Source: Acidobacteriota bacterium
GTDB lineage: Bacteria > Acidobacteriota > Terriglobia > UBA7540
Reading direction: 5' to 3'
DNA length: 39,647 bases
Assembly (NCBI GenBank): GCA_003165315.1
Contig: PLSX01000127.1
Span: 1-39,647 of the forward strand
Shown here piece after piece: positions 1 through 39,647 of this stretch (positions are counted from its first letter, which is position 1; each line of letters opens with the position of its first letter). A program made the translations under genes and the position numbers. The notes beneath the pieces were generated by a model. It ran no database searches, was not told the origin of the DNA, and saw only the letters and a program-made list of their open reading frames with translations.

Positions 1-399
1 GATGCGCTTCACATATCGCTCACCAGTATATGCGGCTTCAATCTGGTCCCACGGGATGAGCCGGCGAATAAGGAGACGGCGCCAGTGTAGACCCTCGGGG
101 GCGGCGAGCACAGTGGGTGGCCAGGTCACTATGGAAAACAAAGCCAGTGCCGCAAGCGCCGCAAGCGCAATCCATTCATCCCGGGACGGAGGCAACTTCG
201 AATGCAAAACGCCGATGGCCTCGCAAATCATTGCTCCCAAGCTGGTAACCAGCATGCCTATATACAATATGCGCCATACAAGGACCGGCCGAAACGTCTT
301 GCCATCTTTGCTGTTCTGAATTCCCAAGGTTGGCCAGTGGTCCAATAGTGAGCCGCCCAAGGGGAAGTTACGCGTTTTGATGGTCCGGTAGGAACACAT
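1..399 (-). CDS. PH-domain-like membrane protein, C-terminus outside the window
   Basis: An open minus-strand frame runs from an ATG at 399 to the window edge without a stop (133 codons). It encodes a basic N-terminus, a hydrophobic segment near residues 45-65, a short loop, a second hydrophobic segment (residues about 75-95, rich in Ala and Leu), then EGLHWRRLLIRRLIPWDQIE. Two membrane segments followed by 'EGL-x-WRR ... IPWD-x-IE' is the usual start of a bacterial PH (bPH2-type) domain. That family assignment is recognised by eye. No strong Shine-Dalgarno precedes the ATG, so the true start could lie downstream. It is co-directional with the GH116 gene, about 160 bases away. The function is unknown. 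Confidence 0.55.
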   Translation of the reverse strand, partial: MCSYRTIKTRNFPLGGSLLDHWPTLGIQNSKDGKTFRPVLVWRILYIGMLVTSLGAMICEAIGVLHSKLPPSRDEWIALAALAALALFSIVTWPPTVLAAPEGLHWRRLLIRRLIPWDQIEAAYTGERYVKRI

Positions 400-556
400 T
401 CTGATGCCAGTTCTTTGATGTGCTTGGCAGGCTTGGCGCTAGTTTAGTACCACGGGCCTATAACTTGAAACGTAGACAAAATCACGATCCTCAATCGCGC
501 CAAATGCTTCCCGCCGCTTGTTTTACGCCTTCCGGCTTCTGACTTCAACCTCTTAC

Positions 557-3298
557 TCACGCCGTCAGAGTAATCTCCAGAGGATTTTCATTAGTCGCAG
601 AGATCTCACGTCCGAATGTAACAACGCGCCGACTGCTTTCAATCTTCAAACTAGCCGGGAGCAGATCCTTACCGAGACGAGTTGAAACCCTGTTAAATGG
701 GCCCTTTGTGAGCCCGTTCAAAGCCACGCTGGCAACAGTGAGGGAGCCCTCGGCCACCTGGACTTGCACGCTCTGACCCTGCAGTTTAAGCGTGTGCGTA
801 TAGCTCCCCCAGCCTGAAGGGACAGACCAGAAACAGCTGAATGACTGGCGGCGCGTGCGGGGCATCAGGGTGAGTTCGCGCTCGGGAGCGGAATAACGGA
901 AACCGCTCCAGGCAGCAAAGCAAGCCCAGCTTGCCAGGGCGCGCGCATAGTGATGCCCGCACTCCGGCTCGTTCCAGGGATTGCGCCGCTCGCCATCAAA
1001 GCGCCGCCGGGTGGATTCCACCACGTTCAGCGCCTCCGTCATCATTCCCTCAAAGGCTAGTGACGCCGCAAACTGGTAGTCCATTCCCGTCCAAATCTCG
1101 CCGTAGTAAGGAAAGGGAATCTCCGGGCGTTTGCCCAGGGGATACGTGGCAATCACAACTCCGCCCTCGTCGTTCAAAGCATAGGTTCGTTGAAGGTCAA
1201 CGTGCTCGCCCAGGTTCTGCAGGTAGTTGTATTTATAAATCGACCTCAACGTGGCCTGCACATTCGCTTCCTGCACCAAAGATCCGAGGCCGGCCGCGTG
1301 CGCCTGCATTTGGCCCAGCAACTGATCCGCGAGGCAGGCATCACCCATCTGGTAATCCGGCTTGAGAGTGTCCCCGGCGCCCATGCCGATGCGGATTCCC
1401 GCGGCAATCTGGCTCTCCGGACGCCCCTCAACCCTTTGAATGTAGTACTCCCCGTTAAAGAGGTTTTGGTCGAACCAGCGGCTGCCATTGTCGAAGAGCC
1501 GATGATATTCCTGCGCCGAGTCCGTGTCTCCAAGGGTGCGTGCCATCTCCTCGCCTGCGCGTAACGCTCCCAGGTAGTAGATGCCGCAGAGAGGATTGGG
1601 GCCGTAGAACTCGACGTCGTAGGTGTTATGCTGAACGCCTTCCGCAACGCCGTCACGGTTTCCATCCCAACCGTTTTCAATCCAGGCAAATTCCAAAGCG
1701 CGCTTGGCGTTTGGCCAGAGTCGGCGCAGCCAATCTGTATCGCCACTCAATTTCCAGTCGCGATAGAGCTTGATCACGCAGCCCATCTGGCCGTCGGCAG
1801 CAGCCATCTGCCAAATCTGCTTGCCATCGGGCAGATAGGAGCGGAAACCCATTAAACCGTTGGCATCCGTATTGCGCAGGAATTCCGATTCGCGCAATGA
1901 GTGGGCCAGTGACGGGAACAACTGAGCCGTGGCTTGCTCGTAATTCCAAACGTGCGTGCAACTGCCATGGCAGCAGCCCTGATGGTCGTTGCATCCTTCG
2001 AATCCATGGAACTCGCCGTCCGCTGTGCGGAAGCAGGTGTTGGTGCGCAGAGTGGAAAGCGTGCTGGTGGCCGCGTCCAACAAGGCCGGCGGCAGGGTGG
2101 ATGACTCAATGGCCTGGGCAAAAACCCGCGTTCGGGCTTCAAGCTGCGGGAGTTGCGCGGCGGCCTGAAGGCTGACATCCCATGCATCCTTGAAGCGCTT
2201 TGTATAGGCGTTCCCCACCACTGTGTTCTTGGGCACACCATCGGGGGCGGGCCAGCCGCATCGCTCCGGCGTGCGATTGGGAAAATGCCAGGCGAGCAGA
2301 AACGTAAACGCCGCCTCGCTTCGCGCAGGAATAGTCTGCGTCACTGCCAGCGAACCCACCGGCATGGCAGACGGCGAATTGGAATCCAACGCGCCATCGT
2401 CGCTGAAGTCGTCCCAGAAGGTCAGAACGCCGTTCCACCACCCGGTGCGCTTCCACCCCCGCAGATAGGAGACGCTACCCTCGGATGCAGCCAGCGCGCA
2501 TAGCGCGAATGAACCCTTTAATGGGTCAGAGGCTGCCAGGAAGGGATTATCCATGTACAAGCCGCTAAGCCCGGGGAGTTGACGGAAGGCCGCCTGCCTT
2601 CCCTTATCGCCCACCGGGTTTTCAATGCTCCAGGCAATTCCGACGCGCGCTGGAACGCTGTGGGGATTTCGGACGGTGTAACGCAGAACTGCCACGGGCC
2701 ACCCGGAAGCCTCAACGTCCAAAGGGACAAGCGGATTGAAGGTTTCCAACTGAACATCCACGGGCAACTGGGGGTCTGCGAAGGCGATGCGCGCCAATGG
2801 GTACGCACCCGTAAAAGTGGCTTCAGTGAGACGAGGCAGGCCCGGCGCATTGTCGGAACCAAGCCCGCTTGCGTTCATTTCGTATGGCGGCTGCAGGCGC
2901 GATTCCAACACCCGCGCCGCGGGTTCACGCCCTTCTGCCTTGGCCCAGATGGCCGGAAAGGCGTAACTCAACTCGTTGCCCTTGTCGGGCCGATTGAAGA
3001 TTTCCCAGTCGCGAAGCTGCCCGCGGCCACCCAAAGAGACGGTGCCCGTGCCAATGCCACCCAACGGAAACGCGATCATCTTGAGGTTTCGCCCCGTAAA
3101 GGTGCGGGGAAAATCAATAAGGGCCGGCGGAGCAGCGGATTTTGCGGCGCCGCCTCCATCCGCCCTTGTAGTTCCCTTTTGGCCTGGCTCCCCGGGGGGG
3201 GCTGATGTTCCCAGCGTTGACGCGAGCGCGCTTCCCGCCGCAACTTCCTTGAGAAAATCGCGGCGAGCAAATTTTGTGCCTTTGCGTTTTTCCGCCAT
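557..3298 (-). CDS. Tat-exported GH116 family beta-glucosidase / glucosylceramidase-like protein
   Basis: This 913-residue protein belongs to the GBA2-like family (GH116 N-terminal domain plus DUF608 catalytic barrel), whose members hydrolyse beta-glucosides, beta-xylosides or glucosylceramide. The N-terminus has a twin-arginine signal (ARRDFLKEVAAGSALAS), so it should be exported folded. The N-terminal beta domain begins with FPLGGIGTGTVSLGGRGQL. By alignment from memory with human GBA2, the nucleophile is Glu434 (in GFEGCND) and the acid/base is Asp561 (in NTYDVEFYG). Their spacing of 127 matches the spacing I recall for the archaeal enzyme SSO1353. The ATG at 3298 is preferred because AGGAGAAGGTGGGGG lies just upstream and the Tat motif follows; the longer frame to 3565 looks non-coding. 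It is divergent from a TonB-dependent receptor, which suggests coupled glycoside uptake. The exact substrate cannot be read from sequence. Confidence 0.9.
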   Translation of the reverse strand: MAEKRKGTKFARRDFLKEVAAGSALASTLGTSAPPGEPGQKGTTRADGGGAAKSAAPPALIDFPRTFTGRNLKMIAFPLGGIGTGTVSLGGRGQLRDWEIFNRPDKGNELSYAFPAIWAKAEGREPAARVLESRLQPPYEMNASGLGSDNAPGLPRLTEATFTGAYPLARIAFADPQLPVDVQLETFNPLVPLDVEASGWPVAVLRYTVRNPHSVPARVGIAWSIENPVGDKGRQAAFRQLPGLSGLYMDNPFLAASDPLKGSFALCALAASEGSVSYLRGWKRTGWWNGVLTFWDDFSDDGALDSNSPSAMPVGSLAVTQTIPARSEAAFTFLLAWHFPNRTPERCGWPAPDGVPKNTVVGNAYTKRFKDAWDVSLQAAAQLPQLEARTRVFAQAIESSTLPPALLDAATSTLSTLRTNTCFRTADGEFHGFEGCNDHQGCCHGSCTHVWNYEQATAQLFPSLAHSLRESEFLRNTDANGLMGFRSYLPDGKQIWQMAAADGQMGCVIKLYRDWKLSGDTDWLRRLWPNAKRALEFAWIENGWDGNRDGVAEGVQHNTYDVEFYGPNPLCGIYYLGALRAGEEMARTLGDTDSAQEYHRLFDNGSRWFDQNLFNGEYYIQRVEGRPESQIAAGIRIGMGAGDTLKPDYQMGDACLADQLLGQMQAHAAGLGSLVQEANVQATLRSIYKYNYLQNLGEHVDLQRTYALNDEGGVVIATYPLGKRPEIPFPYYGEIWTGMDYQFAASLAFEGMMTEALNVVESTRRRFDGERRNPWNEPECGHHYARALASWACFAAWSGFRYSAPERELTLMPRTRRQSFSCFWSVPSGWGSYTHTLKLQGQSVQVQVAEGSLTVASVALNGLTKGPFNRVSTRLGKDLLPASLKIESSRRVVTFGREISATNENPLEITLTA

Positions 3299-3503
3299 GT
3301 TATCCCCCACCTTCTCCTGCGTTGGTCCGTTCTTCTTGAGCAAGGATTCTCTCTCAGCGAGATTCCAAGTCAAGTGAAAAACCCGCGAGTAGCAAGTCCC
3401 CAAGCAAGCACCCGCTGAAAGCGCAAAGCTACAACTCAATTCCCGGCCACATGCCCCCATCATGTAGAATAGTCGCTTGGCTAACTTCCACCGAGTTCCA
3501 CGA

Positions 3504-5804
3504 ATGATGAACTGGATGCGCAAACCCCTGGCGATTGCCTGCCTGCTCATGCTCGCTACGGGCATGGGTTTGAGCCAGGCGCGGCCTTCATTTCAGCTCG
3601 AAGGCATTGTTCGCGACGCGACCGCAGCCCCCGTGCGGGGCGCCGAAGTCACACTCAGCAATGCCAGCTTCCATTCAAGCCAGCTTACCGATCACGAGGG
3701 ACGATTCCACTTTGGCCCATTACCCATCGCGGCGGGAAAGCTCACCGTAAAGAGCAGTGGATTTGATCCCGTGCAACAGAGTTGGGACGCGGTGGTTCAG
3801 GGTGCGAAACCCATCGAGATTACTCTAAGTCCTCAAGCCCTCGCCGAACGCATTACCGTCACGGCCACGCGCACCGAACAGCGCGTGAGTGACACGGCGT
3901 CGAGCGTGACGGTGCTCAATCGGGACGATCTTTCCACGAGTGGTGGGATTACGCTTGACGATGCGCTGGGCCAAATTCCCGGCTTCATGCTCTATCGCCG
4001 CAACGGCAGCCTGACGGCTAATCCCACCTCCCTTGGGGTCTCGCTGCGTGGCGTCGGGACAAGCGGGGCAAGCCGCGCCCTGGTGATCTCCGACGGCATC
4101 CCGCTGACCGACCCTTTTGGTGGTTGGGTCTATTGGGACCGCATCCCATCGACCTCCGTGAATGCTGTGGAGGTTGTGGAAGGCGGCGTATCCGACCTCT
4201 ACGGAGGCAGCGCACTTGGAGGCGTTATCAACATCATTCCGCGCCGCCCGCATGACTCCTCCATCGAATTCGACACCTTTTATGGGAACGAAGAGACACC
4301 GGATGCGTCCGTCACTGCCAGTGGTCGCGAGGGCTCCTGGCTGGGAGTGGTTTCAAGCGAGGGGTTCCACACAAACGGGTACGTTTCCGTATTGCCCCCA
4401 CTGCAAGGGAGTGTGGATAAGCCGGTGGCCTCGGAACATGTAGCCACCCAGTTCACGCTGGAGCGGCTCTTCGGCGACCAAGGGCGAGTGTTTGCAAGCG
4501 GGTCGATTTTTGAAGACGCCCGCAAGAACGGGACGCCACTGCAAAACAATGACACGCGGGTGCGCCAAATCGCCATGGGCGCCGATTGGCAATCCCCCTT
4601 GGCGGGGGCGTTCAACTTCCGCGCCTACGGCGGACCGGAGGACTATGATCAGTCCTACTCCTCCGTCGCTTCCAATCGGAATAGCGAGAAGCTGACAGAC
4701 ATTCAGCGAGTTCCGTCTTATCAAGTGGGACTCTCATCACAGTGGACGCGCACGGCAGGCGCTCACCAGACAATCGCTGCCGGCTTCGATGGAGAGGAAG
4801 TCAAGGGCGCGAGCAACGAACTAATGTACTCCTCCGGAAATATTTCAACCGCGGTGGGCACGGGAGGCCGGCAGCAAGTGTGGGGGCTTTTCGGCGAGGA
4901 CATTCTGAGAATCAACACACACTGGCTCATAACTGGCGGCGTACGCGTGGATGATTGGAATAATTACGACGCGCTCTCCGTAACCCGCCCATTGGCAAAG
5001 CCCGGACCACTGCAAGTCACCAATTTCAACCCACGAACCGAGCACGCTTTCAGCCCCCGGCTTTCAACCCTTTTCAGGGCGAAAGATAACCTGGTGTTCC
5101 GGGCATCCATCTATCGAGCCTTTCGCGCCCCCACTCTTAATGAACTGTACCGGCCATTTCGCCAAGGGAACACGCTGACCCTTGCCAACAGCGGACTGAC
5201 CGCCGAACAACTGACCGGCGCGGAAGCAGGATCCAGCTACAGTGCCTGGCATGAGCGGCTCAGAATGCGGGGCACCTTTTTCTGGAGTGACATCAACGAT
5301 CCAATCGCCAATGTGACTCTCTCCACCACCCCCAGCCTGATCACACAGCAACGGCAGAATCTGGGCGAGACGCGCTCACGCGGCATCGAGGTGGACGCGG
5401 ACGCACGCCTGACCAGCACAATTTCCCTCTCGGGGGGATTGCAATATGTCGACGCCACGGTGACCAACTTCCCCGCCAACCTGCTGCTTGTGGGGTTACT
5501 CGTTCCCCACGTTCCCCGGCATGATGTCAATATTCAGGCCCGCTACTCACGTCCGCGTTTATTAACTGCGTCGTTGCAGGGAAGCTTCGTGGGGTCGGCT
5601 TTCGACAATGATCAGAATACACTCTTGTTGAATCACTATTTCCTGCTTGACGCGTTGGTTTCGCGCCCGCTCGGGCACGGGATGGATATTTTTGTGGCGG
5701 GGGAAAACCTGACAAATCAACGTTACGATGTGGCCAGAACGCCGGTCCTCACCAACGGACCGCCTATCTTGTTTCGAGCCGGCTTCCGGATGACGATTCG
5801 GTAG
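3504..5804 (+). CDS. TonB-dependent outer-membrane receptor with carboxypeptidase-regulatory N-domain
   Basis: This 766-residue protein starts with a signal peptide (RKPLAIACLLMLATGMGLSQA). Next comes a carboxypeptidase-regulatory-like beta-sandwich (about residues 30-105, GIVRDATAAPVRGAEVTL). A plug domain follows (about 118-235, with TVLNRDDL, SLRGVGTSGASRALV and the closing LYGGSALGGVINIIPRR). The rest is a beta-barrel that ends in an aromatic-rich terminal strand. Such proteins import large or scarce ligands across the outer membrane with TonB energy. The architecture (sandwich, plug, barrel) is common in Acidobacteriota and Bacteroidota. I chose the ATG at 3504 because the signal peptide follows; a TTG at 3477 would add nine residues. 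The ligand is unknown, but the divergent GH116 enzyme suggests a glycoside or glycolipid. No TonB partner lies nearby. Confidence 0.9.
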   Translation: MMNWMRKPLAIACLLMLATGMGLSQARPSFQLEGIVRDATAAPVRGAEVTLSNASFHSSQLTDHEGRFHFGPLPIAAGKLTVKSSGFDPVQQSWDAVVQGAKPIEITLSPQALAERITVTATRTEQRVSDTASSVTVLNRDDLSTSGGITLDDALGQIPGFMLYRRNGSLTANPTSLGVSLRGVGTSGASRALVISDGIPLTDPFGGWVYWDRIPSTSVNAVEVVEGGVSDLYGGSALGGVINIIPRRPHDSSIEFDTFYGNEETPDASVTASGREGSWLGVVSSEGFHTNGYVSVLPPLQGSVDKPVASEHVATQFTLERLFGDQGRVFASGSIFEDARKNGTPLQNNDTRVRQIAMGADWQSPLAGAFNFRAYGGPEDYDQSYSSVASNRNSEKLTDIQRVPSYQVGLSSQWTRTAGAHQTIAAGFDGEEVKGASNELMYSSGNISTAVGTGGRQQVWGLFGEDILRINTHWLITGGVRVDDWNNYDALSVTRPLAKPGPLQVTNFNPRTEHAFSPRLSTLFRAKDNLVFRASIYRAFRAPTLNELYRPFRQGNTLTLANSGLTAEQLTGAEAGSSYSAWHERLRMRGTFFWSDINDPIANVTLSTTPSLITQQRQNLGETRSRGIEVDADARLTSTISLSGGLQYVDATVTNFPANLLLVGLLVPHVPRHDVNIQARYSRPRLLTASLQGSFVGSAFDNDQNTLLLNHYFLLDALVSRPLGHGMDIFVAGENLTNQRYDVARTPVLTNGPPILFRAGFRMTIR

Positions 5805-5968
5805 CACCAACACCCCAGACCTGAGGGCTTGAGGAAATTGTCCTTCCATTCACAAATGTGTTTCTCCCATTGGGGGGTCGACCGGAGAATACAGTAATTA
5901 AATCAGGAGTCAGAATGGTAAAATGACCCAGTGGATGGGAACTCACCTTTTAGGGGGTTAGCTGTAGG

Positions 5969-6256
5969 ATGGATGTAAAAGAACTGGAAGACGCCATTTC
6001 ACAGGTTAAGATGGATGCTTCCAACGTCAAACTCGAGTATGACGATGCGAAGCTGGTCGATCTTAACCTGAAGCAAGCCTTCGAACACCTTGCGCTTGCA
6101 AGGAGTGATCGCAATAATCGAGAAGAACATATCCGATCTGGTTTCGCCGATGTCGGAAAGGTACGAGGAGTCTTGGGAAAATCGCCCGTTCAATCGCGGA
6201 GCTTCAGACGGCACCAATGGCCGTTTCTTCCCCCCGAAATGGACAAGGAAAAATAA
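5969..6256 (+). CDS. Small hypothetical protein, possibly a frameshifted remnant
   Basis: This 95-codon frame starts at ATG 5969, with AGGGGG 11 bases upstream. The first 55 residues look like a genuine acidic, helical protein (ELEDAISQVKMDASNVKLEY, then DLNLKQAFEHLALARSDRNN). The composition then turns into an Arg/Ser-rich tail unlike a natural domain. In the next frame, from about 6105, the reading IAIIEKNISDLVSPMSERYE looks more protein-like. A frameshift near 6090-6110 is therefore possible, making this a broken gene. It faces the convergent metallo-beta-lactamase-fold gene. No family was recognised. The rest of the 5805-6311 interval shows no other gene. Confidence 0.35.
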   Translation: MDVKELEDAISQVKMDASNVKLEYDDAKLVDLNLKQAFEHLALARSDRNNREEHIRSGFADVGKVRGVLGKSPVQSRSFRRHQWPFLPPEMDKEK

Positions 6257-6311
6257 TCGAGGTAGTGGAATAAGCACACTCATCACAGGACTGGGCGTGG
6301 ACGACTCCAAA

Positions 6312-7325
6312 TCAGGGCCGGGGCGTGTAGGTCTTAGACTTGCCGTTACGGCTATTGGTGACGGTAAACCCCCCGTCGAGACCTGCCGAGACCTTGATCC
6401 AACTCACACTGGCGTCCTGATCCATATTTACAATGAACGGCTCGGGGGCGTTGTCATCCTTGCTCGCATTCCGGGCATAATGCAACTGCCATACATCCTC
6501 AAGGCCGGGGCAATTGTGGATGGTATGCATCGCCTCAGCGGTTCCGCCTTTGGTCGCACCATTATTTGTGATGGCAACGCGCGGTTTCAGCCCATTGACG
6601 ATGGCCGGAGCGTTTGAAGCGTCCCAACCATGGTGCGTGCTCAGATAAACGTCCACAGTCCCCAGCTTATTGTCGGGACATGCGAGTGCCAGTTCCTTAT
6701 TCCAAGTGAGGTCACCGAGATCGATCATGCGGAACTTGCCGTAAGTAATTACCATCCCCACTGACTGGGCATTCTCAGAAGGATCAAGTTCTTTCGGTTT
6801 CATAGCCGCACAATAAGGGTTCGGCTTCCCTGCCCCGGCAAGTGGCCGCTGAATCGTCTGGCCGGAAGAGGATACGACTTTCACGTCGATGCCCTCAATG
6901 GGTACGCGGTCACCCGCACGAACGATCAGGTGGGAAGCACGATCCCTCACCTGAACATAGGCATGGTAAAGGTCGTCAGCTTCTTTTCCTGTTTCAACGC
7001 TCCGCCCGTGGTCCACAAAAGTACCGATGGGAATGCGCGCGGCAAGTTCCGGCACGCCACCCACATGATCGACGTGGAAGTGGGTGATGACCGCGTAATT
7101 AAGCCGGGTGACCCCCGCGGCTTTGGCGACACTTACAATTCGCTCGGCGTCGCGACCATTGAAGCCCGGCCAACCCGTATCCACCAACATCGATTCCCCT
7201 GAAGGAGAAACGAAGAGGGTTGATTGCCCCCCTTCCACGTCAATGGAATAAACATCGAGGGTGCCCGCCGCGCGCAGCGGCACACCAAGGAACACCAGAA
7301 AAACAATCATGAGCAGATTACGCAT
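6312..7325 (-). CDS. Secreted metallo-beta-lactamase-fold hydrolase (ComEC/Rec2-like subgroup)
   Basis: This is a 337-residue protein with a short signal peptide (RNLLMIVFLVFLGVPLRAAG). The metallo-beta-lactamase fold follows: LVDTGWPG near residue 48, then the metal-binding motif THFHVDHVGG with His82, His84, Asp86 and His87. A later STHHGWDASN segment resembles the C-terminal part of ComEC-type 'competence' hydrolases. Members hydrolyse ester or phosphodiester bonds with two metal ions; the substrate here is unknown. I chose the ATG at 7325 because GAGGCGG precedes it at good spacing; another ATG at 7340 would add five residues. It is exported, so it acts in the periplasm or outside the cell. 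It appears to be a single-gene unit. Confidence 0.82.
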   Translation of the reverse strand: MRNLLMIVFLVFLGVPLRAAGTLDVYSIDVEGGQSTLFVSPSGESMLVDTGWPGFNGRDAERIVSVAKAAGVTRLNYAVITHFHVDHVGGVPELAARIPIGTFVDHGRSVETGKEADDLYHAYVQVRDRASHLIVRAGDRVPIEGIDVKVVSSSGQTIQRPLAGAGKPNPYCAAMKPKELDPSENAQSVGMVITYGKFRMIDLGDLTWNKELALACPDNKLGTVDVYLSTHHGWDASNAPAIVNGLKPRVAITNNGATKGGTAEAMHTIHNCPGLEDVWQLHYARNASKDDNAPEPFIVNMDQDASVSWIKVSAGLDGGFTVTNSRNGKSKTYTPRP

Positions 7326-7449
7326 GGGGTGCCGCCTCATTTAATAATATGATTCTGTAAAACGCGCATTGCGCTGCCTTCAGTTATAGGTCTGCGGCAT
7401 GAATCTCATGCTCAGTGAGTGAACTATTGGCTCGTTGGCGGAAGCGTCT

Positions 7450-8712
7450 CTAACCGAAATGGACCATCACGATGCAGGCCACAACAGCACCAAGAGCCAT
7501 CGCCCCGAAGATGGGGAGAATGACTCGCCTCAACGCCGGGCCGCCGACAACCGCAGCAATCCCACCTTTCACCAGAGTATTCATTGCACCTGCCAGGAGA
7601 ATCGCGGCTCCCGCCGTGCCACGCGCCAATACCCCCTGCCGTGCCAGCCCTGCCACCGAGATGGTGATGGCGTCGACATCTGCAAGGCCTGAAATTGCCC
7701 CCGCCGCGTAAATTCCGGAGGCTCCGAAATACTGGTATGCCGCGCGCGAAACCAGCAATACCACGGCGAAGAGCAGCCCGAACTTGATGGCGCTCCAGAG
7801 GTCCATTGGATTCTTCACCTGAAGTGCGGCTTCCTGTTCAACCCCTTTTTGTCTCCACAAATAGATGCCCGCCCCCATCCCAATCACCACAGGGAGAGCA
7901 ACCGGGAGAATTAAAGCATGCGCGAGGCTGCGATCAATCACAAAAGTCAGGAGCATCTGCCGGAAGAACATAATGGTCGAGGCGATGACAATTCCCAGGG
8001 CGAAGTACTGTGCCAGGGTATCTGCCGCCTCATGTGCCTTCTCTGACAGGCCAAAGGTGACAGCGGTGCTGGAGGCGATGCCCCCCAGCGCACCAGTGAC
8101 GGCCACACCCTGACGCGCACCCAATAGGCGCATCAGAACATACCCAACCATGCTGACAGCAGAAATCAGGACCACCATCCACCAAATTACCCGCGGATTC
8201 AAAACCTGAAATGGTCCGTAGGTGCGGTTGGGGAGAAGGGGCAGCACAATCACGCTGACGATCCCAAACTTCAGGATGGCGTAAAGCTCCTCTTCCTTGA
8301 TTCTTTGGGCGAGATGATGAAGGGGAGCTTTGATGGAGAGTAGTAACGTCGTGACAACTGCAAAGGTCGCGGCAGGAATCATAAAACCCAGAGCCGTGAG
8401 CGCGCCAAAGATAAAGGCCAGAACCGCGACAAACTCCGTGGTGGCACCCTTGTGTCCGCCTTCGGATGCTGCGACGTACGCCGCTACTGCGATGGCGCAC
8501 GTTCCCGCGAGCGCCACGGGAAGAACCCAGGTGAATCCCGCCCTGGTCAGAAGACCGGAAAGATATCCGCTCAAAACAATGATGGGGAAGGTACGGACCC
8601 CGGCGAAGAGAGGCTCGTCGCCTCGCTGCGAGTGCTCCCGCTCAAGACCGATTAACAAACCCATCAGGAGAGCCATGGCGCCCTGCCACGCAATCTGTGG
8701 GTAAGTCGGCAT
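7450..8712 (-). CDS. MgtC/SapB and DUF4010 domain membrane protein
   Basis: This is a 420-residue, strongly hydrophobic protein. The N-terminal part is an MgtC/SapB domain (GAMALLMGLLIGLEREHSQR followed by GVRTFPIIVLSGYLSGLL). The C-terminal part, from about residue 180, is a DUF4010 bundle with repeated Gly/Ala-rich membrane helices (GALGGIASSTAVTFGLSEKA, and SGLADVDAITISVAGLARQG). MgtC proteins are linked to growth at low magnesium and acid stress, but the DUF4010 fusion type has no settled transport substrate. Its ATG overlaps the stop of the carbonic-anhydrase-like gene by one base (TGATG at 8710-8714), so the two are likely translationally coupled. That coupling hints at a shared role in ion or pH balance, which is inference. 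Confidence 0.85.
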   Translation of the reverse strand: MPTYPQIAWQGAMALLMGLLIGLEREHSQRGDEPLFAGVRTFPIIVLSGYLSGLLTRAGFTWVLPVALAGTCAIAVAAYVAASEGGHKGATTEFVAVLAFIFGALTALGFMIPAATFAVVTTLLLSIKAPLHHLAQRIKEEELYAILKFGIVSVIVLPLLPNRTYGPFQVLNPRVIWWMVVLISAVSMVGYVLMRLLGARQGVAVTGALGGIASSTAVTFGLSEKAHEAADTLAQYFALGIVIASTIMFFRQMLLTFVIDRSLAHALILPVALPVVIGMGAGIYLWRQKGVEQEAALQVKNPMDLWSAIKFGLLFAVVLLVSRAAYQYFGASGIYAAGAISGLADVDAITISVAGLARQGVLARGTAGAAILLAGAMNTLVKGGIAAVVGGPALRRVILPIFGAMALGAVVACIVMVHFG

Positions 8713-9176
8713 CAGATGTTCACTCTTTCGATGGTAATGTGCTTGCTAGCATCCCAACCCGCGTAGTAAAGCTCGATGCTGAGATGTGGCCGCTCCTTTG
8801 CGAGCGCAGCCCGGGCCCGCCGCAGATCTTCTTCCTGGCGCAAGCGCGGCTCGGGAGCGGAGTGGAGATGTAACGGGATTGTCCTGTACCAGGCGCAATC
8901 CTGGTGCTGAATCAGTATCAGCCGCTTCACACTATGCGCATCAACCAAGAAGCGAAACCACTTTAAGCCCGACCAGGAAAATTTTGGCAAATATTCCACC
9001 AGCGTCAGGCATTGCGGACCACCAGGGATCGCGAGCACGTCGCAATTTCCATCAAGATTCATTTTGTTATTCAGAAACTCCTGATACCCGGCCTGAAAGC
9101 GGTAATCGCTGCAGTAAATAGCCAAGACGTCCGTCTCCGGCTCACGCAGCGTGGATGACAATTGCATGATCGGCAT
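8712..9176 (-). CDS. Compact beta-carbonic-anhydrase-like zinc protein
   Basis: This 154-residue protein carries the zinc-site pattern of beta-class carbonic anhydrases. Cys22-Ser-Asp24-Tyr-Arg26 (IYCSDYRF) matches the Cys ligand plus Asp-Arg dyad, and His91-x-x-Cys94 (IQHQDCAW) matches the other two ligands. NCDVLAIPGGPQ sits where classic enzymes have 'GD-x-F-x-x-RNAGN', so the fold is plausible but diverged. The protein is shorter than the usual 190-220 residues, and the substrate-pocket residues are not conserved. Carbonic anhydrase activity is therefore not assured. GAGGGAAG precedes the ATG at 9176, which was preferred over a longer frame to 9230. The gene is coupled to the MgtC/DUF4010 gene downstream. 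Confidence 0.65.
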   Translation of the reverse strand: MPIMQLSSTLREPETDVLAIYCSDYRFQAGYQEFLNNKMNLDGNCDVLAIPGGPQCLTLVEYLPKFSWSGLKWFRFLVDAHSVKRLILIQHQDCAWYRTIPLHLHSAPEPRLRQEEDLRRARAALAKERPHLSIELYYAGWDASKHITIERVNI

Positions 9177-9257
9177 GGATGCTTCCCTCGTATGAATTTT
9201 GCCGAGTGTTGAACCAACGACAGGAAGCACAGGGGAAATAGCACCGGCTTGGTGCGG

Positions 9258-10835
9258 CTACTTCTTATCGCCGCCTTCTCCCGTCGATGCCACCACCGGC
9301 TTTAACGCCACGCCCAGCTTCTCGTCCAAGCCGAGTTGCGCCAAAACGCTGGGAAGGTCCAGTCCCAGGGCCTGCAGTTGCTGAAGCAAGCCAAACACCA
9401 GCGCCGGCCCCGCTTGCGCCACGCGGCCTATTCCACCCGTTCCATTCCCTGCCGATCCGTTGCCCTGTTCAATCACCACGACTTTATCAATATTACCAAG
9501 CGGCGCCGCGACTGCGCCAAAAATTCCAGCCGACGCCTGCAGGACACTGGGCAATTTTTCCAGCAATGTTTGCAGTTTTGCCGCATCGTTAAATTGGCGC
9601 CATGCTTCCGCTTTCTTCAGGATGGCCTGCGCTTCCGCCACACCCTGGGCTTCGATGGCGCGCGCCTGCGCCAGGCCCATGGCCTCGACCTTCGACGCCT
9701 CAGCCCGGCCCTCCGCTTCCACCGCCGCGGCGCGGCCAAATCCCTCCTGCTTCAACTTTTCCTGCTGCGCTTCCGCGAGGGCGATCTGGGCAGCCTTCTG
9801 GCCTTCGGCTTCCAGGATCGCAGCACGCTTCTTTGCCTCAGCGCGCACAATGGCTGCCTGCTGCTCAGCTTCCGCGGCTTTGATAACCGTGGCCTCAAGC
9901 TCTTTCTGTTTACGCAGGACTTCCTGCTCCTGCACCCCAATCTGTTCCTGAGTGCGAGTCTTCTCCACCCGCACCTCTTCTGCCACCACCGCTTGCTTAG
10001 CTTTCGCTTCCGCCAAGGGTCCGGCCTGGGCAGATTTGGCCTTTTCCATTTCAATCTCGGCCTGATACTGTGCCTGCCTCACAGCAAAATCACGCTGCGC
10101 ATTCGATATGTTGGCGTCCGAATCGAACTTCGCCTTCTCACCTTCCTGCATGGCCAGCGCGGACCTGATCTTGGCATCGCGCGTTGCTTCCGCCTCACCG
10201 ATAGTCCCGTCACGCTTGACTTCTGCTGTCCGCTTCTTCCCCAGGGCGTCAAGGTAACCTTCCTCATCGCTAATATCCTGGATCGTTAGAACATCAACTC
10301 CAATCCCCATGCGTTCCAAGTCTAGAGCCGCTTCCGATGTCAACTTCTGGGCGAAGCTGGAACGGTCACTATTCACCTCTTCCACCGTCAGCGTTCCCAG
10401 GATCGACCGAAGGTGTCCCTCCAGAGTTTGAAAGATGACGGCTTGTATGGTGTCATGGGTCATGCCCAGAAAGCGTTCCGCAGCAGCCGAGAGCGACATG
10501 TCGTCGCCTTTGATCTTCACGTTGGCCACTGCCTTCACGGAAATAGGCACGCCCTGCTGTGTGTAGGCGCGCTTGATTTCCAGGGGAATCGTGATGACGT
10601 TAAGAGACAGGTAATCCACCTGCTCGAGCAAGGGCCAGCGAAACGCCGCGCCGCCGCGCACCATGCGATAACCCACCACGCGGCCGTCAGGCAAATGGTG
10701 TTTACGCCCACTAAAGATTGCCACCGCGTTGGGTGGTACTTTGATATAGTTTTTGGCAAACCGGGAAATCGCCACTAGCAGTGCAATAGCGGCGATTGCT
10801 GCGAGAATAATAACAAAGGGCGGAAAGGGCATCAT
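9258..10835 (-). CDS. Flotillin-like SPFH/Band-7 membrane scaffold protein
   Basis: This 525-residue protein has an N-terminal membrane segment (FVIILAAIAAIALLVAISRF). An SPFH domain follows (about residues 30-210, YIKVPPNAVAIFSGRKHH, FLGMTHDTIQAVIFQTLEGH). A long Ala/Glu/Lys/Gln coiled coil spans about 215-430, with typical EA repeats, and a Gly/Ala-rich tail ends the protein. Bacterial flotillins (YuaG/FloT type) oligomerise in the membrane and organise ordered lipid regions. An NfeD-like gene lies immediately upstream, the standard partner arrangement. GGAGG sits two bases before the ATG at 10835 and five before a second ATG at 10832, so the latter may be the real start. Confidence 0.92.
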   Translation of the reverse strand: MMPFPPFVIILAAIAAIALLVAISRFAKNYIKVPPNAVAIFSGRKHHLPDGRVVGYRMVRGGAAFRWPLLEQVDYLSLNVITIPLEIKRAYTQQGVPISVKAVANVKIKGDDMSLSAAAERFLGMTHDTIQAVIFQTLEGHLRSILGTLTVEEVNSDRSSFAQKLTSEAALDLERMGIGVDVLTIQDISDEEGYLDALGKKRTAEVKRDGTIGEAEATRDAKIRSALAMQEGEKAKFDSDANISNAQRDFAVRQAQYQAEIEMEKAKSAQAGPLAEAKAKQAVVAEEVRVEKTRTQEQIGVQEQEVLRKQKELEATVIKAAEAEQQAAIVRAEAKKRAAILEAEGQKAAQIALAEAQQEKLKQEGFGRAAAVEAEGRAEASKVEAMGLAQARAIEAQGVAEAQAILKKAEAWRQFNDAAKLQTLLEKLPSVLQASAGIFGAVAAPLGNIDKVVVIEQGNGSAGNGTGGIGRVAQAGPALVFGLLQQLQALGLDLPSVLAQLGLDEKLGVALKPVVASTGEGGDKK

Positions 10836-10966
10836 CTCCTCCGAAGGCAGTGTGGCGAGGTCCTAAACCACACGGGCCGAAGATCATAGGACGAAACTCG
10901 TTTCCATTTTCGAATTTCGATTTTTGGGGTTTCGCCTTCCGGTGAAACCTTACGGGTCACCGAGCG

Positions 10967-11509
10967 TTACTCGGCGCGATCCACCAGGACGACGTCCCCA
11001 ACGAGATTTTGAATTTTAACCAGCGTATTGACCGGAATTTCCTGATTACTCGCCGCGCGAGCGACCTTCTCCACTACGGTGTCACCGAGCGTGCAACGAA
11101 CTTGTCCTACCCCTCCTTTCGGAATGGCGACGCTCACCTGCGCTGTGTTTCCCACCAAATCGCCGGTTCGCACATGGCTGGAAGCTTGTTGACTATATAA
11201 AAAGCTGGCGAAGGCGTAAATCACTCCGGCAAACAGCACTCCGCCCCCAAAACCCATCGCCGTGCTCACGCCAACCCCGTGACCAAGATGAATGCCGATG
11301 GCTCCGAAGGCACCGAAGGCAGTCACAAAGACGCTCAGAATCCGACTGCTGAGGAGGCTGGGGCCTGCACCATGACCGTCAGCGTCATGGCTAAAGTCCC
11401 CATGGTCAAATACATCACCCAGGATGGAACTGGCAACTACAAATATAAAACCGAATACAGCAATTGCCAGAAAGGTAACAAACGCCGATGTGCTTTCCAG
11501 GAATATCAT
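10967..11509 (-). CDS. NfeD-like membrane protein, flotillin partner (YuaF type)
   Basis: This 180-residue protein has an N-terminal membrane helix (FVTFLAIAVFGFIFVVASSI) and a short Asp/His-rich loop (GDVFDHGDFSHDADGHG). Two more helices follow (about residues 55-105), then a C-terminal OB-fold domain (residues 115-178: GDLVGNTAQVSVAIPKGGVG ... LVKIQNLVGDVVLVDRAE). NfeD proteins with this OB domain are encoded beside flotillins and support their assembly or turnover. The His/Asp loop could bind a metal, which is speculative. GAGGCC lies six bases before the ATG. The 131-base gap to the flotillin contains an imperfect hairpin (10928-10949) but no terminator, so co-transcription is likely. Confidence 0.8.
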   Translation of the reverse strand: MIFLESTSAFVTFLAIAVFGFIFVVASSILGDVFDHGDFSHDADGHGAGPSLLSSRILSVFVTAFGAFGAIGIHLGHGVGVSTAMGFGGGVLFAGVIYAFASFLYSQQASSHVRTGDLVGNTAQVSVAIPKGGVGQVRCTLGDTVVEKVARAASNQEIPVNTLVKIQNLVGDVVLVDRAE

Positions 11510-11662
11510 GTCGGTGGCCTCTGCATCAGGTGTGTACGCTGCACCACGCGAAGAACTGTCGCTGGGCGGACCATACCTCTTGCAGTGAGGGCTACTCTAA
11601 GGCCGGTTTGCGGCGAAGTCAAGGCGAGATGGCAAGTCAAGAGGGTTTTTGTCAGAAGGGGG

Positions 11663-11836
11663 TCAGGGCACGGGGTACATGATCCAACCAAGCACCAGCG
11701 CAACGCCTACAAAGGCAGCAAACACTTTGGCACCGTAACTCAACCGCTCGCTGGGTGTGTTCTTGCTCAAGACGCCGAATACAACGGAAACGAGGAGTGA
11801 AAACAGTAGCATCGCGGGAAGATGTGAAATGGCCAT
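11663..11836 (-). CDS. Small two-helix membrane protein (57 aa)
   Basis: This short gene reads MAISHLPAMLLFSLLVSVVF, then a polar loop (LSKNTPSERLSYG), then a second hydrophobic helix (KVFAAFVGVALVLGWIMYPV) and a stop. The clean helix-loop-helix design and the position directly downstream of the co-directional 138-residue membrane protein argue that it is real. I recall similar short proteins in Acidobacteriota but cannot name a family. No clear Shine-Dalgarno was found before the ATG at 11836. It probably forms a two-gene unit with its upstream neighbour, separated by about 100 bases. Function is unknown. The stretch 11510-11662, up to the NfeD gene, shows nothing. Confidence 0.6.
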   Translation of the reverse strand: MAISHLPAMLLFSLLVSVVFGVLSKNTPSERLSYGAKVFAAFVGVALVLGWIMYPVP

Positions 11837-11939
11837 ATGAAAACCGAAATAATTAGTGGCTAGCGCCTAGTGACCGGTGACGATATAGTGACCTCATCGC
11901 TTTTTGGTTGTCACTCATCACTCGCCACTTGCACTGTTC

Positions 11940-12356
11940 TTAGGGCTTGTGCCCCATTGCTATGTCGTACGCATCGAGAATAGATAGCGTGTTTAACATG
12001 CCGGCCGCCACCAAAAAGGCGGTTCCGAAGTCGGCACTCACAAAGAGGGGATTACCTCCTGAATACCCGAAAAAACGCGCCGCCGGCATGGCCAAGCCAA
12101 CACACAACTCGCCATAATAGCCCAGCGTCTGGAGATAAGATCCCGCACTGGTAGTAAAGAACTCCCCCTGCATGGCAATCCCCAGCAGGAACATGATTAC
12201 AATCGCAGTGAACAAGATCAAGGCGCGCCATTTGCGGCCAAGGAGGAAGTGACCCAGGCCAGGCACTGCCCATGCGGCCACGCATAACCCCACCAATCTT
12301 GCCAGGGTGGGTTGGGCGGGCCGCGAAACTGTTTCTTGCGCTGCTTTGTTTGCCAT
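11940..12356 (-). CDS. Small multi-pass membrane protein, TM2/DUF6677-like
   Basis: This 138-residue protein contains the sequence AAWAVPGLGHFLLGRKWRAL. That resembles TM2-type proteins, where a Pro-Gly-x-Gly-x-Phe turn is followed by a Gly-Arg and a second helix. Three or four membrane helices are predicted by eye (about residues 20-60, 75-95 and 110-130), ending in DAYDIAMGHKP. The likely family is the acidobacterial DUF6677 group, recalled from memory and not certain. I chose the ATG at 12356 because the upstream extension to 12410 (HDLRPKSLPADTF) looks non-conserved; no strong ribosome site decides it. It precedes the 57-residue membrane protein on the same strand. Confidence 0.65.
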   Translation of the reverse strand: MANKAAQETVSRPAQPTLARLVGLCVAAWAVPGLGHFLLGRKWRALILFTAIVIMFLLGIAMQGEFFTTSAGSYLQTLGYYGELCVGLAMPAARFFGYSGGNPLFVSADFGTAFLVAAGMLNTLSILDAYDIAMGHKP

Positions 12357-12433
12357 AGAAAAAGTGTCTGCGGGCAAGGATTTAGGTCTGAGGTCATGAA
12401 TCCGGCCCACGTCTTAAAACGTAACACACCTTA

Positions 12434-13612
12434 TCAAGATGCGGCAAGGATCGGGACAATCTCTGTTTGAATTTCCCCGGTCACGCGAGCCTCCCGCGCT
12501 CCAGTAAAAACATTTACTTCACTTCGGATCCCAAAATCATGCAGATAAATGCCCGGTTCGATGGAAAAGCAGGTGCGCGGGATGATCCGGCGCTCGTCGT
12601 GAGTCTCAAAATTATCCATGTTGGCGCCGTTGCCATGCACATCCTCGCCAATAGAGTGCCCGGTTCGGTGCACAAAGAAAGTGCCATACCCCTTACGATC
12701 AATCACTTCGCGCGCCGCATCGTCAACTTCATACCCATGCAAAATGCGCCCGGCTTGTAAGGCATTCTGTACCAGGTGAATGGCGGCATCACGTGCCTCG
12801 CTAACCACGTCAAAAATCTTGGCATAGTGCTTGGGAACCTTTTTGCCAACGTATCCCGTCCACGTAATGTCGAAATAGACGGCGCCGGGCTTGTTCAGCT
12901 TGCCCCATGCGTCGATCAACACCAGGTCCCCGGAGTGAATCGGCCGTGATTTTTCCTTTGAGGGCGAGTAGTGGGGATCGGCCGAGTTGGCGTTAACCGC
13001 CACGCAGGGCGGTTCGTCGGCAATAAGGCCGGTCGACACAAAGTGCCGTACCATTCCCGCTTGCACCTCATATTCGCTAGTCTCCTTTCCCGCCCGTACC
13101 GCATCGCGAATGTCAGCGAATGCCGCCCGCACTGATTCGTGCACAACCTTGCCCGCCGCCAGGTGCGACTGCCATTGCTCCTCGGACCACGTCGATTCAA
13201 ATTCTTGCACAAGGTCCGCCGAGGAGACCACATCCACTCCGCAACTCTTCACCAGCTCCACAGTGCCCGCGTCCACCAACCCAATATAAGGAATATTGTT
13301 TAATGCCGAATATTGCATGGCCACCATCTTCTTGCCGTGAAGCATGCGACTGAGCCCTTCGCGCTGCTCGCGCCAGGAGGAATACCGATCCTCCGTACCC
13401 GGCAGGGCGTCAAGGTTGTGAGATTCAATCCGGTGGACCAACTTTACCGGCTCACCTTCCCTGGGGATCATGTAATACCACCGGCGGGTACACATCACAG
13501 GATCAATATCGAGAACTCGATAGGCAATCGGATCGCGCCGATGATGGTCATAAAATAACCAACCATCCAGATTGGCCTCACGCAATGCAGCCTGGATTTT
13601 CTCAAGTTTCAT
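12434..13612 (-). CDS. M24 family metallopeptidase (Xaa-Pro dipeptidase/aminopeptidase-like)
   Basis: This is a 392-residue protein with an N-terminal creatinase-like domain (residues about 1-150, LDGWLFYDHHRRDPIAYRVL) and a C-terminal pita-bread domain. The dinuclear metal ligands of the M24 family are all visible in order: Asp in LVLIDAWGKL, Asp in VYFDITWTG, His in HRTGHSIGED, Glu in CFSIEPGIYL and Glu in IQTEIVPI. Members cleave Xaa-Pro bonds; the exact peptide length preference is not determinable. No signal peptide is seen, so it should act in the cytoplasm. GGGAGGA lies seven bases before the ATG. The neighbouring POT-like peptide transporter, 28 bases upstream on the same strand, suggests a peptide uptake and degradation unit. 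Confidence 0.9.
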   Translation of the reverse strand: MKLEKIQAALREANLDGWLFYDHHRRDPIAYRVLDIDPVMCTRRWYYMIPREGEPVKLVHRIESHNLDALPGTEDRYSSWREQREGLSRMLHGKKMVAMQYSALNNIPYIGLVDAGTVELVKSCGVDVVSSADLVQEFESTWSEEQWQSHLAAGKVVHESVRAAFADIRDAVRAGKETSEYEVQAGMVRHFVSTGLIADEPPCVAVNANSADPHYSPSKEKSRPIHSGDLVLIDAWGKLNKPGAVYFDITWTGYVGKKVPKHYAKIFDVVSEARDAAIHLVQNALQAGRILHGYEVDDAAREVIDRKGYGTFFVHRTGHSIGEDVHGNGANMDNFETHDERRIIPRTCFSIEPGIYLHDFGIRSEVNVFTGAREARVTGEIQTEIVPILAAS

Positions 13613-13640
13613 GGAGATATCCTCCCTGACTTATGTCCTG

Positions 13641-14927
13641 TCACACATTATCCACGCCCGATCCCGCACCCGGCGTGAAAACCTTATCGTATATCACCAT
13701 CAGCACCGCGCCAACCAACCCTATCGCCGTGATCACCCACCACATTTGACGGGGGCGGTGCAACACATCGCCGAATTCATGAAGAAGATATCCACCCAAC
13801 GGACCGGCAATAAAATAACCGACGGCGACGGGCAGAAAAGCATACCCCATGTATACGCCCTGCTGGCCCTGGGGCGCAAGGCGCGAGACATATTCATAAT
13901 ACCGGGCAGATTGAGTCATTTCGCCGATCGCCAAGACAATCAGGGAAGCAACGAGACCCAGCGTCATGGGAAAGAACACTAGGATCAACCATCCCAGGCT
14001 TGAAACCACCATACCCAGTGTCATGGCTGGAAACGTGGGGATTTTTCTCGTCAGATAACTGATGAGAATCTGGAAACAGATCACGGCGAGGGCGTCAACG
14101 GAAAGCACCAGGTCAACATTGGCATTGGGGTTTACGTATCCGCGTAAGAAAAGCGGGGCGGAAACAAATTCCTGCCAAAAGACGATCCAAAAACTTGAGA
14201 AAATCAGCAGAAACAGTACAAAGCGGAAATTTGCCAGAACCACAAACATGTTCTTAAGGGCATCGACGATGCTTGAAACTTTCTGCTCACCTGACTTTGT
14301 TGGCTCGCGAAAGAATAGCAGTGTAACCAGGAACATCAGGAACACACTCAGGGCGGAGACGCGGAAGACGCTCGCGATTCCCCAACCCAGTTGTTTGCGA
14401 ACCAGCCATGCCATGACGGGGCCCAGCGTCCCGCCGATATTCACGATCGTGTAATAGATTGAATAACCAATGGAGCGGACATTCTCCGCCGAAGCGCGCG
14501 CAGTTGTTCCTGCCACACAGGGCTTTACCACCGCAGGGCCGAGGGCCGGGATCATTAGAATGCCAAATACCAGCCATTTGTCACCGATCGCCTGCCGGGT
14601 CGCGTGCATCCACGAGGCGGAAAGTGAGCCGAACAGAAAGTACCCCAGTGTCATCACCAGGTAGGCAAACATCAGCGCCCGGCGGAAACCGAAACGGTCC
14701 GCCAGCGTTCCGCCCAACACAGGCAGGAACCAGACAATGAACCCGAAGATCCCCATCATCCAACCGGCCAGTTGCTTGGAAAAGTGCAACTGCTCGGTGA
14801 GGTAGATGGCCAGGACCGCGCTGGCGCCATAGTAAGCGAGCCGCTCAAATAGCTCGGTGAAATTCGCCACCCAGAAGGCGCGCTCAAATCCGGTGCGAAT
14901 CTCCGCCAGGCGCCGCGTGAGGCTCAA
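13641..14927 (-). CDS. MFS transporter of the POT (oligopeptide) type
   Basis: This is a 428-residue protein with about 12 membrane helices. The first helix has ELFERLAYYGASAVLAIYL, close to the ExxERFxYY signature of proton-dependent oligopeptide transporters, with Leu for Phe. A typical MFS loop (GGTLADRFGFRRALMFAYLV) follows. Import of di- or tripeptides is a reasonable guess, supported by the adjacent M24 peptidase. The start is a TTG at 14927, preceded by GAGGGGAG at seven bases. It overlaps the stop of the DUF167 gene (TTGA), so the two genes are translationally linked. The helical core appears complete. Confidence 0.85.
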   Translation of the reverse strand: MSLTRRLAEIRTGFERAFWVANFTELFERLAYYGASAVLAIYLTEQLHFSKQLAGWMMGIFGFIVWFLPVLGGTLADRFGFRRALMFAYLVMTLGYFLFGSLSASWMHATRQAIGDKWLVFGILMIPALGPAVVKPCVAGTTARASAENVRSIGYSIYYTIVNIGGTLGPVMAWLVRKQLGWGIASVFRVSALSVFLMFLVTLLFFREPTKSGEQKVSSIVDALKNMFVVLANFRFVLFLLIFSSFWIVFWQEFVSAPLFLRGYVNPNANVDLVLSVDALAVICFQILISYLTRKIPTFPAMTLGMVVSSLGWLILVFFPMTLGLVASLIVLAIGEMTQSARYYEYVSRLAPQGQQGVYMGYAFLPVAVGYFIAGPLGGYLLHEFGDVLHRPRQMWWVITAIGLVGAVLMVIYDKVFTPGAGSGVDNV

Positions 14928-15259
14928 TGTATTCTCCCCTCAATGGATGCAGCTGCCAATCCTTCAATTTGCGTGACGGTCTCTTCCGCGGAGCTTCCCG
15001 TTATTCGCAACAATTTTCGCCTCGCCTTTTGGCCCGACAGGATCACGATACACGCTTGCGGCAGGCGCAAGGCGCGGGCGAAAAAATGAACACAGGCATC
15101 GTTTGCCTGGCCTTCTGTGGCCGGGGCATGCAACTCCAGGCGCAACTCACCCGAGGTGTCCATAGTCAGCCGTTCATGGGCGGAGCGGGGCTTCACTCGC
15201 AGCCAGAAGCTTACGTTTTCGCGTTCAATTTTGAAGTCAGGCATGGAAGAAAACATCAT
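14924..15259 (-). CDS. DUF167 / YggU family protein
   Basis: This is a protein of about 111 residues with the compact alpha/beta fold of the DUF167 family: VSFWLRVKPRSAHERLTMDT, LRLELHAPATEGQANDACVH and IVILSGQKARRKLLRITG. The family is widespread, and its molecular role is not established. Several starts are possible: GTG at 15280, ATG at 15259 and ATG at 15244. I chose 15259 because a weak GGA lies five bases upstream; the conserved domain itself begins near 15230. It overlaps the transporter start by four bases. It is co-directional with the yggS-type gene upstream. Confidence 0.82.
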   Translation of the reverse strand: MMFSSMPDFKIERENVSFWLRVKPRSAHERLTMDTSGELRLELHAPATEGQANDACVHFFARALRLPQACIVILSGQKARRKLLRITGSSAEETVTQIEGLAAASIEGRIH

Positions 15260-15399
15260 TCGTCCGTTGTCTGTAGTCACATGTCCATCACACTTTGATT
15301 TGTCGCGATCACTTTTCCTTCTCGAGGTGCCTCAAGGAAGAGGCCTCCGTTCTTACTGACAACTCACCATTGCCCACGGGCTCACGCCGTTTGGTTCCC

Positions 15400-16095
15400 T
15401 CATGTCCTGCCGCCAAAGATGGCAGTCCCCACGCGCACAATCGTTGCGCCTTCCTCAATGGCAACGGCGAAATCGTTGCTCATTCCCATGGAAAGTTCAC
15501 GCATGGAGACGTTGGGAATTTTTCGCGCTTCGATGCTTGACGCCAGGGCGCGTAACTGCCGGAAGTACGGCCGCACGTCTTCCGGATTCTCCGAGTAGGG
15601 CGGGATAACCATCAGGCCGCGTAATTTCAAGGTCGCGAATGGAGCAATCTGCTCCGCCAGGGCCTCAACATCTCCAGCTCGAACTCCGGCCTTGGAAGTT
15701 TCCCCAGCCAGATTCACCTCGATCAGCACGGGCAAGGGGGCCAGGGCGGGGTCACCGACCTGGGCGAGCTTTTCTGCTAGGCGCGGCGAATCCACTGAAT
15801 GCACCCACTGAAAGAGATCGCGGGCTATGCGCACTTTATTGGATTGAAGATGCCCCAGCATGTGCCAGGTTGCACCAAGACCGGTAAGGGCTTGACGTTT
15901 TGAAGTGGCTTCCTGGACACGGTTTTCGCCGAAATCCCTCAGTCCGGCGGCATAGGCCACGCGAACCAATTCTGGCGGGTGCGTCTTGGAAACGGCCACA
16001 AGCTTGACGTCCTCACGCCGCCTTCCACTGCGGAGGCAGGCAGTTGCAATCCGGTCTTCTACCCATGCAATATTATCTTGGATGTTCGCGATCAT
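15400..16095 (-). CDS. YggS family PLP-binding protein (PLP homeostasis)
   Basis: This is a 231-residue single-domain TIM-barrel protein of the YggS/PROSC/PLPBP group. These proteins bind pyridoxal phosphate without known enzymatic turnover and help keep vitamin B6 and amino-acid pools balanced. The PLP lysine is Lys37 in KLVAVSKTHPPE. Other family marks are DFGENRVQEATSKRQ, WHMLGHLQSNKV and the C-terminal SMGMSNDFAVAIEEGATIVR followed by RVGTAIFG. I chose the ATG at 16095 because homologues begin just before the first helix (IANIQDNI); a GTG at 16107 would add four residues. It lies upstream of the DUF167 gene, a common neighbour arrangement. Confidence 0.93.
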   Translation of the reverse strand: MIANIQDNIAWVEDRIATACLRSGRRREDVKLVAVSKTHPPELVRVAYAAGLRDFGENRVQEATSKRQALTGLGATWHMLGHLQSNKVRIARDLFQWVHSVDSPRLAEKLAQVGDPALAPLPVLIEVNLAGETSKAGVRAGDVEALAEQIAPFATLKLRGLMVIPPYSENPEDVRPYFRQLRALASSIEARKIPNVSMRELSMGMSNDFAVAIEEGATIVRVGTAIFGGRT

Positions 16096-16360
16096 CTCAC
16101 CTAACACGACCAGCGCAGCGCGTGCCTGCCCAACTTTTTGGACTTGGCAAACAGAAACCGTGCCATTCTATCATTCCCTGCGATGCACGTCGGCACCTTG
16201 TTGCGCTAACATGTAGGTGTTAGGATGCAAGATTAGTCAGTTGTCCCTCATCCGTGGTAAGTGGCCAGGGGCAATTGGACGGCGACGGCCAAGTGTAGTG
16301 CTGTACAAAGGCAAGAATGGTCTTCCCTGAAAACTGAGAACTGTTCACTGACTTGGAACT

Positions 16361-17038
16361 ATGAATTCCGGTCTCTTTATCACTTTTGAAGGACTCGACG
16401 GCGCGGGCAAGAGCACGCAACTCGCCCGCGCTGTCCGCTACATTCGCCAACGCGGGCACAGGGTATTGGTAACGCGCGAGCCCGGCGGAACGCGTACCGG
16501 GGAGCGCATTCGCGACATTCTATTGGCGTCAAAGACCGGAATGCTCGCACCGCTGGCGGAGTTGGCGCTGATGTATGCCGCGCGAGCCCAACTTCTGGAG
16601 GAACGGATACGCCCCGCGCTTGCCCGCGGCAAGGTGGTGGTAAGCGATCGCTTTAACACCGCGTCATTTGCCTACCAGGGTTATGGACGCGAATTGGGTA
16701 CTGCTACTGTCCGCGCCTTCGATCGCGTCATATGCGGGACGACACAACCGAGCCTGACCATCATCCTTGACCTTGATCCCGGGCGCGCGCTCGGGCGTGC
16801 TTTGGGCCGCGGCACACAAAGGCGCAAACGGCTTGACCGCATTGAAGCGCTGGGACTGGCTTTTCATCAACGTGTCCGGGCAGGGTATCTTGCCATCGCC
16901 CGTAGCGCTCCGGAACGCATCAAATTAGTGCGGGCTGACCAATCGATTGAAGAATTGCAGCGCCAGATTCGCGAGTTAATCGAGCCATACCTTGCTGAGA
17001 GAAAGCAAGATTCGATACTCAAAACAAGACTCCCCTGA
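16361..17038 (+). CDS. tmk: Thymidylate kinase
   Basis: This is a 225-residue protein that phosphorylates dTMP to dTDP. It has a P-loop at residues 10-19 (EGLDGAGKST), the TREPGGTRTGERIRDILL motif that contacts dTMP, and the DR motif in VVVSDRFNTASFAYQGYGRE. A LID-like Arg-rich region follows (GRALGRGTQRRKRLDRIE). The length is normal for the family. The ATG at 16361 directly precedes the conserved core; no convincing Shine-Dalgarno was seen. Its stop overlaps the next start by one base (TGATG at 17036-17040), a typical tmk-holB pairing. Confidence 0.96.
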   Translation: MNSGLFITFEGLDGAGKSTQLARAVRYIRQRGHRVLVTREPGGTRTGERIRDILLASKTGMLAPLAELALMYAARAQLLEERIRPALARGKVVVSDRFNTASFAYQGYGRELGTATVRAFDRVICGTTQPSLTIILDLDPGRALGRALGRGTQRRKRLDRIEALGLAFHQRVRAGYLAIARSAPERIKLVRADQSIEELQRQIRELIEPYLAERKQDSILKTRLP

Positions 17039-18180
17039 TGGGTTTAGGGCTTCGATGGCCTTTGGGGTTCTGCACCTACAGACATAAAGATATGAGCTTC
17101 GATTCCTTTCTCGGAAATCCTCAGGCAATCGCGGCAATCCGCGAAATGCTGGCAGGCGGGCGCGTGCCGGGGGCTTTGCTTTTTACCGGCCCCGAGGGTG
17201 TGGGCAAGAGAACACTGGCGCTTATGATGGCAAAGGCCATGGTGTGCGAGAACGGACCACTGGACTTCTGTAACCAGTGCGCTCGCTGCCGCAAAGCAGA
17301 ACAGTTCTTTTTCACGGAGCGTGAAGACCTGGCGCGCCGCCGCGAAAGCAAAGATTCCACACGCCGTGTCGAAGGATTGGTTTACTTCGACCTCCAACTC
17401 ATTGAGCCGATCACCAAGTTCATCCTAACGGAGCAGATCCGCCAGTTGCGGACAATCGCTTACACCCGTCCATTTGAATTACCTCGGCGCGTCTTTATCA
17501 TCGATGAGGCACAGACAATTCATTGGCAGGCCGTGGATCTACTGCTCAAAGTATTGGAAGAACCACCGGAAACCACGAGCTTCATCCTGATTTGCCCCAA
17601 CGCCTATGAGCTTCGCTCCACGATTCGTTCGCGGTGCATGCGCGTCGTGTTCCAGCCGGTGGAGGAAGCCATCATCAAGGATTTATTGGGCCGAGAAAAG
17701 CGGCTCACTGAACCCCAGAAAGCTCTCGCCGCCCGCGTGTCCGCAGGCAGTGTAGCTCATGCACTCAATTTCGACCCTGCCGAGTACCAAAACCGCCGCC
17801 AACCCTGGCTGGATTTTCTTGAGGCGACGGCGCGCCGGGGCCCCCCAGGCACAGCGGTGGATTGGCGTTCGTTATTTGACTCCGCCCGCGCGCTGGCAGA
17901 AAATCGCGACGACTTTGAAGGAACCTTGAAGGTCGGATACTCCCTTCTCTCCGATCTCATGCACCTTCTGCTGGATCCTGCAGCGGATACAGTGGTGAAT
18001 GTGGACTTGTCCACGCGCCTTAAAGGCTGGGCTCCCAAACTGGCTCTTTCAGGAATCGAAAAACTAAAGGCCGGACTCGACCAGGCTTACCGGCTTCAAA
18101 TCCGCAATGTCAATCCCCAACTCGGCTTTGAAACCCTGGGGATCGACTTGCTCTCAGGCCACAATTCCCTTGGACATTAG
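17038..18180 (+). CDS. holB: DNA polymerase III delta-prime subunit
   Basis: This is a clamp-loader AAA+ subunit of 380 residues. It has Walker A GPEGVGKRTLA, a zinc-module-like cysteine group (CENGPLDFCNQCARCRKAEQ), a Walker-B-like VFIIDEAQTIHWQAVDLLLK, and sensor-1 and SRC motifs (TTSFILICPN, STIRSRCMRVVF). The coupled ATG at 17038 gives an 18-residue N-terminal extension that is not conserved in type. The family core starts at Met19 (MSFDSFLGNPQAI, ATG at 17092), which may be the real start. The insert EREDLARRRESKDSTRR between the cysteines and the helicase-like core is unusual for model-organism HolB. It pairs with tmk, as in many genomes. Confidence 0.92.
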   Translation: MGLGLRWPLGFCTYRHKDMSFDSFLGNPQAIAAIREMLAGGRVPGALLFTGPEGVGKRTLALMMAKAMVCENGPLDFCNQCARCRKAEQFFFTEREDLARRRESKDSTRRVEGLVYFDLQLIEPITKFILTEQIRQLRTIAYTRPFELPRRVFIIDEAQTIHWQAVDLLLKVLEEPPETTSFILICPNAYELRSTIRSRCMRVVFQPVEEAIIKDLLGREKRLTEPQKALAARVSAGSVAHALNFDPAEYQNRRQPWLDFLEATARRGPPGTAVDWRSLFDSARALAENRDDFEGTLKVGYSLLSDLMHLLLDPAADTVVNVDLSTRLKGWAPKLALSGIEKLKAGLDQAYRLQIRNVNPQLGFETLGIDLLSGHNSLGH

Positions 18181-18385
18181 GTGAACTTCCCCGTAGGCCG
18201 CGATAGGTTCTCCCACCCCGACTTGGCACATGGTACCCAGGCAACGCGCGCATACTCTTGAAGCAAGTTCTTACCTTGAATAGGCAACTTGGACCACACG
18301 CTTGCCATCCAATCTCTATGAACCCCGAGCGGCCAAGGTTTTCCGCTTGATCACCATACTGAAACGTGCTTCCTGGCTAAAACGA

Positions 18386-18414
18386 TTGCGAGCCTTGTTT
18401 CCCTATGTTACTAT
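18386..18414 (+). promoter_or_regulatory. Candidate sigma-70 promoter for the Hfq-like gene
   Basis: TTGCGA (18386-18391) and TACTAT (18409-18414) are separated by exactly 17 bases. Each matches four of six consensus positions. The implied leader before the Hfq-like ATG is about 160 bases. This is sequence similarity only. Confidence 0.35.
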
Positions 18415-18547
18415 GCACATCATTCACGGCTGTCTTCCGAGCATGGTCGCTATTTTGTTGGCCGAACGAAACCGGGGCGCCGGGGGTAGCGTCTTAGGTT
18501 AGGTAGAGTTCACCCGCGCTCGTCGTGGGAAGAAGCTCGAATTCTTT

Positions 18548-18563
18548 GCCCGTCTCTTCGGGC
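18548..18563 (+). promoter_or_regulatory. Leader hairpin next to the Hfq-like ribosome binding site
   Basis: GCCCG, a six-base loop (tctctt) and CGGGC form a perfect five-base-pair stem. It ends three bases before the AGGAG ribosome site (18567-18571) of the Hfq-like gene. There is no T-run, so it is not a terminator. It could influence translation of the gene. Confidence 0.35.
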
Positions 18564-18580
18564 TTCAGGAGTAAACCAAC

Positions 18581-18925
18581 ATGAATCGACGATTAATCCG
18601 TCCCACACTTTCCGATGTTCAGGACCAACTCGGCGCCCGGATGCAACGCAAGAAACCCGCTCCTCCAGAGCAAACCAATGCCGAGAATTTTTATTATTTA
18701 AAGCAGATGCAAGCTCGCACGCCCATGATCGTAGTATTGGATCAGGGCGAAACCATCCGCGGCATTATCGAATGGTATGATAAGAGCTGCATCAAGGTAC
18801 ATCGCACCAACGAACCCAATCTTCTGGTCATGAAATCCTGTATCCGGTTCATGTATAAAGATGGCGAGTCCCGGAATGGGGGAAGCCACGAATCGGAAAA
18901 TCATCAATCCGAGGAAGCGGATTGA
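18581..18925 (+). CDS. Hfq-like Sm-fold RNA-binding protein
   Basis: This 114-residue protein has a central Sm-like domain (about residues 40-95). After a helix ([17 protein letters not shown]) come [18 protein letters not shown] and [17 protein letters not shown], which align with the Hfq Sm1 and Sm2 strands. The Lys of the classic YKH Sm2 motif is kept (VMKS), but the Tyr and His are replaced. The N-terminal arm is about 35 residues longer than in E. coli Hfq, and the C-terminal tail is acidic and Ser/Glu-rich. Hfq hexamers anneal small RNAs to mRNAs. AGGAG lies nine bases before the ATG. Acidobacterial Hfq proteins are known to diverge like this, but RNA binding here is inferred. Confidence 0.75.
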
Positions 18926-19088
18926 GACCGCGTCAAGTAGATGAAGCCCGCGCGATCTCCTTAATTGGCCTCCACAACGTCCAGGCGAACTCGGGGAGCG
19001 ACACTTTAAAGGACAAGGGTCCGCGTAAAGCCTCCCTTGGATCTTCCTGCTACTTGACAGTCTGCCGGGCCTCACCTAGCATTGTTTC

Positions 19089-19580
19089 GTGTTTGGATTT
19101 TATAGAGCGGAAACCACCGTGGAGACTTTTCCCCCTTCCCATTTCGATTCCCAAGCCCTTCGGCGACTGGAAGCCCGGTTTCGGCCAATTTGGTGCGTGA
19201 TTTGGCGACCCGCCTCGCTGGTTCTGGCCATTTTCTTGCTCTTGGGTGCTGCCCAGGCCCAGGACGAAAAACCCAAAGTCCCCGGACTTGACAAAATCAT
19301 CGCCGCGAACGAGCACCTGATGTTCACGGGCAAAGTTAAATTGCTGGACGAGGAGCACAACACCCTGAGCGTCAGTTCGGTTGAGGGCTCGGACACGGAA
19401 ATCTTCCCCATCAAGCACAGCACCCATGTCGAAACCGCCGACGGCTTCAGGAAGAGGCTCGACGTTCTCTCTCCCGGCACCCGCGTCATCGTCTATTACG
19501 ACCAGCGCTCCGACCACCGCACCGTAACGCGCATCGAACTGTTTGCCAGTGAATCCAAAAAGAAGGAGCCGCACTCTTAG
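19089..19580 (+). CDS. Small exported protein of unknown function
   Basis: This frame of up to 163 residues contains a signal peptide (PASLVLAIFLLLGAAQAQDE, residues about 40-60). The mature domain is about 100 residues: KVKLLDEEHNTLSVSSVEGS, then TEIFPIKHSTHVETADGFRK and SPGTRVIVYYDQRSDHRTVT. The pattern resembles small beta-barrel (DUF5666-like) periplasmic proteins that hold a 'GTRVIV-YYD' strand, but I cannot assign a family firmly. The GTG at 19089 gives a long pre-signal stretch; a start nearer 19180 (GTG) is also possible. It lies 42 bases upstream of bshA on the same strand. Function is unknown. Confidence 0.6.
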   Translation: MFGFYRAETTVETFPPSHFDSQALRRLEARFRPIWCVIWRPASLVLAIFLLLGAAQAQDEKPKVPGLDKIIAANEHLMFTGKVKLLDEEHNTLSVSSVEGSDTEIFPIKHSTHVETADGFRKRLDVLSPGTRVIVYYDQRSDHRTVTRIELFASESKKKEPHS

Positions 19581-19622
19581 CTGCCTCGCGGCGGCCAGGC
19601 TCCTGATTCCCGTAAGGCCACT

Positions 19623-20768
19623 ATGCGCATCGGCATCACCTGCTATCCCACTTACGGCGGAAGTGGCGTGGTCGCAACCGAGCTCGGCATCGAACTGGCG
19701 GCGCGCGGGCACGACATCCACTTCATCAGCTACGCCATGCCCGTGCGGATCACCGAAGCCTCCGCCCGCATCCACTTTCATGAAGTGGAGATGATGAATT
19801 ACCCGCTCTTCGACCACCCGCCTTATACATTGGCTCTCGCCACAGCGATGGCAAATGTTGCCGTTAATGAATCCCTTGACCTGCTGCACGTTCACTATGC
19901 GATTCCGCATTCGGTTAGTGCCTATCTGGCACGCGCCATGTTGAAACCGCGCCGTTTACCCTTCGTTACCACGCTGCATGGAACGGACATCACGCTAGTG
20001 GGCGCAGACCGTTCCTATCTCCCCATCACCCGCTTTTCCATTGAGGAGAGCGATGGAGTTTCGGCCATCTCCGAATATCTTCGCGATGTAACGCTTCGCG
20101 AGTTTGCCATCCACCGACCAGTGGAAGTCATCCCTAATTTTGTGAACTGCGACGTCTTCCACCCTGCCGAAGGCAAGTCCCGCCGCGAGGAGTTTGCCCC
20201 ACAGGGGGAGAAAATACTGATCCACCTGTCGAATTTCCGCCCTGTAAAGCGCGTGCCCGACGTCGTTGAAATCTTTGCTCTGGTTCGGAAGCAAATCCCT
20301 GCCAAACTTTTGATGATCGGCGACGGCCCCGACAGAACCGTGGCCGAGTGGATGGCACGGGAAAAGGACCTCTCCTCCGATGTGATCTTCCTCGGCAAGC
20401 AAAATCAAGTTCAGGACCTGCTCTGCTGCGGTGACCTCCTCCTGCTGCCCAGCGACATTGAATCGTTCGGTTTGGCGGCACTGGAGGGAATGGCGTCGGG
20501 CGTTCCCGCCATTTGCTCCCGAGTGGGCGGCGTGCCGGAGGTCATTCGCGATGGCGTGGAAGGCTTCCTGGTTGAACCGCGCGACGTTCAAACCATGGCG
20601 GCGCGGGCGCTCGAGATCCTAACCAATCCGGAACGACAAGCGGAGATGTCACGCGCCGCCCGGCAACGCGCCCTTCGCCACTTTTGCAGCAAGAACATCA
20701 TCCCACTCTACGAAGATCTCTACCGGCGAGTTCTTCACAATTCCAGAATGGACATCACGAGCGTGTAG
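19623..20768 (+). CDS. bshA: N-acetyl-alpha-D-glucosaminyl L-malate synthase (bacillithiol synthesis)
   Basis: This is a GT4 glycosyltransferase of 381 residues that joins UDP-GlcNAc to L-malate, the first step of bacillithiol synthesis. The N-terminus (MRIGITCYPTYGGSGVVATE) is typical of BshA, with the glycine loop for malate and UDP-sugar. The C-terminal domain has LIHLSNFRPVKRV and the EX7E motif ESFGLAALE followed by GMASGVPAICSRVGGVPEVI. Length matches characterised BshA. The bshB and bshC steps are not in this window. The ATG at 19623 follows a weak TAAGG. An intracellular low-molecular-weight thiol is implied, consistent with Acidobacteriota or Firmicutes-type physiology. Confidence 0.93.
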   Translation: MRIGITCYPTYGGSGVVATELGIELAARGHDIHFISYAMPVRITEASARIHFHEVEMMNYPLFDHPPYTLALATAMANVAVNESLDLLHVHYAIPHSVSAYLARAMLKPRRLPFVTTLHGTDITLVGADRSYLPITRFSIEESDGVSAISEYLRDVTLREFAIHRPVEVIPNFVNCDVFHPAEGKSRREEFAPQGEKILIHLSNFRPVKRVPDVVEIFALVRKQIPAKLLMIGDGPDRTVAEWMAREKDLSSDVIFLGKQNQVQDLLCCGDLLLLPSDIESFGLAALEGMASGVPAICSRVGGVPEVIRDGVEGFLVEPRDVQTMAARALEILTNPERQAEMSRAARQRALRHFCSKNIIPLYEDLYRRVLHNSRMDITSV

Positions 20769-20797
20769 CCCACCGCTGATCAGACACCATCAATCCG

Positions 20798-21553
20798 TTA
20801 ATTGCCCAGGTCATGTGTGCCGGGCAAAGAAGCTTTCTGCGGAGTCACAACTCCCTCATAGTGCTCGCTCCAAGCCTGATTATTTTGATCCTGATAATCA
20901 GCGTCAATGTTGAATTTGATCAATTGGCCAGAATCTTCGGCAATCCACACTGTTCCCCTACAACCCTTGATGGTGGTCACCACCATGCGGGCCCTTTCCA
21001 AGCCGAGTTTTTGCGATGGCGTGGGAGCAGCAGTGTCAAATGTGAACCTATCCGCGGCGATCATCCCCACCAAATCCGTGCTCGGCGGGGAGGTTACGCT
21101 GGCCCCCAACGCAATTACCAGCGTCGGGCCGCTCATCACTTGGAGCGTCGTCAAGTTCGCCATGTCCCATTTGACCTCATCACCATATTGGGCTTTGGTG
21201 GTCTTGGCGGTTGAACCGCGTGTCTCCGTCAGGTCGATCTCCTCAGGAGAGATATCCGCTTGCAATGTGACCGGGCCCACCAGTGGTGGCTTAGCTTTAT
21301 CCTCACTAAGGTTTTCTTGACCCTTATAGGAAAAGTGGAATGACACAGTGGGCTTCTTCATGGCAACAATCAGCTTGCTTGCCCCATTGCTGAGCCGTTG
21401 CACGTCAGTCTGGTTCACTTCGGAAACAGTAGGAATCCGTTCGTAGCTCACTACCGGCGCGGGATTGTTATTGCAGCCCGGGAGAACGGCTACTAACATC
21501 AGACCCATTAGAAATGAAAAAATCCTCAACGCTGTGTTTACAAGCTTGATCAA
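20798..21553 (-). CDS. Predicted lipoprotein of unknown function
   Basis: This is a protein of about 251 residues with a lipoprotein signal: a hydrophobic core (LRIFSFLMGLMLVAVLPGC) ending in the lipobox VLPGC, then NNNPAPVVSYERIP. It should be anchored by Cys27. The mature part is beta-rich, without a family I recognise: KPTVSFHFSYKGQENL, then PVTLQADISPEEIDLTETRG, and a C-terminal GCRGTVWIAEDSGQLIKFNI typical of LolA/LppX-like or outer-membrane-protein-like sandwiches. I favour the TTG at 21553 because AGGAG lies seven bases upstream; an in-frame ATG at 21571 lacks one. It is convergent with bshA, 29 bases apart, with no visible terminator. Confidence 0.65.
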   Translation of the reverse strand: MIKLVNTALRIFSFLMGLMLVAVLPGCNNNPAPVVSYERIPTVSEVNQTDVQRLSNGASKLIVAMKKPTVSFHFSYKGQENLSEDKAKPPLVGPVTLQADISPEEIDLTETRGSTAKTTKAQYGDEVKWDMANLTTLQVMSGPTLVIALGASVTSPPSTDLVGMIAADRFTFDTAAPTPSQKLGLERARMVVTTIKGCRGTVWIAEDSGQLIKFNIDADYQDQNNQAWSEHYEGVVTPQKASLPGTHDLGN

Positions 21554-21733
21554 GAGATAACTCCTATCCATGAGAACTTGCCCACCGCGGCGGGCATAAA
21601 ATAATGTGGTAATCTTTCGAGGAGTCTGGAAGGCGGCAATTGGCGAAGAAACTCTGGAATGAATTTGTTTGAGGCCGTGACGGATTCCTGCTGCCTCGTA
21701 AGAAAGAATCTCGCCATTGTTTCCTTGCCCGAT

Positions 21734-22366
21734 CTATTGGACTGGCGTGGCACCTTTCAGGACGGCAGCGCAAACCTCCGCGGTCGTCACCGTGCAAGCG
21801 CCAGCGGCAAGCATCTGATCGATCGCCTTGCGGCCACCCTCTTCAGTGATGGATTTAATGGCATCCACCACCAAATCGACCCTAAAGCCTCGTTGGCACA
21901 AAATCAGCGTGTCTGCAAGCACACAGAATTCTGTGGCCACCCCGAAAACGACGGCGTGCCGCACGCCTAGCGATTGTAAGATTGCATCATAGTTGGGATT
22001 GTCCTGCGAAGAGTAGGTGCGCTTTTCCACGATGAACTGCCCAATCCACTGCTCCGGAGGCTGGAAGGCGTCAGGGCGGCTGGGAATAATCATGGGAGAT
22101 GGGAACAATGTTTCTGGGATGCGCCGCTGCCCAGGAGTGCCAATAACACAGTGTGGCGGCCAGATTTTGAATTCGGGATCGTCCGCTGTGTGGGCATCGG
22201 CCGAGGAAATGACGGGCACATCGTTCGTTCCTGCCCAATGCATCAACTGCTGGAGATTTGGCACAAGTTGTTCCGCACCCGGAACGTAGAGCCGCCCGGT
22301 CGGGCACATAAAATCCACTTGCGTATCAACATCGAAAAAGGCCAAGGGAAGCTGTCGGTCGTTCAT
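21734..22366 (-). CDS. pncA: Nicotinamidase (isochorismatase-fold hydrolase)
   Basis: This is a 210-residue hydrolase that would convert nicotinamide to nicotinate. It has the catalytic Asp14 in FDVDTQVDFM, a conserved Lys in FIVEKRTYSS and the nucleophilic Cys in VFGVATEFCVLAD. ADAHTADDPEF supplies metal ligands in the same position as in known PncA. The downstream-acting partner gene, nicotinate phosphoribosyltransferase, ends three bases before this ATG, so both are probably in one operon and complete the salvage of nicotinamide to nicotinate mononucleotide. GGGAGG lies about 11 bases upstream. Isochorismatase-family relatives with other substrates exist, but the pairing supports nicotinamide. 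Confidence 0.88.
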   Translation of the reverse strand: MNDRQLPLAFFDVDTQVDFMCPTGRLYVPGAEQLVPNLQQLMHWAGTNDVPVISSADAHTADDPEFKIWPPHCVIGTPGQRRIPETLFPSPMIIPSRPDAFQPPEQWIGQFIVEKRTYSSQDNPNYDAILQSLGVRHAVVFGVATEFCVLADTLILCQRGFRVDLVVDAIKSITEEGGRKAIDQMLAAGACTVTTAEVCAAVLKGATPVQ

Positions 22367-22369
22367 GGA

Positions 22370-23743
22370 TTACGAACCTCCCTCTGGATGACGTGCCTTT
22401 ACTGCCGCATCAAAGTGCCCGGCACGTACATCCTCCAGCAACTGATCGAGGCCCGCGCTCTTCTGCACCGGATACAGGGGTGCACCGCTTAATGCCAGAA
22501 ACGCTTCGGGCAGGCAGCGAAGATTGGCCAAAGTCCGCTCACGAATCTGCATCACCGCTGGGGCCGGGGCAACGCGGCGGCCGGCGCACATGACCGATTC
22601 GAGTAAGGGTGAAGCGTCAGGATATTCTTCCTGGGCAGATGCGAGCACATCGTGATGGTATTGACCGCCCTCGGAAAAGCGGAAAATCTGCTTGCGGCCG
22701 GGCCAGTAGACCTTCTCCTCGCTGAATTTGGTTTTCGGTGAGGTGATGCCGCCCGCTTCTGTCTCCACCAGTTTGTAAACAACGCTCAAGGCGGGCACAT
22801 CGCGTGAAGTGACGAGGTCGGTCCCCACCCCGAAAGAATCAATCGGTGCGCCACAGGCCACCAACTCCTCGATCTTGAATTCATTCAAATCGCCGCTGGC
22901 GACGATCCTTGCTTCATGCCGGCCGTGGCGGTCGAGGATTGCCCGAACTTCACGGCTTTTTTCCCAAAGGTCGCCGCTATCAAGCCGCACGCCTGGGAAC
23001 TTCGTTCCCAGCGTCGCGGCAATTTCAGCGCCTGCAAGAGGGTCGTAAGTATCCACCAGGAGGATTGCAGTGTCGGGGAAAGTTTCTAGCAAGGCTTCAA
23101 AGCTGCGCCTTTCGCTGGGGAAAACCTGCGTCCATGAGTGCGCTGCCGTGCCCGCCAGGGGCAGGTCATAGAGCGCGCCGGCCAGCACATTGGAAGTGGC
23201 GGCGCAACCACCCACGCACGCCGCCCGTGCGGCCCTTACTCCCGCTTCCGGTCCATGCGCCCGGCGCGTGCCAAATTCCAGAATGGCACGGCCACCTGCC
23301 GCGCCCACCACCCGCGCAGCTTTTGAGGCTACCAGAGTTTCATAGTGAATCACTGAAAGCAGATAGGTCTCAACAATTTGCGCTTCCAACACCGGCCCCG
23401 TGACTTGCAGCAGGGGCTCCTCGGCAAAAACCAAGGTACCCTCCGGCACGGCCCGCACGTCGCCATGAAAGCGAAATGCCCGGAGATAGTCGAAGAATTC
23501 CGGTGAAACTGTATGGAAAGCGGGCTGCCGGCGCAAAAAATCCACGTCATCGCCAGTGAAATGCAGGTTCTCCAGATAGGTCAGCGCGGAGTCAAGTCCA
23601 GACGCAACCAGGTAGGTGCGTTGAGGGGGCAAATGGCGGACAAATAGTTCGAACGTCGCGCGGCAGTCGATTCGGTGCTCGAAATACGCCGCCGCCATTG
23701 TTAACTCGTATAGGTCTACCAGCAACGCTCGATCTGTGTTCAT
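22370..23743 (-). CDS. pncB: Nicotinate phosphoribosyltransferase
   Basis: This 457-residue enzyme makes nicotinate mononucleotide from nicotinate and PRPP. Family marks are the N-terminal ALLVDLYELTMAAAYFEHR, the middle VDTYDPLAGAEIAATLGTKF followed by GVRLDSGDL, and the PRPP-binding-type SFGVGTDLVTSRDVPALSVV. The length is normal. GAGGA precedes the ATG at 23743. It is the first gene of a two-gene NAD-salvage operon with pncA. The 404-base stretch upstream separates it from a divergent sugar isomerase gene. Confidence 0.93.
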   Translation of the reverse strand: MNTDRALLVDLYELTMAAAYFEHRIDCRATFELFVRHLPPQRTYLVASGLDSALTYLENLHFTGDDVDFLRRQPAFHTVSPEFFDYLRAFRFHGDVRAVPEGTLVFAEEPLLQVTGPVLEAQIVETYLLSVIHYETLVASKAARVVGAAGGRAILEFGTRRAHGPEAGVRAARAACVGGCAATSNVLAGALYDLPLAGTAAHSWTQVFPSERRSFEALLETFPDTAILLVDTYDPLAGAEIAATLGTKFPGVRLDSGDLWEKSREVRAILDRHGRHEARIVASGDLNEFKIEELVACGAPIDSFGVGTDLVTSRDVPALSVVYKLVETEAGGITSPKTKFSEEKVYWPGRKQIFRFSEGGQYHHDVLASAQEEYPDASPLLESVMCAGRRVAPAPAVMQIRERTLANLRCLPEAFLALSGAPLYPVQKSAGLDQLLEDVRAGHFDAAVKARHPEGGS

Positions 23744-24147
23744 CGATCCTCAAACCGCCATTCGCCCTGATTGCCGGGCATGCAGCCAGGTAAACTGGTC
23801 TTCGAAGAGATCATTCACACCATGGCACGACTGTCAAAACCAGTATGTCGCCCGAAGTCCAAGTGAGTCAAGCCAATGGGACGGAGTGATCGGGTCATCG
23901 GTTCATTCGATCATTTTCGAATATCGATTTTCCAATTTCCAGATGGAATTCAGTTCTGCCGCCCCCACCCACGGCATCGATTGCTGTATTGACGGTTCGG
24001 TGATAGCCCATCCCAATGCCATTACGCCATCCAGATCTCCCCATTTCCCCTCCGCAATGATTTGACAATCCCGCGAACTGGCATTATCAATAATAGCGCT
24101 GGACGCTCATCAGGCACTTCCGATGAAAACAAATCCAGACTGACAAT
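23744..24147 (+). other. Divergent intergenic region upstream of pncB and the isomerase gene
   Basis: No gene was recognised in this 404-base stretch. It contains a probable promoter at 24062-24090 facing the isomerase gene and presumably pncB's promoter on the other strand, which was not identified. There is some AT-rich, palindromic-looking text near 23915-23940 but no convincing operator. Confidence 0.5.
24062..24090 (+). promoter_or_regulatory. Candidate sigma-70 promoter for the sugar-isomerase-like gene
   Basis: A perfect TTGACA (24062-24067) is followed 17 bases later by TATCAA (24085-24090, four of six). The implied leader is about 50 bases before the GTG at 24148. Confidence 0.45.
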
Positions 24148-25620
24148 GTGGCGGAGGTTTGTGTGCGACGACCAGAAAAGGCTACGGTAGGAGTGTTCGG
24201 AATCGGCTTGGCGGCATACTGGCCCCAATTCCATGGGCTGAAGGAGCGGCTGGAGGGCTATCAGCGCAAAGTGGAACAGCGCATTGGCCAGTGGGCCACA
24301 GTGGTCAGCGCCGGCTTAGTGGACGATGCCCCTGGCGGGTTTCAGGCCGGTGAGCTCTTTCGCCGCTCCAGTGTTGATCTGGTCTTCTGCTACGTCGGCA
24401 CCTACGCAACTTCCTCAACCGTTCTGCCCGTCATTCAGCACGCCAAGGCTCCGGTGGTCGTCCTGAACCTGCAACCGCTGGCGGCGCTCGATTATGCCCA
24501 CACCGATACCGGCGAGTGGCTGGCCAATTGTTGCGCCTGCTGCGTTCCGGAGATTTCCGGAGCGTTTTCACGCGCGGCCATTCCCTTCAAGCAGGTTACG
24601 GGAATGCTCGATCCGGAACCCGACGTAACGGAACCCTACGAATCGGCCTGGAGGGAGATTGAGGAGTGGTGCGGGGCGGCCAAAGTGGTCCACAATCAAC
24701 GACAGGCACGCATTGGCTACCTTGGACATCCTTTCGCCGGAATGCTGGATATGTACAGCGATTTCACCCAGCATCAGGCCCAGCTTGGCACGCATATTGA
24801 AGTGCTGAACATGTGCCATCTGGAAGAGCGCGTGAACGCCGCCACCGACGCGGAGGTCGCCCGTAAAATGGAGGAGACCACCGCGATCTTCGACATCAGC
24901 GAAGACAGTCCGTCCGACCCCATTGCGAAAAAGCCCGACCCGAAGGAGCTGGATTGGGCATGCCGCGTCTCCGTGGGCCTCGATCATCTGGTAGAAGACT
25001 TCTCTCTCGACGGTTTGGCTTACTACTATCTCGGCGTGGGCGGCAACCTGTATGAGAGGCTGAGCGCGGGCGTCATCCTGGGATGCTCGCTGCTGACTTC
25101 CCGCGGAATCACCTGTTCCGGTGAAGCCGACCTGAAGAATTGCCAGGCAATGAAAATCATGGACCTGCTGGGCGCGGGCGGCAGCTACACGGAGCTTTAC
25201 GCCATGGACTTCCGCGAGCGCTTTATCCTGATGGGCCACGACGGGCCGTTCCATTTGGCGATTGCAGAAGGCCGTCCGATTCTGCGCGGGCTGGGCCTGT
25301 ACCATGGCAAATCCGGATTTGGCGTCAGTGTTGAAGCCAGCGTGCGCAACGGCCCCATCACTATTCTGGGCTTCACGCAGACGAGCGATGGGAAACTGAA
25401 ATTCATTGGCGCCGAGGGCGAGTGCTTCCCCGGTGAACGGCTGAAAATTGGAAACACCAACAGCCGCCTGCGATTCGGCTTGGAACCCGCGCCGTTCATG
25501 AACGCCTATTGCGCAGAAGGACCCACCCACCACTGCGCGCTGGGCGTCGGCCATGTGCTCGGGAAACTCAAAAAAGTTTCATGGCTCACCGGGTTGGAAT
25601 TGAAGGTTATCGGAGAATAG
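24148..25620 (+). CDS. L-arabinose/L-fucose isomerase-family protein
   Basis: This is a 490-residue sugar isomerase of the AraA/FucI superfamily. The N-terminal Rossmann-like domain starts VGVFGIGLAAYWPQFHGLKE. The four catalytic or metal-ligand residues of AraA can be placed: Glu326 (CSGEAD), Glu349 (YTELYAMDF), His364 (LMGHDGPFH) and His462 (THHCALGVGH). Their spacings of 23, 15 and 98 are near those of E. coli AraA (27, 17, 100, recalled). Members isomerise aldoses and ketoses, and the substrate cannot be told from sequence. The start is GTG at 24148, downstream of a good promoter; no strong ribosome site was seen. The clustered secreted esterase and glycosidase suggest it handles a released sugar, which is inference. 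Confidence 0.82.
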   Translation: MAEVCVRRPEKATVGVFGIGLAAYWPQFHGLKERLEGYQRKVEQRIGQWATVVSAGLVDDAPGGFQAGELFRRSSVDLVFCYVGTYATSSTVLPVIQHAKAPVVVLNLQPLAALDYAHTDTGEWLANCCACCVPEISGAFSRAAIPFKQVTGMLDPEPDVTEPYESAWREIEEWCGAAKVVHNQRQARIGYLGHPFAGMLDMYSDFTQHQAQLGTHIEVLNMCHLEERVNAATDAEVARKMEETTAIFDISEDSPSDPIAKKPDPKELDWACRVSVGLDHLVEDFSLDGLAYYYLGVGGNLYERLSAGVILGCSLLTSRGITCSGEADLKNCQAMKIMDLLGAGGSYTELYAMDFRERFILMGHDGPFHLAIAEGRPILRGLGLYHGKSGFGVSVEASVRNGPITILGFTQTSDGKLKFIGAEGECFPGERLKIGNTNSRLRFGLEPAPFMNAYCAEGPTHHCALGVGHVLGKLKKVSWLTGLELKVIGE

Positions 25621-25706
25621 AAAGCGGCTAGTCGTCAGTTCTCCGCCATTGGTTTCCAGTGTCCTGTTTACTTGACTCACATGAGGTGTCGGCAGCGGGA
25701 ACGTAG

Positions 25707-25730
25707 GGGCGGTTCGCGAACCGCCCTTTT
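25707..25730 (+). terminator. Palindrome with T-run, likely terminator or REP half-site
   Basis: GGGCGGTTCG followed by its exact reverse complement CGAACCGCCC (25707-25726) forms a perfect ten-base-pair arm, then TTTT. It lies about 90 bases after the isomerase stop, so it could end that transcript. The sequence 'GGCGGTTCGCGAACCGCC' is also typical of dispersed intergenic repeats. Confidence 0.5.
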
Positions 25731-25775
25731 GGCAATACGCTCAATCCCCGCTCTAATAATCGCTGGTTTAAAATT

Positions 25776-25823
25776 GTAGCGGCGAGTTTACGTCGCCACG
25801 TGGCGGCATAAAGCCGTCTCTAC
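25776..25823 (+). repeat. REP-like compound inverted repeat
   Basis: GTAG at the left end pairs with CTAC at the right end. Inside are two small hairpins, GGCGA/TCGCC and GGCGGC/GCCGTC (with one wobble). I recall this pattern as a dispersed intergenic repeat in several soil bacteria; copy number in this genome is unknown. Confidence 0.45.
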
Positions 25824-25973
25824 GTCCCTCTGTTCCACCCCTCAGTGTTCGCTATTCCTATTCACTCGAAGGAAAGTTAAGATAACCCCGCTGCAAATGT
25901 TGAAGCCACGGGAAAAATTGGGGTGGCATTCCGGGCAGCATGAATTCATCAGAGAACCTGGGGGCAAGATCCA

Positions 25974-28799
25974 GTGCGCAAGAACCATCTGCTTTATCTA
26001 TTCCTCATAATTTTTGCGGGTTTGGCTTCTGCCCGATTTGTTTCAACGGGAAGGGCGCAGGGGCCTCAAACCGCCACCGAAGTCAACAATTCCCAGGCTC
26101 ACGCAGCGGGGACGCCTACAATCGCTCTGCGAGGCACGACGCTCTTAACCAAACCGGTTAAGGATGACCTGCGTGAGGAGCAGCGCCAGCAGATTATCAA
26201 CTATTTCCTGTCACAGATTGCCGCCGCTCCGGCCAAGCGCGATGCCCTGTGGCGCGCGAACTTTTCTTCCCCGGGTTCGTACAAAGCCTCGATTGAGCCG
26301 CATCGGGCCCATCTTCGCAAAATGCTGGGCCTCACCGATTCCCACCTCAGAACGCCGCAAATTAACCTTCTGAGCGAGAACACGAATCTGCGAGTTGAGG
26401 AGTTGACCCTGTCGCTTGACACTGGATTCAGGGCGCGGTCGCTCTTCTTCCTTCCCAAAACCGCAGCCTTGGCAGGAGGAGTTATCGCCATTCCCCCCAC
26501 CACAGAGAGCCGCGAAGAGTTCGCTGGCGTGATGGATGGGGCAACGCCAGCCGCGTGGCTGAAACTGCTCCTCGCACGCAATCTCGCCGTCGCGGTTCCG
26601 ATAACGATTGAGAGAAGCGATGATCACCCCATCTGCAATCAGGCGGGTGGCAAGGATCGCCGCCGCGTTTTGTGGCGCGCGGGTTTCATTGTGGGCCGAA
26701 CCATGGTGGGGCTGGAGGTGCAGCAAGCACTGGCCCTGCGCCAATATCTCGCCTCGCGGCAGGAAATCGAAGCCAAGCCCATCGCAGTAATGGGAATGGA
26801 ACAAGGTGGCATGACCGCCCTTTATGCGGCCGCGCTGGATGAACATTTCGCGGCCGGCGCGAGCCTTGACTACTTTCAGCAAAGGGAGAATTGCTGGCAG
26901 GAGCCCGTTGACCGGGTCCTCAATGGCCAGCTCAATGAATTCGGCGACGCGGAAGTAGCGGCGCTTATTGCACCGCGCCCGCTGCTGATTGCCACATCTC
27001 CCGAAGGCGTAATTTCAAAGGCCAGGGTCAATGCTGAATGCGCACGAGCCCGGCGTTTCTACCAAGGCTTAAAATGTGAAAACAGACTGGTGGAACTCAC
27101 TTCGCAGCAGGGCACACTTGAAGCCATGGCACTGAGATTGGCAGATGAGTTGGGCACGAAGGAAGATTCAAACCCGCCGAACATTACTCTGCGAGTTTCC
27201 TACGGGCAGATTGAACAAGCCCGCGACCAGCAATTTGAAGGGTGGTTTCAATACTTGCAGAGTTTGATTTCCTCGAGCAGCCAAACACGCAAGCGTCATT
27301 GGCAGCTTGACTCCACACCCGCCACAGCCCGGGCAAGGAAGGTGGAACAACTTCGAGCGGAGTTGGCGCAACTGGTGGGAGTGATTCCCGCAGGCAAGAT
27401 TCCCATGAATGCCCGCACCAGATTGACCGCGGAAACGGATAAGTTTCGGGCTTATGACGTTTTCCTGGACGTCCTTCCAGGGGTGGAAGTCTACGGGCAA
27501 CTTCTGGTGCCGCGCTCGGCGGGCGAACTGGGGCATCAACGCCTTCCCGTAGTGGTCTGCCAGCACGGATTTGATGGCGCGCCCAAATACGTGAGCGGCG
27601 TCGGCGAGGACCTGGAATCCAATGATCACTTTTACCACCGTTTTGGCCAGCGCCTGGCGGAACGAGGGTATGTTGTTTTTGCGCCCTACCTGACGGTTCC
27701 CGAAGTAAAGCATACAGACGTCATAGTTCACCGGGCGGATCTGGTAAATCCACTGGTGAGAATGGCGGCACCGCTCGGATTGATGCGCACGAGTATTGAA
27801 CTGGCCAAGCTCCACCGGGTGGTTGATTTCCTGCAATCATTGTCGTTCGTCGACGCCGATCATATGGGATACTATGGCCTTTCATACGGTGGATATTCCG
27901 CCATCTGGATGCCGCCACTCGAACCTCGGCTGAAAGTTACCATCATTTCCGCGCATTTTAACGACTGGCAAACTATGCTGACCGATTCGACGCGGCAGGG
28001 TGACTCCTATTGGAGCCTCCCCGACGAGGACTTTTACAACTGGAATGTGCTCAACCGCTTTGTGCATACCGAGCTGATCTCTGCAATGTGGCCACGGCCA
28101 GTCTGCATTGAATATGGTTCGCAAGACCAGGTCACCACGGCCGCGTGGCATCAACGCGCGTGGCAGGAGGTCAATACCTTCGCCGAGGCTTGGGGAATGC
28201 AGGGCAAGATTGTCGACGAAGACTTTGATGGCCCACACTCCATTCACGGCATCGCCACGTTCTTCTTTCTCGACCGCTGGCTCCGTCCGGATCGACCCGC
28301 CGGCCGCGATTTTGGCTGCAAACATGACGATTACTGTTATCAAAATCTTGCACCCGGAAATCATGGTTATGACTTAAACACAGTCTCAGGCGCGCCCTAT
28401 GTCACAAAACCTGTTGATTCAAGCCCTGAGACAATTATCCGCGGACAATTCTATGTGACCGCAGGAACGCCTACGTTCACTGGCATGGCGTTTAAGCTTG
28501 CCCGCACCGGGAATCCCGGAAACCTGGTTGTTCGTTTCGGATCGCAGGAAGGTGCGGCGGATTTGGGCGAGGCCGAGGTCCCTTCCCAGGCCGTTGACCC
28601 GCAAAACCCGCTGTGGCACGAAGCGACGCTCAAAAGTCCCATTCGGTTGGATCCGCAAAAGCTTTACTCTTTTGAGCTCCTGGCGAAGTCCGGCCACGCC
28701 CCTGTCGACGATTATGTGGTGTTTGGACCTCGGCCGCTGGGTGGCGAGGATTATCCGAACGCCTTTGGCCTGTCATTTCGCACGCTCACGCGTCAATAG
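25974..28799 (+). CDS. Secreted protein with two alpha/beta-hydrolase domains, the first degenerate
   Basis: This is a 941-residue exported protein (signal peptide HLLYLFLIIFAGLASARF). Domain 1 (about residues 60-400) has an acetyl-xylan-esterase/dienelactone-hydrolase shape, but its nucleophile elbow reads GMEQGG with Glu276 in place of Ser. The usual acid and His sites also look lost (IATSPEGVISK, TSQQGTLEAM). Domain 2 (about 400-790) keeps a full triad: Ser637 (YYGLSYGGY), Asp718 (GSQDQVTT) and His755 (FDGPHSIHG). A C-terminal beta-sandwich (about 815-941) may bind carbohydrate. It probably de-esterifies a polysaccharide outside the cytoplasm, inferred from domain 2 and the neighbouring glycosidase. 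The start is GTG 25974 with GGGGGCAAG upstream. The next gene begins 31 bases later. Confidence 0.8.
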   Translation: MRKNHLLYLFLIIFAGLASARFVSTGRAQGPQTATEVNNSQAHAAGTPTIALRGTTLLTKPVKDDLREEQRQQIINYFLSQIAAAPAKRDALWRANFSSPGSYKASIEPHRAHLRKMLGLTDSHLRTPQINLLSENTNLRVEELTLSLDTGFRARSLFFLPKTAALAGGVIAIPPTTESREEFAGVMDGATPAAWLKLLLARNLAVAVPITIERSDDHPICNQAGGKDRRRVLWRAGFIVGRTMVGLEVQQALALRQYLASRQEIEAKPIAVMGMEQGGMTALYAAALDEHFAAGASLDYFQQRENCWQEPVDRVLNGQLNEFGDAEVAALIAPRPLLIATSPEGVISKARVNAECARARRFYQGLKCENRLVELTSQQGTLEAMALRLADELGTKEDSNPPNITLRVSYGQIEQARDQQFEGWFQYLQSLISSSSQTRKRHWQLDSTPATARARKVEQLRAELAQLVGVIPAGKIPMNARTRLTAETDKFRAYDVFLDVLPGVEVYGQLLVPRSAGELGHQRLPVVVCQHGFDGAPKYVSGVGEDLESNDHFYHRFGQRLAERGYVVFAPYLTVPEVKHTDVIVHRADLVNPLVRMAAPLGLMRTSIELAKLHRVVDFLQSLSFVDADHMGYYGLSYGGYSAIWMPPLEPRLKVTIISAHFNDWQTMLTDSTRQGDSYWSLPDEDFYNWNVLNRFVHTELISAMWPRPVCIEYGSQDQVTTAAWHQRAWQEVNTFAEAWGMQGKIVDEDFDGPHSIHGIATFFFLDRWLRPDRPAGRDFGCKHDDYCYQNLAPGNHGYDLNTVSGAPYVTKPVDSSPETIIRGQFYVTAGTPTFTGMAFKLARTGNPGNLVVRFGSQEGAADLGEAEVPSQAVDPQNPLWHEATLKSPIRLDPQKLYSFELLAKSGHAPVDDYVVFGPRPLGGEDYPNAFGLSFRTLTRQ

Positions 28800-28830
28800 G
28801 ACGAGTATCTGCTCACCATGGAGTCGACGG

Positions 28831-31143
28831 ATGAAACGTAGAACATTTTTGCAAGGTACGGCAGGCGGATTGGGCGCCTGGGTGGGATGGCGGGGAGAGG
28901 TGGCGAATGCGCGCCCGGGGTGTTCGGCCGTAGTTCCCCCCTTGCCCGCAGATTTGGCCAGTGATGGTTACCACCCCCCGGAATGGTTGCACTACGCCCA
29001 GGCTGTTTATTTTGACGGATACTCGCCGCCTCTTTATCCCCACATGAAGGACTTTGACGCCCGGCGTCTGGTGGAAGTTGTTACCGGATTGGGCGGAAAC
29101 CTCTTGCGGTTCCAGCCCATCGGTTATCGCGCCTACTACCCAAGCCAGGCTTTTCCGCTGCATGACGAATTGAGCAGACGCGATTTAATTGAGGAGGTCT
29201 CGAGGGAGTGCCGCCGCGCCGGCGTGCATTTATACTGCTACACCAATTATGGTTTCGGTCTGATGCTTGAACCTGAGTTTCTGCAGGCCAATCCTCGGTT
29301 CAATGACTGGCTGTTGCGCGACCCCGACGGAAACCCGTATGGGGTTTATTCCCACTACGGCTGGACGCCCGCCCCGCGAATGATCTGCTTTACGGGAGAT
29401 CTGTACCGCGCCGCCCTGCGGCAGGTTGCCAGTGAATACTGTGCCCACGACATCGATGGCATGTACTTTGACAGCCCGAGTGAGTTCACTTACACGGGAA
29501 TCTGTTTCTGTGACAACTGTCGGAGTAATTTCAAGAAGTTTACGGGCATGGATATCAAGCGGCTGCGAGCGTTCGGCAGCAGGCCCGGACTCAACTCCGA
29601 TCCCGCCTCGTTCCCCCCGAGCGCCGACATGGAGGCACTACAGGCCTGGTACGCGTGGGCACAGAGTCTGGTGCAGAAGGATCTGCTGGACTTTCGCAAG
29701 ATCATCCACGGCAGCGGCAAGTTCATGATGTGCCATAACGGCGCGACATGGCATGGCAATTCCCTGCCCCTCCAGTACAGGATTTCCGACGGCTTCATGG
29801 TGGAGGCCAGCCGGGAAGTTCACGATCGACTGATGACAGGAATGAAAGGCGCGTCCATGGCGAGGCCGTATCGAAAAGTGGCGCAGATGTACCTGGGAAG
29901 CTACGCCATTGGATGGTACAACGAACCACCGCATGAACGCCCCTGGGTGGTTCACAACACTAATCTTGAAGAGAGCGACGAAATCCGCATGGAGGGCTTC
30001 GCCAACCTGGCCTGCGGGAATACGCCCATCTACGCCACTGCCAATCGCGCCTATTTTAAAGTTGGTGGGGGCAGCACTGAATCAACAAAGGAAGTTTTTG
30101 AGTTCATGCGGCGGGTGGAGGCCCTGCACAAAGGCAGCGTTCCGGTTCCATACGTAAGCATTGTGCCCACATGGGAAGCGCTGCAACTTTGGCGCACCCG
30201 GCAGACAAGCTGGAACTGGCCGACGATGAGCCAGGCCATGGGACTCGCGATGCTCGATGAGCGCATCAGTGTGGACGTCAACGCCGGCACCGAAATCAGT
30301 GAAGCGTGGCTGCGGGAGCAAAAGGTCATTGCACTGTGCGGAGCATCTGGAGTCTCTGAACACATTGCCGCGCAGTTGACGGATTGGGTGGCGTCTGGAG
30401 GCGGGTTGCTCGCCACCTATGATACGGGCTTGTATAACGACCACGGTGAATTGCGAAAAGATGGAGGCGCACTGAGCAAGGTGTTGGGCGTCGAGATGCG
30501 AGGCGCGCCGCCGGGAAGCCAGCCCGAGTGCTTTTATCGCATGAAGCAGAGCCATCCGGCACTCGGTGATTACACTTCCGGTGCAATCGTGGAGGGCGAT
30601 GGCCAAATCGTACCCGTTGCGGCAGTTGGAGATGCGAAGATCCTGGCGGAAAGCTGGAATTTGGGAACGGGCGACGTGCGCGGCCCGGCAATCATCGTCA
30701 ACCAATTTGGAAAGGGCCGGACGATTTACGTGAGCGGCAGTTTGGAGGCCAATTACATCTCCGACCGCGTAAGATCCACTTCAAAATTGCTGGGCTCAAT
30801 AGTGCATTACCTTGGAGCAGCCGCGCCCCAACCATTTCGCTTGAAGGCTCCTCGAGGTGTTTATGGCGTGCTCAGGCGCTCACCCAATGGGGATTTGTTG
30901 CTCTGGGTGTTGGCTAATGTGGGCTTCAAGGACGCGGCTTCCGGGCGAATGCGGCAGGAATATGTTCCCGTTCATGATATTGAAGTGGCGATTCGAATCC
31001 CAGAGGGCAGGCAAGCCGGAACCATGAAGCTGTTGCGGACGGGCGTGGACGCTGCATCTTTCCGCGTCGAGAATGGATACGCGCTGGCGACGGTTCCAAA
31101 ATTGCATATCGCCGAGGTCGTGCACCTGGCGCTCAGGACGTAA
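28831..31143 (+). CDS. Tat-exported GHL6/GH42-like glycoside hydrolase
   Basis: This is a 770-residue protein with a twin-arginine signal (MKRRTFLQGTAGGLGAWVGW). The catalytic TIM-barrel-like part carries VHLYCYTNYGFGLMLEPEF, HDIDGMYFDSPSEFTYTG (about residues 206-223) and a Cys pair pattern CFCDNC (about 226-231). These match the 'hypothetical glycosyl hydrolase 6' group near GH42 and GH29. A beta-galactosidase trimerisation-like domain (about 480-660, IALCGASGVSEHIAAQLTDW) and a beta C-terminal part follow. Enzymatic activity has not been shown for most of this group. The start is the ATG at 28831, preceded by GGAG. It is probably co-transcribed with the preceding esterase-like gene. Its end overlaps the convergent VOC gene by 11 bases. 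Confidence 0.78.
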   Translation: MKRRTFLQGTAGGLGAWVGWRGEVANARPGCSAVVPPLPADLASDGYHPPEWLHYAQAVYFDGYSPPLYPHMKDFDARRLVEVVTGLGGNLLRFQPIGYRAYYPSQAFPLHDELSRRDLIEEVSRECRRAGVHLYCYTNYGFGLMLEPEFLQANPRFNDWLLRDPDGNPYGVYSHYGWTPAPRMICFTGDLYRAALRQVASEYCAHDIDGMYFDSPSEFTYTGICFCDNCRSNFKKFTGMDIKRLRAFGSRPGLNSDPASFPPSADMEALQAWYAWAQSLVQKDLLDFRKIIHGSGKFMMCHNGATWHGNSLPLQYRISDGFMVEASREVHDRLMTGMKGASMARPYRKVAQMYLGSYAIGWYNEPPHERPWVVHNTNLEESDEIRMEGFANLACGNTPIYATANRAYFKVGGGSTESTKEVFEFMRRVEALHKGSVPVPYVSIVPTWEALQLWRTRQTSWNWPTMSQAMGLAMLDERISVDVNAGTEISEAWLREQKVIALCGASGVSEHIAAQLTDWVASGGGLLATYDTGLYNDHGELRKDGGALSKVLGVEMRGAPPGSQPECFYRMKQSHPALGDYTSGAIVEGDGQIVPVAAVGDAKILAESWNLGTGDVRGPAIIVNQFGKGRTIYVSGSLEANYISDRVRSTSKLLGSIVHYLGAAAPQPFRLKAPRGVYGVLRRSPNGDLLLWVLANVGFKDAASGRMRQEYVPVHDIEVAIRIPEGRQAGTMKLLRTGVDAASFRVENGYALATVPKLHIAEVVHLALRT

Positions 31144-31756
31144 GCTCAACATCGCCCTTGGGGCTGGCAATGCAAGCAAGTAACAATGGCTTTTCCCCTG
31201 GCTCCACGGCCACCTCAACCGCCAGCATTTTGCAGGCACTTGCCAAATCCGCAACGTCCGGCGATTGCAAGCGAAAGCTTTTGAGCGTGCATCCTGCGGG
31301 CGCGTCCGCAGAGGGATGAACCGAATCACGGCCCCATTCGATGAAGAATGGCAGCATCCCGCCGCGGTTGTCCCACAAGTGAAATAATTTCCAACTTAAC
31401 AGCTTGCCGTCGGGACGAGTGCGCGCGCCGTCATGCGGCCCGTCAATGGGGATATCTGCCGCACTGGCTTTTTGCGCAAGCGCGGTGAGGTCCGAGGTGT
31501 GCACCGCCCAGGCAATCAGCCGCGGTTCTGCCAGGGCAAGAACCTGCTTAAACCAGGTTGGTACAGTTTGTTGGGGATCGGGAGCAATGATCTCCAAATA
31601 GCTGTCCGGCCCAAGCGAAAGAAGAGCGTTGCGCGTTCCGCGGCCGGGATGAACACCGCCGAAGACCGCGCGGACACCCATCCACTGTTCCACCCAATCA
31701 ACGCCACGATCAAGGTCATTAATTCCCAGGATGATATGGTCAAGCCCTGTCTGCAT
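31133..31756 (-). CDS. Glyoxalase-like (VOC superfamily) protein
   Basis: This is a 207-residue protein of the Glyoxalase_3-type VOC group. It starts with GLDHIILGINDLDRGVDWVE, typical of the betaalphabetabetabeta unit, and continues with NALLSLGPDSYLEIIAPDPQ and a C-terminal repeat (LKSFRLQSPDVADLASACK). His6 and Glu53 are candidate metal ligands. The substrate is unknown. GGGAGCG lies just before the ATG. It is 16 bases downstream of the UroD-like gene on the same strand, so the two form an operon. Its last 11 bases overlap the 3' end of the convergent glycosidase gene. Confidence 0.78.
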   Translation of the reverse strand: MQTGLDHIILGINDLDRGVDWVEQWMGVRAVFGGVHPGRGTRNALLSLGPDSYLEIIAPDPQQTVPTWFKQVLALAEPRLIAWAVHTSDLTALAQKASAADIPIDGPHDGARTRPDGKLLSWKLFHLWDNRGGMLPFFIEWGRDSVHPSADAPAGCTLKSFRLQSPDVADLASACKMLAVEVAVEPGEKPLLLACIASPKGDVELTS

Positions 31757-31772
31757 CGCTCCCTGCTCCCAA

Positions 31773-32849
31773 TTAAAGAAAGGTCTTCAACCGCTCCAGA
31801 AAATACCGGTAGTTCTCGTATGGCGTGTCGGGTGTGGCGGAGTGGTCAAGCATGGGAAGATACCCGCCCTCAGCGATGAGGGGCTTCACGCGCTCAAGTT
31901 CCTTCTCAATCGCATCGCGCCCCACCGCCAAGGACCGCTTATCGACCCCGCCCCACATGCGCAGGTCGCGGCCGTACTTCTTTCGCAGTGCCACCACATC
32001 CATATCCGCTTGGACCTCGAAGGGGTAAAGGATATCGATCCCCGAATCCAACCAAACCGGGATCAGGGGATCAATGTTTCCGTCGCTATCCAGGCCAAAC
32101 ATGTGCACACCGTGGGCGCGTCCGAAATCCACTACTTTGCGGTAGCGCGGCAGCATGAAATGGCGGGACAGCTTCGGCGAAAGTAGGGGCGCGGTGTGGT
32201 AGGCCATATCCTCCCAGAATCCAAAGACGTCGACATCGGTGACTTCCAGAATTTGCGACAGCATTTGGATGAGGAAATCCGCGTCGGCCTCCAGCATCTC
32301 CTCGACGAAGGCGGGGTCATCGTAGAAGAGCGTGCAGAGACTCTCCACGCCTACCAGATTGCGTTGCGGCCCAAAGAAGCCGCCCCAGCGGTCGGCAATG
32401 ATGACGAAGGGGAAATCGCGGTTGCGGAGGCCCCCCAGGCGCTGGCGCCAATCCGGCCCAATGCGCTGCGCCAGGTCCGGCCGCATCCTCTCACGCCAAT
32501 ACTTGCGAAAGTCTTCGCGTGTTTCCACAGGATAGCGGATGAATTGCGGCATGGAACTCAACGGGTTGTTCTTAAATTCCCGCATCACGATGCCTTGAGG
32601 ATCTACAAAGGTCACGTGCTCGCTGTCTTCCTCCAGGATATCCCTCGCAAACGGAGGCTGAGGCCAGAACCAGGAGTATTCCACCAGCCACTTGTCACAG
32701 CCAAATTCGGTCTTGCCTTGAACGTACCCTCCCTCCCTTGCCCATCTTTCCGCGGTTTCGGGCCAGGTGGGCCACATGAATTCATAAAAAGGGGCACGGT
32801 CGACGGCTTTATATTGCATGGTGCGGGAAAACCGTTCGCGAGCATTCAT
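31773..32849 (-). CDS. Uroporphyrinogen-decarboxylase-like protein (corrinoid methyltransferase-type)
   Basis: This is a 358-residue TIM-barrel protein of the UroD/MtaA/MtbA superfamily. It opens with MNARERFSRTMQYKAVDRAP and closes with YLPMLDHSATPDTPYENYRY, both typical of the non-haem branch. The position where zinc-dependent members have H-x-C-G reads VHMFGLDSDGN, so the Cys ligand is missing. It may act as a demethylase with a different active site or not be a methyltransferase. AAGGAAG lies about four bases before the ATG. It sits upstream of the VOC gene, and downstream of the regulator gene with a 156-base gap. Whether it works with the sugar genes is unclear. Confidence 0.8.
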   Translation of the reverse strand: MNARERFSRTMQYKAVDRAPFYEFMWPTWPETAERWAREGGYVQGKTEFGCDKWLVEYSWFWPQPPFARDILEEDSEHVTFVDPQGIVMREFKNNPLSSMPQFIRYPVETREDFRKYWRERMRPDLAQRIGPDWRQRLGGLRNRDFPFVIIADRWGGFFGPQRNLVGVESLCTLFYDDPAFVEEMLEADADFLIQMLSQILEVTDVDVFGFWEDMAYHTAPLLSPKLSRHFMLPRYRKVVDFGRAHGVHMFGLDSDGNIDPLIPVWLDSGIDILYPFEVQADMDVVALRKKYGRDLRMWGGVDKRSLAVGRDAIEKELERVKPLIAEGGYLPMLDHSATPDTPYENYRYFLERLKTFL

Positions 32850-33005
32850 AAGGCTTCCTTGGGCGAAATAGTTGCGGCGAGATTATGCCACAGATTGGTG
32901 GCTTTGGCCCGTTTGCAATCCTGGCGACTGATGGGAAAAAGGCGAGCGTTGCTCAATGAGGCAAAAAAGATCCCTGGTCATTCACTTTGCTGAATTGAAG
33001 AGGAA

Positions 33006-33692
33006 TTACGAGGAAAACTTATATCCCTGCCCATGAACGGTAATGATGTATTTGGGCTGCTTGGGATCATCTTCAAGCTTTTGCCGCAACCAGGCCACGT
33101 GGACATCAACCGTTCGCGTGGACGGCGCGGAGGAGTAGCCCCAGACGTCCTTCAGAAGTTCATCACGAGTCAAGGTCTTCCCGCGATGCTCAATCAGATA
33201 ACGAAGTAATTGGAACTCCTTGGTCGAAAGTGAAGCGGGCGCGCCATTACGAAACACCTCGGAATGCCGCATATCGATACGGAGCGGTCCAAAATCATAA
33301 AAGTCCGGTCCGTCGCTTCCGGTCCTGCTTCCCCGCCGCAGCAAGGCCTCAACGCGGGCCAGGAGTTCAGCCATTTCGAATGGCTTGGTCAGATAGTCGT
33401 CAGCCCCTATTTTGAGTCCCTTTACTTTGTCGGTCATTTGGGTGCGCGCTGTAAGCATCAGGATGGGCGTGGTGAAACCTCGTTCTCGAAGTTCCTGGCA
33501 AATCTCGAAGCCGCCTTTGCCGGGCAGCATGACATCCAGAATGATGAGCCCGAAATGATCGCGCGTGGCCCGCTCCACGGCCTCACTTCCGTCGTATAGC
33601 GATTCCACCGAGTAGCCCTCGCTGCGAAGGCGATCGGTCAGCGTCAGGACCAACCCGGGTTCATCTTCAACTAATAAAATATTGGAATTCAT
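33006..33692 (-). CDS. OmpR/PhoB-type response regulator
   Basis: This 228-residue regulator has a receiver domain with the phosphoacceptor Asp53 (LIILDVMLPGKGG), the acidic pair in LLVEDEPG, and KPFEMAELLARV. A winged-helix DNA-binding domain follows (about residues 130-225: LSTKEFQLLRYLIEHRGKTL, YSSAPSTRTVDVHVAWLRQK). GAGGGAAC directly precedes the ATG at 33692. It is the last gene of the metallo-hydrolase - kinase - regulator set, 64 bases after the kinase, and should be the kinase's partner. Target genes are unknown. Confidence 0.93.
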   Translation of the reverse strand: MNSNILLVEDEPGLVLTLTDRLRSEGYSVESLYDGSEAVERATRDHFGLIILDVMLPGKGGFEICQELRERGFTTPILMLTARTQMTDKVKGLKIGADDYLTKPFEMAELLARVEALLRRGSRTGSDGPDFYDFGPLRIDMRHSEVFRNGAPASLSTKEFQLLRYLIEHRGKTLTRDELLKDVWGYSSAPSTRTVDVHVAWLRQKLEDDPKQPKYIITVHGQGYKFSS

Positions 33693-33756
33693 GTTCCCTC
33701 TTTCTCGCCCTGGGTGGAATTGCAAACCTTGCTGCTTTCCGTGTCAGCAGCAAGAT

Positions 33757-35661
33757 TCATTTGACCGCGGGGAAATGCAGTGTAAATTTACTCCCTTCAC
33801 CCAGGCGACTGGAGACCGTCAATCTTCCGCCCATGACCTCCGCCGCTTCTTTCACCAGGCTCAATCCCAATCCCGTTCCGTGCGTCTGCGAATCCCGTGC
33901 GGCATTTCCACGATAGAATGGCTCGAAGATGTGGGAGATCTCTTCCGGCGCAATTCCCGGGCCTCGATCCTCGACAGTGATCAGAACTTCTGCCGCCTCC
34001 CGGCCCGTCCCTGGCAGGGCGCGGATTGCCATCCAGCGCCCTTCCGAAGCATATTTCAGGGCATTGGTCATCAGATTCTGCAAGCAGCGGTTTAGCGCCT
34101 TCGGGTCCGCCATAACTGGAGGCAGGTCTGGAGCCACTTCTTTCTCTACCGCGAATCCGTTGGCTTCGGTCAGGTGGGCCAGATCCGCAACAGCTGTATC
34201 GATCGTTTCCGCCACGGCGACTGGGCGGGGTTGATACCGTGGCGCCTCGTTACGTGTGGAGGCGAAAAGCAACACCTGCCCAATCATGGCGGCGAGCCGC
34301 TGGGCCTCATTGCGAATGAGCGCACCGTATTGTTTCACTTGTTCGTTTGACCCCACCACGCCATCAGCAAGATTTTCGGCTGCCGAGGATATGACACTTA
34401 CTGGGGTGCGCAGTTCGTGGGAAACACCGGCGACGAAATCCATTTGCATCTTCGCCAGCCGCTGGATTCGCTGCGTCCAAACCAGTACCAGTGCCATGCT
34501 GGCAGCGAGCACCAGCAGGACACCGAAGCCCAGCAGCAGGTCCCGGCGCCAATATAGTGATGCCGCCTCGGCCATGGAACCCCCTTGATGGCGAACCACC
34601 AGCCGCCAACCGGCAGCGGAAGCGTCGGCAACTATCGGTGCGCCGAAAAATCCCCGTCCGCGCCCGGAGGTTTCCCGTCCGGCTCCTCCTGAAAAAGGAA
34701 AGGGGGTCGGCACCCTCTCCCGCCTATCTGTGCTGCCGGGCACACGGGGGTTGCCCTCTCTAAATTCAGCTCCCCGCCCTCGTCGAGCGTTGAAAAGGTG
34801 CAGGGTTTCGTCCGGCGAACTCACAAGGTCCGGCGAAGGTTGTGATTCTGAGGAGTAGATGAATTGGGCGGGATCCGCGCCATCAATGACGGCCACATTG
34901 TAGAGAGGTCCCGAAGGTCCGGCAAAGTATCGCCTGGTAAGTTCGGGAAAGAGCCGTGTGATCAGGACGTCGCGGTCCAGCTCAACGATCATGAAGCCGG
35001 CGGGTGAGCAATCCGGCGGGCACCCATCGCGATTCCTCCGGTTGCGCCAGCCCGGTTGGGGAATGGGCCGGACCATCGCAAGCGACTCACCCTGAATTCG
35101 CCACCGTAGCCCCATTGGCGCAAAATCCCCGCCGCGAGGAGCCAGCGCGCCGGCAAGTCCGGATGTATCGCAGAGGAGCCCCAAACGCGCCGGGCAAGCC
35201 GCGGCTGTAAAGGTCCCATCCTGCTGGGGATTGAACTGAAGGAAGGAATAGCTATCTCCCTTTCCCTTTTCCCAAAGGAAGTAGTTGGCCACCAGCTCGC
35301 GGTGGTCGGAGGAGCGCGCCCAATCGCCGCAATCCTGGGCGTAGAGATCCTCAATCTCAGCGGCCTCGTCGGGCGGGCGGAAGCCGAAGCTGGTGCAAAT
35401 ACCTGCCAGCTCGCGACGGAAATCCTCGCGGAATCCATTCATGCCGGCTTCCAGGGCAGCCTGCTTCCGTTGCAATTCCGAGGCCCGAATCTGGTTGCTC
35501 CAACGGAATTGCAGCGCCCCCAACACCACCAACAACGCGCTGAGGCCGGCAATAATTCCATAGGCACCCAGGGACTGCTTGAATTTGGTGGTCATAGATT
35601 TGGTCTTCGGTGGTATAGATGCCTCCTCTGCTGCCAGGGTCGCCCCGGGTTCAGGTTTCAC
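33757..35661 (-). CDS. Membrane sensor histidine kinase
   Basis: This is a 634-residue kinase. After a soluble N-terminal stretch comes one membrane helix (about residues 31-50, YGIIAGLSALLVVLGALQF). A large extracytoplasmic region (about 51-370) has no recognised domain, and a second helix follows (about 372-394). The HisKA domain has His415 (FVAGVSHELRTPVS), and the ATPase domain has NALKYA, EDRGPGIAPEE and GTGLGLSLVKEAAEV. A low-complexity Arg/Gly/Pro-rich segment (RRGRGAEFREG, then GRETSGRGRGFF) sits in the sensor region. The GTG start overlaps the stop of the upstream metallo-hydrolase gene (GTGA, 35658-35661), indicating coupling; an ATG at 35595 is an alternative. It signals to the OmpR-type regulator. 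Confidence 0.9.
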   Translation of the reverse strand: MKPEPGATLAAEEASIPPKTKSMTTKFKQSLGAYGIIAGLSALLVVLGALQFRWSNQIRASELQRKQAALEAGMNGFREDFRRELAGICTSFGFRPPDEAAEIEDLYAQDCGDWARSSDHRELVANYFLWEKGKGDSYSFLQFNPQQDGTFTAAACPARLGLLCDTSGLAGALAPRGGDFAPMGLRWRIQGESLAMVRPIPQPGWRNRRNRDGCPPDCSPAGFMIVELDRDVLITRLFPELTRRYFAGPSGPLYNVAVIDGADPAQFIYSSESQPSPDLVSSPDETLHLFNARRGRGAEFREGNPRVPGSTDRRERVPTPFPFSGGAGRETSGRGRGFFGAPIVADASAAGWRLVVRHQGGSMAEAASLYWRRDLLLGFGVLLVLAASMALVLVWTQRIQRLAKMQMDFVAGVSHELRTPVSVISSAAENLADGVVGSNEQVKQYGALIRNEAQRLAAMIGQVLLFASTRNEAPRYQPRPVAVAETIDTAVADLAHLTEANGFAVEKEVAPDLPPVMADPKALNRCLQNLMTNALKYASEGRWMAIRALPGTGREAAEVLITVEDRGPGIAPEEISHIFEPFYRGNAARDSQTHGTGLGLSLVKEAAEVMGGRLTVSSRLGEGSKFTLHFPAVK

Positions 35662-36293
35662 GAATTTTGCAGAAACGGATTCCCCTTGCGCTCCGCGCCA
35701 ATCGTCGTGGGCAAGCCATGCCCGGGGAACACTGGCGTTTCATCGGGAAGGATCAGCAGGCGATTTTGAATGGAGCGGAGGATTTCGTCCATCGACCCAC
35801 CCCACAGGTCCGTCCGTCCAATGCTCCCTTGAAACAGAGTGTCGCCGCTCAGAATCCGGTGATTCTCGCCGGGCACGTGGAGCGAGATGCTGCCCGGAGA
35901 ATGCCCGGGCGTGTGCAGAACCTCCAAACTCTGCCCGCCCCAGTGCAGCAGGTCGCCCTCTTTTAGAAACTGGTCAACGTCGGTCACACCCGGCGTGGCA
36001 ACTCCCAGCCACTCCGCTTGCAAAGCCAGATTCTGATAGAGGGGCAAATCGCTTTTGTGCATCAGCACCGCGGCGCCCGTGGCCTGTTTGAGCTTCTCAA
36101 TGCCCCCGACGTGATCGATATGCGCGTGTGTAGCCACAATGTATTTTGCCCGCAGGTGATGTTTGGCCAGAATCTGTTGGACTTGCCCAATGTCATCGCC
36201 CGGGTCGATCACCACCGCTTCACCTGTGGATTCATCCCCAAGGATCGAGCAGTTGCACGCCAGCATTCCCACTGGAAAGACTTCATGTATCAT
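35658..36293 (-). CDS. Glyoxalase II-like metallo-beta-lactamase-fold hydrolase
   Basis: This is a 211-residue cytoplasmic MBL-fold protein. The metal motif is ATHAHIDHVGG (His56, His58, Asp60, His61), followed by HTPGHSPGSISL and LSGDTLFQGSIGRTDL. The pattern is that of the glyoxalase-II-like/YcbL group, which hydrolyses thioesters or related esters. The specific substrate is unknown. CCAGGA lies directly before the ATG. Its stop overlaps the start of the sensor kinase gene by four bases. This is an unusual partner for a two-component system and suggests they are at least co-expressed. Confidence 0.85.
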   Translation of the reverse strand: MIHEVFPVGMLACNCSILGDESTGEAVVIDPGDDIGQVQQILAKHHLRAKYIVATHAHIDHVGGIEKLKQATGAAVLMHKSDLPLYQNLALQAEWLGVATPGVTDVDQFLKEGDLLHWGGQSLEVLHTPGHSPGSISLHVPGENHRILSGDTLFQGSIGRTDLWGGSMDEILRSIQNRLLILPDETPVFPGHGLPTTIGAERKGNPFLQNS

Positions 36294-36442
36294 TCCTGGT
36301 TGCTCACCTTCTCCGGCTGAATTGGCTGCACACCGCCATGCTCCATAGTACTACCGAAATTCAAGAACCGCGACGCGATGAACCCCATGCCCTATTCTGC
36401 CGCGTGGATTAAGAACCAAAAGGACTTACAAGTTAAGTCAAG

Positions 36443-36471
36443 TTGACTTGGGCAGGACGGCTTCCTATACT
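36443..36471 (+). promoter_or_regulatory. Strong sigma-70-type promoter for the pterin dehydratase gene
   Basis: TTGACT (36443-36448) and TATACT (36466-36471) are separated by exactly 17 bases; each matches five of six consensus positions. The -35 box sits within an inverted repeat (AAGTCAA g TTGACTT, 36435-36449), which could be an operator. Confidence 0.6.
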
Positions 36472-36515
36472 CAAGTGGGCTTATTTTAGGACTATTTTCG
36501 CAACCGGAAGAGAGC

Positions 36516-36535
36516 TTTCTTCCTTCGGGAAGAAA
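36516..36535 (+). promoter_or_regulatory. UUCG-loop hairpin in the pterin dehydratase leader
   Basis: TTTCTTCC, the tetraloop TTCG and GGAAGAAA form a perfect eight-base-pair stem, about 45 bases downstream of the -10 box. ATTTTT follows at about eight bases. It could stabilise the mRNA or attenuate transcription; it is not a classic terminator because the T-run is not adjacent. Confidence 0.45.
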
Positions 36536-36633
36536 AGATGTATTTTTCGTTTGTCCCGGAGAGAGGGATTGATGCGTAGCGCGCTCAGCCGGCTTTCTCT
36601 CAACCCAACCGTCCTGCAACAAAAGGAGCAACC

Positions 36634-36924
36634 ATGGCTGCACTTACCCACGAAGGAATTCAGCAAGGATTGGGAAAAATAAAAGGGTGGTCCCATGAAG
36701 GAAACGAGTTGCGCAAGAAATTCACGTTAAAGTCATTCCTTTCAGCCATCGACTTTGTGAACAAGATCGCGGTGGGGGCCGAAAGCGCCGGTCATCACCC
36801 CGACATCACAATCAACTACAACGTTGTGGGCATTGCACTTTCGACGCACAGCGAAGGCGGCATCACGAAGAAAGACTTCGACTTGGCAAGCGCAATCGAC
36901 CAAATCCATTCGTCACTTCCCTGA
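36634..36924 (+). CDS. phhB: Pterin-4a-carbinolamine dehydratase
   Basis: This 96-residue enzyme dehydrates 4a-hydroxytetrahydropterin and supports pterin recycling. The diagnostic segment is SAGHHPDITINYNVVGIALS followed by THSEGG, with the two adjacent His, the third His and the downstream Asp of the family. Length and spacing match known PCD/DCoH proteins. AGGAG lies seven bases before the ATG. It has its own promoter and leader. No phenylalanine hydroxylase gene is nearby, so the partner, or a role in molybdopterin or folate metabolism, is unknown. Confidence 0.93.
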   Translation: MAALTHEGIQQGLGKIKGWSHEGNELRKKFTLKSFLSAIDFVNKIAVGAESAGHHPDITINYNVVGIALSTHSEGGITKKDFDLASAIDQIHSSLP

Positions 36925-37097
36925 CCCCCAACCCCTGGCCAAGAGTTGCAGATGGGATTGAGGGAGGGGATCTTTCCATATGTTCATTTCGCTACCTCCT
37001 TTGGAAGGTAGTTCCTGCCTGGTCAATGTGTTAAGTCTCAGGCTTGTTCTTTGGGGTGGAAAGGGCATAGAATCCCCCCTCATTCTGGACCGAGATT

Positions 37098-37520
37098 ATG
37101 CCAACAATCATCCAATGGATTCATGTCATGTCTGCGGTGATCGGCTTGGGAGGAATGGGCTTTATGCTCCTGATCCTGATCCCGTCCCTGGGCGTCCTGA
37201 GCGCGGACCAGCGCGAGGCTCTTGCCAGAGCCCTGGCCAGCCGCTTCCGGTTGATTACCTGGAGTGCGGTAGCCCTGCTGTTGCTCTCCGGCCTTTACAA
37301 CGTTCGCCGCTTTTATTGGGAGGAGCCGGGGGGCGCGGCGTGGGACTACCTGATCCTCAAAGTCCTCCTGTCATTCCTCCTCTTTGGAATTGTCCTGGGA
37401 ATCACCATCCCCTTCCGCCTGTTCGAACCCCTGCGTGCGCGACGGCGCATGTGGCTCCTTGTAGCCTTCATCATAGGGGTCGTCATCGTCCTGATTTCCG
37501 CCTACCTTCGGCGCGGGTGA
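37098..37520 (+). CDS. CopD/DUF2269-like four-helix membrane protein
   Basis: This 140-residue protein has four hydrophobic helices: WIHVMSAVIGLGGMGFMLLI, ITWSAVALLLLSGLYNV, LILKVLLSFLLFGIVLGITI and LLVAFIIGVVIVLISAYL. An early His in 'QWIHVMSAVIGLGG' and the GLYNVRRFYWEE turn resemble CopD-type and related DUF proteins that may bind haem or copper. The function is not established. No strong Shine-Dalgarno was seen. About 170 bases separate it from phhB, and it is convergent with nuoB. Confidence 0.65.
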   Translation: MPTIIQWIHVMSAVIGLGGMGFMLLILIPSLGVLSADQREALARALASRFRLITWSAVALLLLSGLYNVRRFYWEEPGGAAWDYLILKVLLSFLLFGIVLGITIPFRLFEPLRARRRMWLLVAFIIGVVIVLISAYLRRG

Positions 37521-37579
37521 TCACACCTGTCCCCGAGGTAGAGGCTTGACGGTAAATTGGGAGAGTTTCGTCTTCTGAA

Positions 37580-38092
37580 TTACTTGGTGTGGAAAACTGC
37601 CTGTTTGAATGTGCCGCGCGAGTTTTCGATCTTCGTTTGCAGCATGTTAATGGCATGAATCAGTTGCTCGGGCCGGGGCGGGCACCCTGGCACGTAAACG
37701 TCCACGGGGATGTATTGATTGACGCCCTGCACGATGGCGTAATTATTGAAGACGCCGCCGGAGGTTGCGCACGCGCCCATGGAGATCACCCACTTGGGTT
37801 CGGGCATCTGCGCGTAGAGGCGTTGAATCACCGGAGCCATCTTTTGAGAAACGCGACCGGCGATAATCATCAGGTCCGCCTGGCGCGGCGATCCGCGGAA
37901 TACCTCGGCGCCAAAGCGCGCCAGGTCGAAACGGGCAGCTCCCGTCGACATCATCTCAATGGCACAACACGCCAGGCCGAAGCTCATCGGCCAGATTGAG
38001 GATTTACGCGCCCAGTTCACCGCTTTGTCAAGCTGGGTGAAGAGGAGACCGTCAAAACCGGATTGATCGTTCGGTGTATTAAATGCGCCCAT
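37580..38092 (-). CDS. nuoB: NADH-quinone oxidoreductase subunit B
   Basis: This 170-residue protein carries the N2 iron-sulfur cluster of respiratory complex I. Its four Cys ligands are the adjacent pair in [15 protein letters not shown], then GACATSGG and [31 protein letters not shown] is also typical. I chose the ATG at 38092 because homologues start there; a GTG at 38143 would add a non-conserved tail. No other complex I subunit gene is next to it, which is unusual because nuoB normally lies between nuoA and nuoC. Confidence 0.92.
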
Positions 38093-38172
38093 CGCAAAAC
38101 CATTATGCCATGCGAATCTATTCTCATCAACCCCAACTATCACAAGAAAAATAAATCAATTTTCCGGCACCC

Positions 38173-39201
38173 TCACGGATGCAATAAGATCTTGCCAAAA
38201 AATTCCCGCCCTTCCATCTTTTGTTGCGCTGCGGCGGCCTCTTGCAGGGGGAACACGGAATCGATAACCGGCTTCAATTTCCGTTGCCCGACCAATTTCA
38301 GGACGTCGCCAAGTTCTCCTTTGCCGCCCATGAAGGATCCCAGGATCGTGCGCTGGCGGCCAAACAGCCCCTGGCCGTTCACCTTCAGGTCCGCACCCGT
38401 GGTCATGCCGCAGGTCACCAGACGCCCGTAAGTTGCGAGCGATTCAAAGCACTCATCCCAAACCGCCGCGCCCACATGCTCCACCACCACGTCAACACCG
38501 CGCTTCCGGGTGAGGCGCTTTACCTCTTCCCCAATCGATTGGCTTGTATGGTTGATCACCTCATCCGCCCCCAGCTCGCGGGCTTTCTCCAGCTTCCAAT
38601 CCGCGCCTGCGGTGGCAATCACGCGGGCATTCACCAATTTCGCCACTTGAATGGCGGCGCTGCCCACGCCTGAGCCAGCGCCGATCACCAGCACGTCCTC
38701 TCCAGGCTTCAACTGCGCGCGGGTAAAGATCATGTGCCAGGCGGTCAGAAAGACAAGCGGGGCGGCGGCAGCTTCATCAAAGTCAAGATCGCCGGGAATG
38801 GAAAGGACGTTCATCTCCACCGACTTCACATATTGTGCGTAGCCGCCATCATCAAAAACGCCCCGCACCGAAAACTGGCGGCAAGCGCTATCGAGTCCCT
38901 TGAAGCACATCTCGCATTGGCCACAACTCACGCCCGGGCTCAGCAGCACACGGTCTCCCGGCTTGACGCGTGTTACCAGCGGCCCCACTTCGGCAACTTC
39001 GCCGGAAATATCCGCGCCCCCAATGTGAGGCATGGGGATGCGCCACCCCGGCACGCCTCCGCGCACCCAGACATCCACATGATTCAAGGCGCAGGTCTTT
39101 ATTCGAACCAAAACTTCATTGGGCTGAATCTTGGGGTCAGGGGCATCCTCGTACTTCAGAACTTCCGGCCCACCGTGCTGATGAAATCGTATGGCTTTCA
39201 T
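38173..39201 (-). CDS. Zinc-dependent alcohol dehydrogenase / quinone oxidoreductase (MDR superfamily)
   Basis: This is a 342-residue medium-chain dehydrogenase. The N-terminal catalytic domain has TCALNHVDVWVRGGVPG and PHIGGADISGEVAEVG. The structural zinc lobe keeps four Cys (GVSCGQCEMCFKGLDSACRQ). The nucleotide-binding domain has VLVIGAGSGVGSAAIQVAKL, which favours NADP(H) or NAD(H) binding. The catalytic Cys is in the usual spot (KTCALNH), and substrate identity is unknown. GGAGCGG lies just before the ATG at 39201. It follows nuoB's start by about 80 bases on the same strand, so the two may be co-transcribed. Confidence 0.88.
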   Translation of the reverse strand: MKAIRFHQHGGPEVLKYEDAPDPKIQPNEVLVRIKTCALNHVDVWVRGGVPGWRIPMPHIGGADISGEVAEVGPLVTRVKPGDRVLLSPGVSCGQCEMCFKGLDSACRQFSVRGVFDDGGYAQYVKSVEMNVLSIPGDLDFDEAAAAPLVFLTAWHMIFTRAQLKPGEDVLVIGAGSGVGSAAIQVAKLVNARVIATAGADWKLEKARELGADEVINHTSQSIGEEVKRLTRKRGVDVVVEHVGAAVWDECFESLATYGRLVTCGMTTGADLKVNGQGLFGRQRTILGSFMGGKGELGDVLKLVGQRKLKPVIDSVFPLQEAAAAQQKMEGREFFGKILLHP

Positions 39202-39442
39202 GATCCGCTCCCCTTTATCGCACTGCTTTTAAAAGGCATGCTGAATCGCCCGCACTAACGGAATTCTACACTTTACCAATTATGGCGGAAAGCCAGTTCC
39301 CCGTCGTACAGTGCCACAGGCACTCCAGCATGTACCCCCCTGCATGGCCAAGACCTGTCCCGATGATCTTGATCGTGGTGGCGATGGCACGACGCCCCTG
39401 CGTTGACTTTGCGGCCCTCCGCGCATAATCTAGGGCTTGAAT

Positions 39443-39647
39443 ATGGACATCTTTGAAGAGATCGTGCGGCTGCGGAAGGCGGGACGCAAGGGCGCCTTGG
39501 CCACCATTGTGGAAGTGCAAGGATCGATTCCCAGCCACGAAAGCTCCAAAATCCTGATTCGCGATGATGGAACGTTCGCCGGCACGGTGGGCGGCGGGTG
39601 TGTGGAAGCAGAAGTGTGGGCCGTGGCGCAGGAAGTGATGCGCGAGG
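39443..39647 (+). CDS. XdhC/CoxI family protein, N-terminal part only
   Basis: A frame from ATG 39443 to the window end encodes 68 residues: MDIFEEIVRLRKAGRKGALA, IVEVQGSIPSHESSKILI and GTFAGTVGGGCVEAEVW. The SIPSHESSKILIRDDG...GTVGGGCVEAEV pattern is typical of XdhC/CoxI proteins, which insert or sulfurate the molybdenum cofactor of xanthine-dehydrogenase-type enzymes. AGGG lies close upstream. The associated molybdoenzyme, if any, is outside the window. Confidence 0.82.
   Translation, partial: MDIFEEIVRLRKAGRKGALATIVEVQGSIPSHESSKILIRDDGTFAGTVGGGCVEAEVWAVAQEVMRE

Follow-up and report, generated by a model that had tools for sequence, protein, structure and literature searches.

An AraA-fold isomerase-like protein associated with L-rhamnose operons and its chance neighbours in an Acidobacteriota contig

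L-Rhamnose is a major sugar of the plant cell wall and of bacterial glycans, and its pathway is regarded as solved. The AraA/FucI enzymes of solved structure take 2,3-threo aldoses as substrates, rhamnose being a 2,3-erythro sugar. The L-rhamnose isomerases RhaA and RhaI are listed as alternative isomerases in a 2013 survey (Rodionova et al. 2013, PMC3870299), whose text, when searched, contained no AraA, FucI or COG2407. The protein described here, ISO, belongs to a fold family other than that of RhaA and RhaI, although it occurs in the same operons and presumably in the same pathway. It has in common with the E. coli L-arabinose isomerase AraA (2ajt/4f2d) the fold, over 458-461 residues at about 2.5 A (Z about 36), and the four metal ligands, but differs from it in sequence (about 16% identity), in the replacement of Q125 and H128 by Cys and in a gene context of rhamnose rather than arabinose operons. 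With the L-fucose isomerase FucI (1fui, 6k1f; PF07881) it has the superfamily fold in common (Z about 30), whereas it is about 100 amino acids shorter, shows no Fucose_iso_N1 match and coexists with a canonical FucI encoded elsewhere in the same genome. The profile of the sulfoquinovose isomerase SftI (NCBIfam NF048012) gives weak matches with ISO (19.1 bits) and with its Halanaerobium relative (36.5 bits), both far under the 700-bit cut-off.

The window, that is, the whole stretch of 39,647 nucleotides analysed, comes from the contig of an Acidobacteriota bacterium. Five genes in it were originally predicted to form one cluster for the degradation of a modified sugar. The five open reading frames are real and were recovered at the same positions, and they are arranged with their neighbours as follows.

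24148-25620, plus strand: ISO, AraA/FucI-superfamily isomerase-like protein of 490 aa with a GTG start, block 1 (profile, fold and ligands)
25621-25973, no strand: gap of 353 bp between ISO and EST, holding a dispersed palindrome (genome pattern search)
25974-28799, plus strand: EST, secreted double alpha/beta-hydrolase of 941 aa with a Sec-like signal, block 2 (Pfam and profile)
28834-31143, plus strand: GHL6, Tat-exported GHL6/GH42M-type glycosidase of 769 aa, block 2 (Pfam, profile and fold)
31133-31756, minus strand: VOC, Glyoxalase_3-type protein of 207 aa, block 3 (family scan)
31773-32849, minus strand: UROD, UroD/MtaA-CmuA-like protein of 358 aa, block 3 (family scan)
33006-33725, minus strand: RR, response regulator (Response_reg and Trans_reg_C) bordering the variable interval (family scan)
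33757-35661, minus strand: HK, histidine kinase paired with RR (family scan)

EST and GHL6 are separated by 34 bp, and VOC and UROD by 16 bp, with UROD upstream on the same strand. As had been noticed from the sequence, VOC and UROD converge on the other three genes; the ends of VOC and GHL6 overlap by 11 bp. The palindrome GGGGCGGTTCGCGAACCGCCC, at about 25705-25728 inside the ISO-EST gap, gives 51 forward/reverse pattern matches in the genome, corresponding to about 27 sites, with no match for the reversed control. No operator shared by the upstream regions of ISO and EST was found (two overlapping shared 9-mers, 1.2 expected), and scans for promoters and terminators gave no excess over chance. 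The interval was said to have no regulator, which is correct for the interval itself, but the RR/HK pair (33006-35661) lies on its border, a position that it retains in the same-genus genomes.

The five genes are chance neighbours distributed in three separate blocks and do not constitute a single sugar-degradation cluster. Their joint occurrence was correctly perceived as adjacency in this window, but it is not conserved in genomes of the same genus, where the interval from ISO to RR/HK is variable: ISO is kept and the other four genes come and go. The genes run ISO-VOC-(three-gene insert)-UROD-RR-HK in G003, ISO-RR-HK in G007 and ISO-GHL6-RR-HK in G008, and in G002 a deleted ISO adjoins RR. 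RR stays beside ISO in G002, G007 and G008 and near it in G003. When co-occurrence was scored over 120 relatives, with kinship taken into account by genus count only, EST-GHL6 was the only significant pair of ten (p = 6e-5), the other nine giving uncorrected p values of at least 0.037, so that the proposed association failed for every pair but this one. From the same-genus orders and presence/absence, the view that evolution has kept the five genes together was rejected. Outside the genus, a tie between ISO and either VOC or UROD was likewise rejected, G107 having relatives of all three on three different contigs.

A single pathway in which the five products would free a modified sugar, remove its esters, isomerise it and possibly demethylate it is thus, in our judgement, highly improbable. 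In its favour are the adjacency of the genes in this window, that of ISO and GHL6 also in G008, the presence of ISO, VOC and UROD on one contig in G003, and UroD-like genes found near GHL6 in two loci (L132 and L144) and within one rhamnose operon (L229). Against it, nine of the ten pairs show no co-occurrence beyond chance after correction, the genes of the interval are gained and lost independently of each other, and the blocks are split by a dispersed repeat and by opposite strands. Moreover, the genome of the window and its near relatives contain up to 16 UroD-like matches each, so one UroD-like neighbour says little. UROD, a URO-D member by family scan, scored 25.3 bits against the curated MtaA/CmuA subfamily, whose cut-off is 235.4, and no sequence match to it was found among solved structures. 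VOC belongs to Glyoxalase_3, and the relatives of VOC in other families adjoin, by sequence reading, unrelated genes such as those for ThrRS or a DNA glycosylase. What survives of the original interpretation is a superfamily protein and a secreted esterase-glycosidase pair, both of them indicating deoxy-L-sugar metabolism, without the five-gene pathway.

We propose instead three unrelated transcription blocks placed beside a two-component system, in which ISO would be a cytoplasmic companion of the L-rhamnose pathway, EST and GHL6 would be an exported esterase-glycosidase pair, and VOC-UROD would be unrelated to both. To this explanation as a whole we assign a probability of roughly 0.55.

That ISO is an AraA/FucI-superfamily protein, as predicted, is borne out by its AraA fold and its four metal ligands. 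By sequence it is far outside every curated AraA, FucI or SftI family. In Pfam, AraA_central and Fucose_iso_C match weakly, both under cut-off (19.1 against 29.3 bits for the latter), Fucose_iso_N1 (PF07881) gives no match at E 0.01, and neither RhaA (PF06134) nor RhaI (TIGR02635) is found in Pfam or NCBIfam at the same threshold. The curated AraA family (NCBIfam NF002795) yields 37.5 bits, the cut-off being 622, and the profile match with AraA structures reaches E 6e-18. The AlphaFold model (pLDDT 91.8) has its best matches in AraA, with FucI next, and Foldseek aligns it with AraA over the whole length (E 1e-29). Residues E326, E349, H364 and H462, aligned with the metal ligands E306, E333, H350 and H450 of AraA, are invariant in 17 relatives; in relatives down to 40% identity, the active-site region likewise keeps many of its glycines and histidines unchanged. 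The two cysteines at the AraA substrate positions come from the profile alignment, and one of them, C131, is invariant. Viral contigs contain no close relative of ISO, and no description of the family was found in the open-access literature.

The family is present in Acidobacteriota, Chloroflexota, Bacillota, Planctomycetota and other phyla, and in many of them its members lie in L-rhamnose operons with RhaM, RhaB, RhaD/E, RhaT and rhamnosidases, as in RhaB-ABC-RhaI-RhaDE-ISO-RhaM (L175) or RhaB-RhaA-aldolase-RhaM-ISO (L225). A tally of 127 immediate operon neighbours on 80 named contigs, with no preselection of families, is led by rhaM (18), followed by sugar ABC permeases (9), RhaD_aldol-ADH or RhaDE (7), RhaT (5), xylose-isomerase-like TIM barrels (4), RhaA (3) and the GH78 6-hairpin domain (3). 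RhaI occurs in 22 of 22 ISO-bearing relatives versus 24 of 99 others (p 1e-11) or, counted by genus, in 15 of 15 versus 12 of 48 (p 1e-7). Among 49 genomes reached through named ISO loci, RhaI is present in 29, RhaA in 16 more and a RhaI fragment in one; neither was found in L230, L232 and L236, metagenome-assembled genomes that are possibly incomplete, where ISO might therefore act as rhamnose isomerase. The ISO of the window adjoins no rhamnose gene, the RhaI-RhaB loci of its genome being on other contigs (C248 and C83). A paralogue with 48% identity (G006:C472) adjoins a canonical FucI, and the family may thus have links other than to rhamnose.

A non-orthologous replacement of L-rhamnose isomerase by ISO was rejected, RhaI or RhaA being alongside in nearly all ISO genomes. 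In view of the retention of these enzymes and of the rhamnose-operon context, ISO is best regarded as a probable isomerase accompanying the rhamnose pathway. A second L-rhamnose isomerase, catalysing the RhaI/RhaA reaction perhaps under different conditions of pH, metal or concentration, is unlikely: ISO directly adjoins RhaM, RhaB and RhaDE, the three genomes without detectable RhaI and RhaA are as this proposal would have it, and in L230 RhaM, RhaB and ISO share a propanediol-microcompartment-like locus whose fragment shows no RhaI or RhaA, but ISO is additional to RhaI in all 22 relatives, the L229 operon already has both RhaI and RhaA, and the 2,3-erythro configuration of rhamnose disagrees with the 2,3-threo substrates generally known for this fold. 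Still less probable is that ISO acts as a conventional isomerase of L-arabinose or L-fucose. The fold scores, the conserved ligands and an AraB-like kinase 3 kb upstream of one relative (L036) are consistent with it; the score far below the AraA cut-off, the Cys replacements with an invariant C131, the lack of a Fucose_iso_N1 match, the canonical FucI encoded in the same genome, and a neighbour tally not led by arabinose or fucose families argue against it. A former enzyme turned sensor or scaffold of rhamnose metabolism might account for the redundancy with RhaI/RhaA, yet it is scarcely credible given four metal ligands and so many invariant active-site residues at 40% identity.

In the companion reading, ISO would be a metal-dependent aldose-ketose isomerase of AraA fold whose substrate is probably some aldose different from L-rhamnose. 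The chemistry of the superfamily would suit a 2,3-threo 6-deoxy-L-hexose, for example L-fucose or L-quinovose; RhaM would equilibrate the anomers, and the product would be a ketose usable by the rhamnulokinase/aldolase route. Against this reading, the link to RhaI and RhaA could lie in shared RhaB and RhaD instead of a shared substrate. A conserved isomerase-like companion occurring with either known isomerase points to a reaction that the pathway still lacks or to a second sugar entering it. We put forward tentatively, at somewhat less than even odds, that this undescribed and widespread AraA-fold family provides an extra step of L-rhamnose catabolism, a dedicated isomerase-mutarotase pair (ISO-RhaM) allowing a further sugar, probably of the 6-deoxy-L type, to enter the pathway. 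Superfamily membership alone is a poor ground for naming proteins of this type arabinose or fucose isomerases.

EST is, as predicted, a very large secreted esterase-like protein (941 aa, Sec-like signal) made of alpha/beta-hydrolase domains, assigned by family scan to the Peptidase_S9/AXE1/DLH type. Its N-terminal domain has its match in acetyl xylan esterases (AXE1-type), its C-terminal domain in DPP4-like enzymes and CE15 glucuronoyl esterases. EST differs from all of these in being a fusion of two domains and in lacking the nucleophile Ser in the N-terminal domain, where Glu or Gln replaces it in all 17 relatives. The C-terminal domain carries the motif GLSYGGY with S637. The CE15 match (E about 1e-6) covers about 110 residues only and ranks behind other alpha/beta-hydrolases.

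For GHL6 the Tat-exported GHL6/GH42-like assignment is upheld, with a corrected start, the reading frame opening at 28498 and the Tat start (MKRRTFLQG) being at 28834. The protein passes PF14871 (36.9 versus 35 bits) and Glyco_hydro_42M. In fold it is most like the GH151 alpha-L-fucosidase ALfuk2 (6tvk; Z 24.9 over 619 residues, the best match), with which its catalytic domain also gives a profile match (E 9e-17), although identity is 16% and GH42 enzymes come close in score (Z 23). The conserved D213 aligns with an Asp at chain position 183 of 6tvk, which would be the published nucleophile D154 if the tag is 29 residues long. E324, a candidate acid/base Glu, is invariant and is located outside the stretch aligned with 6tvk. 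The pair would thus comprise an exported esterase and a GH151-like retaining glycosidase, likely of the alpha-L-fucosidase type, acting on an esterified glycan; both specificities are putative. In G005, the EST-GHL6 pair adjoins a GH29 fucosidase, an enolase-type sugar-acid dehydratase and an amidohydrolase.

The window takes in all of contig C220, part of a draft genome of 6.19 Mb. The five genes that the original prediction had joined into one possible sugar-degradation cluster, suited to release, de-esterification, isomerisation and possibly demethylation of a modified sugar, were all found at its positions, bordered by a two-component system:

ISO, 24148-25620 (+), 490 aa, sub-threshold matches only, to AraA_central and Fucose_iso_C
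EST, 25974-28799 (+), 941 aa, double alpha/beta-hydrolase with a Sec-type signal
GHL6, 28834-31143 (+), start at 28834 with a Tat signal, passes the GHL6 and Glyco_hydro_42M models
VOC, 31133-31756 (-), Glyoxalase_3 protein
UROD, 31773-32849 (-), UroD-superfamily protein, 25 bits against the MtaA/CmuA curated model (cut-off 235)
RR, 33006-33725 (-), response regulator
HK, 33757-35661 (-), histidine kinase

The five genes are arranged in three blocks (ISO; EST-GHL6; VOC-UROD) and not in a single operon, because of their spacing, the palindrome GGGGCGGTTCGCGAACCGCCC (25705-25728) in the ISO-EST gap and the change of strand. The gaps measure 353 bp between ISO and EST, 34 bp between EST and GHL6 and 16 bp between VOC and UROD, the latter two genes lying on the opposite strand, with an 11-bp overlap between VOC and the end of GHL6. 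Copies of the palindrome are dispersed through the genome at about 27 sites, with 51 matches over the two strands and 0 for the reversed control; it is likely a REP-type element. Elsewhere in the window, a lipoprotein-like protein of 257 aa (20798-21571) has no Pfam match, and a NuoB-like subunit gene (37580-38143), recognised by sequence reading, stands apparently alone among unrelated genes.

Gene order around ISO in the window and in genomes of the same genus (arrowheads follow the strand)
Window: ISO>EST>GHL6><VOC<UROD<RR<HK
G003: ISO><VOC, three opposite-strand genes, UROD<RR<HK
G007: ISO>, then RR and HK
G008: ISO>GHL6>, then RR and HK
G002: ISO remnant with its central region deleted (contig C6, L043 7971-8383), adjoining RR

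The insert in G003 reads as a GntR-type regulator, an ABC ATPase and a permease. Within the genus the fixed points are thus ISO and the two-component system, and the remaining genes are optional. When presence and absence of close orthologues were compared over 120 relatives, related at genus to class level, EST and GHL6 formed the sole significant pair of ten (p 6e-5), ISO and UROD gave p 0.037 uncorrected and the other eight non-significant pairs were higher; all such co-occurrence p-values serve only as guides, because the genomes are incomplete and related to one another. The co-occurrence of the five families elsewhere, put forward as a check, thus reduces to one pair; gene order varies within the genus, and the supposed cluster is an ordinary stretch of adjacent, mostly unrelated genes.

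Close homologues of EST and GHL6 form pairs in G016 (two contigs) and in G005, where a gap separates them on the same strand; those that are divergent neighbours in G002, G005, G007 and G008 are more distant homologues. The pair locus of G005 also carries a GH29 alpha-L-fucosidase, an enolase-family dehydratase, an amidohydrolase and a hydroxyisobutyrate-dehydrogenase-like protein, and the EST locus of G070 a DHDPS-type aldolase. In fold and catalytic domain GHL6 best matches the GH151 alpha-L-fucosidase 6tvk, although GH42 enzymes score almost as high. Its D213 aligns with the Asp at chain position 183 of 6tvk, which would be the nucleophile D154 of that enzyme (review PMC10154630) provided that the crystallised chain has a 29-residue tag. 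The nucleophile position in the N-terminal domain of EST is occupied by Glu or Gln in all 17 relatives; in the C-terminal domain S637 does not vary.

A profile of 17 ISO relatives matched solved L-arabinose isomerases over most of its length (E 6e-18), and the predicted structure of ISO (pLDDT 91.8) was closer to AraA (Z about 36) than to FucI (Z about 30). The four metal ligands of E. coli AraA (E306, E333, H350 and H450) align with E326, E349, H364 and H462, none of which varies among the aligned relatives. ISO thus has the whole fold and the four ligands in common with AraA, whereas the substrate-site residues Q125 and H128 are replaced by cysteines. Scores against the curated AraA and SftI models were only 37.5 bits (cut-off 622) and 19 bits (cut-off 700). 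Together these data point, by all visible signs, to a putative AraA-fold metal-dependent isomerase outside every named family tested here.

A scan of species genomes gave more than 500 ISO relatives, the best 80 loci coming from Acidobacteriota, Chloroflexota, Bacillota, Planctomycetota, Verrucomicrobiota and others. Among 127 immediate same-strand neighbours, scanned without preselecting families, L-rhamnose mutarotase (RhaM) came first (18); next were sugar ABC permeases (9), RhaD/aldolase-dehydrogenase (7), the transporter RhaT (5), xylose-isomerase-like TIM barrels (4), RhaA (3) and GH78 alpha-L-rhamnosidase domains (3). Acidobacteriota relatives have among their neighbours GH106 and GH78 rhamnosidases, RhaM, RhaT, the rhamnulokinase RhaB and a RhaD-type aldolase. 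ISO lies inside whole rhamnose operons at L175, L187, L189, L191, L193, L218, L225 and L229; most ISO-bearing rhamnose operons hold the L-rhamnose isomerase RhaI, and L225 and L229 hold RhaA.

Our initial reading, ISO as a substitute for RhaI or RhaA, was discarded, since one or the other is present alongside in nearly all genomes with ISO. RhaI occurs in 22 of 22 genomes with full-length ISO against 24 of the 99 others (p 1e-11; 121 genomes of the relative set) and, by genus, in 15/15 with ISO against 12/48 without (p 1e-7); RhaA occurs in one of the 121. The 49 genomes reached through named loci gave RhaI (E below 1e-100) in 29, RhaA in 16 of the rest and a RhaI fragment in one, neither enzyme being found in those of L230, L232 and L236, of which L230 is the best candidate for a locus where ISO may itself be the rhamnose isomerase. 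Therefore, ISO accompanies whichever rhamnose isomerase a genome has. The window's genome itself carries two RhaI-RhaB loci, on contigs C248 and C83, and its canonical FucI lies on C187. At L040 (1653-5250, G006:C472) an ISO paralogue of 48% identity directly follows canonical FucI, which is a single case, though consistent with ISO as a companion of deoxyhexose pathways in general.

The main rival explanation is that ISO is an isozyme of rhamnose isomerase. We infer instead a substrate other than rhamnose, because to our knowledge AraA-fold enzymes of known substrate act on 2,3-threo aldoses (L-arabinose, D-galactose, L-fucose, D-arabinose, sulfoquinovose), and rhamnose is 2,3-erythro. As such a companion, ISO would act on another aldose (L-fucose or L-quinovose, perhaps) and yield a ketose for RhaB and RhaD to process, with RhaM serving as its mutarotase. 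What the data show is the fold, the ligands, the genomic context and the co-occurrence; catalysis and the substrate are inferred.

The open-access literature searched yielded no description of the ISO family. PMC3870299, a comparative study of rhamnose catabolism from 2013, gives RhaA and RhaI as the alternative isomerases and mentions neither AraA nor FucI; this absence holds within the papers searched and is no proof of novelty.

UroD-like genes lie within the rhamnose operon of L229 (3735-4814 and 7343-8452), together with RhaI, RhaB, ISO and RhaA, and adjoin a RhaB-like kinase at L147 (4429-9570), possibly for use of methylated deoxy-sugars. The UroD-superfamily matches, 14 to 16 per genome among the matches listed for G000 (the window's genome), G003, G006 and G016, are an unusual expansion, which may reflect corrinoid methyl-transfer metabolism. 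The L230 locus (2353-21470) combines RhaM, RhaB and ISO with microcompartment shell-like genes and a glycyl-radical-type enzyme.
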